From the NCBI RefSeq assembly GCF_019649055.1, contig NW_026570288.1, positions 496,001 to 560,000 of the forward strand: DNA of 64,000 nucleotides, in the 5' to 3' direction. The notes below the pieces were generated by a model, which made no database searches, had not been told where the DNA came from, and was given only the letters and a program-made list of their open reading frames with translations. The DNA is from Paramacrobiotus metropolitanus. Lineage: Eukaryota; Tardigrada; Eutardigrada; Parachela; Macrobiotidae. This document shows, in pieces, positions 1 through 64,000 of the stretch; positions within the stretch are counted from its first letter, which is position 1, and each line of letters opens with the position of its first letter. Made by a program: the position numbers and the translations under genes.

Positions 1-2045
1 ATCAGCAGAAAACAGCCTCGGGAGGTCTAAGAACAGAGAACAACTGATCTAAATTTGCTCCCGGTGGAGCTGTTCCCTGGACGGAGGCCGCGTTCCCGCG
101 CTGGATTTCTACGCTGATACGCTGGCGCAGGTATTCCGGTGCTCTTGCCTCGCCAGTTTCTTGCCGCACCCTTCTACCCACTTCCGTGAGCAGACGGGAA
201 GCTTCCGGTCCGTTTGGTCCTAGCGTTTCAAAGCCCAAAGCGCTGAACAGGTAGTCCGGGGTGATGTTCTGGTACTTGGTTGCCTTATCCTGTTCAGCCT
301 TTGCCGCCGCTGCTCCAGCTCGCTCGGATGTTGCCACGATATGCGATAATGCCACCGTACAGACGCAGGTGACATCCCACGTCAGCATTCTTCCTCTTTC
401 CCACGGTGCTAACGTAACGCCATCCGGGCGTTGGCCATTCGTTCGACATAAGCCCACTGGTTCAAGCTCTGTTTCAATTCCGGCTGATGCGAATGCTCGT
501 TTCCAGACAGCATTCAAGCTGCTGTGTCTGGGCTTCCTGCCTCGACTTTTCTTGCAGCTTAGGCCATGGTAGCCTCGGGCGTCCACCCAGTCCCCGCAGA
601 TGCAACGGTGCGGAGTGACGATAGCTGCTCCAAGGCGTAGCCCAACAGCGATTCTCAGGGCAGAATCTGTCAGTAGGTATCCAAGTGATGCTGCCGGTAA
701 CGCCTCTAGCCAAGCCCCATTCTCTTTTGTTCTGACGCCGCGCAGCCGAGCTTGACTGGATAGGTCATCCTGGGCTTCAACCCGCAACATTTCCACAGCT
801 TCCGCGATTAGAGGTTCATCCCACACTTTCTGTAGGTTGCGAATACTGACATCCGGCGTATCCCTTTTTGTAATTGCCTGCCATTGTTCTACTGCCGCGC
901 TACAGTACTCATCAGGGTGAAAGTCCGAAGTCTCGGATGCCAGCGTCGCGATTGAGTAAGCCGAGGCCAAAAGGGCTAGCTTCTCAATGCTGCGAATTCC
1001 AAGACCGCCCTCGGAGATCGGCAGGGATGCCTGCGTCCACATTTGGTCCGTGATGGCAACGTTTGTAATCGTGCAAAGGCTTTCCCGGATTACCGCGTCG
1101 AATGCTTGCAAAAGGCCGCTATGCATGTAGCATCGACCCGTATGTAGTTTATACGTCATTCTGACTGGTCCCATGCTGCATCTTAAGAGATACAACGCCT
1201 GGTGTGCTGGTATCATTTGCAAGCGCTGCTTCATCTTTTCTGCAACCTCTGTCGCATTAACAATAGCTCCCGCCGTAGCATCGTCGTGTAGCGGTGCACC
1301 CAGATAGTGTAGCTCGTGTAATTTGGGACACTGTAGATCAGGAAACACATCAAGGAATGCAGCTGTACTTAGACTTTAGATTCTTGTGTGGTTTTACCGT
1401 GGACAGGCAGTACAGTAGCGGGCCGAGCGGGTCTCCTTGCTGGATGCCCGCCCTGGAAAGGATTTGATGGGATCCGTGCAACAACACTGAGGGGGTTCCA
1501 TAGCACTGCCACACGAAGTGGTAATACGCAGGCATATGTTCTTCCGCAGCTTTTAAAATGCAATTTCGATCGAGGGAGTTGAATGCGTTTTTCACGTCCA
1601 GCTTTAGAAAGACTTGTGGGGATTCCATTTGAAGAGCGTGCTCGATAAAATACCGACGCCGCCTTTTGTCGCAAATCCTAACTGCACGGGCCGTAGCACG
1701 TCATTCAAATGGGTACATCTGTATGACACGATGCGGCATACTATTCGCCGAAGACAAAATCCGACAGCTATAGGCCTGATGCCACCGTCCTTTTTCTTGA
1801 AGGCAAAGAGGCTGGCACCATAGAAGACATCTGCAGTTTCCTGGGGAACTTTTCCCTTCAGCATGATGTTCGCAACGGCAGCTAATAAATCGGTAAGCTT
1901 TTTGGATTGTTCGTTGTGCTTCATACCGATTAACTCTTTAAGGTATTGTGGCCTCAGTCCATCGGGACCTGCAGCAGAGCCGTTGGGGAAGGCACGGATG
2001 GCTTCGCATATCTCGGTATGGGTAACTTCCGGGGGCAATTTACTA
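1..2045 (-). pseudogene. LINE (non-LTR retrotransposon) polyprotein, RT plus restriction-like endonuclease end, broken
   Basis: Read on the minus strand this is the reverse transcriptase and C-terminal part of a non-LTR retrotransposon. Positions 2038-1604 give the RT fingers region (SAAGPDGLRPQYLKEL, then FAFKKKDGGIRPIAVG). A frameshift near 1660 moves into 1628-1350, which has motif A (LKLDVKNAFNS) and motif B (GIQQGDPLGPLLYCL). The sequence then jumps to the thumb and C-terminal region at 1348-2; the YxDD catalytic motif expected between them is absent. The C-terminus carries a C-x-C...H-x3-C knuckle (CICG...YHGLSC) followed by RPDG and a WDVT motif, which resembles the zinc knuckle and PD...D restriction-like endonuclease of R2-type LINEs. 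The frameshift and missing motif C make it inactive. A 97%-like truncated sister lies at 60186-60813. The clade assignment is inference. Confidence 0.85.
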
Positions 2046-2941
2046 AGAGTGGTAGAGTACCAATCTGTAAATTGTCACACGCCATCAGTCAACAATCTAC
2101 AAGAAAACAGGAAATTGTTGTGTTTACCATACGAACTCTGTATCTGCAGATGTAGTGGTGGTAAATTATCGAGTCCAATATCAGGTCTTATTTTGTGCAG
2201 CGTCAGTGGTCACACATGTTTTATGATCGACATAAAAAACGATGGTATATATTGAACGGCAAAATGACGGTTATATGTCCAGTCATCAGCCTTTAACCCA
2301 CAAGTAAATCATCAAGGTAAATTTTATGTCAGTACAAGTCAATGAAGTCATGCTTCGTTGGGCGGTGCCGCGGTTTTATACTAACAGACGCACAGCTCAG
2401 GCCAAAAGCTTCTTTTTGACCTGACAGACTGTATTATAGAAGAAGTATGGAAGGTAAAAGTGCATGTGTAACAATTTCTGACATCCCTTAAAATACTGTC
2501 GCTCTTCTTGACGTGTACATTATTTAAATTCTAAAGTGTGCATGGCCGAAGCATCCAGAAGCAAAAATTCGGATATCTAAAGCCGGCTTAAGGTCTCCGG
2601 GTTCTTAAATAAAGCTCTGGCCGCTGTCCAGCAATTTTTCAGTAGCGTCTGCAGACCGGTCGTCGTGGAACGGTGTCATTGGCCACACACGATAATAAAA
2701 ACTTTTGATTATTAATAGCGCTATAACGCCGTAAAATAGGTAATAAAGGTATTACAAGCCAGCGACAACTCACTATGCTGTTGTCTCTGCAGCAGACGCT
2801 TTGCCATTTGCTCTGCCACCACCGCACCGGCTTTCATCCGCATCCGAACTTTTCCGGAGAATATCACACACGCAGCCGTAATTCACTTTAGCCAAACCGT
2901 AGTTCTGCGACCAAAATATCATTTATTATACTTTATCCATC
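2046..2941. other. Intergenic, no recognisable gene
   Basis: This stretch lies between the truncated LINE and the first DOMON-like gene. I see no conserved domain in any frame, only short ORFs. The last 100 bases should hold the promoter and 5' UTR of the downstream gene. An AT-rich tract (TTATACTTTATCC) sits just before its ATG but I cannot name a core promoter element with confidence. Confidence 0.5.
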
Positions 2942-4473
2942 ATGTGGGGCATTCTGATGCTGTTATTCTGCGGGGCGGCATTTGCTCAGAATTACGACTA
3001 CTCGGCGCCAGCCCCATTACCATCATCCGAATCGCCCTCACCAGCTCCGACCCCGATGCCACCTCCAGCACCAACACCAACGGAACCTCCGGCATCCCCA
3101 TCACCGACGCCCGAGTTCACCACAACCACAGCGACACCGGCGCCCACTCCAGCGCCTACTCCCGCTCCAACGCCCGCTCCAATACCCGCTCCAACACCCG
3201 CTCCCACACCCGCCCCAACACCAGCCCCGACGCCCAGCCCGACACCGGCTCCAACGCCCGAATCTACCACCACCACCACACCGGCTTCCACAACCACCAC
3301 CACAACTACTCCGGAGCCTACCACCACAACAACGACACCCGCACCGACTACAACAACCACGACACCCACAACGACGACCACCACCACGTCGACGACTACC
3401 ACAACACCGACCACCACCACGACGCCAACAACCACGACGACGACAACAACACCCACGACCACCACCACGACCACAACTCCGACTCCCGCGACGACACTAC
3501 AGCAAGCGTCCGGTGCCCTCCCACCGTGCGGCACCGCCGGAATCTCTTGCCATGTACTGCAGGCAACGGCCTGTGCCGAAAGCGGTGACCAAAAGTGTGA
3601 ATATTTGGCCAAGATCGGTCAGAATCCTTCCGACTCCGGCTCGGTCCAGATTGAACTGGCCGCTACGGGAGGTGGGACGGAGCTCAATCTGGATGTCGGT
3701 ACTAATCGGTGGATCGGCGTCGGGTTTTCTCTGGTAAGCGCAGAAACTAATTTCTTCCGGCTATAACAAACTCATATATAATAAAAATAGTGTAAAAAAT
3801 AAACTTTATATACTTCTGTATAATGTATAATAAAAAATATTAATACAAAAAGTAAAAACAAAACAATGTATTTTGTTTAGAATATTTTATAAAAACGATG
3901 TGCACATAATACATTATACAGAAGTAAAGCTCCCGCTGTTTTTTAACAAAATACGATAAGAAAACTTGGTTTTTAAAGCACGAATTGATTGTAGACCGGA
4001 CAGATGCCGAACTCAGCCGTGTTCCACTGCTTCCACGACACCAACGGAACAATTCAAGGCAAACTGACGTACAACGTACCCATTGCGCATTTCAATATGG
4101 GCTGGGTCGGCGTCGATGTAAACAATCAGTCTTGTCACTCATGACCTTTCGATATTTCCTTTCGATATTATTCTGAATAATCCGGTTGATTTCCAGCAAG
4201 CGCCGCTAACCGTGCAGAGCGCCCAATTTGCCAACAATGAAATGCGCTGCGTGGCTATTTTGAAGAAACAATTCGGCATCAGTGGACAGGCGTTTGACCT
4301 GACGCAGACGGTCACCCTGATTGGAGCCAATGGACCGCTGATACAAAGTGAGTTTCGTTGGTGAAGTCAATAAAAGACCGTCTCGGTTAAAAGTGCTTTT
4401 CGATTTCTGTCCAGATACCATCGCGCAACACGACAGAGCGCACGTTCCCGGTGCTAAAGTCAGCTTCCCGTGA
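2942..4473 (+). CDS. Secreted mucin-like DOMON-domain protein (D1), 4 exons
   Basis: Gene model: exons 2942-3733, 3995-4117, 4197-4347 and 4415-4473, all with GT-AG junctions and matching phases, predicting 374 aa. The start gives a clear signal peptide ([16 protein letters not shown]). Residues about 24-183 are a Pro/Thr/Ser tract made of APTP-like repeats followed by TTTTTP repeats, as expected for an O-glycosylated stalk. The rest is a compact DOMON-like beta domain with paired cysteines, the signature RWIGVGFSL, then [12 protein letters not shown] and a final beta-rich exon. DOMON domains bind haem or sugars in secreted or surface redox proteins; here there is no transmembrane segment, so secretion is inferred. 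The downstream gene D2 has the same exon lengths after exon 1 (123, 151, 59 nt), so the two are tandem paralogs. The ligand is unknown. Confidence 0.75.
3010..3495 (+). repeat. Pro/Thr-coding low-complexity tract inside D1
   Basis: A C-rich, ACC/CCA/ACA-rich tract codes APTPAPTP units first and then runs of Thr with Pro spacers. It has almost no G on the plus strand, so all three plus frames and one minus frame stay open for hundreds of bases. Those alternative ORFs (His/Asp-rich, Pro/Arg-rich and Val/Gly-rich) are by-products of composition. The tract is prone to length change, so copy number here may be polymorphic. Confidence 0.85.
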
Positions 4474-5105
4474 TCTGGCATTCCGGCTAATGACCTGCAT
4501 ACCGCTTTATATGTCTGTCAAAAACTAAGGACGGTGCAGTTTGTATTATGGTTTTAATACAATGCCAATTACCTCATTGCGCACATTTAAATTAAATTGT
4601 CACACTTTTTAACTAATTTTTCAGCGGCTAAAAACCAGCCTTAACGGTGCCTCCCGAACCCAACTTACAAAAGTGATTTTAACGGAAGGATGACTTTATT
4701 GATGCCGATAAAGAAGCGCGTTTTAAGGCGTTGTTATTATCATATTTGTACATGTGCACATCGTTTCACTCTTGCGTAAAGGTGCCAAAAAACGCCATGT
4801 ACTGAATGTGCTCTGTAAGAACACACAATATAAAAATATAAGAGGCTTTTATGGTTGTCGCGCTAGATCTTTTACCGCGCCATAATAATCGCTCTTTTCT
4901 TTTGCGGTCCTTGGCTTTTATGATCGGATACGCAAACAACTATACCATTCGAAAACGTCTCATGGTTTTACGTAGCATTAAGTGCCGATGCACTGGCTAA
5001 CGCTTTAATAATGATTTCAGTCAAGCATTTTACAAGCTCTTTATGCGGAAATCCACGGTTGCCGGGAACGGTTTTTGCGCTTCCGTTTCCATCAGCTGCT
5101 CCATA
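4474..5105. other. Spacer between D1 and D2
   Basis: No gene seen. The stretch is homologous to the spacer at 15475-16047 and its copy at 32033-32604, including the tract around AACGTCTCATGGTTTTACG, so it was duplicated together with the DOMON pair. It should contain the D1 3' end and the D2 promoter. Confidence 0.6.
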
Positions 5106-6105
5106 ATGCAGTCATACATTTTGCCGCCGGTTTTGCTAATCTTGACAGCCAACGTGGCTGCTGCCCAAAACACCGGGTGCGGGTCATCTTTGAGCAGCGT
5201 TAGTCAAACATGTCAGAACAGCGGCTCGGTGTGCCACAGTCTCCAGGCACAGTGCTGGCAAGCGGCTTCATGCGAATTCTTAGCCAGCATCGCCACAGCG
5301 AATGATGCGGTGACTGTTGACCTTCTTGCTGCGGCCAATGGCAATCAGCTGCAATTAAATCTAACGGGCAACCGGTGGATCGGTGTGGGATTCTCCATGG
5401 TACGGTCTTCTTCACATTTTACACAACTGCTTTATTCGAGTTTTGTGCATAAATTTATAACGCGGATTAAGCAGCGGAGGGAGTGGATTTGTGGGAGGAA
5501 CGTTCTTTAGTATTGTAAATTATGTGATGATCGAAATCAGGTGATTAATTTTGTTGATTGGCAGAGTGGAGGCATGGCTAATTCAGCGGTGGTGCATTGC
5601 TTTCATGACGCCAACGACACCGTGCAAGCCAAACTGACATACAACATTCCCAACGCTCATTTTAATATTGGATGGCAGAATGTCGATGTAAGAATCACGC
5701 GTCGGTAATGGCACGCACGGTACACAGTCCAGCCGGAAAGTGCTTTTCTAACCCGCTATAGCCTTGTATTAATTTTAGGCTTGCCGGCGCTTAGTTTGGC
5801 AATCTTGTCGCATTTGTGTATTTTATAGCAAGCCCCGCTAAATGTCCAATCGGCTTCCTACGTGAACAACGAACTCCACTGCGTCGTCAAGCTGCAGAAA
5901 AAATTCACTATCCAAAGTCAAGCGTTTGACCTTAACCAGCCGGTGACTTTAATTGCCGCCACCGGCCCTTTACGAAACAGTAAGCGCTGTTGAAAGGTTT
6001 CCGTGTTTATCTGTTGCCACTAATCAGAGTCATGCTAACCCTGTAGATACTATTGCCATGCATGATCGGGATCCAGCCATATCGAAACAGAAAGCCAGTT
6101 TCTAA
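5106..6105 (+). CDS. Secreted DOMON-like protein (D2), 4 exons
   Basis: Exons 5106-5399, 5565-5687, 5829-5979 and 6047-6105 join in phase and predict about 208 aa. An upstream in-frame ATG at 5043 would add 21 residues, but the ATG at 5106 gives the better signal peptide (MQSYILPPVLLILTANVAAA), so I prefer it. The mature part begins QNTGCGSS, has about six cysteines, then the DOMON-like signature [10 protein letters not shown], then SAVVHCFHDAND and FDLNQPVTLIAATGP. It has no mucin tract, unlike D1, and no membrane anchor, so it is predicted to be a small secreted domain protein. Exon lengths 2 to 4 equal those of D1. D4 at 16048 is its duplicate. Ligand and role are unknown. Confidence 0.75.
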
Positions 6106-6440
6106 TAACTGCATCCGGAAGCAGTTCCACTCGACAGCCAGTTAATTAAAGCACAAGACCACCCGCCTGCGGCTTTTGGCGTGGACAGTGTCTGCTAGCT
6201 ATTTGCTCTGGTTTTTTTTTGCGGTTGCTGTCTGCATTACAGATCTACCGACTCCGTTTTCGCTCAGCTTATAATGGTTTGACTGTATCTTGACTGTGTA
6301 AAGACGAGCGCATACGGAAAAGCTCTTGTGTAAAATAATAGTAGCGGTTATCTATTACTTCGTACTCTTGCAATGAATTATACAATTGAATTATACAATG
6401 TTTAAAGTATCGGATCACTATCAGTCATGCAATAATATTT
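6106..6440. other. Downstream flank of D2, shared with other copies
   Basis: No gene. The sequence matches 17097-17403 downstream of D4, with small indels, and runs straight into the MITE at 6441. It shows that the DOMON pair and the following filamin end were one duplicated block. Confidence 0.55.
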
Positions 6441-7113
6441 GGTGAAGGCTCCGCATACCACCTTTTACCACCTTTGGCTCCTAGTACCACCTTTCATACC
6501 ACCTTTGGCTCCTAATACTACCTTTTGCACACCACTTTTGACTCCGCATACAACCATTTAATTATTTCTTTGCAGCTGTATTATTATGAATTAATAAGGA
6601 TATCTGGAAAAACCGAATGCAGCCGCGTCCAAATCGACGCGCTTGCTTCATATACATATAAGATATGCTGCATGGAGGTTATAAAACTAAATCCTGATCT
6701 TTTCACAATATTATACTAGCCATTTTCGGATACCGTGTTCGATGTATGATGTTCGCAACGTAACGTTTTGTGCGGACATTACTGACACACGCTTCCATAC
6801 GAACAGTACGAATACAAACAGCACATACAAACAGTACTTCCGATGTGTGTTCGTACTGTTTTTCCATGGCGTCGGTTGCGATACTGAATGCCTTCAACTT
6901 GCTAGTTGCTACATATATATCTTTTTCCAGTCGGTACATGGAAAGATTTGGATCTCGTTTCTGGAGGTTAAAAAATTAAACTAAATTAAAAATTAAATTT
7001 TAAAAAATTAAATGGTGGTATGCGGAGTCAAAAGTGGTGCGCAAAAGGTGGTATGAAAGGTGGTACTAGGAGCCAACGGTGGTATAAAGGTGGTATGCGG
7101 AGCCTTCACCATA
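6441..7113. mobile_element. 673-bp MITE with long inverted ends and 9-bp target duplication (Mutator-like)
   Basis: The ends are inverted copies over about 105-120 bp, starting GGTGAAGGCTCCGCATACC on the left (6441) and its complement on the right (ending 7113). Each end contains several ACCACCTTT units. The element is flanked by ATAATATTT at 6432-6440 and again at 7114-7122. The related locus at 17395-17415 lacks the insert and has a single copy of that site, which confirms a clean insertion. Long TIRs and a 9-bp duplication are typical of the Mutator superfamily. The middle has no transposase. Its TIRs do not resemble those of the large element at 52612-61491. Confidence 0.85.
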
Positions 7114-7294
7114 ATATTTTGCATAACAAGGGAAATCGTAGAACAGTGGAAACCAGAAGCTTCTTTGCGAGATATTCTTAATGGTTTGCTTAGGGTATTA
7201 ATCTTTACAAAATCGTACAAGGAATCAATTAAAATAAACAGTTTTTACTTCAAGCGGATGGTCTGCTTTTTAACGGAAAACAGGCACCTGCCTG

Positions 7295-7682
7295 TCAGAT
7301 ATGACACAGAAGCAGAGAGCAAAATGGGAGCAAATATCCTCCTTTATTGTGTAACAATAAAGCAACCAACAAAAACAACACAGAAAAACCCGATGTGGTA
7401 AAAGCTGTGGTGAAAGTGGCTGCCAGCGAGCTCGGTGGAAATCGTGATAATCCCGCGGCATGCAGCAGCTGAATCACAGCTGGTACCGCAAAGCATGGAA
7501 TCGCTCGTAAGCGCTGGGCCACACCTCCAAAGTGCATAGCGAACGCTGATTGGTCAGCGTAGACAAAGTATACGCTGAGTTATCAGCGTATATGAGCGGC
7601 ACGGATGGCGTGGCCATACGCGTGCGGGCGACAGAGCAAGCCACAAGAGGTGTCTACCGCCTCGAGTGAGCGGTCTCTGACA
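7295..7682 (-). mobile_element. SINE-like repeat, possibly tRNA-derived
   Basis: Present here, at 42086-42470 and at 63750 to the window end. It is absent from the matching site near 17580, and TGCCTG flanks it on both sides (7289-7294 and 7683-7688). On the minus strand there is an A-box-like TGGCCCAGCGCTTACGAG and a weak, interrupted B-box-like stretch, plus a tail with an AATAAA motif. A short hairpin (TATACGCTGA and its complement) lies near 7571-7594. A tRNA origin is inference. Confidence 0.6.
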
Positions 7683-8252
7683 TGCCTGATTATGAATATG
7701 GTTTTTACGGCATACGAAGCTTGGCGAAAAAAGGTCATCCGGATGAGAAATTAGCAAACTGTACTTGTGTTCGAGTTTATAATGGAGATACCTGGTATTT
7801 TTAAAAATATACACGTGATACCGGTTTACACGTTATCAGTTACTAACTGTTAGAAATATTTTCGGGTCTGAACTCAGAACAGCCGGGTACAGCGCGCACA
7901 CCACCGGATAAAAACAAGATTACAACTCCAAACTGCAGGCGAAAATCGGGGATTAACTCAATTTAACTGGATAAGCAGGAACTTTGCGAAATAATAATTC
8001 TAAACTTTGAACCACAAATCAAGCCAGCGCTCAACAAAAAGATAATAACAGGGAGAAGGGGCACACACCACAGTCTATAACACACCGCCGACGGGGGAAG
8101 AAAAGATCCATTTGAAAAGCATGGCGCGCGCGTCACAAAACAACATAAAATCTCTCTGCAATCTCTCTTTCATTCGTCTCAGATATCGGCGGATCCACGA
8201 CGCCACTGCGAATAGGAGGTAGCCGCCGGCGGAGGCGGGGAGGCGACGTAGA

Positions 8253-8612
8253 TATATAATTATTATGTAATACGTAATTCTGCAGGCGAACTGTCCGTAC
8301 ACTGTATGGGTCCGCATAAAGAGGCGTTCTGTGAGCTGTATGACCACCGGGACGGAACGTACACACTGCGAATCAAACCAGCCGAAGCCGGTCAACATTT
8401 GCTCACCATCAATACAACGGAGAACACGTGCCCGGTACGCTGTAAACGACGAATTCCGTCGTCTGACTTATGTATATTGCGAATTGTTGTGATAATTAAC
8501 TGTGGCTAACTGCAAGAAGTCCGTTTGCCATTAAAATCGCCGGTACACCCGATCCCAGCAAGGTGCGCGTGTACGGCCCGGGTGTAAGTCACGGTGTGCA
8601 GGCCAGTTATCA
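8253..8612 (+). other. Inverted block inside filamin copy F1
   Basis: This segment reads on the plus strand as two filamin exons (GPHKEAFCELYDHRDGTYT, then SPFAIKIAGTPDPSKVRVYG) that lie on the minus strand in the uninverted copy at 18797-19183. The left breakpoint falls within the last filamin exon; the right one falls next to the exon B donor. A one-base deletion (ATCAATACAACGG in place of ATCAAGTACAACGG) is also present. The same inversion is carried by the copy at 43032-43391. Confidence 0.85.
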
Positions 8613-9089
8613 TTTCGGACGTACCTGGTCCAGCGCGGCGCGTATCGATCATACTCTTGATATCCTTGCCGATCATTCCGCTCTTGATATCTCCACTGAC
8701 CACCACCTTACTGGCATCCCCGGCGGACGCCACCGTCAGTTTGTACGGGCACCCTTTGACCGTGTCCCCGCTCCATTTGACGTTGAGAACGTAGGAGCCG
8801 CTGTGCTGCGCCGTGTACGTCGCCTTGTACACGCTGCTGCCCAGATGCTGCAGGGTTACCGGGATGTCGGCTTTGATGCCGCTGATGTGGACTTCCGGCT
8901 CGCCGGGTCCGGCCTCCGAGCCGTCGATGATGAACTCGGCTTCCTCGCGCACTTTGGCCTCGGTCAGGCCGCGACCGCGCAACCGCACGCGGCCGGCGTC
9001 GATGGGGATGAGGGCCGGTTCGGCCCAGCCCGGGAACGGAGAGTGCGGGATGGGCTGCTCCGACCACCACACGTGGATATCGTGATGAC

Positions 9090-9780
9090 CTGTAGCATGA
9101 CAATGGTACTTCACAAAAATTCACGTATTTTAATTTAAATGTAGATTTTGTTATTTTCCCCGTATTGTATTTTCTTTGTGAGTTCCAGTACCTAATGATA
9201 TTATCACGTGACTACAGAGCAAAAATAAGTACTTTGCGATACAAATGTAGTATAACGGCTAATTGTGGCTAACCCCATTCCCAACTGTCTATTCTCGCTT
9301 AATATGTAAAGCGCAAGAAACAATCAAACGGTATAATTTAATTTTTTTCTTAAAGCTATTACTACCGGCTAGAATTGCTAAATATTCAGTCAACGCTGTC
9401 CCAAGCATGGAACAGGCAAAGACACAATAAAGATCCGTACTCGAGCTCCGTTATGGATTTATCCGAACATTTAAGTCAAATGTCTATCCTAAATTAAAGC
9501 AGTAAATTCTTACAGCAAATCTTTGGGCCAGTAGGTAACAGTAAAAACGCTAATATTTCTGAACTATTTGATTTACAATGAATCTTATAAATATTTAATA
9601 AACGAGCTAACTAATGCAATTGATGCGGCGTACGTCAGACTATAGTAATTTATACTGCAATAATTCATAATACCGCAGTTAAAATAGCCGTTAAAATAAT
9701 TGCTCATTTACTAATCATATCAACTGATTTTGTTAATTTCGTTCTTTTTCAATACTTTTAGTCATTGTCGTTGTGCTTAC
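9090..9780 (-). other. Intron between filamin exons A and B (F1)
   Basis: A 691-bp intron with GTAAGC donor and TACAG acceptor on the minus strand. It is AT-rich and has no other feature that I can see. The F2 counterpart (20411-21679) is almost twice as long. Confidence 0.6.
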
Positions 9781-12081
9781 CTTCGGCAATCGCGGTGAAG
9801 CTGACTTTGACCCGGTCCTTGCCCACGTTCTCCACCTTGACGGGGATCAGTCCACTGGGTCCGCGGACTTCCGCCGACAGTTTCCCGCGATTGGCTTCCG
9901 ACGTTTCGAACGTGATATTTTTCTCGTTGCAAGGACAATAAATTTTCATTATTACAAGACGCACAAGAGAACATCAGAAAACAAAAAAACACCCAAAATG
10001 CCAAGGAACAGAAGAAAATATCCCTAAAAAGGATAAGGGACCTAGAAACCAGACCGAAAACAAGGGATCGGTAAAAAATAATTCCTGGAAAACGTCGGGC
10101 AATAAAATCGTCGAAAAGCGAAATGCCGGTCAGTACTCTGTCGGTCAGCAGTTTGTGTTATTCACATGTTAGCAGGTAGCAGTATACCGGTCAGCAAATT
10201 GTTTGGAAGGAAAACGGAGGTTAAAGATTTGACGTGCTCCCCAAGTTTACAAGGTCATTCTTCAGTACTGATGGAGAAGATTTTTTTCAGAGCGGCTGTC
10301 CAAGTACCACATCAATGCAAACAAAGTTAAGTTTCGCAGGGAATGGCATGGTACCTGAGCTAACGGGTCATCCATTTTGCCAGTGAATCGTGCATCTCCT
10401 GCTTGCCACTGCGTCAGTAATTGTATCAAGATCCTTTTTGGTACAGGATGAGCGTCTAGTTGGCTTTGCAACGTTCGAATGCCTTCGTCGGTCATCGGTT
10501 GACAATTATTTTCCAGAAACTGCCTTGCAGATTGCATTTGCTCGTTTTGATTTGTGTTGATGACACACTTGCTTAAAAAAATGTTAGTACGTAAGTCCAG
10601 ATATTGCGGTGTCCAAAACCTGCGGTAATAAGGCCCAACAAAAGCTGGAGCGGGAAGAGTGCCAGCCACTACCCGATAGTATAATTGTTTTTGTAAATCG
10701 GTTAATATTTTCGTCAAAAGCTAAAGCCAGCTGGTCATTCCCATATTTCTGCAGATTAAATTCCATCCGCAAACCAGCGGGAGCGGTTGTTAAAATGATG
10801 CGCCAGAATTTACACACTTTACGACAATTCAGTTCGTCCTGAAATTCCAGAAAGGAAAATATCCGATGGAAGACTTCCACTGGAATACAAGTATTTATAC
10901 ACGGTTGATGCTGATACAGTGTTGTGGATATGGTAGCCTAATAAAAATAAAAAGATAAAAACGATCATTTCATCCGATCGATTTTTTACTGAAGTATGGT
11001 AGGACACTGGGCATATACAGCGCTGCCGGGCCAAGCAGGGCCAAGCTGCGACACCAATCAGAGCTGCTTGTAGGAAGTCGAACTGTTGGCCAGCAAACTC
11101 TCGGTCAGCAGGTTTATTGATCAGCAATATATCAGTCATTAAACTGTCGGGAAGCAAAATGAAGGTCATGGGTCAGGTCAAGCAAAATGGACATGCTACG
11201 GGCAGAGACGGGTATACATAAGCCCCTTAAAAATGACCGCCACCCCATCTCCTTAATCACTCCCTGACCCTTGCTGATATAAATAAAGATAAAAAGATTT
11301 GTTGCTAATGAACCCGGCAGTGACCTGACATGTGAGTTACCCGAGGAAAGCTTTGAAAACAACCGAAAGGGCATAGAAAATACGTCCATTTCATTTTACG
11401 CAACTATGTACTGCGTCCTAACTTGGCCCGGCAGGGCTATAGTCTGTAGCGCAGGCCATTTATGATTTAGTAAACAAGTACTATCAGTTTTTGTAGTATG
11501 CGCGCATTTCTACATATCCGATTCTACCTCGTAAATACCCGAAATGCCCGATTCCGATAGTATTTTGATTACTAAAATGTGACTTCTTACCAGAAAGGAT
11601 TTGAAAGCAATGGGCTTGTCGCGTTCTCTTTCTAAATACCTCTTCCCATTACGCAGTTCATAGGTTGTTGTCCGTTTAGCCATTATCCGAAATACTTCGA
11701 CCTTATAAAACAAAATTTAAAGCGTCTGCAGTGTGCATCGGCATCGTATTTTAAAGCTAACGTCAGAATTATATAGCACGTGCGACGTGAAATTTGGCCG
11801 ACCAATGTTTCGTGCCGCAATGGGTGTACTGATTCAAATACAATGGGTGGATGCTTCTGCGATCTCGTTTTTGATTTTTGCGTTACTTACCGTAGTACAA
11901 ATGACTTATTGTGCTTGAATTGTTACAGACTATAGCTGCCCATAATTGTGGCAACTTATCTTGAACGTGTGTCTACAATCTCATGCAGACTACGCCTGAT
12001 TGTTGTAGGCGTTAAGCCCATTAAACAAACAATCAAACCAAAGTTACCAAACCACGTTTACCCTGCCTTGCGTTTACCCAG

Positions 12082-12107
12082 CGTAGCTGTACCTTAGTAC
12101 AGCTACG
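12082..12107. repeat. Short perfect hairpin
   Basis: CGTAGCTGTAC and its reverse complement are separated by CTTA, inside intron 1 of the Tudor/F-box copy. The third copy has lost most of one arm near 47160. It is probably a relic of a small inverted-repeat insertion; no function is implied. Confidence 0.5.
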
Positions 12108-12566
12108 TTTTTTGGTAGATAGGTATACTTCATGGTTCAAGCTGTTCAGCAAACTGGTCACCGTTTATTATATCGACAGCACCGTAGTACCATAGAGGCT
12201 GGTTACGGATAGAACCGAACATGGAAGCTGAACATGGTGCATGCGGTTTGATCACTGTTTATGCATTGTTATTTGCGGTTCTTATAAGTTTCTTAGGCTT
12301 GTTAGCTTAATTAAGGGATTTGGCCCGGTACATACCACCAAATTCGTGCACATTCACGGGAGCTTTCGCTGTCGCGCATTCCCAAATGCTGTTTTGCATT
12401 GCTTTATGACATTGTTTAGCCAGATGATTTGTGTACATGGGCGTAAAAACCGTTTGTGCACGTAACAGGTTCGTGAGTTATGGCTGCAAGAAAATATTCC
12501 AAAATTTTTAAATGCATCGAGGTGTACCAAAAGTTACGTTATAAACCGATCTTTCAGTTTTGCACG

Positions 12567-13312
12567 CTGCAGCGGTGAAATTATATCTCGATTGCATCCA
12601 GGCGTGTTTTGCCAGCTTCCTCCTTTCCGCTTGCTCGGCTGCAGCACCAACGTTAGCATAGGTGCGCTCAGTATACGAAGATGTATCAACGCACGTCACA
12701 TCCACTGCTAGCGGTTTTCCTCGTTCCCACAGTTCGAAAGTTACGGCCCATGGAGTGACCGGACTAAACACCTAGTGCACAAGGTCGGGAACGGTATGGC
12801 CACTGCTACGAAGCAAAGAAGAAAGTTGGCGAGACGATCTTTGCTTGGAAACTTAATAAATTGTGGACATTTTTTGTTGATTCTGTTTCTTCTGATTTGT
12901 TCGATATTCGTACTATTGGTGCTTTTAAGCAAGCTTTGAACCGTGTCGATTTTGTTTAAGGAATCTTTTCTGTCTATCTGCACTCGTACTTTTCGAATTT
13001 GCTATTTGGCCAGGTTTAAAACCCCAGCTAGAATGTCACCCTAGCCGGAAATGGGCTACCTGCTCCACGATGAATAATAATAAAATAATAATAATACAGG
13101 CCAGAAACGGGCGAAAGAGTTTTTTAGACAGTGGTTATCTATCCAAATGCAACGGGGAAACGCGATATGTGTTATGGGTACAATCCCCGAGCAGGATAGC
13201 ATTGCAGAAGTGTTTTCGTTATAAATCTTGCCTTTTTAGTACTCAGTTTGTACTTACATGACGATACTTATTAAAGACAGATAGGGTAGCCCCATTGTTA
13301 AAACAAATTTTG
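12567..13312. mobile_element. LINE 3' end inserted with its 5' part inverted
   Basis: The third Tudor/F-box copy lacks this block (junction near 47640). Positions 12771-12567 read on the minus strand as the LINE endonuclease region (GKPLAVDVTCVDT... AAAEQAERRK). Positions 13112-13190 read on the plus strand as the extreme C-terminus (EFFRQWLSIQMQRGNAI). The two pieces are consecutive in intact LINEs but lie in opposite orientations here. Flanks read TTTTGCACG on the left and TTTTGCTCG on the right, consistent with a 9-bp target duplication with one change. The copy at about 29123-29868 is identical in structure. Confidence 0.75.
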
Positions 13313-14145
13313 CTCGTAAACGCAAATACAGAAGAATTTTAAGATGAATTTAAAAATTTTTAAATTCATTTCAAAATTTGAAAAAAAATTGTGCAGCTCT
13401 GGTTCGGTGTAACAACGATCTTTATATTAACATGCATTTACGTACCAAATCTGAAGATCGGTTTATAATGAAACTTTTGGTACACCAATCACTACACCTG
13501 AATGCATTTAAACGTTTGCTTCCCCACCGTATGACGTGAAATTAACGATTATTAGAATTACAATTGACCGCAGAAACATGCTCAGTGAAATCAATATAAC
13601 GTTATCTATCCAGTAATAGCCACACAATTAAGGCCAGATTTCCAGCGGTTATTGATTTTGGGGCTTTTAGCTAATTGTAAAAAATTAAGTCTCCTCTATC
13701 AGAATATGTCATTATCATTCAAGAAAAAAATTTGCTGAGTTTAAAAAACAACCGCTGGAATCTCGCCTTAATAGCCACACAACTAAGTCCAGTTTTCAAA
13801 CCAAATTTGTCATAGAAAGACCACCAAAGAAGTTCAAAATCCAAGTATTTACATTGTAGTTACCCTACCTGTACGTAGTTTAAGTTATCCTACGTAGCAG
13901 GGACGGGCCCGGACGGCAAATTTTAGTTATCCTAGTAATCCTACGTAGCAGGGACTGATGCGTTAAGCCATTTTCAATTTTACTCGTGTCTCCACGTTAT
14001 CATATGTTAAAGTTTTTTACTGGACGGAAAAACTAAATGCGGAAAGGGAAATGCATTGATGCGTCTTGCAATTAAGCACATCCCATGGTCCCAACGTCCC
14101 ATGGTCTTGCATGAACGACCTTTTACGCTATTAATGTACTCTTAC
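13313..14145. other. Intron 1 remainder of Tudor/F-box copy 1
   Basis: No coding signal. Contains AT-rich sequence, a pair of inverted motifs around 13640 and 13750 (CCAGCGGTT / AACCGCTGG) that bracket about 110 bp, and repeated CCTACGTAGCAGGGAC units at 13889-13904 and 13941-13956. Conserved in the other two copies. Confidence 0.5.
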
Positions 14146-14730
14146 CAATCCCCAAAAGTTCCACCGACGTGATTCATCCCCTTGTGCAATATAGAGAAGC
14201 TTTCTGCTTTCAACCTTAACGAATATTGTGTTGAAACTGTGCCCATGCTCACGATTCCACCACCAGAAGTCTTGCTTGCTGCGCGCCTTGGCAAGAACTG
14301 CAGTTATCCAACTCAGCGGCATACTAAGTCGCTTGTAACTGTTTAGCTCGAAAGATGGTCGTTCTCCAGAAGGCATGATCCACATGCGTCTTGCCACTTC
14401 CTTCACGATTTTGCCTTGTCTTTGAGCCTCGACAACAGCGAAAGTATGATACGATCCCGCGATAACGGTGGCCGGGTACCAGCGAAATGCCTCGCTGTTT
14501 GAGCCCCGCCACAAAATTTGTACCGTGTCGCCCGGGGCGAAAAGGTAATGAGAAATTCTCCCAAAGCATCGATGAAAAGGGATTAGCTCAGTATGGTGGC
14601 CGGGATATCCAAAATCAATGAAACAACCTCTCGCTACGTCCACATCAACTATCAGGCCGTGACGGAATGATCCATCGTCATCCTGTACGTCCACGGCGCC
14701 ATAACACCATACAAGATCGTTTTCGAACAT

Positions 14731-15218
14731 ATTATTATAGTCCTCCTTCCTAAGTGGCTATATGCAGTTAATGTTTACTGATGAAGTTAATTCAGGGCAC
14801 AAGGAAACTGCAGATAGAGCGGCATGTTGCTCATTTAATACTATTAACTCAGACTAACCATAAGGCACATAACTCAGCATAAGCAGTAAGCACTACAGTA
14901 CTAGCTAAAAAGCAAAAGAGCAAAGAAATACAGTAGATAAATTAATTATTAACGGCGAAGCAGTAAAACTGCAATGGAATGGCTGGTACTTGGTAGGAAT
15001 GCAATAATCAATACTTCTGTATGTTAGTCTGTTATGTCAGTCAACGTAGCTATGTCTTGGTACGTACTAGGCATGTCATCTGGTTGATCGACGGAGGCTG
15101 ATCTGAACCACGCGGGCGCGCCGCAGCAATCCTTTAGGAAAGCATAAAAATTCATGCCGACGTAGCATCTATGAACATGTGTGCGCTTTGGTACTCCCAT
15201 GTTCTACCAGATGGGCCT
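14731..15218. other. Region between Tudor/F-box start and DOMON fragment
   Basis: Should contain the 5' UTR and promoter of the minus-strand Tudor/F-box gene; it is very well conserved in all three copies (31288-31776 and 52089-52610). I recognise no specific promoter element. The right edge is a breakpoint: DOMON exon sequence starts abruptly after ATGGGCCT. Confidence 0.5.
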
Positions 15219-15474
15219 CAAAGCGCTCAATTTGCCAATAACGAAATACGCTGCGTGGGTATCCTGAAGAAACGATTTGGTATCAGTGGGCAGGCATTTG
15301 ACCTGACGCAGACGGTCACTCTGATTGGAGCCAATGGACCACTGATACAAAGTGGGCTGCAGTTGCGTATTACGAAGAAAACCGTGCCAGCAAGAAACTT
15401 TTTTTTATTTTTCAGATGCCATCGCACAGCACGATAGAGCGGACGTTCCCGGTGCCAAAGTCAGCTTCCCGTGA
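15219..15474 (+). pseudogene. DOMON-like gene fragment D3 (last two exons)
   Basis: Matches exons 3 and 4 of D1: exon 3 remnant to 15351 (FANNEIRCVGILKKRFGIS and [15 protein letters not shown]), donor changed from GTGAGT to GTGGGC, then exon 4 at 15416-15474 with the same stop. The signal peptide, mucin tract and the first half of the DOMON domain are missing. Fusion to unrelated sequence at 15218 marks an old duplication breakpoint. It cannot make a working protein by itself. Confidence 0.8.
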
Positions 15475-16047
15475 TCTGCCATTCCGGCAAATGGCCTGCA
15501 TTCCGCTTTTATATGTCTGTCAACAACTTTGCAAATAGCATAAGGAAAAAGATGCAATTTGTACAATGGTTGTAATACAATGTCAATTACCTAATTGCGC
15601 ACATTTAAATATTAAATTGTCACGCCTTTTAACTGTTTGTCCAGCGGTTGAATGGAGCTTTGACGGTGCCTCCCGAACCCAACTCACAAAATGGCTTTTA
15701 ACGGAAAGATGACCTTATAGATGCCGATCAAGAAGGGCGTTTTAATGCGTTGTTGTCATCATATTAGCACATGTGCACATAGTTTCACTCTTGCATAAAG
15801 TTGCCAAAAGGTCATGTACTGAATGCGCTGTTTAAAAACACAAAATATACAAAATAATTGTTGTCGCGCTACATGTTTTACCGCGCCATAATAATCGCTC
15901 TTTTCTTTGGCGCTTCTTGGCTTCATGATCGTATACGCAGACAACTGAACCATTCTAAAACGTCTCATGGTTGTACGTAGCATTAAGTGCCAATGCACTT
16001 GCTAACGCAATAATAATGATTTCAGTCAAGCATTTTACAATCTCTTT
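15475..16047. other. Spacer between D3 and D4
   Basis: Homologous to the D1-D2 spacer (4474-5105) with substitutions and small indels throughout. No gene or other element seen. Confidence 0.55.
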
Positions 16048-17076
16048 ATGCAAAAACCCACGCTTGCCGGGAACGTTTTTTGTGCTTCCGTTTCCATCAA
16101 CTGTTTCATAAAGCAGTCATACGTTTTGCCACCTGTTTTGTTAATCTTGACAGCCAATGCGGCGGCTGCCCAAAACACCGGATGTGGGTCATCTTTGAGC
16201 AGCGTTAGTCAAACATGTCAGAACAGCGGCACGGTGTGCCACAGTCTCCAGGCACAGTGCTGGCAAACGGCTTCATGCGAATTCTTAGCCAGCATCGCCA
16301 CAGCCAGTGATGCGGTGACGGTTGACCTTCTCGCTGTGGCCAATGGCGATCAACTGCATTTAAATCTTACCGGCAACCGGTGGATCGGAGTGGGATTCTC
16401 CATGGTGCGGTCTTCTTCCCATTTTTCACAAACTGCTTTATTCGAGTTATGTGCATAAATGTATTACGTAGATTAAGCAGGAAAAGAGTGGATTTATGGA
16501 AGGAACGTTAATTTTTTATGGTAAATTATATGATGATCGAAATCAGGTAAATTGTTGATCGACAGAGTGGAGGCATGGCTAATTCAGCGGTGGTACGTTG
16601 CTTCCATGATGTCAACGACACCGTGCAAGCCAAACTGACGTATAACATCCCCAACGCCCATCTTAATATTGGATGGCAGACTGTTGATGTAAGAATCGTG
16701 CGTCGTTAACGGCACGTATCTGTGCAGTGCAACCCGAGAGTGTTGTTTTTACCCGCTATAGCCTTGTGTTAGTTTTAGGCTTGCCGTTACTTAATTTGGT
16801 AATATAGACGCTTTAGTACATCTTATAGCAAGCACCGCTAAATGTCCAATCGGCTTCCTACGTGAACAACGAACTCCACTGCGTCGTCAAGCTGCACAAG
16901 AAATTCACCATCCAGCGTCAAGCGTTTGACCTTAGTCAGCCGGTGACTTTAATTGCCGCCACGGGCCGTTACGAAACAGTAAGCGGTGTTGAATGCTGTC
17001 CGTGTTTTGCTGTGGCCACGAATCAGGGACCTTGCAGATACCGTTTCCATGCATGATCGGGATCCAGCCATATTGA
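16048..17076 (+). CDS. DOMON-like protein D4, altered start and C-terminus
   Basis: Exons 16048-16404, 16566-16688, 16829-16978 and 17038-17076. It is the duplicate of D2. The ATG used by D2 (position 5106) is AAG here, so translation must start at the upstream ATG at 16048, giving a long N-terminus before the same hydrophobic signal (QSYVLPPVLLILTANAAAA). Exon 3 is one base shorter than in D1 and D2, which shifts the last exon and replaces the tail by about 13 residues ending at 17076. The DOMON core ([24 protein letters not shown]) is kept. Donors and acceptors look usable. It could be a functional gene with a changed tail or an early pseudogene. Confidence 0.55.
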
Positions 17077-18063
17077 AACAGAAAACCAAGTTTTAATAAA
17101 TGCATCCGGAAGCAATTCCACTCGACAGCCAGTTAAAGCACATGACCACCCGTCTGCGGCTTTTGGCGTGGACAGTGTCTGCTATCTATCTGCTCCGTGT
17201 TTTTGCATTTGCTGTCTGCTTACAAATCTACCCGACCCTGTTTTCGCGCAGCTTATAATGGTGTGACTGTATCTTGACTATATAAAGACGAAGCGCATAC
17301 GGAAAAGCCTCTTGTATAAAATAATAGTTATCTAATATTTCTGTACTCTTGCAATGAATTACACACTTTTCAAAGTATCGCATCACTGTCGATTATGCCA
17401 TAATATTTTGTCTAACAAGGAAAATCGTAGAACAGTGGAAACCAGACACTTCTTCGTGAGTATTATCAATGGTTTGGTTCGGGTCTTAATCGTTATGCAA
17501 TCGTATAAAGAATATCAGTTAAAATACAACTTTTACTCCAGCGGATGGTATGCTTTTATCGGAAAACAGGCTACCAGACACCTGTGTAATTATGAGTTTA
17601 TATGGTTTTTACGGCATAGGAAGCTTGGCGAAAAAGGTCACCGGATGAGAAATTGGCAAATTTTACTTGTGATAGAGACGTGTTTAAAAATATACACGAG
17701 ATGCCGGTTTATGCGTTATCAGCTTTACTGACAATTAGAAATATTTTCGGGTTTGAACTCTGAACAGCCGGGTACATAGCGCACACCACCGGATAAAAAC
17801 AAGATTACACCTCCAAACTGCAGGCAAAATCGGGGATTAACTGAATAAGCAGGAACTTTGCGGAATAATAATTCTAGTCTCTGAACCACAAATCAAGCCA
17901 GAGCTCAACAAAAAGATAATAACAGGGAGAAGGGGGCACACATCACAGTCTATATATAACACACCATCGCGGGGGACAAAAGATCCCTTTGAAAAGCATG
18001 GCGCGCGCGTCACAAAACAACATAAAATCTCTCTAGAATCTCTTGCATTCTCTTGCATTCGTC
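17077..18063. other. Region between D4 and filamin F2
   Basis: No gene recognised. Homologous to the corresponding stretch of the first block but without the MITE and SINE-like insertions that are found at 6441 and 7295, so it shows the empty target sites near 17403 and 17580. The last part is the filamin 3' UTR (minus strand). Confidence 0.6.
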
Positions 18064-19814
18064 TCAGATATCGGCGGATCCACGACGCCACTGCGAATAG
18101 GAGGTAGCCGCCGGCGGCGGCGGGGAGGCGACGTAGACGCCGCTGGCGTTGCCGTACGTGTACTCCGGCATGGGGCCGCCGCCGTGCACGTAGCCGGCCG
18201 AGGGACTAGAGGGACGGGGGATTTCGCCGGTGCGCAGGAAACGGTTGAGCTCCTCCTCCGTGTCGAAGATCCAGATGTTGAAGGGCGAGCCGGGCACGTG
18301 CTCGCCGGACCATTTCACTTCGATGCGGTAGTCGCCGGGCTCGGTGGGGTCGTACTTGCACAGGATGGTGCGGTCCTTCTGACTCTCGCGCTGCATCTCC
18401 ACGCGGAAGGCGCCTACAAGACCAAAAAATAAATTATAATTTTTATGGCTTTATTTACAAGGTAAAAAAATATTATAAATTGTATTCTTATTTTAATATA
18501 TTAAATAGAAATTTTACAATTATTTTTAAATTAAAAATTATTTTATTTTATAATTACTTTTAGATTATTCTTTTAAATTATACTCAATTACCATTCAACC
18601 AATCAATCATTATTGTAATTTAAACAGTTTTTCGCTTAAAAATAACTTTTTTATTTTCAAATCATTTTTTGTCCTTTCTTATACCTAGTTTTATTGTTTT
18701 TGGGAATTTTTATACTATTTTTAGGAAATTTATAACTTACTTCTGATAAGTCATCCGCAGAGTTGGAAGCCAGTAAAAACTGATTGTAAAACGTACCTTT
18801 GGGCCCGCGCACGCGCACGGTTAATTGCCCAGCACCGGCACCTTTGGTCTCGCACATGAACCGGCTCTGATAACTGGCCAGCACATCGTGATTCACCCCC
18901 GGACCGTACACGCGCACCTTGCTGGGATCGGGTGTACCGGCAATTTTAATGGCAAATGGACTTCCTATAAACAGAAACACAGAAAACATTGTAATAATCA
19001 ATGCGATGATGGAGCTAACCGTTGACAGCGTCCTGGGCACGTGTTCTCCGTTGTACTTGATGGTGAGCAAATGTTGACCGGCTTCGGCTGGTTTGATTCG
19101 CAGTGTGTACGTTCCGTCCCGGTGGTCATACAGCTCACAGAACGCCTCTTTATGCGGACCCATACAGTGTACGGACAGTTCGCCTGCAGAATTATTACAT
19201 AATTAACATCCACTAGACTTCATTATCTGTGCTTATAATGGTTTGGGAACACACTGCCGAATCTTGAATGTGTAAAGGACGCGTATAGAATAATCGGTTG
19301 TGCCATATTATTTTGTCTAATAAGGAAAATCGTAAAACAGTGCAAACTAGACAATTCTTCGGTGGCAATTTTAATGGTTTGGTTACGGCTATATTAAATC
19401 GTTATAAAAACATACAAAAAATAAATGAAGAAATTAAAATAAACTTTTTTTACATCAGGCGGATGGTTTGCTTTTGTTTGACGTACCATTAAAGCAGCTA
19501 CTCATATACAGCATATTAAGCTGTAATACTGCCGCATTTATTTATGTGTACAGTGTATTACAACGATTATTATATTTTATCACATAGTATGTACGTTTGT
19601 ATATTGTAGCAAAACTTTTCATAAGAAAAAATCTACAATACGGCCTTCCGCTTCAGCAGCAAAAAAATATGTTTCTTAAGCGCCACGCGGTACACTGCTC
19701 TTCACTTGTTGTTACAACGATTACAATACGCAAAGGGCTACCAATTTCCACTGTTCTGCGATCAACCTCTCTCGGCACAATATTGTGGCACAATTCATAC
19801 TGCCACCACGATAA

Positions 19815-19870
19815 TGATAACTGACACCCCCCATAATGATAATTTAACACCCCCCATAATGATAATTTTT
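19815..19870. repeat. Short tandem repeat, CCCCCATAATGATAA units
   Basis: Two full units plus partial ones, in the intron between filamin exons B and C of F2. Same array in copy 2 near 36362-36416. Nothing else of note. Confidence 0.6.
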
Positions 19871-20410
19871 ATACGTGGCATAATTTTTAAATCGCATATT
19901 ATTATTCTGCCGGGAATGTAACACGAGGATACTTTTCGGACTTACCTGGTCCGGCGCGTCGCGTATCGATCATACTCTTGATATCCTTGCCGATCATCCC
20001 GCTCTTGATATCCCCACTGACCACCACCTTACTGGCATCCCCGGCGGACGCCACCGTCAGTTTGTACGGGCACCCTTTCACCGTGTCCCCGCTCCATTTG
20101 ACGTTGAGGACGTAGGAGCCGCTGTGCTGCGCCGTGTACGTCGCTTTGTAGACGTTACTGCCCAGATGCTGCAGCGTCACCGGGATGTCGGCTTTGATGC
20201 CGCTGATGTGGACTTCCGGTTCGCCGGGTCCGGCCTCCTAGCCGTCGATGATGAACTCGGCTTCCTCGCGCACTTTGGCCTCCGTCAGACCGCGATCGCG
20301 CAGCCGCACCCGGCCGGCGTCGATGGGGATGAGGGCCGGCTCGGCCCAGCCGGGGAACGGGGAGTGCGGGATGGGCTGCTCCGACCACCACACGTGGATA
20401 TCGTGATGAC

Positions 20411-21679
20411 CTATAGTGTGGCAGTTTTACTCTCAAACGCACGTATTTTAATTCAGAAGCGAATTTTATTATTTTCTGCGTATTGACATGCTATACGGAA
20501 GATGCACTACATCTACCGTACTAGATGACCAACCACACACAGTCGGTAGAGTGGGAATCTCTGTTCTGAACGGTGATCTGCTCCTAACTCCTACGCTCAC
20601 AACCAGTATCTGGATGATGTTCATCCAGATTCAAATGTGACTTCCTGCAGGTACACACTAATGCTTTCGCCACAAGAAGGTAACTCAGGATCTCCTAACC
20701 TTTAATCATAATCTGAAGACTGCACACACTGCATACAGACTCTCCAGCCAACACCATCAAACCTGCACACACCGCATACAGATCTGCCAAGACCAAACTC
20801 ACACTCAAACTCTCAAGTCAGACTCCGACAAGACTAATCACACAAACAGAATCGCTGATGGAATTAGCGATCAAAAGCTTTAGATAAGAACAGGTAAATC
20901 GTACGTGAACTACGACGTACGTACAAAGTATGGGCATACTACGCCTACTGCGTCAGTATTTTAGTTTCTTTTTCGATTCCAGGATGCCTGATACTGATTA
21001 TCACCTGACTAGAAAACCGAAATAATTCTTTTTGAACGCACAAACGTAGTACAATGGCTGACTGTGGAAAACCCCAGTTCCAAATCGATAATAAAACTTT
21101 GCTATCTGTCCTCGCTTAATTTGCAAACTCTAAGAAACCATCAAACTTTATTTTAAAAATAAATGTTTTTCTAATAAAGTTTTATATTTCTAAATTTTTG
21201 GAAAATTTTTAAATTTTTGCTGTTACTACCGGCTAGAATTGTTAAATGCTCCGTCAACGCTGTCCAAAGCGTAGAACATGGAAAAACCCAATAAAATTAA
21301 GTACTCGAGCTCTATCATGGAGCTATCCGAACATTAAGTCCAATTTCTACTGTTTTTGGGACCCAAAAACAGTAGCTTTTCACAGCAAATCTTTGGGCCA
21401 GCAGATACATAACAAGAGTAAAATTGGTGATATTTCTGAACCATGTTGCTTTTCAAAGCTTTTCATATCGGATAAACAAGCTACATATTGCAGTGGGTGC
21501 AATTTATGCCAGACTATACAGATCTGCAATCTGTAGTAGTTCATACCGCAGTAATTTATATTACGGTTAAAATAGCTGTTTAAATATTTGTTCATCTACT
21601 GTATTAATTATATCATTTGATTTTCTTAGTAAATTCTAGTTTTATTCCCTAAAACTTTTGTCGCTGTCGTTGTGCTTAC
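20411..21679 (-). other. Intron between filamin exons A and B (F2)
   Basis: A 1.27-kb intron with GTAAGC donor and ATAG acceptor. It contains about 450 bp (20480-20960) with no match in the F1 intron, including repeated CACACACTGCATACAGA-like motifs. A 29-bp palindrome is at 21347-21375. Confidence 0.55.
21347..21375. repeat. Perfect 14-bp-arm palindrome
   Basis: CTACTGTTTTTGGG, one base, then its exact reverse complement. The F1 counterpart lacks the second arm, so the palindrome arose after the copies split, probably by local templated synthesis. Confidence 0.7.
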
Positions 21680-21816
21680 CTTCGGCAATTGCGGTGAAAC
21701 TGACTTTGACCCGGTCCTTGCCGACGTTCTCCACCTTAACGGGGACCAGTCCACTGGGCCCGCGGACTTCCGCCGACAGTTTCCCTGGACAGGCTTCCGA
21801 CGTATCGAAGGTGATC

Positions 21817-22135
21817 GTAGAATATTTAATTTATATGAAACATAATCCTACCTATTTGTTCCGATCGCTTTCGAAACGCTGGGCCCGTGAGGACCGTCGG
21901 CGATCACAATCATCAAAGAGCAGGGCAAAAAAGAATGCACACCGGAGAAACAAGCTCGCACGAATTTCTGCGGCAGCGTTTGTCCATGGAAATTCAACGA
22001 GGAAATGCGGCGTCAGTGCTGGGGACGATGGAAGGGCGGATAAGCCGAACGAAATTTTTCTGTTAATATCTTAGCGTGTTTTTTTTTAATTTGTGTATTG
22101 CGAGTTTGATTTGACCAATAAAGTTACAGTATCCT
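21817..22135 (+). mobile_element. LINE 3' end fused to truncated filamin exon
   Basis: Plus-strand remnant of a LINE C-terminus: YLFVPIAFETLGP, a stop, then GPSAITIIKE and, after frameshifts, the HEFLRQRLSMEIQRGN motif seen in the other LINEs of this window. It ends with a short 3' UTR containing CCAATAAAG. It begins exactly where filamin exon A is lost, so the insertion or a breakpoint there removed the upstream filamin exons. Confidence 0.75.
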
Positions 22136-22850
22136 GATCGGAGTGTTCCCTAAGGTAATGTGCAAAGCTTCAGCTTTCAAAGGTGTGATGATGTTACTGT
22201 GCACTGTGACTTGCTTTCGACTTGCACTAAACATCGTGGTGTTCGCGTTGACCACAGATGGCACAACAGTGTTGGCTACCATATCCACAGAACCGACCCG
22301 CGGCTGTGCAGTGACCTTTGTTCCATAGGTGGCACACTTCGTCATCTTTGGCTCCCCCGCTACCTGCGGGGAGGCTGAGAACCAACTGACCTACCCACGA
22401 TGAGCGACGATTGCTGGTACTACTTTGCAATAGCGGACATTCAGGCCTGATGTGTCCGAATTTCCAGCAGTTATAACACTGGACCTCAGTATTTCTGCCT
22501 ACACCGCCTGTGTGATGACCAGCGTCATGCCCAAGTGGTTGCATCAAATACTTGGTATAAGCGTCGTCATTTCTGCGCTACCACTGCATGACATCATTTG
22601 GATTTCGTCAAACGACTAAACGGAACTGTCGGTCATAATCAAGCCACTGGTCAACAGCAGTTCCTTTCCCCGCTTATATCTGCGCGACGTGATCTATGTA
22701 GTTCATCATAGGTAGGTCCACCTCCTGGTATATGGCACACCGATATATTTTTAGCACGGCAAACGCCCTCATCCATGGACTGAAGTCTCGAATCTGCGCA
22801 CTTTTGCCAAATGCATTCTTAGTGTCGACTACGCTTGAGGGGGACATTTG
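22136..22850 (-). pseudogene. Retrotransposon gag-like remnant with CCHC zinc knuckle
   Basis: Minus strand. From about 22830 downward the frames give FSPWMRAFAVLKIY, then VDQWLDYDRQFRLVV, then YTKYLMQPLGHDAG, with three in-frame stops among them. This is followed by the zinc knuckle CYNCWKFGHIRPEC (C-x2-C-x4-H-x4-C). Layout and motifs resemble capsid/nucleocapsid proteins of retrotransposons, possibly DIRS-like, though the clade is a guess. A frameshift near 22370 breaks the tail in this copy; copy 2 (38586-39008) is open there. No protease or polymerase is found next to it. Confidence 0.6.
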
Positions 22851-23231
22851 TTTAGCAGTTAATCAAGAAGGTTTACGAATTACCTTTTGCGAATAAAGCT
22901 ATGAAGAAAGTCCTTGACCGAGCTACTGCCACTATTCAGCGAAGAGAAATGCTAGGAAACGTAGTGACCTTTCTGTTGCACAGAAACTCAGCTGAATATG
23001 TACTACACGGGGGTAATTCCACCTCTCTTGTCAGACCAGTTCCGCCTCAGCCTCCTTTGGGTGAGTGACCGGATTGACTACCACAGAATTCGTGGGAATT
23101 TTTTATTATTTTCACCGAATATCATCCAGAAATTATAGCGACAAAAACCAAATTTTTAGAAAATCTTCGGATTTCATAACTTTGATCACGATTACAGGAA
23201 ACGCGGAGGCGATAGTCGAGACTGTTTTTTA
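22851..23231. other. Unassigned region between gag remnant and DNA transposon
   Basis: No domain seen in any frame. It may be further degraded retrotransposon sequence, but I have no motif to support that. Confidence 0.4.
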
Positions 23232-24855
23232 AACGTTACCGACCAAGTCGTCGCATAAAATCTCGTCGCGGGACACTTTTTCGGCCATTTTAGGTCGCGG
23301 GGACAGTTCATTTAAGGACTTGTCGTCGCTAGACTTTTCGTCTTGAGACATCTGGCAATCAGACATGTGGTTACACGGACAACTCGAGTTCAGACATTTC
23401 GTCGTCAGGACAATTGGATTCGCAATTTTTTTAATTGAAAATTTTTAATTTTAGCTTGAATATGCCGCCGTTTCACTCAAAATTTATCTCATTTAGACAA
23501 GCCCAGCATATGGAATAACTCCTTATTTTTAAAAATTTCGAAAACATTATATTATTTCGATTATTAGTACTAGTAGATATTGAGCAAACTTACCCAGTTA
23601 TTCAATTAGGTACTTGCGTGTAAAACATGCAGTAAAATCTAAAAACTGCTCTGTGTTATACAGAAACACTATTACAAATACTGTATGTTAAGATTCAATA
23701 TTTTTGTGGTTTCTGCAGTTAAAATATTAGAAAATTGTGCATTATGGCAAACCAGCAACAATTATATTATAATAATTGTGTGTATTTGAAGTTTGTGCAC
23801 GATTAACAGAGAGGAAAGCAAGAGAGACTTGATTGCCATTATTAATTTAGGTTGGAACATTTAGCAAGGAACAAGCTTCTCTGCACACTGTACAGTCTAT
23901 CATTATTCATACGTGTGCACAGCAGACATCGTTAAACGCAGAATCACTTTCTCACTTCAAGACAGTGATAAAGGGTGTCCCAGTTTCCATCACGCAGTAC
24001 ATTTTGACCACTACAGAAACTGCATGAATAAAATAGTTTCTGGGCTACACTGACACAGATCGCACGTAAATGTCAGTGATTTTCAATTGTCTCCGTGTTT
24101 GAAGGATGACAATACTTTTCCCCTTCTGCCTTCTGGTTGTAATGCCAGAGAAGTCATGATCTGTTCCTTTAAAAATCAGTTTTTCAGTGGCAAAACCAAA
24201 GTTTCAGAATCAGCCGCTCGTAAACAAATATTTCCTCAATTTTTCAGCTAAAGGTTACAGTTCCAGGTTGACCGCCTTGCCAACATCGTCAACGACTATA
24301 ACAACCAGGAAAAGGTCGGATTCTTGCGAAACACTGCGGCAGACCTGGAATTGAGTGTGTGAGCGGTCAGTTACGCATATTTTCATTAGCATAAGCAAGA
24401 TGTTTTTGTTTGCTAAATCTTGAATGTGTCGAACTGTGGTGTGGTTAATTAAACTTTTGCATGCCTTAGTTTTTGTAATTTTGAGCAATAACGATCGCGG
24501 TTGGTTAAACTCCTTCCACGATTTTTATTAACTGTATCTACTTCGGTTTTGTTTTTATATTTTATTAAGACTTTCTTCTTGGCGGTTCTGATTTGTCATT
24601 AACTTCGGCTTGAAAATAACAAAATTTCACACAACGAAAAGTCCATCAACGAAAAGTCCGTGCGCCGAAATGTCCTAGCCTGGCAACGAGTAGTTTGCTA
24701 CCAATTGTCGCGTTAACGAAACATCCGAAAACGAAATGTCCGTAAAACGGAACGTCCACATACGAGTTGTCCCACGACCAGAAGTCCTCTAAACGAAGTG
24801 TCGCCGACGAAATGTCCCGCGACGAACTGTCTCGCGACGACTTGTCACGTAGCCG
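23232..24855. mobile_element. Non-coding DNA transposon with repeat-array ends
   Basis: The left end (about 23245-23425) is an array of degenerate GGACA...CGTCG units. The right end (about 24631-24850) is the same kind of array in reverse orientation (CGACGAA...TGTCC). The 1.2 kb between them is AT-rich and non-coding as far as I can see. Inverted arrays at both ends suggest a non-autonomous DNA transposon with subterminal repeats. I could not define exact ends or a target duplication. Confidence 0.5.
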
Positions 24856-24899
24856 TTTTTTAAAACCCAAAAGAAAATGGCTATTCCCACCACCCTGGC

Positions 24900-26478
24900 A
24901 CCTCCTTCGGCTATTCTGACCACTTTCCCCCCGTGATCAGAGGAGATATCCGACCTTAATTGTGCCACGAAGTTCTTAGGCTTATCTGCATAGCACTTAT
25001 TCACATCGGTAAATATTAGCGGCTTTACCTTTACGTTTCTAATGGTAATGGATAAATGTAATGATGCTCAAATTTCTAAAAAAAGATTTCTGTAACAACC
25101 AGTATTTTATGAATAATATACGTAAGAGGTGGGAATGGGAGTAAGAGATAGTGGGAACATATGTAAATAAAGGGTGGTGGTGCCGAAAGGAGATGTAAAA
25201 AGGTTTATTTGATAATAAAGACTTGACAGTTGACACGACGGGTCTGCGCTTCCGTGTTACATCTGAAATTGTGGGAGCAGTAATTCAGTTCTGTTGTGCG
25301 TTTTAACACGGAAGTCCATGTTGTGAAAGGTCATTTTTATTTACACATGCGGTTTCAGTTAGTAAGAAAGAAGCTCTTCAGAAGCTTATTAGAAAAGAAA
25401 ATCTCAAAACTGTTAAAATTACAGCGTCCGTAATTGGGATAGCCCAGAGGTGCTTATTCCTCTTCCTACAACTTTGTATAACAAGACTGCTTTTTACATA
25501 GTATTTTATCACATTTCTGTTTGCAGTGTCATTTCGTTCTAAGGTAAGTGTTTTAATGTCGAGAGTAAAGCAGTCTTTTGGCTTTTAGCGTCGCTTTCTA
25601 ATAACGCAGAGCTGGTTTTTTGATGTAGTAAATCAGGAAAAATTCTAGCACACCATTGGATCGTAAATACGAAAATACGTACAGTACGTAACGGTTTGCA
25701 CGCCATTTCATTGGAAGAAGCGCCAGTAGACGTAACACTGAGTTCAAACCATAGAAACTATAATATCACTGTTATGCCTACGAGCCGAAGTACGTATGCA
25801 TCATACAACTATGTATTTTGAGTTGTTGGTTAAAATACTCACAAGTCAGTATTACTGATAAAAACTTGATCAATGTCGCTACGCGACTGCAGCGCCCCAA
25901 TGCCACGTTGCAGGAACAAAGTGAATTTCTTATTACAACCAGTATTGGGTTCGGTTTCGACCGCCTGGCGTAACTGAATTCAAAAAGAGCCACTGGTGGC
26001 AGATTAAGTAAAATAATTTCTACAAAGAAATGGTAAGAAGAAAGTAGCGGCAATATCCAAAAAGTGGTGCGGGGGCAGTCAAAGGCGGTGTTCGTTCTAG
26101 TTTTATAAAAGGGAGGTGACAATAGCCGAAAGGGGGCGCAGGGGGTGACAATAGTCACACCCAATTTCAATTACTTACCTATTTCATCACGATCACGGTT
26201 TCCTTTCGAAAACTTTTAAAATTTTGATAACTATGTGATAACGTACGTTGGTTTTGGTTTTATGCAGCGGCCCCAAGGCGATCGCCTCTCGCCTTTTTCC
26301 GCAACAGTATCGACTAAGCGACTTATTGTAATCGCAGTCTAGTACCTATTCCTTTCTACCTTTGCATGTGCCAGTGATTCGCGTTTTCTTTTGGACTCCG
26401 CTTAACTTCCATGTTTTCGCATACCTGATAAACTTTAACCTTTTTTATGTTATCACTTCTTGTGGTTACACATATTGC
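24900..26478. other. Unique spacer between the two 15-kb copies
   Basis: No recognisable gene; ORFs are short and lack known domains. It is the only part of the first 44 kb, besides the D1-D2 block and the first LINE, that is not repeated in the window. It directly precedes copy 2 at 26479. Confidence 0.5.
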
Positions 26479-26820
26479 CTCGTTGCAAGGACAAAACATT
26501 TCCATTATTACAAGACGCACAAAAGAACATCAGAAAACAAAAAAAAAACACCCAAAATGCCAAGGAACAGAAGAAAATATCCCTAAAAAGGATAAGGGAC
26601 CTAGAAACCAGACCGAAAACAAGGGATCGGTAAAAAATAATTCCTGGAAAACGTCGGGCAATAAAATCGTCGAAAAGCGAAATGCCGGTCAGTACTCTGT
26701 CGGTCAGCAGTTTGTGTTATTCACATGTTAGCAGGTAGCAGTATACCGGTCAGCAAATTGTTTGGAAGGAAAACGGAGGTTAAAGATTTGACGTGCTCCC
26801 CAAGTTTACAAGGTCATTCT

Positions 26821-29800
26821 TCAGTACTGATGGAGAAGATTTTTTTCAGAGCGGCTGTCCAAGTACCACATCAATGCAAACAAAGTTAAGTTTCGCAGGG
26901 AATGGCATGGTACCTGAGCTAACGGGTCATCCATTTTGCCAGTGAATCGTGCATCTCCTGCTTGCCACTGCGTCAGTAATTGTATCAAGATCCTTTTTGG
27001 TACAGGATGAGCGTCTAGTTGGCTTTGCAACGTTCGAATGCCTTCGTCGGTCATCGGTTGACAATTATTTTCCAGAAACTGCCTTGCAGATTGCATTTGC
27101 TCGTTTTGATTTGTGTTGATGACACACTTGCTTAAAAAAATGTTAGTACGTAAGTCCAGATATTGCGGTGTCCAAAACCTGCGGTAATAAGGCCCAACAA
27201 AGCTGGAGCGGGAAGAGTGCCAGCCACTACCCGATAGTATAATTGTTTTGTAAATCGGTTAATATTTTCGTCAAAAGCTAAAGCCAGCTGGTCATTCCCA
27301 TATTTCTGCAGATTAAATTCCATCCGCAAACCAGCGGGAGCGGTTGTTAAAATGATGCGCCAGAATTTACACACTTTACGACAATTCAGTTCGTCCTGAA
27401 ATTCCAGAAAGGAAAATATCCGATGGAAGACTTCCACTGGAATACAAGTATTTATACACGGTTGATGCTGATACAGTGTTGTGGATATGGTAGCCTAATA
27501 AAAATAAAAGATAAAACGATCATTTCATCCGATCGATTTTTTACTGAAGTATGGTAGGACACTGGGCATATACAGCGCTGCCGGGCCAAGCAGGGCCAAG
27601 CTGCGACACCAATCAGAGCTGCTTGTAGGAAGTCGAACTGTTGGCCAGCAAACTCTCGGTCAGCAGGTTTATTGATCAGCAATATATCAGTCATTAAACT
27701 GTCGGGAAGCAAAATGAAGGTCATGGGTCAGGTCAAGCAAAATGGACATGCTACGGGCAGAGACGGGTATACATAAGCCCCTTAAAAATGACCGCCACCC
27801 CATCTCCTTAATCACTCCCTGACCCTTGCTGATATAAATAAAGATAAAAAGATTTGTTGCTAATGAACCCGGCAGTGACCTGACATGTGAGTTACCCGAG
27901 GAAAGCTTTGAAAACAACCGAAAGGGCATAGAAAATACGTCCATTTCATTTTACGCAACTATGTACTGCGTCCTAACTTGGCCCGGCAGGGCTATAGTCT
28001 GTAGCGCAGGCCATTTATGATTTAGTAAACAAGTACTATCAGTTTTTGTAGTATGCGCGCATTTCTACATATCCGATTCTACCTCGTAAATACCCGAAAT
28101 GCCCGATTCCGATAGTATTTTGATTACTAAAATGTGACTTCTTACCAGAAAGGATTTGAAAGCAATGGGCTTGTCGCGTTCTCTTTCTAAATACCTCTTC
28201 CCATTACGCAGTTCATAGGTTGTTGTCCGTTTAGCCATTATCCGAAATACTTCGACCTTATAAAACAAAATTTAAAGCGTCTGCAGTGTGCATCGGCATC
28301 GTATTTTAAAGCTAACGTCAGAATTATATAGCACGTGCGACGTGAAATTTGGCCGACCAATGTTTCGTGCCGCAATGGGTGTACTGATTCAAATACAATG
28401 GGTGGATGCTTCTGCGATCTCGTTTTTGATTTTTGCGTTACTTACCGTAGTACAAATGACTTATTGTGCTTGAATTGTTACAGACTATAGCTGCCCATAA
28501 TTGTGGCAACTTATCTTGAACGTGTGTCTACAATCTCATGCAGACTACGCCTGATTGTTGTAGGCGTTAAGCCCATTAAACAAACAATCAAACCAAAGTT
28601 ACCAAACCACGTTTACCCTGCCTTGCGTTTACCCAGCGTAGCTGTACCTTAGTACAGCTACGTTTTTTGGTAGATAGGTATACTTCATGGTTCAAGCTGT
28701 TCAGCAAACTGGTCACCGTTTATTATATCGACAGCACCGTAGTACCATAGAGGCTGGTTACGGATAGAACCGAACATGGAAGCTGAACATGGTGCATGCG
28801 GTTTGATCACTGTTTATGCATTGTTATTTGCGGTTCTTATAAGTTTCTTAGGCTTGTTAGCTTAATTAAGGGATTTGGCCCGGTACATACCACCAAATTC
28901 GTGCACATTCACGGGAGCTTTTCGCTGTCGCGCATTCCCAAATGCTGTTTTGCATTGCTTTATGACATTGTTTAGCCAGATGATTTGTGTACATGGGCGT
29001 AAAAACCGTTTGTGCACGTAACAGGTTCGTGAGTTATGGCTGCAAGAAAATATTCCAAAATTTTTAAATGCATCGAGGTGTACCAAAAGTTACGTTATAA
29101 ACCGATCTTTCAGTTTTGCACGCTGCAGCGGTGAAATTATATCTCGATTGCATCCAGGCGTGTTTTGCCAGCTTCCTCCTTTCCGCTTGCTCGGCTGCAG
29201 CACCAACGTTAGCATAGGTGCGCTCAGTATACGAAGATGTATCAACGCACGTCACATCCACTGCTAGCGGTTTTCCTCGTTCCCACAGTTCGAAAGTTAC
29301 GGCCCATGGAGTGACCGGACTAAACACCTAGTGCACAAGGTCGGGAACGGTATGGCCACTGCTACGAAGCAAAGAAGAAAGTTGGCGAGACGATCTTTGC
29401 TTGGAAACTTAATAAATTGTGGACATTTTTTGTTGATTCTGTTTCTTCTGATTTGTTCGATATTCGTACTATTGGTGCTTTTAAGCAAGCTTTGAACCGT
29501 GTCGATTTTGTTTAAGGAATCTTTTCTGTCTATCTGCACTCGTACTTTTCGAATTTGCTATTTGGCCAGGTTTAAAACCCCAGCTAGAATGTCACCCTAG
29601 CCGGAAATGGGCTACCTGCTCCACGATGAATAATAATAAAATAATAATAATACAGGCCAGAAACGGGCGAAAGAGTTTTTTAGACAGTGGTTATCTATCC
29701 AAATGCAACGGGGAAACGCGATATGTGTTATGGGTACAATCCCCGAGCAGGATAGCATTGCAGAAGTGTTTTCGTTATAAATCTTGCCTTTTTAGTACTC

Positions 29801-31287
29801 AGTTTGTACTTACATGACGATACTTATTAAAGACAGATAGGGTAGCCCCATTGTTAAAACAAATTTTGCTCGTAAACGCAAATACAGAAGAATTTTAAGA
29901 TGAATTTAAAAATTTTTAAATTCATTTCAAAATTTGAAAAAAAATTGTGCAGCTCTGGTTCGGTGTAACAACGATCTTTATATTAACATGCATTTACGTA
30001 CCAAATCTGAAGATCGGTTTATAATGAAACTTTTGGTACACCAATCACTACACCTGAATGCATTTAAACGTTTGCTTCCCCACCGTATGACGTGAAATTA
30101 ACGATTATTAGAATTACAATTGACCGCAGAAACATGCTCAGTGAAATCAATATAACGTTATCTATCCAGTAATAGCCACACAATTAAGGCCAGATTTCCA
30201 GCGGTTATTGATTTTGGGGCTTTTAGCTAATTGTAAAAAATTAAGTCTCCTCTATCAGAATATGTCATTATCATTCAAGAAAAAAATTTGCTGAGTTTAA
30301 AAAACAACCGCTGGAATCTCGCCTTAATAGCCACACAACTAAGTCCAGTTTTCAAACCAAATTTGTCATAGAAAGACCACCAAAGAAGTTCAAAATCCAA
30401 GTATTTACATTGTAGTTACCCTACCTGTACGTAGTTTAAGTTATCCTACGTAGCAGGGACGGGCCCGGACGGCAAATTTTAGTTATCCTAGTAATCCTAC
30501 GTAGCAGGGACTGATGCGTTAAGCCATTTTCAATTTTACTCGTGTCTCCACGTTATCATATGTTAAAGTTTTTTACTGGACGGAAAAAACTAAATGCGGA
30601 AAGGGAAATGCATTGATGCGTCTTGCAATTAAGCACATCCCATGGTCCCAACGTCCCATGGTCTTGCATGAACGACCTTTTACGCTATTAATGTACTCTT
30701 ACCAATCCCCAAAAGTTCCACCGACGTGATTCATCCCCTTGTGCAATATAGAGAAGCTTTCTGCTTTCAACCTTAACGAATATTGTGTTGAAACTGTGCC
30801 CATGCTCACGATTCCACCACCAGAAGTCTTGCTTGCTGCGCGCCTTGGCAAGAACTGCAGTTATCCAACTCAGCGGCATACTAAGTCGCTTGTAACTGTT
30901 TAGCTCGAAAGATGGTCGTTCTCCAGAAGGCATGATCCACATGCGTCTTGCCACTTCCTTCACGATTTTGCCTTGTCTTTGAGCCTCGACAACAGCGAAA
31001 GTATGATACGATCCCGCGATAACGGTGGCCGGGTACCAGCGAAATGCCTCGCTGTTTGAGCCCCGCCACAAAATTTGTACCGTGTCGCCCGGGGCGAAAA
31101 GGTAATGAGAAATTCTCCCAAAGCATCGATGAAAAGGGATTAGCTCAGTATGGTGGCCGGGATATCCAAAATCAATGAAACAACCTCTCGCTACGTCCAC
31201 ATCAACTATCAGGCCGTGACGGAATGATCCATCGTCATCCTGTACGTCCACGGCGCCATAACACCATACAAGATCGTTTTCGAACAT
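26821..31287 (-). pseudogene. Tudor-like/F-box protein gene, copy 2, frameshifted
   Basis: Exon 1 31287-30703 (intact, 195 codons), exon 2 28256-28146, exon 3 from 27494. It carries the same 233-bp deletion in exon 3 as copy 1. An extra one-base loss in a T run near 27245 shifts the frame a few codons earlier (after NINRFTK). Exon 1 differs little or not at all from copy 1 at the protein level. It makes no full-length product. Confidence 0.8.
29123..29868. mobile_element. LINE insertion with inverted 5' part (copy 2)
   Basis: Duplicate of 12567-13312, with the same opposed fragments and the same flanking TTTTGCWCG sites. It was carried along by the segmental duplication rather than inserted separately. 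Confidence 0.75.
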
Positions 31288-31776
31288 ATTATTATAGTCC
31301 TCCTTCCTAAGTGGCTATATGCAGTTAATGTTTACTGATGAAGTTAATTCAGGGCACAAGGAAACTGCAGATAGAGCGGCATGTTGCTCATTTAATACTA
31401 TTAACTCAGACTAACCATAAGGCACATAACTCAGCATAAGCAGTAAGCACTACAGTACTAGCTAAAAAGCAAAAGAGCAAAGAAATACAGTAGATAAATT
31501 AATTATTAACGGCGAAGCAGTAAAACTGCAATGGAATGGCTGGTACTTGGTAGGAATGCAATAATCAATACTTCTGTATGTTAGTCTGTTATGTCAGTCA
31601 ACGTAGCTATGTCTTGGTACGTACTAGGCATGTCATCTGGTTGATCGACGGAGGCTGATCTGAACCACGCGGGCGCGCCGCAGCAATCCTTTAGGGAAAG
31701 CATAAAAATTCATGCCGACGTAGCATCTATGAACATGTGTGCGCTTTGGTACTCCCATGTTCTACCAGATGGGCCT

Positions 31777-32032
31777 CAAAGCGCTCAATTTGCCAATAAC
31801 GAAATACGCTGCGTGGGTATCCTGAAGAAACGATTTGGTATCAGTGGGCAGGCATTTGACCTGACGCAGACGGTCACTCTGATTGGAGCCAATGGACCAC
31901 TGATACAAAGTGGGCTGCAGTTGCGTATTACGAAGAAAACCGTGCCAGCAAGAAACTTTTTTTTATTTTTCAGATGCCATCGCACAGCACGATAGAGCGG
32001 ACGTTCCCGGTGCCAAAGTCAGCTTCCCGTGA
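31777..32032 (+). pseudogene. DOMON-like gene fragment D5
   Basis: Duplicate of D3: exon 3 remnant to 31909 and exon 4 at 31974-32032, with the same altered donor (GTGGGC). No 5' exons. Confidence 0.8.
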
Positions 32033-32604
32033 TCTGCCATTCCGGCAAATGGCCTGCATTCCGCTTTTATATGTCTGTCAACAACTTTGCAAATAGCATA
32101 AGGAAAAAGATGCAATTTGTACAATGGTTGTAATACAATGTCAATTACCTAATTGCGCACATTTAAATATTAAATTGTCACGCCTTTTAACTGTTTGTCC
32201 AGCGGTTGAATGGAGCTTTGACGGTGCCTCCCAGCAACTCACAAAATGGCTTTTAACGGAAAGATGACCTTATAGATGCCGATCAAGAAGGGCGTTTTAA
32301 TGCGTTGTTGTCATCATATTAGCACATGTGCACATAGTTTCACTCTTGCATAAAGTTGCCAAAAGGTCATGTACTGAATGCGCTGTTTAAAAACACAAAA
32401 TATACAAAATAATTGTTGTCGCGCTACATGTTTTACCGCGCCATAATAATCGCTCTTTTCTTTGGCGCTTCTTGGCTTCATGATCGTATACGCAGACAAC
32501 TGAACCATTCTAAAACGTCTCATGGTTGTACGTAGCATTAAGTGCCAATGCACTTGCTAACGCAATAATAATGATTTCAGTCAAGCATTTTACAATCTCT
32601 TTAT

Positions 32605-33627
32605 GCAAAACCCACGCTTGCCGGGAACGTTTTTTGTGCTTCCGTTTCCATCAACTGTTTCATAAAGCAGTCATACGTTTTGCCACCTGTTTTGTTAATC
32701 TTGACAGCCAATGCGGCGGCTGCCCAAAACACCGGATGTGGGTCATCTTTGAGCAGCGTTAGTCAAACATGTCAGAACAGCGGCACGGTGTGCCACAGTC
32801 TCCAGGCACAGTGCTGGCAAACGGCTTCATGCGAATTCTTAGCCAGCATCGCCACAGCCAGTGATGCGGTGACGGTTGACCTTCTCGCTGTGGCCAATGG
32901 CGATCAACTGCATTTAAATCTTACCGGCAACCGGTGGATCGGAGGATTCTCCATGGTGCGGTCTTCTTCCCATTTTTCACAAACTGCTTTATTCGAGTTA
33001 TGTGCATAAATGTATTACGTAGATTAAGCAGGAAAAGAGTGGATTTATGGAAGGAACGTTAATTTTTTATGGTAAATTATATGATGATCGAAATCAGGTA
33101 AATTGTTGATCGACAGAGTGGAGGCATGGCTAATTCAGCGGTGGTACGTTGCTTCCATGATGTCAACGACACCGTGCAAGCCAAACTGACGTATAACATC
33201 CCCAACGCCCATCTTAATATTGGATGGCAGACTGTTGATGTAAGAATCGTGCGTCGTTAACGGCACGTATCTGTGCAGTGCAACCCGAGAGTGTTGTTTT
33301 TACCCGCTATAGCCTTGTGTTAGTTTTAGGCTTGCCGTTACTTAATTTGGTAATATAGACGCTTTAGTACATCTTATAGCAAGCACCGCTAAATGTCCAA
33401 TCGGCTTCCTACGTGAACAACGAACTCCACTGCGTCGTCAAGCTGCACAAGAAATTCACCATCCAGCGTCAAGCGTTTGACCTTAGTCAGCCGGTGACTT
33501 TAATTGCCGCCACGGGCCGTTACGAAACAGTAAGCGGTGTTGAATGCTGTCCGTGTTTTGCTGTGGCCACGAATCAGGGACCTTGCAGATACCGTTTCCA
33601 TGCATGATCGGGATCCAGCCATATTGA
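32605..33627 (+). pseudogene. DOMON-like gene D6 (copy of D4), start disrupted
   Basis: Exons end at 32955, then 33117-33239, 33380-33529 and 33589-33627. Relative to D4 a single A is missing from the run after the only usable ATG (32605), which puts that ATG out of frame with the signal peptide. Three bases are missing within the DOMON signature, leaving RWIGGFSM. Both changes sit in short runs or repeats and could be sequencing errors; if corrected, the gene would equal D4. Confidence 0.6.
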
Positions 33628-34615
33628 AACAGAAAACCAAGTTTTAATAAATGCATCCGGAAGCAATTCCACTCGACAGCCAGTTAAAGCACATGACCAC
33701 CCGTCTGCGGCTTTTGGCGTGGACAGTGTCTGCTATCTATCTGCTCCGTGTTTTTGCATTTGCTGTCTGCTTACAAATCTACCCGACCCTGTTTTCGCGC
33801 AGCTTATAATGGTGTGACTGTATCTTGACTATATAAAGACGAAGCGCATACGGAAAAGCCTCTTGTATAAAATAATAGTTATCTAATATTTCTGTACTCT
33901 TGCAATGAATTACACACTTTTCAAAGTATCGCATCACTGTCGATTATGCCATAATATTTTGTCTAACAAGGAAAATCGTAGAACAGTGGAAACCAGACAC
34001 TTCTTCGTGAGTATTATCAATGGTTTGGTTCGGGTCTTAATCGTTATGCAATCGTATAAAGAATATCAGTTAAAATACAACTTTTACTCCAGCGGATGGT
34101 ATGCTTTTTATCGGAAAACAGGCTACCAGACACCTGTGTAATTATGAGTTTATATGGTTTTTACGGCATAGGAAGCTTGGCGAAAAAGGTCACCGGATGA
34201 GAAATTGGCAAATTTTACTTGTGATAGAGACGTGTTTAAAAATATACACGAGATGCCGGTTTATGCGTTATCAGCTTTACTGACAATTAGAAATATTTTC
34301 GGGTTTGAACTCTGAACAGCCGGGTACATAGCGCACACCACCGGATAAAAACAAGATTACACCTCCAAACTGCAGGCAAAATCGGGGATTAACTGAATAA
34401 GCAGGAACTTTGCGGAATAATAATTCTAGTCTCTGAACCACAAATCAAGCCAGAGCTCAACAAAAAGATAATAACAGGGAGAAGGGGGCACACATCACAG
34501 TCTATATATAACACACCATCGCGGGGGACAAAAGATCCCTTTGAAAAGCATGGCGCGCGCGTCACAAAACAACATAAAATCTCTCTAGAATCTCTTGCAT
34601 TCTCTTGCATTCGTC

Positions 34616-37600
34616 TCAGATATCGGCGGATCCACGACGCCACTGCGAATAGGAGGTAGCCGCCGGCGGCGGCGGGGAGGCGACGTAGACGCCGCTGGCG
34701 TTGCCGTACGTGTACTCCGGCATGGGGCCGCCGCCGTGCACGTAGCCGGCCGAGGACTAGAGGGACGGGGATTTCGCCGGTGCGCAGGAAACGGTTGAGC
34801 TCCTCCTCCGTGTCGAAGATCCAGATGTTGAAGGGCGAGCCGGGCACGTGCTCGCCGGACCATTTCACTTCGATGCGGTAGTCGCCGGGCTCGGTGGGGT
34901 CGTACTTGCACAGGATGGTGCGGTCCTTCTGACTCTCGCGCTGCATCTCCACGCGGAAGGCGCCTACAAGACCAAAAAATAAATTATAATTTTTATGGCT
35001 TTATTTACAAGGTAAAAAAATATTATAAATTGTATTCTTATTTTAATATATTAAATAGAAATTTTACAATTATTTTTAAATTAAAAATTATTTTATTTTA
35101 TAATTACTTTTAGATTATTCTTTTAAATTATACTCAATTACCATTCAACCAATCAATCATTATTGTAATTTAAACAGTTTTTCGCTTAAAAATAACTTTT
35201 TTATTTTCAAATCATTTTTTGTCCTTTCTTATACCTAGTTTTATTGTTTTTGGGAATTTTTATACTATTTTTAGGAAATTTATAACTTACTTCTGATAAG
35301 TCATCCGCAGAGTTGGAAGCCAGTAAAACTGATTGTAAAACGTACCTTTGGGCCCGCGCACGCGCACGGTTAATTGCCCAGCACCGGCACCTTTGGTCTC
35401 GCACATGAACCGGCTCTGATAACTGGCCAGCACATCGTGATTCACCCCGGACCGTACACGCGCACCTTGCTGGGATCGGGTGTACCGGCAATTTTAATGG
35501 CAAATGGACTTCCTATAAACAGAAACACAGAAAACATTGTAATAATCAATGCGATGATGGAGCTAACCGTTGACAGCGTCCTGGGCACGTGTTCTCCGTT
35601 GTACTTGATGGTGAGCAAATGTTGACCGGCTTCGGCTGGTTTGATTCGCAGTGTGTACGTTCCGTCCCGGTGGTCATACAGCTCACAGAACGCCTCTTTA
35701 TGCGGACCCATACAGTGTACGGACAGTTCGCCTGCAGAATTATTACATAATTAACATCCACTAGACTTCATTATCTGTGCTTATAATGGTTTGGGAACAC
35801 ACTGCCGAATCTTGAATGTGTAAAGGACGCGTATAGAATAATCGGTTGTGCCATATTATTTTGTCTAATAAGGAAAATCGTAAAACAGTGCAAACTAGAC
35901 AATTCTTCGGTGGCAATTTTAATGGTTTGGTTACGGCTATATTAAATCGTTATAAAACATACAAAAAATAAATGAAGAAATTAAAATAAACTTTTTTTAC
36001 ATCAGGCGGATGGTTTGCTTTTGTTTGACGTACCATTAAAGCAGCTACTCATATACAGCATATTAAGCTGTAATACTGCCGCATTTATTTATGTGTACAG
36101 TGTATTACAACGATTATTATATTTTATCACATAGTATGTACGTTTGTATATTGTAGCAAAACTTTTCATAAGAAAAATCTACAATACGGCCTTCCGCTTC
36201 AGCAGCAAAAAAATATGTTTCTTAAGCGCCACGCGGTACACTGCTCTTCACTTGTTGTTACAACGATTACAATACGCAAAGGGCTACCAATTTCCACTGT
36301 TCTGCGATCAACCTCTCTCGGCACAATATTGTGGCACAATTCATACTGCCACCACGATAATGATAACTGACACCCCCCATAATGATAATTTAACACCCCC
36401 CATAATGATAATTTTTATACGTGGCATAATTTTTAAATCGCATATTATTATTCTGCCGGGAATGTAACACGAGGATACTTTTCGGACTTACCTGGTCCGG
36501 CGCGTCGCGTATCGATCATACTCTTGATATCCTTGCCGATCATCCCGCTCTTGATATCCCCACTGACCACCACCTTACTGGCATCCCCGGCGGACGCCAC
36601 CGTCAGTTTGTACGGGCACCCTTTCACCGTGTCCCCGCTCCATTTGACGTTGAGGACGTAGGAGCCGCTGTGCTGCGCCGTGTACGTCGCTTTGTAGACG
36701 TTACTGCCCAGATGCTGCAGCGTCACCGGGATGTCGGCTTTGATGCCGCTGATGTGGACTTCCGGTTCGCCGGGTCCGGCCTCCTAGCCGTCGATGATGA
36801 ACTCGGCTTCCTCGCGCACTTTGGCCTCCGTCAGACCGCGATCGCGCAGCCGCACCCGGCCGGCGTCGATGGGGATGAGGGCCGGCTCGGCCCAGCCGGG
36901 GAACGGGGAGTGCGGGATGGGCTGCTCCGACCACCACACGTGGATATCGTGATGACCTATAGTGTGGCAGTTTTACTTTCAAACGCACGTATTTTAATTC
37001 AGAAGCGAATTTTATTATTTTCTGCGTATTGACATGCTATACGGAAGATGCACTACATCTACCGTACTAGATGACCAACCACACACAGTCGGTAGAGTGG
37101 GAATCTCTGTTCTGAACGGTGATCTGCTCCTAACTCCTACGCTCACAACCAGTATCTGGATGATGTTCATCCAGATTCAAATGTGACTTCCTGCAGGTAC
37201 ACACTAATGCTTTCGCCACAAGAAGGTAACTCAGGATCTCCTAACCTTTAATCATAATCTGAAGACTGCACACACTGCATACAGACTCTCCAGCCAACAC
37301 CATCAAATCTGCACACACCGCATACAGATCTGCCAAGACCAAACTCACACTCAAACTCTCAAGTCAGACTCCGACAAGACTAATCACACAAACAGAATCG
37401 CTGATGGAATTAGCGATCAAAAGCTTTAGATAAGAACAGGTAAATCGTACGTGAACTACGACGTACGTACAAAGTATGGGCATACTACGCCTACTGCGTC
37501 AGTATTTTAGTTTCTTTTTCGATTCCAGGATGCCTGATACTGATTATCACCTGACTAGAAAACCGAAATAATTCTTTTTGAACGCACAAACGTAGTACAA

Positions 37601-38275
37601 TGGCTGACTGTGGAAAACCCCAGTTCCAAATCGATAATAAAACTTTGCTATCTGTCCTCGCTTAATTTGCAAACTCTAAGAAACCATCAAACTTTATTTT
37701 AAAAATAAATGTTTTTCTAATAAAGTTTTATATTTCTAAATTTTTGGAAAATTTTTAAATTTTTGCTGTTACTACCGGCTAGAATTGTTAAATGCTCCGT
37801 CAACGCTGTCCAAAGCGTAGAACATGGAAAAACCCAATAAAATTAAGTACTCGAGCTCTATCATGGAGCTATCCGAACATTAAGTCCAATTTCTACTGTT
37901 TTTGGGACCCAAAAACAGTAGCTTTTCACAGCAAATCTTTGGGCCAGCAGATACATAACAAGAGTAAAATTGGTGATATTTCTGAACCATGTTGCTTTTC
38001 AAAGCTTTTCATATCGGATAAACAAGCTACATATTGCAGTGGGTGCAATTTATGCCAGACTATACAGATCTGCAATCTGTAGTAGTTCATACCGCAGTAA
38101 TTTATATTACGGTTAAAATAGCTGTTTAAATATTTGTTCATCTACTGTATTAATTAATTTTGTCGCTGTTTTAAATTGTCGCGTTGTGCTTACCTTCTGA
38201 AACTGACGGGTCCACTGGGCCCGCGGACTTCCGCCGACAGTTTCCCTGGACAGGCTTCCGACGTATCGAAGGTGA
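34616..38275 (-). pseudogene. Filamin 3' end, copy F3
   Basis: Duplicate of F2: exon E 34963-34616, D 35512-35346, C from 35731, B 36956-36492, remnant of A about 38275-38200. It shares the TAG nonsense codon in exon B (near 36785) and the lost exon C donor. Additional one-base losses in G and A runs shift exons E and D (the tail after LRTGEIP is out of frame), and exon A lacks its central part. The shared lesions predate the duplication; the extra indels are either new or assembly errors. Confidence 0.8.
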
Positions 38276-38595
38276 TCGTAGAATATTTAATTTATATGAA
38301 ACATAATCCTACCTATTTGTTCCGATCGCTTTCGAAACGCTGGGCCCGTGAGGACCGTCGGCGATCACAATCATCAAAGAGCAGGGCAAAAAAGAATGCA
38401 CACCGGAGAAACAAGCTCGCACGAATTTCTGCGGCAGCGTTTGTCCATGGAAATTCAACGAGGAAATGCGGCGTCAGTGCTGGGGACGATGGAAGGGCGG
38501 ATAAGCCGAACGAAATTTTTCTGTTAATATCTTAGCGTGTTTTTTTTTGAATTTGTGTATTGCGAGTTTGATTTGACCAATAAAGTTACAGTATC
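38276..38595 (+). mobile_element. LINE 3' end (copy 2)
   Basis: Duplicate of 21817-22135, with the same early stop after AFETLGP and the same fusion to filamin exon A. Confidence 0.75.
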
Positions 38596-39310
38596 CTGAT
38601 CGGAGTGTTCCCTAAGGTAATGTGCAAAGCTTCAGCTTTCAAAGGTGTGATGATGTTACTGTGCACTGTGACTTGCTTTCGACTTGCACTAAACATCGTG
38701 GTGTTCGCGTTGACCACAGATGGCACAACAGTGTTGGCTACCATATCCACAGAACCGACCCGCGGCTGTGCAGTGACCTTTGTTCCATAGGTGGCACACT
38801 TCGTCATCTTTGGCTCCCCGCTACCTGCGGGAGGCTGAGAACCAACCTGACCTACCCACGATGAGCGACGATTGCTGGTACTACTTTGCAATAGCGGACA
38901 TTCAGGCCTGATGTGTCCGAATTTCCAGCAGTTATAACACTGGACCTCAGTATTTCTGCCTACACCGCCTGTGTGATGACCAGCGTCATGCCCAAGTGGT
39001 TGCATCAAATACTTGGTATAAGCGTCGTCATTTCTGCGCTACCACTGCATGACATCATTTGGATTTCGTCAAACGACTAAACGGAACTGTCGGTCATAAT
39101 CAAGCCACTGGTCAACAGCAGTTCCTTTCCCCGCTTATATCTGCGCGACGTGATCTATGTAGTTCATCATAGGTAGGTCCACCTCCTGGTATATGGCACA
39201 CCGATATATTTTTAGCACGGCAAACGCCCTCATCCATGGACTGAAGTCTCGAATCTGCGCACTTTTGCCAAATGCATTCTTAGTGTCGACTACGCTTGAG
39301 GGGGACATTT
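38596..39310 (-). pseudogene. Gag-like remnant with zinc knuckle (copy 2)
   Basis: Duplicate of 22136-22850. Here the stretch from YLMQPLGHDAG through the CCHC knuckle to the stop is open for 140 codons, while the upstream part has the same stops as copy 1. Confidence 0.6.
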
Positions 39311-39691
39311 GTTTAGCAGTTAATCAAGAAGGTTTACGAATTACCTTTTGCGAATAAAGCTATGAAGAAAGTCCTTGACCGAGCTACTGCCACTATTCAG
39401 CGAAGAGAAATGCTAGGAAACGTAGTGACCTTTCTGTTGCACAGAAACTCAGCTGAATATGTACTACACGGGGGTAATTCCACCTCTCTTGTCAGACCAG
39501 TTCCGCCTCAGCCTCCTTTGGGTGAGTGACCGGATTGACTACCACAGAATTCGTGGGAATTTTTTATTATTTTCACCGAATATCATCCAGAAATTATAGC
39601 GACAAAAACCAAATTTTTAGAAAATCTTCGGATTTCATAACTTTGATCACGATTACAGGAAACGCGGAGGCGATAGTCGAGACTGTTTTTT

Positions 39692-41312
39692 AAACGTTAC
39701 CGACCAAGTCGTCGCATAAAATCTCGTCGCGGGACACTTTTCGGCCATTTTAGGTCGCGGGGACAGTTCATTTAAGGACTTGTCGTCGCTAGACTTTTCG
39801 TCTTGAGACATCTGGCAATCAGACATGTGGTTACACGGACAACTCGAGTTCAGACATTTCGTCGTCAGGACAATTGGATTCGCAATTTTTTAATTGAAAA
39901 TTTTAATTTTAGCTTGAATATGCCGCCGTTTCACTCAAAATTTATCTCATTTAGACAAGCCCAGCATATGGAATAACTCCTTATTTTTAAAAATTTCGAA
40001 AACATTATATTATTTCGATTATTAGTACTAGTAGATATTGAGCAAACTTACCCAGTTATTCAATTAGGTACTTGCGTGTAAAACATGCAGTAAAATCTAA
40101 AAACTGCTCTGTGTTATACAGAAACACTATTACAAATACTGTATGTTAAGATTCAATATTTTTGTGGTTTCTGCAGTTAAAATATTAGAAAATTGTGCAT
40201 TATGGCAAACCATCAACAATTATATTATAATAATTGTGTGTATTTGAAGTTTGTGCACGATTAACAGAGAGGAAAGCAAGAGAGACTTGATTGCCATTAT
40301 TAATTTAGGTTGGAACATTTAGCAAGGAACAAGCTTCTCTGCACACTGTACAGTCTATCATTATTCATACGTGTGCACAGCAGACATCGTTAAACGCAGA
40401 ATCACTTTCTCACTTCAAGACAGTGATAAAGGGTGTCCCAGTTTCCATCACGCAGTACATTTTGACACTACAGAAACTGCATGAATAAAATAGTTTCTGG
40501 GCTACACTGACACAGATCGCACGTAAATGTCAGTGATTTTCAATTGTCTCCGTGTTTGAAGGATGACAATACTTTTCCCCTTCTGCCTTCTGGTTGTAAT
40601 GCCAGAGAAGTCATGATCTGTTCCTTTAAAAATCAGTTTTTCAGTGGCAAAACCAAAGTTTCAGAATCAGCCGCTCGTAAACAAATATTTCCTCAATTTT
40701 TCAGCTAAAGGTTACAGTTCCAGGTTGACCGCCTTGCCAACATCGTCAACGACTATAACAACCAGGAAAAGGTCGGATTCTTGCGAAACACTGCGGCAGA
40801 CCTGGAATTGAGTGTGTGAGCGGTCAGTTACGCATATTTTCATTAGCATAAGCAAGATGTTTTTGTTTGCTAAATCTTGAATGTGTCGAACTGTGGTGTG
40901 GTTAATTAAACTTTTGCATGCCTTAGTTTTTGTAATTTTGAGCAATAACGATCGCGGTTGGTTAAACTCCTTCCACGATTTTTATTAACTGTATCTACTT
41001 CGGTTTTGTTTTATATTTTATTAAGACTTTCTTCTTGGCGGTTCTGATTTGTCATTAACTTCGGCTTGAAAATAACAAAATTTCACACAACGAAAAGTCC
41101 ATCAACGAAAAGTCCGTGCGCCGAAATGTCCTAGCCTGGCAACGAGTAGTTTGCTACCAATTGTCGCGTTAACGAAACATCCGAAAACGAAATGTCCGTA
41201 AAACGGAACGTCCACATACGAGTTGTCCCACGACCAGAAGTCCTCTAAACGAAGTGTCGCCGACGAAATGTCCCGCGACGAACTGTCTCGCGACGACTTG
41301 TCACGTAGCCGT
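39692..41312. mobile_element. DNA transposon with repeat-array ends (copy 2)
   Basis: Duplicate of 23232-24855, with left array near 39705-39890 and inverted right array near 41088-41307. Its right flank leads into the junction at 41335-41460. Confidence 0.5.
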
Positions 41313-41334
41313 TTTTTAAAACCCAAAAGAAAAT

Positions 41335-41460
41335 GGCTATTCCCACCACCCTGGCACGTCTATCTTATGGCTATTCCCACCACCCTAGCATATCTTATAT
41401 GTATATGAAGCAAGCCGCGTCCAAATCGACGCGCTTGCTTCATATACATATAAGATATGC
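41335..41460. repeat. Fold-back duplication junction
   Basis: The 15-kb copy ends here. GGCTATTCCCACCACCCT occurs at about 41335 and again at about 41369. A 28-bp arm at 41388-41415 is then followed, after a 17-bp loop, by its exact reverse complement at 41433-41460. The right arm and loop belong to the sequence also found at 6621-6668; the left arm has no counterpart there. This is what templated, snap-back repair of a break would leave. Confidence 0.8.
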
Positions 41461-41905
41461 TGCATGGAGGTTATAAAACTAAATCCTGATCTTTTCACAA
41501 TATTATACTAGCCATTTTCGGATACCGTGTTCGATGTATGATGTTCGCAACGTAACGTTTTGTGCGGACATTACTGACACACGCTTCCATACGAACAGTA
41601 CGAATACAAACAGCACATACAAACAGTACTTCCGATGTGTGTTCGTACTGTTTTTCCATGGCGTCGGTTGCGATACTGAATGCCTTCAACTTGCTAGTTG
41701 CTACATATATATCTTTTTCCAGTCGGTACATGGAAAGATTTGGATCTCGTTTCTGGAGGTTAAAAAATTAAACTAAATTAAAAATTAAATTTTAAAAAAT
41801 TAAATGGTGGTATGCGGAGTCAAAAGTGGTGCGCAAAAGGTGGTATGAAAGGTGGTACTAGGAGCCAACGGTGGTATAAAGGTGGTATGCGGAGCCTTCA
41901 CCATA
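41413..41905. mobile_element. MITE lacking its left end
   Basis: Corresponds to 6621-7113. The right TIR (ending GGTATGCGGAGCCTTCACC) and the flanking ATAATATTT are present; the left TIR was lost at the junction, so this copy cannot move by itself. Confidence 0.85.
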
Positions 41906-42085
41906 ATATTTTGCATAACAAGGGAAATCGTAGAACAGTGGAAACCAGAAGCTTCTTTGCGAGATATTCTTAATGGTTTGCTTAGGGTATTAATCTTTAC
42001 AAAATCGTACAAGGAATCAATTAAAATAAACAGTTTTACTTCAAGCGGATGGTCTGCTTTTTAACGGAAAACAGGCACCTGCCTG

Positions 42086-42470
42086 TCAGATATGACACAG
42101 AAGCAGAGAGCAAAATGGGAGCAATATCCTCCTTTATTGTGTAACAATAAAGCAACCAACAAAAACAACACAGAAAACCCGATGTGGTAAAGCTGTGGTG
42201 AAAGTGGCTGCCAGCGAGCTCGGTGGAAATCGTGATAATCCCGCGGCATGCAGCAGCTGAATCACAGCTGGTACCGCAAAGCATGGAATCGCTCGTAAGC
42301 GCTGGGCCACACCTCCAAAGTGCATAGCGAACGCTGATTGGTCAGCGTAGACAAAGTATACGCTGAGTTATCAGCGTATATGAGCGGCACGGATGGCGTG
42401 GCCATACGCGTGCGGGCGACAGAGCAAGCCACAAGAGGTGTCTACCGCCTCGAGTGAGCGGTCTCTGACA
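42086..42470 (-). mobile_element. SINE-like repeat, second copy
   Basis: Duplicate of 7295-7682, flanked by the same TGCCTG sites, with several one-base indels in homopolymers. Carried by the segmental duplication. Confidence 0.6.
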
Positions 42471-42961
42471 TGCCTGATTATGAATATGGTTTTACGGCAT
42501 ACGAAGCTTGGCGAAAAAGGTCATCCGGATGAGAAATTAGCAAACTGTACTTGTGTTCGAGTTTATAATGGAGATACCTGGTATTTTTAAAAATATACAC
42601 GTGATACCGGTTTACACGTTATCAGTTACTAACTGTTAGAAATATTTTCGGGTCTGAACTCAGAACAGCCGGGTACAGCGCGCACACCACCGGATAAAAA
42701 CAAGATTACAACTCCAAACTGCAGGCGAAAATCGGGGATTAACTCAATTTAACTGGATAAGCAGGAACTTTGCGAAATAATAATTCTAAACTTTGAACCA
42801 CAAATCAAGCCAGCGCTCAACAAAAAGATAATAACAGGGAGAAGGGGCACACACCACAGTCTATAACACACCGCCGACGGGGGAAGAAAAGATCCATTTG
42901 AAAAGCATGGCGCGCGTCACAAAACAACATAAAATCTCTGCAATCTCTTTCATTCGTCTCA

Positions 42962-44696
42962 GATATCGGCGGATCCACGACGCCACTGCGAATAGGAGGT
43001 AGCCGCCGGCGGAGGCGGGAGGCGACGTAGATATATAATTATTATGTAATACGTAATTCTGCAGGCGAACTGTCCGTACACTGTATGGGTCCGCATAAAG
43101 AGGCGTTCTGTGAGCTGTATGACCACCGGGACGGAACGTACACACTGCGAATCAAACCAGCCGAAGCCGGTCAACATTTGCTCACCATCAATACAACGGA
43201 GAACACGTGCCCGGTACGCTGTAAACGACGAATTCCGTCGTCTGACTTATGTATATTGCGAATTGTTGTGATAATTAACTGTGGCTAACTGCAAGAAGTC
43301 CGTTTGCCATTAAAATCGCCGGTACACCCGATCCCAGCAAGGTGCGCGTGTACGGCCCGGGTGTAAGTCACGGTGTGCAGGCCAGTTATCATTTCGGACG
43401 TACCTGGTCCAGCGCGGCGCGTATCGATCATACTCTTGATATCCTTGCCGATCATTCCGCTCTTGATATCTCCACTGACCACCACCTTACTGGCATCCCC
43501 GGCGGACGCCACCGTCAGTTTGTACGGGCACCCTTTGACCGTGTCCCCGCTCCATTTGACGTTGAGAACGTAGGAGCTGCTGTGCTGCGCCGTGTACGTC
43601 GCCTTGTACACGCTGCTGCCCAGATGCTGCAGGGTTACCGGGATGTCGGCTTTGATGCCGCTGATGTGGACTTCCGGCTCGCCGGGTCCGGCCTCCGAGC
43701 CGTCGATGATGAACTCGGCTTCCTCGCGCACTTTGGCCTCGGTCAGGCCGCGACCGCGCAACCGCACGCGGCCGGCGTCGATGGGGATGAGGGCCGGTTC
43801 GGCCCAGCCCGGGAACGGAGAGTGCGGGATGGGCTGCTCCGACCACCACACGTGGATATCGTGATGACCTGTAGCATGACAATGGTACTTCACAAAAATT
43901 CACGTATTTTAATTTAAATGTAGATTTTGTTATTTTCCCCGTATTGTATTTTCTTTGTGAGTTCCAGTACCTAATGATATTATCACGTGACTACAGAGCA
44001 AAAATAAGTACTTTGCGATACAAATGTAGTATAACGGCTAATTGTGGCTAACCCCATTCCCAACTGTCTATTCTCGCTTAATATGTAAAGCGCAAGAAAC
44101 AATCAAACGGTATAATTTAATTTTTTTCTTAAAGCTATTACTACCGGCTAGAATTGCTAAATATTCAGTCAACGCTGTCCCAAGCATGGAACAGGCAAAG
44201 ACACAATAAAGATCCGTACTCGAGCTCCGTTATGGATTTATCCGAACATTTAAGTCAAATGTCTATCCTAAATTAAAGCAGTAAATTCTTACAGCAAATC
44301 TTTGGGCCAGTAGGTAACAGTAAAAACGCTAATATTTCTGAACTATTTGATTTACAATGAATCTTATAAATATTTAATAAACGAGCTAACTAATGCAATT
44401 GATGCGGCGTACGTCAGACTATAGTAATTTATACTGCAATAATTCATAATACCGCAGTTAAAATAGCCGTTAAAATAATTGCTCATTTACTAATCATATC
44501 AACTGATTTTGTTAATTTCGTTCTTTTTCAATACTTTTAGTCATTGTCGTTGTGCTTACCTTCGGCAATCGCGGTGAAGCTGACTTTGACCCGGTCCTTG
44601 CCCACGTTCTCCACCTTGACGGGGATCAGTCCACTGGGTCCGCGGACTTCCGCCGACAGTTTCCCGCGATTGGCTTCCGACGTTTCGAACGTGATA
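42962..44696 (-). pseudogene. Filamin 3' end, rearranged copy F4
   Basis: Duplicate of F1: exon A about 44696-44560, exon B 43868-43404, inverted block 43032-43391, terminal codons at 42962-43029. In exon B a Gly codon has become Ser (AQHSSSYV in place of AQHSGSYV), one of the few substitutions. Not expected to make filamin. Confidence 0.8.
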
Positions 44697-45037
44697 TTTT
44701 TCTCGTTGCAAGGACAATAAATTTTCATTATTACAAGACGCACAAGAGAACATCAGAAAACAAAAAAACACCCAAAATGCCAAGAAACCGAAGAAAATAT
44801 TCCTAAAAAGGATAAGAAACCAAGAAACCAGACCGAAAACAATGGATCGGTAAAACAACAATTCCTGGAAAAGGTCGGGCAATAAAACAGTCGAAAACCG
44901 AAATGCCGGTCAGTAATCTCTCGGTCAGCAGGTTGTGTTATTTACATGCTAGCAGGTAGCAGTATCGGTCAGCAAATTGTTTGGAAGGAAAACGGTGGTC
45001 AAAGATTTTACGTGCTCCCCAAGTTCAAGGTCATTCT

Positions 45038-48000
45038 TCAGTACTGATGAAGAAGATTTTTTTCAGAGCGGCTGTCCAGGTACCACATCAATGCGAACAA
45101 AGTTAAGTTTCGCAGGGAATGGCATGGTACCTGAGCCAACAGGTCATCCATTTTGCCAGTGAATCGTGCATCTCCCGCTTGCCACTGCGTCAGTAATTGT
45201 ATCAAGATCCTTTTTGGTACAGGACGAGCGTCTAGTTGGCTTTGCAACATTCGAATGCCTTCGTCGCCCATCGGTTGGCAATTATTTTCCAGAAACTGCC
45301 TTGCAGACTGCATTTGCTCGTTTTGATTTGTGTTGATGACACACTTGCTTAAAAAAATGTCAGTACTTAAGTCCAGATATTGCGGTGTCCAAAACCTGCG
45401 GTAATAAGGCCCAACAAAAGCTTCCCAGTTACACCTGCATGATTCGGCATCCACGTACATCAGTCCTTTCATATACACATTCTCTAGGATTAATTTGTCA
45501 CAAACGATATTCCAATGAGATCGAAATTGAAGAGTTAACAAGCTGGACCACGACAAGACATCTGGCGCCCAAACGTACCAGTTCGAAATAATGATTGCCT
45601 GCAGCTTGATGCTTTTTGCTTTTAGTAGGCCAGTCAGAATAGCGATGGGATCGGTGGAGCGGGAAGAGTGCCAGCCACTACCCGATAGTATAATTGTTTT
45701 TGTAAATCGGTTAATATTTTCTTCAAAAGCTAAAGCTAGCTGGTCATTCCCATATTTCTGCAGATTAAATTCCATCCGCAAACCAGCGGGAGCGGTTGTT
45801 AAAATGATGCGCCAGAATTTACACACTTTACGACAATTCAGTTCGTCCTGAAATTCCAGAAAGGAAAATATCCGATGGAAGGCTTCCACTGGAATACAAG
45901 TATTTATACACGGTTGATGCTGATACAGTGCTGTGGATATGGTAGCCTAATAAAAATAAAAAGATAAAAACGATCATTCATCCGATCGATTTTTTACTGA
46001 AGTATGGTAGGACACTGGGCATATACAGCGCTGCCGGGCCAAGCAGGGCCAAGCTGCGACACCAATCAGAGCTGCTTGTAGGAAGTCGAACTGTTGGCCA
46101 GCAAACTCTCGGTCAGCAGGTTTATTGATCAGCAATATATCAGTCATTAAACTGTCGGGAAGCAAAATGAAGGTCATGGGTCAGGTCAAGCAAAATGGAC
46201 ATGCTACGGGCAGAGACGGGTATACATAAGCCCCTTAAAAATGACCGCCACCCCATCTCCTTAATCACTCCCTGACCCTTACTGATATAAATAAAGATAA
46301 AAAGATTTGTTGCTAATGAACCCGGCAGTGACCTGACATGTGAGTTACACGAGGAAAGCTTTGAAAACAACCAAAAGGGCATAGAAAATACGTCCATTTC
46401 ATTTTACGCAACTATGTACTGCGTCCTAACTTGGCCCGGCAGGGCTATAGTCTGTAGCGCAGGCCATTTTTGCTTTAGTAAACAAGTACTATCAGTTTTT
46501 GTAGTATGCGCGCATTTCTACATATCCGATTCTGCCTCGTAAATACCCGAAATACCCGATTCCGATCGTATCTTGATTACCAAAATGTGACTTCTTACCA
46601 GAAAGGATCTGAACGCAATGGGCTTGTCGCGTTCTCTTTCTAAATACCTCTTCCCATTACGCAGTTCATAGGTTGTTGTCCGCTTAGCCATTATCCGAAA
46701 TACTTCGACCTAATAAAACAAAATTTAAAGCGTCTGTAGTGTGCATCAGCATCGTCTTTTAAAGCTAACGTCAGAATTACAGTATATAGCACGGGCGACG
46801 TGAAATTTGGCCGACCAGTGTTTCGTGCCGCAATGGGTGTACTGATTGAGTCTGATTCAAATAATAGTTTCTGCGATTTGTTTGATTTTTGCGTCACATA
46901 CGTAGTACAAATGACTTGTTATGGGTGTACTGATTGAGTCTGATTCAAATAATAGTTTCTGCGATCTCGTTTGATTTTTGCGTCACATACGTAGTACAAA
47001 TGACTTATTGTGCTTGAATTGTTACAGACTATAGCTGTCCATAATTGTGGCAGCTTATCTTGAACGTTTGTCTACAATCTCATGCAGGCTACGCCTGATT
47101 GTTGTAGGCGTCAAGCCTACTAAACAAACAATCAAACAAAACCACGTTTACCCTGCCTACCTTAGTACAGCTGTGTTTTTTGGTAGATAAGCATACTTCA
47201 TGGTTCAGACTGCTCAGCAAACTGATCACCGTTTATTATATCGACAGCACCGTAGTACCATAGAGGCTGGTTCGCGGATAGAACCGAAAATGCAAGGTGA
47301 ACATGGTGCATGCGGTTTGATCACTGCTTATGCATTGTTATTTGCGGTTCTTATAAGTTTCTTAGGCTTGTTAGCTTGATTAAGGGATCTGGCCCGGCAC
47401 ATATCACCAAATTCGTGCACATCCACGGGAACTTTCGCTGTCGCGCATTCCCAAATGCTGTTTTGCATTGCTTTATGGCATTGTTTAACCAGATGATTTG
47501 TGTACATGGGCGTAAAAACCGTTCGTTCACGTATGAGGTTCGGGAGTTATGGCTGCAAGAAAATATGCCAAAATTTTTAAATGTATTGAGGTGTACTCGT
47601 ACCAAAAGTTTCGTTATAAACCGACCTTCTAATTTTGCACGTAAACGCAAATACAGAAGAATTTTAAAATAAATTAAAAAAATTTAAAATTCATTTTAAA
47701 ATTTGCAAAAAAAATGTGCAGCTCTGGTTCGGTGTAACAACGATCTTCATATTGTAAGAGGAGAATCCTCTTGTACACACAGCAGCCGCCCATCCGCCGC
47801 CTACCTGGTTGGCTCAAGCACAAATATCTTGATCTTCGCCAACAGCGGCGATGGCACAGTGGCTGTGCTACGTGGATCACACACTCGGTAGCCAGCGGTT
47901 CGATTCCGCTCCATCGCCATTTTTCGGAATTTCCTCAACAGACAGGATCTTCATCTGACCGCCCTCCCTCGCTGAGATCACTACGGACAGCCGACTTATG

Positions 48001-51000
48001 GCTGCCTCTGTGATAATATTAACGCGCATTTACGAGTACGTACAAAATCTGAAGATCGGTTTATAATGACACTTCTGGTACTCCAGTCACTACACCTGAA
48101 TGCATTTAAACGTCTTGGAATTTTCTTGCAGCCAGAACTCCCCAACCGGATGTTGCGCAAACGGACTTACGCCTACATTATAAAAAAATCATTTGGCTAA
48201 AATATATCATAAACTATAAAGGAATGCAAAACAGTGTTTGGGAGGGCTCGGCAGAGAAAGTTCCACGTCGATTTACAGAGGGTGTTCACGCCAAGTTGAG
48301 CAAGCAGTGAAAATAATTCTCAATAAGTTTTCGTTCGCTTTTTGATATCCGCTCGCCACTACGTTGCATACTCTAAAGTGTTCGTAACAGACCTGTGCAG
48401 TTATTTTTAACTATTTAACTTAACGCGAGTTATTTTCGAGTTATCGAGTTATAGCGTAACTCTGAAGCGTAACTCGCTTTCCCAAAAACTTACTCTAACG
48501 TAACTCTCCTGAAAATTCTTTGTATTGTCAATGGTAGCGTAACTCGCAGTATAACTCAAAACTTGATTTTCTTGCATCAGTAGCGTAACTCGCACGCTCT
48601 CTGTAACTCTTAACTCTAACTCTGGGTCAATTTTCCATAACTGCACAGGTCTGGTTCGTAATAATTTGGTGCCAGCTAGAAACTGCGAACGAGCAACACG
48701 GTTCAAAAAAACAGAATTTCCAACGAGGTACCGAGTTTTTCTCTTGTAACAATTTGTAAAAATATTTCAAAAATTATAGAACGTTTTCTAACGGAAACCA
48801 TTGTAATCTTTTATGCAACGACATGCAGCGTTTTGAACTCGTATGGACCGGGAAGTTGGAAAACTAGGTTGGCAAAGAAACAGCTGGAAGACCAGAACGT
48901 ACACCCTTCAGACCTCAGCCTCAGTGACAGCTGGAAGGAAAACTTTGACTATCCCTTAACAGAATCTATGCGATATTTTACGAAGACATCGAAGCGCAAG
49001 CGCTTAAAAAGATCTTGATTCGTGTCAATCGCGTGGTACCTGAAGATAAGACTCGCAAACGGCTCTCGCGAGTCCCTCGATTCTTCGAGTTTTTTCAACA
49101 GTCAAAATCTGGTACACATCATATTTATCGAAAAAACACAGATGTATCTTGCTTGTAAAAACGCTCAGTGAAAATTATGTCACGTCTTTAACTATTCCAA
49201 AAATTTTGAATCTGGGCTGAAGTGTTGGAAGGCAAAGAAAAAAAAACTGTCATCTCTGTTCAAAAAAATTTCGTGCCGTGGACCTACTGCGATACGCTTC
49301 GTTTTTCTTTTCACTGAAACAATCAACGTTGTGTATGTGAGGCGAGAAGCGGCTCACGTAAAGCGACAAAATCTTTCAAAGGATTTCAACGTATTGCGCC
49401 GTGGTGCAGTGGTACTGCCTACGCGGATCTAACGACGTAGCCGGGGTTCGATTCCCCTATCGGCGCCTTTTTCAGCCGTTTCTCGGTTTCCCTCGGATTG
49501 CGCCCTGCTTAGATGGTAGCAGATCGTGGTTCGATCACGGACCTATGGTATGAGACTGGTGTGCTAACCTCGAACGGGAGGAACAGAGCAAAAAAGAATA
49601 AAACGATAAAATGAATAGAGGATGCGGTGAGTCGGAGCCGCCGCTTAAAGGATCGCTTAGTCTCGCTACGAGGACGTAGCGAAAGCTGCAAAGGGGGTGT
49701 GAGGCGAGAAGCGGCTCACGTAAAGCGACAAAATCTTTCAAAGGATTTCAACGTATTGCGCCGTGGTGCAGTGGTACTGCCTACGCGGATCTAACGACGT
49801 AGCCGGGGTTCGATTCCCCTATCGGCGCCTTTTTCAGCCGTTTCTCGGTTTCCCTCGGATTGCGCCCTGCTTAGATGTACATAAACAATCTGATGCAGCC
49901 ACTGGTTCATAAAGTCATCCCTAGGCTGCGTTCAGGGAAAGTAAGGAAGATGACAGTTCTCTCGGACATCCTTACAGTCCTTACTGTTCGCACAGCCGAA
50001 AAACCTGACCAGCGACTCGAACCACACTGAATCGAATTTAACTTGAAAGCCTTGAGACTTAGCTATATAGCCTATATTGCAGTTTTCACAACCAGCGATT
50101 TCGAAGTATGTATATATAATTTTTAAGCATTTTTTATATTTAGTTGGTGCGTTATCGTTTCGCGGTTTGTTTACTGTTCCTCGCAGACCCTGTTATACTT
50201 ATAAAATTTGTGTGTCTCACAAAACAGCTTCTTCTGTGGAAAAATTTATTGTTGTTGTAGATAGAAAGGCTTTCAGATATCGTTTTTGTTTATGTAACAG
50301 TAAAGCTGAGGAAAGTTAAGTAAATTTATGCAAAAATGACTCAACGTAACCCTCTGTACACAAAACTGGTGCTATGTACCGGGCAAATCCCTTATAACTT
50401 ATAAGCTCTAGTTTTAGCTCATGTTTTCTTAGGTTTCCTATTATTTTTTTATCTAATGTTTTTATCTTACGTTTTCTTACTTTCTTTATGTTATTCTTTG
50501 GTACTCTCGTTTTCTGTGATTTTCTTACTTTGTTAGGTGATCTACGTAGTTAAACTAACGAAGGTATAAATATTATTGGTATCAACAAACAGATTTTGGC
50601 TTCAACAGCTCACAATCTGTTATAGCAGAGTGCGAACTGCTTTACCCTTGGTGAGCTTCGGTATAGAATGCCTTGTTAAGTTTACTAAGACATATTTCGG
50701 CGATAATGAATTTTACTCACTTGGAACATGTTTAAATGCATTCAAAGGTGCTTCCTGGCACTAAAATTTTATGATAAGGGCGGTTCGCTTCCCCACCCTA
50801 TGACGTGAAATCAACGATTACTAGTATTAGAATTACAATTGACCGCAGAAACATGCTCAGTGAAATCAATATAACGTTGTTTATCCAGTAATAGCCACAC
50901 AATTAAGGCCATATGTAGTTTCCGTACTTCGAGGAAATCGAAATGAAAAAAAAATTAAGGCCAGATTTCCAGCGGTTATTAATTTTGGGGCTTTTAGCTA

Positions 51001-52088
51001 ATTGTAAAGAATTAAGTCTCCTCTATCAGAATATGTCGTTTTCATTCAAGAAAAAGATTTGCTGAGTTTAAAAGACAACCGCTGGAACCTCGACTTAATA
51101 GCTATACAACTAAGTCCAGTATTCAAACCAATTTGTCATAGAAAGACCACAGAAGAAGTTCAAAATCGAAGTAATTAGTAAATTAGGATTAGTTACCCTA
51201 CCTGTAGGTAGTTTACTAGTTTTAGTTATCCTACGTAGCAGGGACGGGCCGGACGGCAAATTTTAGTTATCCTAGTAATCCTGCGTAGCAGGGACTGATG
51301 CGTTAAGCCATTTTCAATTTCACATAAATACTCGTGTCTCCACGTTATCATATGTTAAAGTTCTTTACTGGACGGAAAAAAACTAAATGCGGAAAGGGAA
51401 ATGCATCGATGCGTCTTGCAATTAAGCACATCCCATGGTCCCAACGTCCCATGGTCTTGCATGCACAGGTTAACGTCCTTTTACGCTATTAATGTACTCT
51501 TACCAATCCCCAAAAGTTCCACCGACGTGATTCATCCCCCTGTGCAATATAGAGAAGCTTTCTGCTTTCAACCTTTACGAATATTGTGTTGAAACTGTGC
51601 CCATGCTCACGATTCCACCACCAGAAGTCTTGCTTGCTGCGCGCCTTGGCAAGAACTGCAGTTATCCAACTCAGCGGCATACTAAGTCGCTTGTAACTGT
51701 TTAGCTCGAAAGATGGTCGTTCTCCAGAAGGCATGATCCACATGCGTCTTGCCACTTCCCTCACAATTTTGCCGTGCCTTTGAGCCTCGACAAAAGCGAA
51801 AGTATAATACGATCCTGCGATAACGGTGGCCGGGTACCAGCGAAATGCCTCGCTGTTTGAGCCCCGCCACAAAATTTGTACCGTGTCGCCCGGGGCGAAA
51901 AGGTAATGAGAAATTCTCCCAAAGCATCGATGAAAAGGGATTAGCTCAGTATGGTGGCCGGGATATCCAAAATCAATGAAACAACCTCTCGCTACGTCCA
52001 CATCAACTATCAGGCCGTGACGGAATGATCCATCGTCATCCTGTACGTCCACGGCGCCATAACACCATACAAGATCGTTTTCGAACAT
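45038..52088 (-). CDS. Tudor-like/F-box protein, intact third copy, 3 exons
   Basis: Exon 1 52088-51504, exon 2 46709-46599, exon 3 45946-45038, all phase 0 with GTAAGA donors and TTAG acceptors, predicting 534 aa (195+37+302). Exon 1 starts MFENDLVWCYGAVDVQDDDG and has two beta-rich, Tudor/Agenet-like units (HGLIVDVDV... GCFIDFGYPGHH, and GDTVQILWRG... FRWYPATVIA). Exon 3 begins with a short linker and the F-box IPVEVFHRIFSFLEFQDEL... CRKVCKFWRIIL, followed by a region with leucine-rich character (LILENVYMKGLMYVDAE) to the C-terminus. F-box proteins are substrate adaptors of SCF ubiquitin ligases, and Tudor-like folds often bind methylated ligands; combining them suggests a ligase adaptor, but this is inference and no partner is known. 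Two damaged paralogs lie at 10262 and 26821. Confidence 0.7.
46833..47008. repeat. 88-bp tandem duplication in intron 1
   Basis: Two adjacent copies starting ATGGGTGTACTGATTGAGTC, differing at a few positions (an inserted TC and one base change). Copies 1 and 2 of the locus have one unit only. Confidence 0.7.
47754..48015 (+). mobile_element. tRNA-derived SINE-like insertion
   Basis: A 262-bp insert absent from the other two Tudor/F-box copies, flanked by ATATT at 47749-47753 and 48016-48020. The tRNA-like segment 47847-47918 is 72 nt, has a perfect 7-bp acceptor stem (GGCGATG/CATCGCC), an A box (TGGCACAGTGG), a B box (GGTTCGATTCC) and a 5-bp T stem. The anticodon arm is abnormal: a stem closing a loop of about 16 nt. 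This fits a pol III-transcribed SINE head better than a working tRNA. Confidence 0.65.
48021..48387. other. Intron 1 sequence, no gene
   Basis: Starts with sequence shared with copies 1 and 2 up to about 48112, then enters an insertion of about 2.65 kb (to about 50780) found only in this copy. Ends at the hAT-like MITE target site. Confidence 0.5.
48388..48653. mobile_element. 266-bp hAT-like MITE
   Basis: Perfect 17-bp TIRs (CAGACCTGTGCAGTTAT) and a perfect 8-bp target duplication GTTCGTAA at 48380-48387 and 48654-48661. The interior is filled with degenerate GTAACTC repeats in both orientations. TIRs starting CAG and an 8-bp duplication are the hallmarks of hAT elements. Non-coding. Confidence 0.85.
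48662..49336. other. Unassigned insertion sequence
   Basis: No recognised domain. A 61-codon ORF at 48833-49018 ends in a basic stretch (KTSKRKRLKRS) but has no homology that I recognise and no splice context. Could be part of a decayed transposon. Confidence 0.35.
49337..49515 (+). repeat. tRNA-like repeat unit 1
   Basis: A 179-bp unit repeated at 49699-49877 (offset 362). It contains a 72-nt tRNA-like segment 49396-49467 with A box TGGTGCAGTGG, B box GGTTCGATTCC, six paired acceptor bases (GCGCCG/CGGCGC) and an anticodon arm with a loop of about 12 nt. The enlarged arm again suggests a SINE head or tRNA pseudogene. Confidence 0.6.
49699..49877 (+). repeat. tRNA-like repeat unit 2
   Basis: Appears identical to 49337-49515; the tRNA-like segment is 49758-49829. 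The 183 bp between the units is not repeated and contains another B-box-like GTGGTTCGATCAC at 49526-49538. Confidence 0.6.
49878..50780. other. Unassigned sequence, end of copy-3-specific insertion
   Basis: AT-rich, with short ORFs only (for example 50077-50319) that I cannot assign. The sequence rejoins the intron of the other copies at about 50780 (CGCTTCCCCACC). Confidence 0.4.
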
Positions 52089-53035
52089 ATTATTATAGTC
52101 CTCCTTCCTAAGTGGCTATATGCAGTTAATGTTTACTGATGAAGTTAATTCAGGGCACAAGGAAACTGCAGATAGAGCGGCATGTTGCTCATTTAATACT
52201 ATTAACTCAGACTAACCATAAGGCACATAACTCAGCATAAGCAGTAAGCACTACAGTACTAGCTAAAAAGCAAAAGAGCAAAGAAATACAGTACATAAAT
52301 TAATTATTAACGGCGAAGCAGTAAAACATCCAATGGAATGGCTGGTACTTGGTAGGAATAACGTATGCATTACATTACATTATAATCAATACTTCTGTAT
52401 GTTAGTCTGTTATGTCAGTCAGTGTAGCTATGTCTTGGTACACTAGCTATGTCTTGGTACGTACTAGGCATGTCAATAATCTGGTCGATCGTCGGAGGCT
52501 GATCTGAACCACGCGGGCGCGCTGCAGCAATCCTTTAGGGAAAGCATGAAAATTCATGCACGTAACATCTATGAGCATGTGTGCGCTTTGGTACTCTCAT
52601 GTTCTGCCGGCCTACACAGTTGGTCGGAATGGAATATGGAATCGGAATATAATAGTCGGAACGGAATACAAATATTCGGAATTAAATTTCCGGAATAGGA
52701 ATCGGAATACTAAATTTTTAACGGAACGGAATATATTAATTTAATCGGAACGGAATCATGTTTTCTCGGAACGGAATTAAAATATATTGATCCATAAAAT
52801 TTAATTGTTATTTAAAAGTGTCTATAGCAGTATCTGTAATTACACACTAGCCGTGTGAAAAAGTAGGGTACTCGTACTTGTACTTTTATAAAATATAACG
52901 TACTCTGCCATATGCAGGCACCGCATTACCATGTTTACGTAATAAACCGCTGTCTGAAACATTCCCTTCGAGATTGACTCACAGTCACTTCTCTCTCTTT
53001 CCTATCGCCGTTTGATACACACTGCGTAAGTCTTA

Positions 53036-53097
53036 CCAAAACTGTACTCAAGGGGTTAGCACTAGTGCTAACCCTAACCCCTTGAGTACAGTTTTGG
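53036..53097. repeat. 24-bp-arm palindrome
   Basis: Arm CCAAAACTGTACTCAAGGGG plus TTAG, a 14-bp loop, then the exact reverse complement. The centre (GGTTAGCACTAGTGCTAACC) is itself palindromic, so a longer cruciform is possible. It lies in the 5' part of the Mutator-like element. Confidence 0.75.
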
Positions 53098-53654
53098 TCT
53101 TACACGCCGATTTATTACCCAAAAGCGAAAACATCTTTTGTTTTAAAACAATAACAACTGAACACCGCCTCGGCTTCTTTTAACTCACAGTATTCACGCT
53201 AGCGATGAGAACAAATTAGCAGCTGATTGCGAATAGATGAAAGCTTAATCAAACTGGGGAAAGGCCAGAAGACGGCAAAACGTCTGGAGATGAATCTTCC
53301 TAACAGCTTAACCAAACTACGAAAATGATTGAGGATCACACAAACAGCAGTCTGCAGAATAATTTTCTTAACAAAAATCACGCTGGCGCTGAATAAAGTT
53401 TCGATATATGCGCTACATTGCGTTTACTTATCTCTTGCATCTGTTCTTGCAAGACATCCTACTGAAAAGTTGGTGTATCTGATACAGACAGCATAATCTG
53501 TGTTATTGGTGTAAAAAGCGGATTATTCTAATTATACTTGCATTATCTACGATTACTGGGATCCATGTCCGGCATGAGCACCTGCCGCCGATACGCCAAC
53601 GACATGTAAGTGAAGTATTATATGATCGTTTCACAGGCTAAACTAACACCCTGT
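53098..53654. other. 5' region of the Mutator-like element
   Basis: No recognisable coding exon. It could hold the promoter and an untranslated or first coding exon of the transposase gene, since the first confident exon at 54376 starts with an acceptor. Confidence 0.4.
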
Positions 53655-54230
53655 GCCTGGCGGGTGGTGCGCGGCGGTTACTGACTTCCGCCCAGTAGTG
53701 GGCGGGTGGTGGACGGCCGTCGATGACTTCGGCCCAGTACCGGGCGGGTGGTGCGCGGCGGTTGCTGACTTCCGCCCAGTCCCTGCCGGTGGTGGTGGTG
53801 GACGGCCGTCACTAACTTACGCCCAGTTCCGGGCGGGTGGAGCGCGGCGGTTACTGACTTACGCCCAGTACCGGGCGGGTGGTGGACGGCCATCGATGAC
53901 TTCCGCCCAGTACCGGGCGGGTGGTGGACGGCCATCGATGACTTCCGCCCAGTACCGGGCGGGTGGTGCGCGGCGGTTACTGACTTCCGCCCAGTCCCTG
54001 CCGGTGGTGGTGGTGGACGGCCGTCACTAACTTACGCCCAGTTCCGGGCGGGTGGTGCTCGGCGGTTACTGACTTCCGCCCAGTACCGGGCGGGTGGTGG
54101 ACGGCCGTCGATGACTTCGGCCCAGTACCGGGCGGGTGGTGCGCGGCGGTTACTGACTTCCGCCCAGTAGTGGGCGGGTGGTGGACGGCCGTCGATGACT
54201 TCCGCCCAGTACCGGGTGGGGTGAGTGACG
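53655..54230. repeat. 42-bp GC-rich minisatellite, about 13-14 units
   Basis: Units read GGGCGGGTGGTG(C/G)..., TGACTTCCGCCCAGTA. Two main variants (one with GCGCGGCGGTTAC, one with GACGGCCGTCGATG) alternate in part of the array, giving a higher-order pattern. Forty-two is divisible by three, so frames stay open on both strands; I do not regard these as genes. GC content is far above the flanks. Confidence 0.85.
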
Positions 54231-57200
54231 GCCTTCAATAAATTTCGCGGAGTTGCTGACTTGCTGCTAACTTAATGTAATGCCACATACTTATTGGACA
54301 TTACATTGAGACAATACAGAGAATGTTATTCGACTTATTTTCATTGTACTTAATGTGGACACACAATTATTGTAGGGATACGAGCGGCATCAGCGATCCT
54401 GGCATTGACCACTCGGATCATGACGAAAGTGATAACACCATGCTTGAAGATGAACCGGAAGTGCTGGATGCTTCAACTAATTCCGGGCGCACCAACCATA
54501 ACGAAGAATCCCTTGTCGATGCCGTTGAAGCATCCGATGACGAAGAAATTCAGTGGGATGGGAGCTACAAGAAGCGCAAGTGAGTTATATGAAGGCGCAT
54601 TCAGAGTGCAAAAACATGTTTTCATGTTTTACTTTCATCATAATTGTTTGCTGTTTGATTTACAATAAAATAAAAAGGAATAACAAGAAACTGTTTGCAA
54701 AAGAGTGTAAAGTTCAAAGCATTGTCTGCTGTGTCTTGCACCTTCATCATGTCATGTGATTGCTATGTTTTTGGACTTGAACGATATCGTTATTTACACC
54801 GTATTTCTATTCAGGTTTGGAGATTACGTATATCTGAAACTCCCGGCGCGGGAGCGTGATAGATTTAGCCTCTGTATTCAGTTATTGGAAGATGACCCTG
54901 AAGCGACCGAAGAGTTTCTGAATACAACGGCTCCTGTTGGATTTAAGCGCAACGGCACATTTTTGGTCCAGAAAAAACCGATGGATGATTTGTCGACCTT
55001 TCGGTTGGACGGCGTCGCAAACTGGAGAAGCGATGGGTCGAAAAAAGTGGTTGGCCCTGCAGTATGCACATATTACAAAAGTGACGACTGCCCAAATTTC
55101 CGAAAAAATGTGTATGAACTCCAGAGCGGGGAACCAAACTTTCTTTTGAATTATGCGGTGGTAGAATACAGATGGACATCCGGCAGTACTCCATCTGACT
55201 TCACTATGGCACCACGCGCCAATTCAGGCGGAAAGCATAGACAAGGTTGCACCGCTGTCGGACTCCGTATCCTTAAAAAGGTTGCGACAGAACATCCGAA
55301 ACTGAGCACAAAGGACACTTTGCATGTAGCCCAGAAGGTTGCAGAAGAACAAAGCTGTAACGTGCTATCACGTCCCACAGTAGCAAGGCAGGCAGAAGCA
55401 AAAAGAGCTGCGGCCAGACGCGAAGGTGAAGCGGACACGCTTTCGACGTTGTTATTCCGAGAGGGCGTTGCCTTCACATGCGCTAATATCCGGGGCACCG
55501 CGGGAGATGCCAAAAATTGTGTTGTTTGCATCTATTCAGAGACGCAACTTGCCATGTTTCGCCAATTTGTCTTATCCGGAAACTCGTCAGTGGATTCGCA
55601 CAGTCCATTATACGTCGACGGTGTCTTTGAAACAAGCAAGTATCATGTCATCACGACTTCGTTTAAGCACCCGTTCATCCGACGACGAAACAACCGGTCA
55701 GAGGGAATTTTTAAACGTGGCAGCGCCGCAGCCAACCCTGCTGCTGCGGTTATATCCCTGGACTTGGACGCCAATTGTCCTTACAGACAATGAAAAAGCC
55801 TTGCATCAGTCGCTGAAGTACGTTGCATATAAAGTAACTGAGAGTCAAAAAGATTTTTCAAATCTAGTACCGTGTCATAGTACGAGTAGATAGAATGTTG
55901 CAGAAAGTACTAGAAAGGTCAACAACAGGAAGGTCAACAATAGCAGCAAATTTATTTAATATTCGCTTTACGAATACGGGAACGTGTCACGCGAGCGGTG
56001 AGGAAGACTGTCGGCCTGGAAAACGTTCTGCCGCAAAATAATCCTTCGGAATCCTTGAACTCGATCCGCAAACGGGAATTTCCAAGTAGCGACAAAAAAA
56101 TTGTCATTTTGAAGGATATTGTGTTAACCTTGCAAAAACTCTACGAAGAAGAGATGAAGGATATGGCAGAGCTGCTGATTGGTAGAGGAAATTTTGAGCC
56201 GCTTCTAGGATCACCTTTGCCCGAGCCAAATGCCGGGATTTTGAATGACGAAAGTAAGCGGCAGTGTGCATATAAGACGCTTTTTGGCTACGTTCCAGAA
56301 AATGACCCGCTGCAGCATTTGGGTTGTTCTGCGGAGAAATCCGGACAATTAGACTTCCCAATCAAATTTGCTGATTCAAAACTTTCTGTAAGCCTGCGCA
56401 GCGTCTGGAATTCTGCCGTAATAATTTTGCGAACGCAAGCCATTGTGCGCGATGAAACGGAACCCACCGGTGCTGACAGTGTTAGCATTACTATTCACGA
56501 CAAGAAAAACCGCTCAACACAAGGTGTTTCATGGAATGCTACCACAAAAACTGCCAGTTGTGGATGCAGTGAATTCAATCGGCTAGAAATCTGTAGCCAT
56601 GCCTTGGTAGCTTCACATTCTGCCGGCCAGTTAGCCGCTCACTTGGACGAATTCAATAACCGTGAAGTTGGCTTCCTAACAGCTGTGCGAGCGACGGAAA
56701 AGGGAGGCGGACGTAAAGGTCCAGCTGTCAAACGGTGGGGTGATCGAAAACGAACGGCCGGTGGAACGTTTCGTGAAGGCAAAAATGAGCGCAAAAGACT
56801 TCGAACAAGCGGACCGGAAATCCAACAGCCGGTGGCTGTAGCCTGCTCTCAGCCAGTTCCAGTTTCATCGGTGAGTTACTGTATGTAGACTTTACTTCAA
56901 ATAAAATTACTTACTCATCAAGACTATCGAGCAGTTTGGGCCTAATTGCTGTGTTATGCAGCATGGACATAAGCACATTGCCGTATAATGATTCATAATA
57001 AAAATTAAGAAAAGTGCTGTACTAGTACGTCAGGAAACTTCCTGGCTCGTGATCAGATGGGTGTTTATTTATTCGAAATGGTTGTGCGCCATTTCAAACG
57101 GTTAAATGAATAAAACTAGCTGTAACACTAGCTGTAACAATTGCGGCGAAGAACTTCCGGGCGCATATCGCACCAACCAAGCGCCAAAATAAGTTTATCT

Positions 57201-57466
57201 AAAAAACACTGTGCGTTACCCGGTTAGTTATTATATGAATACTAACTACGTGACAAGGGCCCTCGACACTTTGCCGTTGGAGCGAATGTTCTCCCGTTCC
57301 ATACATCCAATCTGCACGTCTAAAGTGCTACAGAATCCTCTCAGTGTCGAGAGTGTTCTTGCATCATCAGTTTTCTGGAAAGCCCACTACCCACAGTCCA
57401 GTGGTCACTTAAAAGCTCTGTTATCTTTATTACAAACCATCACTTAAACACGTGTTAAAGAAGCAG

Positions 57467-58384
57467 TTACAAAAACAACAACTCGTTAAACATTTCCGCT
57501 TTCTCCACCGTGCCCAAAACAGAAACCGCGTTACCACGCTGTATCTCTATAGACAGACGTTGTCGAAGAAATTCGTGCGAGCGGGCTTCTCCTGAATGAG
57601 AACGTAATCTCTTCCCCAGTTCTTTTATAATGGCAATGGCCGCTGGTCCCCACGGTCCCATTGTTTCAAAAGCGATAGGTGTAAAAATATACCGGCCGTT
57701 TAAATACGAATAAAACCTAGACTTCTTCTCTTCAGCCTGCAAAGCGGCCGATCCCGCAATTGCCGAAGTAGATTTGATGTGGGAAGCGGCAACGGTATCC
57801 ACGCAGGTGACATCCCATGCCAAGCACATTCCTCGCTGCCAAGCGAACGTTGTGCAGCCACCGGGGCATCGTTCACTGGTGTGGGAAGTGCCTCGGGGTT
57901 CTAGTTTAGCTGGGATTCCGGCTGATACAAAAGCCCGACATACGATACTGTTAAGGCCACCATGTCTTGGGTGTCTGCCGGCGGAGCAAGTGCAGGAAAG
58001 ACCGTGATGAGCGTATCCATCGACCGGCTTTGAACATTTCGTGCAGTTGTGAGGTTCACAAATCCTGGCGCCGAGTCTAAGGCCTACTGAGATTTTCAGA
58101 GTGTCGTCGTCAAGCAGATTACCAATATGGGCGGAAGGCAACGCGTTGAGCCAAATGCCGGCTTCTGGTCTCGACTGGGCGAGCAGACGCGCTATATTGA
58201 CTTCATCATCCCGGTATACTTCTAGCAGGGCAGCCAGAGATACATTGCACAATGGCAAATCCCATGCCTTCTGAGAATTCCGGAATTCTGGAACGGGCAG
58301 TTCTGTTAAATGGGCTTTTGCCTTCCACATTTCTAGCGCAACGGTGACGTCCAAAGTCTCTTGACTGGGAAGCAACAAAGACAC
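57467..58384 (-). pseudogene. LINE C-terminal fragment nested in transposase intron
   Basis: A 305-codon open frame on the minus strand, homologous to the C-terminal part of the LINE at 1-1348: zinc knuckle CTKC...HHGLSC, WDVTCVDTVAASH, FETMGPWGPAA, and the end FLRQRLSIEIQRGNAVSVLG. The endonuclease RPDG motif is degraded to RCPGG. The reverse transcriptase is missing (5' truncation). It belongs to the same LINE family as 21817 and 12567, and is a different lineage from 1-2045 and 60186. Confidence 0.8.
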
Positions 58385-58589
58385 CAGGTCGCCGATGGCG
58401 CCTTAAAAGCTTGTTACCATGGTGGCCATTAGCTTAACATGGGCTGTTTGTATATTCCCAGATTATATTACAATTATTGTTATTATATCGAATTTTTTTT
58501 AAATTTTTCTTATGATTTAATTAGCGCTTCGTGCTGGGAAACGTATTACAAGAGTATCAGTTAACAAAAAAAGGCCATAACATCATTTC

Positions 58590-58735
58590 CGTTCCGCCAA
58601 ATGAAAGGCAAAGTAAACATCTTCCTTCTCTACCATGTCGCTAATTGTACCGAGAACAGAAACTGCATTTCCTCTCTGAATCTCGATACCAATTCTTTGG
58701 CGTAAAAACTCTCCTGAGCGGGGGTTACATCGAAT
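58590..58735 (-). pseudogene. Very short LINE 3' end fragment
   Basis: Minus strand codes only the last motif, GEFLRQRIGIEIQRGNAVSVLG, followed by a short tail. It is a 5'-truncated copy or a leftover of a deletion; lies 200 bp from the larger fragment. Confidence 0.65.
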
Positions 58736-59386
58736 TGTCAACGAAATTAGCGAACTGCGAATAAGCAAAATAACAGATTCTGCTCATGCCTCCTTAATGT
58801 AATAAACATCGTGCCTTATTTTATTACATAATTATGTAATTAACCTTTTAACATGCTCGAAATCTTAAGACATTATTCATCCGTGCTGGACTTGTTAATA
58901 AATATATAAACGTGAAAAATTTTAAGTTGCGCGCAACGTTGCAGATTAATACTTTTACTGTATCTGTAAGTGTTCTATACTTTACTGTAGGTTGCCCAAA
59001 CTACGCAGCTTCAGCAAAGCATTAGAGTGAAAGTGGATCCTTGGCTTGAAACACCTGGTCCTTTTCGGGTTGAGACCTGTGAGCCAGATTATACAGGATC
59101 CAAGTGCTACGGCTGCGACAAGAAACTGTGCTTGCATGGGATTCCCAAGATAGTTCTCGTGCGTAATGAACCGCATTACATGTCCGGCTTGACCGGCTCG
59201 GCAAGAACAGCCACGCCAGCTCGTCCTACCACGTATCATTTCAGCCGGATGTGTGTCCGTAAGCGGCACGGCGATTTTGTGCTGAACAGCGTATCGCGTT
59301 TTACCGAAACTATTATCGAAAACTGTGACTTGGATGCTGACGACCAAGAGGCATTGCAGAAATTCATTGAATCTTGCCGAAAATAA

Positions 59387-60185
59387 GGTAACAACCACCA
59401 AAAAGCACTGACTGTTGATTTTGTTCAAGTTGAATGGTTCTAATAACTTGAAACGATAGTATGCTTAGGAATAATGATGTGGTGTTCAGCTATTTGATTT
59501 GTCTTGGCTTTACACAGGGGAGCAAACTGATGGATTGGAATTCTCCGAACGAAGCGTTTGTTTTAAACCCAGACTGAATATTTAAACAAATTATAACGCA
59601 TATGTTTTTATGCTGCTTAACGATATTTTTCCTGCGGGCCCGTCCTTAAGGGCGGGACACACTGGCGCCCTCTTCCCGAAGGGAAAAGAAGAGGAAAATG
59701 ATGCGCTGTTAGCTGGCGCAAATGACGCTATCGGGAGAAAATGGAACTGGCGCGGGCGCACCCAAAATTTCAACAGAAAAGTGTAGGAAAGCGGCTTAGT
59801 ACAAAGAAAGGGAAAATAATAGGGAGAAAACGTTAAGGTAGATGGCAAAGATGCATGCATGCTTCAAGAAACGCGAAGTCATCCCCCATTTCACTTCAGG
59901 TTTTTGTCACCGCCCGGCAGCGCTGACGGAGAAGGAGCTGATACTCATAAATCTCAACCTATTAATCGTTGCGAAAACGTTACAATAGCGCAGTTGAACG
60001 TAATTTGCATATGTGGCTAAAATTTGCAAAAGAAAATTGCCCAATTTGCGGATCCAGGTAGACCATATTGCGTATAATTTCGGTTCCGCTGAGTAGAACT
60101 ACTTTCTAAAAGTTTAATTACCGCTCCTTTTTAATCCTTGTACATTGAGCTTATACACAACAGTTAACATCACAACGCAATACAC
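59387..60185. other. 3' region of the Mutator-like element
   Basis: Follows the transposase stop. Contains GC-rich hairpin-forming stretches near 59637-59695 (for example CTTCCCGAAGGGAAAAG) and no recognised gene. Confidence 0.45.
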
Positions 60186-60813
60186 TCAATCAGCAAAAAA
60201 CAGCCTCGGGAGGTCTAAGAACAGAGAACAACTGATCTAAATTTGCTCCCGGTGGAGCTGTTCCCTGGACGGAGGCCGCGTTCCCGCGCTGGATTTCTAT
60301 GCTGATACGCTGGCGTAGGTATTCCGGTGCTCTTGCCTCGCCAGTTTCTTGCCGTACCCTTCTACCCACTTCCGTCAGCAGACGGGAAGCTTCCGGTCCG
60401 TTTGGTCCTAGCGTTTCAAAGCCCAAAGCGCTGAACAGGTAGTCCGGGGTGATGTTCTGGTACTTGGTTACCTTATCCTGTTCAGCCTTTGCCGCCGCTG
60501 CTCCAGCTCGCTCGGATGTTGCCACGATAAGCGATAATGCCACCGTACAGACGCAGGTGACATCCCACGTCAGCATTCTTCCTCTTTCCCACGGTGCTAT
60601 CGTAACGCCATCTGGGCGTTGGCCATTCGTTCGACATAAGCCCACTGGTTCAAGCTCTGTTTCAATTCCGGCTGATGCGAATGCTCGTTTCCAGACAGCA
60701 TGCAAGCTGCTGTGTCTGGGCTTCCTGCCTCGACTTTTCTTGCAGCTTAGGCCATGGTAGCCTCGGGCGTCCACCCAGTCCCCGCAGATGCAACGGTGCG
60801 GAGTGACGATAGC
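60186..60813 (-). pseudogene. 5'-truncated LINE, sister of 1-585
   Basis: A 194-codon open frame beginning within the zinc knuckle and ending at the same stop as the LINE at position 2. Keeps RPDG and TWDVTC of the endonuclease and the C-terminal REISIEIQRGN-like motif (RQRISIEIQRGN). Differs from the first copy by scattered substitutions. Truncated at 60813, the usual outcome of incomplete reverse transcription. Confidence 0.8.
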
Positions 60814-61325
60814 TTAAAGCTTAAAGTTTAATTTAAATTTGTTGATATACAGTCTGGGTTGCTAGGTTAGGGATACGGATCGTAACAACGCGGGTATGGA
60901 TATCATTGTTTTAGCGAGGGGAATGGAAAAGTATCTGTATGGTAGACAATTACAAGTGTTTTCTTATATACTCGCTAGTAATAATTGCTTCGCGTATTTG
61001 TGCGTTTTAAAAAGGTTGCATCTCAACTTTTTGCTTGTTACTAGCATTTAATACTTTCCAATGTGTGCTTATGTACTCGCCTGTTCTGCGTAATTTTACT
61101 TTTTAAAATGGTTGTTTTCAACTTTTGTTCGTTACTAGCTTTTAGCCGTTTTTATGTTACAAGGCATTAGCGGCCTTATTGATGCGCGCTTGCAGTACTT
61201 AATGCAATTAAAGGAAAGCCATTGTTACAAGTTTAATGTTACTATTACTACCGACTACGTATGCCGTGTCAATTCGCCATGTACAGTCGATAATACTAAT
61301 AATACGTAATACAAAAGCAGTCCAT
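60814..61325. other. Non-coding end of the Mutator-like element
   Basis: No gene seen between the truncated LINE and the right TIR. AT-rich, with a repeated theme TTTTAAAA..GTT..CAACTTTT at about 61005 and 61102. Confidence 0.45.
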
Positions 61326-61500
61326 ATTCCGTTCCGAGCAAACATGATTCCGTTCCGATTAAATTAATATATTCCGTTCCGTTAAAAATTTAGTATTCCG
61401 ATTCCTATTCCGGAAATTTAATTCCGAATATTTGTATTCCGTTCCGACTATTACATTCCGATTCCATATTCCATTCCGACCAACTGTGTAGTTCTGCCAG

Positions 61501-61968
61501 ATGGGCCGTATTAATCGTTCACCGGCACACTTCTCGACGGCACTTACAATAATTGTAAGTTCAGCAACGCCCGCGCTTGAAGATGACTCGAACTGTTGCT
61601 GCTGCTTCGCAGGCCAGAAAATGGAACTAGCGCAAGGGAGAGAATTTCATAGTGGTTTGTTTTAGCACCACAGTAATAAATTACTTCGACCCTTTCATGC
61701 TGCTCGCCACGCAATGCACGCAATAGTGCGTTTTCTAGTTTTGCGCTTTTTCTTCATTCTTATGCCGTCTCTCTTCTTTGTGTCTTGTTAATTTCTTAAA
61801 CCGGTGACACTTTATGTTTTTTCTTTTGCTTGTTTAGTCAAAATACAAGCGAGTATTAGACTGCCATCATAATGATTATAGAAAATACAGGAGGAATCAA
61901 ATTACGGCCGAGTTCAACTTGCTTGGGCAAGAGGGGCATCGAGGAACATAAGACCCAAAAGATGCTGA
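61501..61968. other. Flank right of the Mutator-like element
   Basis: After CCAGATGGGCC the sequence no longer matches the DOMON fragment that follows this point in copies 1 and 2, so another breakpoint lies just right of the transposon. No gene recognised. Confidence 0.45.
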
Positions 61969-62712
61969 CAAGCTAACATTTTCCATTGAGTTATTCGCAC
62001 AAATACCAGACGCATATCGTTTTGTAGAGAAAAATCAGCTCTGTTAAGCAGTATTTTTTATAGCGGGGTGGTTTTCATAGTTATCGTTTAAAATACATGT
62101 AAAGTTAGTATTGCAAAACGTCCAGTGACGTGTCTATGCGCACTTCAAAGATGCCGCCCATCGCGCATCTGAGATACCGATCTTCTGCAGCGTATTGAGC
62201 GCTGGCCTGCCTGTGCGACATCTACGTTAGCGGAAAATAATTTTTTATATTTGCTCTAGTTTTGAGTTCACAAAGAGCGTCAATGGATTGTTGATATTTT
62301 TGCGTGCATTTAGCGTTCAAAATCATCAAAGTTATAATTTGCTAGTTTGTAGAACCAGAAACAAAAATTAAACCGAGTTGAGAAGTTCAATGCTCAGAAC
62401 ATACAGCGTACCATATACCAGCTCCCACTGAATCCGGATATGATCTGCCGAGCTGATAACCACGCGATGCAGCATATCCGCGATCAGCGCGGCAGAAGAT
62501 CGGTATCTCGGATGCGTGATGGGCGGCATCTTTGAAGAGCGCATAGACACGTCACTGGACGTTTTGCAATACTAACTTTACATGTATTTTAAACGATAAC
62601 TATGAAAACCACCCCGCTATAAAAAATACTGCTTAACAGAGCTGATTTTTCTCTACAAAACGATATGCGTCTGGTATTTGTGCGAATAACTCAACGGAAA
62701 ATGTTAGCTTGT
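61969..62712. mobile_element. 744-bp inverted-repeat element (fold-back)
   Basis: Arms 61969-62188 and 62492-62712 are about 220 bp each and nearly perfect reverse complements (a few substitutions, for example CCATTGAG versus CCGTTGAG). The spacer is about 300 bp and non-coding. I see no target duplication next to the arms. It could be a fold-back DNA element or an inverted duplication of genomic sequence. Confidence 0.7.
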
Positions 62713-63088
62713 GAAATAATTTGGTGTAAAAACTAGTCTTTAACCCGGCAACGTCTGCTAGGTGGAAAAACCACCAGTAAAGTTCGCCAATTTTTAAAAC
62801 GCCAGGACTACTGTTATTGCCTGGGTTACATAGGCATTAGATAGAGCAAAGATAACTCTTTGCACAGTGAATTTTAGTTTTTTGATTAAACACACCATAA
62901 AAAACCTACATTGCTTAAAAAACACTGAAAAAATAACGTAAAGTTCTACGAAGTGTGTCTAAATCGGCTGTTATGATAAAAATTTGGGATTAATTTAGTG
63001 ATAACTTCATGTGAGTATCTCACAATTTCAGTATCACACAAAAGTCTGCAGCTCTTCTGTAAAAAACTGTGGATTTTCAAAAACAGCT

Positions 63089-63687
63089 GGTGGAATTTCC
63101 ACCGCTTGGGCATTGGCGTAGGACAATAGCATGCTGCCTGAACAGGCACAGTGACCAGAGCCGCACACTTCATATGATTCAGCCGTTGCACACTAGGAGA
63201 GTAGCCAAACATAACACTGTGAGCTAACAGATCAAAATGTCAAACAAATAAGGACATTTGAGTGCGTTTATAATAGCATAAATGGTAATAAAACATTTTT
63301 CTTATCATATCACAATGTTTCCATCGACTGCAATAGGTAAACAAACAATAAAATGACGTTGTGATCGAAGAAGCCAACCATAAATATGGCTGGCTGAGAT
63401 CAGTGTGGTGCACATGAACACTGGCGCAGCCCACCATGACCCTGTTGCAAACTAACCGGAAATCACAAATTTTTTTGATTGTAAATTCAACCATGAATCT
63501 TTTCATGATGAATTAAATTGCATAAGCTAACCATCGTAAACAGCTACCACAGCCAGGTTGATTCGAGTAGATTAAGTAGACACAAGGTTGTGTACAAGAG
63601 AATTTGTGTGGTGTCGCACCGGCAACCACCTTGCCCACACCGTACGTATTGTATAACGTCAATGCCCAAGCGGTGGAATTTCCACCT
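63089..63687. mobile_element. Possible short DNA element with inverted ends
   Basis: Ends are inverted: GGTGGAATTTCCACCGCTTG... on the left and its near complement on the right, with similarity over about 45 bp and perhaps further outward. GGTGGAATTTCCACC is a 15-bp palindrome at each end. No transposase, no clear target duplication. Confidence 0.5.
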
Positions 63688-63749
63688 ACCCTTCAAATTT
63701 TAAACTACCGCAGCAAAAATTTTGAAAAAAATAGCTTAAGTTCATTATG

Positions 63750-64000
63750 TCAGATATGACACAGAAGCAGAGAGCAAAAAGGGAGCAAATATCCCTCCTT
63801 TATTGAGAATCAATAAAGCAACCAACAAAAACAACACAGAAAAACCAATGCGGAAAAGCTGTGGTGAAAGTGGCTGCCAGCGAGCTCGGTGAAAATCGTG
63901 ATAATGCCGCGGCATGCAGCAGCTGAATCACAGCTGGTACCGCAAAGCATGGAATCGCTCGTAAGCGCTGGGCCACACCTCCAAAGTGCTGAGCGAACGC
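63750..64000 (-). mobile_element. SINE-like repeat, third copy, cut by window end
   Basis: Matches 7295-7545 with substitutions and indels. Its flanks differ from the other two copies, so it is an independent insertion and confirms that the repeat is dispersed. Confidence 0.65.

Follow-up and report, generated by a model that had tools for sequence, protein, structure and literature searches.

Scars of polymerase theta (Pol theta) stem-loop extension have a characteristic make-up, in which an inverted templated insert adjoins the end that served as its template, the opposite end is copied directly, priming takes 2-4 bp and a terminal mismatch is tolerated (PMC11292364, PMC5068794). For purified human Pol theta, two terminal pairs are enough to start stem-loop extension; the enzyme also extends some mismatches and can then join ends (PMC11292364). 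Snap-back inserts are a minor class among C. elegans Pol theta scars (PMC5068794), and the case for stem-loop extension has so far rested mostly on in vitro work and on screens with reporters or mutants. A separate body of work describes duplications mediated by circles. In a set of human segmental duplications, in cattle colour sidedness and in region B of wine yeast, an order A-B/C-D becomes B-A/D-C, the original ends are joined inside the derivative and the breakpoints lie in interspersed repeats (PMC7450558, PMC7188851, PMC3053389). The wine-yeast case is a 17-kb segment that spread via circular intermediates (PMC3053389), and resolved human circle closures show only 0-2 bp of microhomology or 1-nt insertions, with non-homologous re-insertion (PMC7450558). 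Pol theta-dependent tandem duplications, finally, place the second copy head to tail with the first and carry an insertion where the two meet (PMC7368036).

The tardigrade locus described here has something of each. Its scar shares the inverted insert, directly copied opposite end, short priming and tolerated mismatch of stem-loop scars, and its filler templates lie no more than tens of bp from the joined ends, as in Pol theta scars; unlike the usual snap-back scars, it has a filler of 55 nt made in at least two, perhaps three, rounds. With the circle-mediated duplications it shares the permuted order, the joining of the original ends inside the derivative and breakpoints in interspersed repeats, whereas the 55-nt closure filler and an insertion that looks homologous, 1.6 kb from the source, set it apart from the human circle cases. 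It also has the head-to-tail copy and junctional insertion of Pol theta-dependent tandem duplications, from which it differs in its permuted order, if the assembly is right. The components are already known; what is new is a well-resolved example, legible to an unusual degree. If the order holds, end positions, self-priming, copying, closure and recombination site can be traced step by step, and break repair is tied to gene-family growth by a Pol theta-like scar that was inherited in a gene array of a tardigrade.

A fold-back scar with exact limits

All coordinates refer to the + strand of the window, the whole 64-kb stretch of DNA that was analysed. Homology between copy 2 and copy 1 stops exactly at 41357, equivalent to 24901, after 349 identical bases, and homology to the block that starts at 6621 begins exactly at 41413, equivalent to 6621, with 625 identical bases following. 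These limits bear out the first-pass annotation, which had placed a switch from copy 2 to a 6621-like block here. The 55 bp of filler between them read GTCTATCTT + ATGGCTATTCCCACCACCCT + AGCATATCTTATATGTATATGAAGCA. The same annotation had described a repeated 18-bp stretch and a 28-bp arm that is the exact reverse complement of adjacent sequence. Both are present and the arm is perfect, but their lengths needed correction: the repeat, ATGGCTATTCCCACCACCCT, is 20 bp long (41333-41352 and 41367-41386), and the inverted arms measure 29 bp (41387-41415 and 41433-41461, around a 17-nt loop), the native bases AGC being added to the 26-nt inverted filler to give this total. The arms at 41387-41461 form the longest tight palindrome of the window, and no inverted arm of at least 14 bp occurred in any of five Markov-1 shuffled control sequences. 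The complete junction has a single occurrence in the assembly (169.8 Mb, 533 contigs), and we regard the scar as almost certainly real.

The stretch 41001-41310 is a degenerate run of units of about 12-14 bp (ACGAAATGTCC-like), stretches of which match many places in the genome.

Both joined ends lie inside transposons

The scar joins the outer end of a family A element to the interior of a family B element. Family A has the termini GGAAATGGCTATTC (left) and GGGTGTGGCTATT (right) and family B the terminus GGTGAAGGCTCCG; both families have terminal inverted repeats with 9-bp target-site duplications at other genomic sites and are non-autonomous DNA transposons. The A element of copy 1 (1290 bp, 24873-26162) has both terminal motifs, and the joined position, 24901, lies 29 bp within the element; where copy 2 ends, its left end alone is left, truncated to 41329-41357 and closing the 349-bp exact match that ends at 24901/41357. 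The other joined position, 6621, falls inside an intact B element of 670 bp (6441-7110) with terminal inverted repeats and the 9-bp target-site duplication ATAATATTT on both sides. Its counterpart at the scar (41413-41902) lacks the 5' part, matches exactly from 6621 and has the same right end and flank as at 7110. Starting at 6621 is the native stem-loop of element B, CGCGTC-CAAATC-GACGCG (6621-6643), the self-priming hairpin of the mechanism proposed below.

Past 24901, the A element of copy 1 continues natively as CTCCTTCGGCTATTC, like other genomic A copies. To the left of 6621, element B has the native flank CCGAATGC, running into AGCCGCG, which also occurs in the B copies L019 and L021 and, in variant forms, in L020 and L026. 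Since other genomic copies of both families show the native sequence at 24901 and 6621, both states are ancestral and the scar is derived.

Several simpler origins for the features of the scar were rejected. The 20-bp repeat is not a native tandem structure of element A, in which the native second unit differs (CTTYGGCTATTCTCACC), sits 30 bp inside and is retained in copy 1; the second 20-nt copy of the scar reproduces the outer unit exactly and includes the outer AT, which makes it a fresh copy. Nor is the palindrome a feature of element B, being missing from other genomic B copies. Excision or insertion of an A or B element was discarded in turn, the breakpoints lying inside both elements and not at termini with a 9-bp duplication.

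The A element of copy 1 (24873-26162) lacks a 9-bp target-site duplication (AACCCAAAA / AATTTCAAT), which five of its relatives have. The terminal repeats of the two families hold tandem motifs, ACCACCTTTGGCTCCTA and ACCACCTTTTGGCTATT; the common ACCACCTTT core suggests that A and B belong to one superfamily, and the 9-bp duplications suggest that the elements are Mutator-like or Merlin-like.

Most of the filler can be predicted from the two ends

Exact templates for 46 of the 55 filler bases are found at the two joined ends. The 26-nt piece (41387-41412) is an inverted copy of 41436-41461, as expected of a snap-back product: if the bottom-strand 3' end at 6621 folds back, with GCT/AGC as the terminal pairing, the predicted extension, TGCTTCATATACATATAAGATATGCT, equals the observed filler letter for letter. 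The register used is the most probable one for pairing of the terminal T (P 0.43; next, 0.32), and the minimum-energy fold of this end uses the next register, not the one used. Such ends are rare: a terminally paired hairpin of 8 bp or longer turned up in only 9 of 4000 random ends taken from the window. The 20-nt piece (41367-41386) is a second copy of 41333-41352, with the A end as its template. If a TGCT-3' end pairs with the other end at GGCA, its last base forming a G.T pair, the copy should read AGGGTGGTGGGAATAGCCAT, and it does; the terminal G.T pair accounts for the single G-to-A difference, in AGCA, between the scar (CCCTAGCA) and its template (CCCTGGCA). Both pieces are thus primed by short terminal pairing, and the first-pass annotation's suggestion of short, repeated template switching is strengthened by templates that predict them base by base.

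The remaining 9 nt, GTCTATCTT (41358-41366; AAGATAGAC on the bottom strand), include TATCTTAT, which matches the arm. With flanking bases the match is 8 nt long and is expected by chance in 5.8% of trials, so the arm is no more than a possible source of this piece. Apart from that uncertainty over the last 9 nt, the whole 55-bp filler reads as the growth of one bottom-strand 3' end.

We propose that the 18.3-kb segment from 6621 to 24901 was either released or copied, leaving two broken ends, each within a non-autonomous DNA transposon. The bottom-strand 3' end at 6621 (..GGACGCGGCT-3'; in longer form, ..GAAGCAAGCGCGTCGATTTGGACGCGGCT-3') would fold on the native stem-loop of element B, its last bases would pair with AGC, and 26 nt of self-templated extension would follow. 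The hairpin would then open, and the new TGCT-3' end would anneal to GGCA near the other end, in the 24898-24901 region, through three Watson-Crick pairs and the terminal G.T, so that 20 nt could be copied from the A end. Released once more, the 3' end would add 9 nt before being sealed to the GGCAC end at 24901. Fully extended stem-loop products of Pol theta resisted reopening in vitro (PMC11292364), so opening of the hairpin would need a helicase or strand displacement.

From the form of the scar we infer that Pol theta-type (alternative) end joining with stem-loop extension made it, and we consider this likely. Replication-based switching accounts for the scar a little less well, since 46 of the 55 bases can be derived by extending one 3' end on the joined ends alone. 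Exons for a Pol theta polymerase domain are present in the genome (C75:661735-663265, PF00476), and a phmmer search with them ranked DNA polymerase theta chains top among PDB matches (E 3e-44). Tardigrades are known for surviving DNA breaks, and POLQ is strongly induced after irradiation in the tardigrade Hypsibius exemplaris (PMC11233135).

The duplication is circularly permuted as assembled

The first-pass annotation had put the scar at the end of a 15-kb duplication. On both counts the locus turned out differently: the duplicated unit is 18.3 kb long, and the scar, as assembled, is the internal closing joint of a permuted duplication. The source segment (6621-24901; 18,281 bp), which contains part of a filamin-repeat gene, the F-box gene Fbox1 and other genes, is nearly identical to 26524-41357 and 41413-44746. 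The inserted block (26524-44746; 18,223 bp) runs 9968-24901, filler, 6621-9967. Identity profiles match 26524-41357 to 9968-24901 and 41413-44746 to 6621-9967, and substitutions are nearly absent: local re-inspection left about four clear ones in 18 kb, together with about 30 small indels and one complex patch. The derivative copy as assembled is therefore a circular permutation with the source ends joined inside. A tandem order is not what the assembly has, the native flank (element A, 24902-26478) following copy 1 and the scar following copy 2.

The 6621-like block (41413-44746) and copy 2 look like products of the same recent event, because both are almost free of substitutions relative to the source. 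Two independent duplications were rejected, both parts having equally near-zero divergence and meeting in one tract. An older age for the 6621 block, as its 98.6% BLAST identity might imply, was also rejected: the profile is near 100% up to 9967 and about 94-96% beyond, which marks the match as a composite.

Both outer borders of the block fall at a switch between F-box paralogues. In a three-way paralogue comparison copy 2 differs from the other two up to 9967, and from 10006 it is copy 3 that differs, the only later exceptions being two 1-bp indels and a five-base, copy-2-only patch (10953-10957). The left border (26524-26564), with Fbox3-type sequence to its left (26479-26523), and the right border (44747-44784), with Fbox3 sequence to its right, thus correspond to one opening point of a circle, the 38-bp identical tract at 9968-10005 in Fbox1. 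This tract is the 18th longest identical tract available; longer ones include 304 and 144 bp.

On the simplest reading, the scar would have closed the 18.3-kb segment into a circle, and one homologous crossover within the 38-bp tract would then have brought this circle into the neighbouring Fbox3 paralogue, giving 9968-24901 / scar / 6621-9967. One circle-chromosome crossover would directly yield both the permuted order and the placing of both borders in one tract. The letters as assembled show directly which ends were joined, what the filler is and what templated it, the permuted order, and the switch tract common to both borders; the circle and its re-entry we see as evenly balanced between true and false. 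The full chain of events, in which a gene-bearing 18-kb circle in the tardigrade germ line was closed by Pol theta-type self-priming on a transposon hairpin and re-entered a neighbouring paralogue by homology, is tentative, its chances falling a little short of even. If true, the closing and re-entry steps are both legible at base level, and transposon hairpins may seed circles and the growth of gene arrays in this genome.

Alternative explanations

The strongest competitor, though in our judgement an unlikely one, is that 6621-24901 was duplicated in plain head-to-tail tandem, Pol theta-type end joining leaving the scar at the junction, and that the assembler then swapped the two segments at the F-box repeat, making the permutation an artefact. 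TMEJ produces tandem duplications in C. elegans (PMC7368036), and the permuted path and a tandem duplication would use the same segments, each equally often, so that a mis-join at the F-box repeat would convert one into the other. If at the left edge of the repeat, such a mis-join could also bring the two switches close to the first identical tract. The assembly was made with Canu and HaploMerger2 from noisy Nanopore reads of about 3000 pooled animals (PMC8277472), and the inserted block is poorly polished. Weighing against this explanation, the F-box paralogues are several per cent apart and their repeat, at about 2.6 kb, is short for long reads; confusion would have been more natural at the identical tracts of 304 and 144 bp; and no haplotype contig without the insertion was found among the assembly contigs.

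In replication-based repair (MMBIR/FoSTeS), one nascent strand would have passed from Fbox3 to Fbox1, from 24901 to 6621 via the hairpin, and from Fbox1 back to Fbox3. Serial switches and templated filler are hallmarks of this process too (PMC8421209), and the same sequence can be expressed as strand jumps. We nevertheless find this route improbable: the copied DNA has few extra substitutions, and the outward and return switches would have fallen in one 38-bp tract by a coincidence of about 2-5% (for two independent length-weighted switches, once the first lies in this particular tract the second joins it there in 2%, and the two share a tract, whichever it is, in 5%). An unequal sister-chromatid crossover at Fbox1/Fbox3, followed by end joining of the duplicated and deleted products at the scar, would reach the identical final order through one crossover and one end joining, but both reciprocal products must then break and join in one nucleus, whereas closure of a circle joins two ends of one fragment; we give it very little weight. 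Least probable of all is a chimeric-read or library-preparation artefact, since, for all that chimeric Nanopore reads occurred in this data set (PMC8277472), concatenated reads leave no two templated fillers obeying base-pairing rules, whole-genome amplification is not described for it (PMC8277472), and the junction must occur in enough reads to enter a 45x assembly.

Consensus errors and other features of the window

Relative to the source copies, the inserted block (26524-44746) has 26 deletions as against 5 insertions, with few substitutions. These roughly 30 small, mostly single-base, indels are probably uncorrected Nanopore error, and the frameshifts of copies 2 and 3 are therefore no sign that these are pseudogenes. 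A complex patch confined to copy 2 (38157-38221; copy 1, 21611-21759), with several deletions and a short insertion, covers part of a filamin exon and its immediate surroundings at a distance of 3.2 kb from the scar. Comparison with filamin0 favours copy 1 as the ancestral state there, and the patch may be either a second repair scar or a consensus error.

The window as a whole holds an array of filamin-repeat and F-box genes with several duplicated blocks. A 180-bp direct repeat of 100% identity occurs at 49336-49515 and 49698-49877, 362 bp apart, and the second tight palindrome of the window, with 25-bp perfect arms and a 14-nt loop, lies at 53035-53098.
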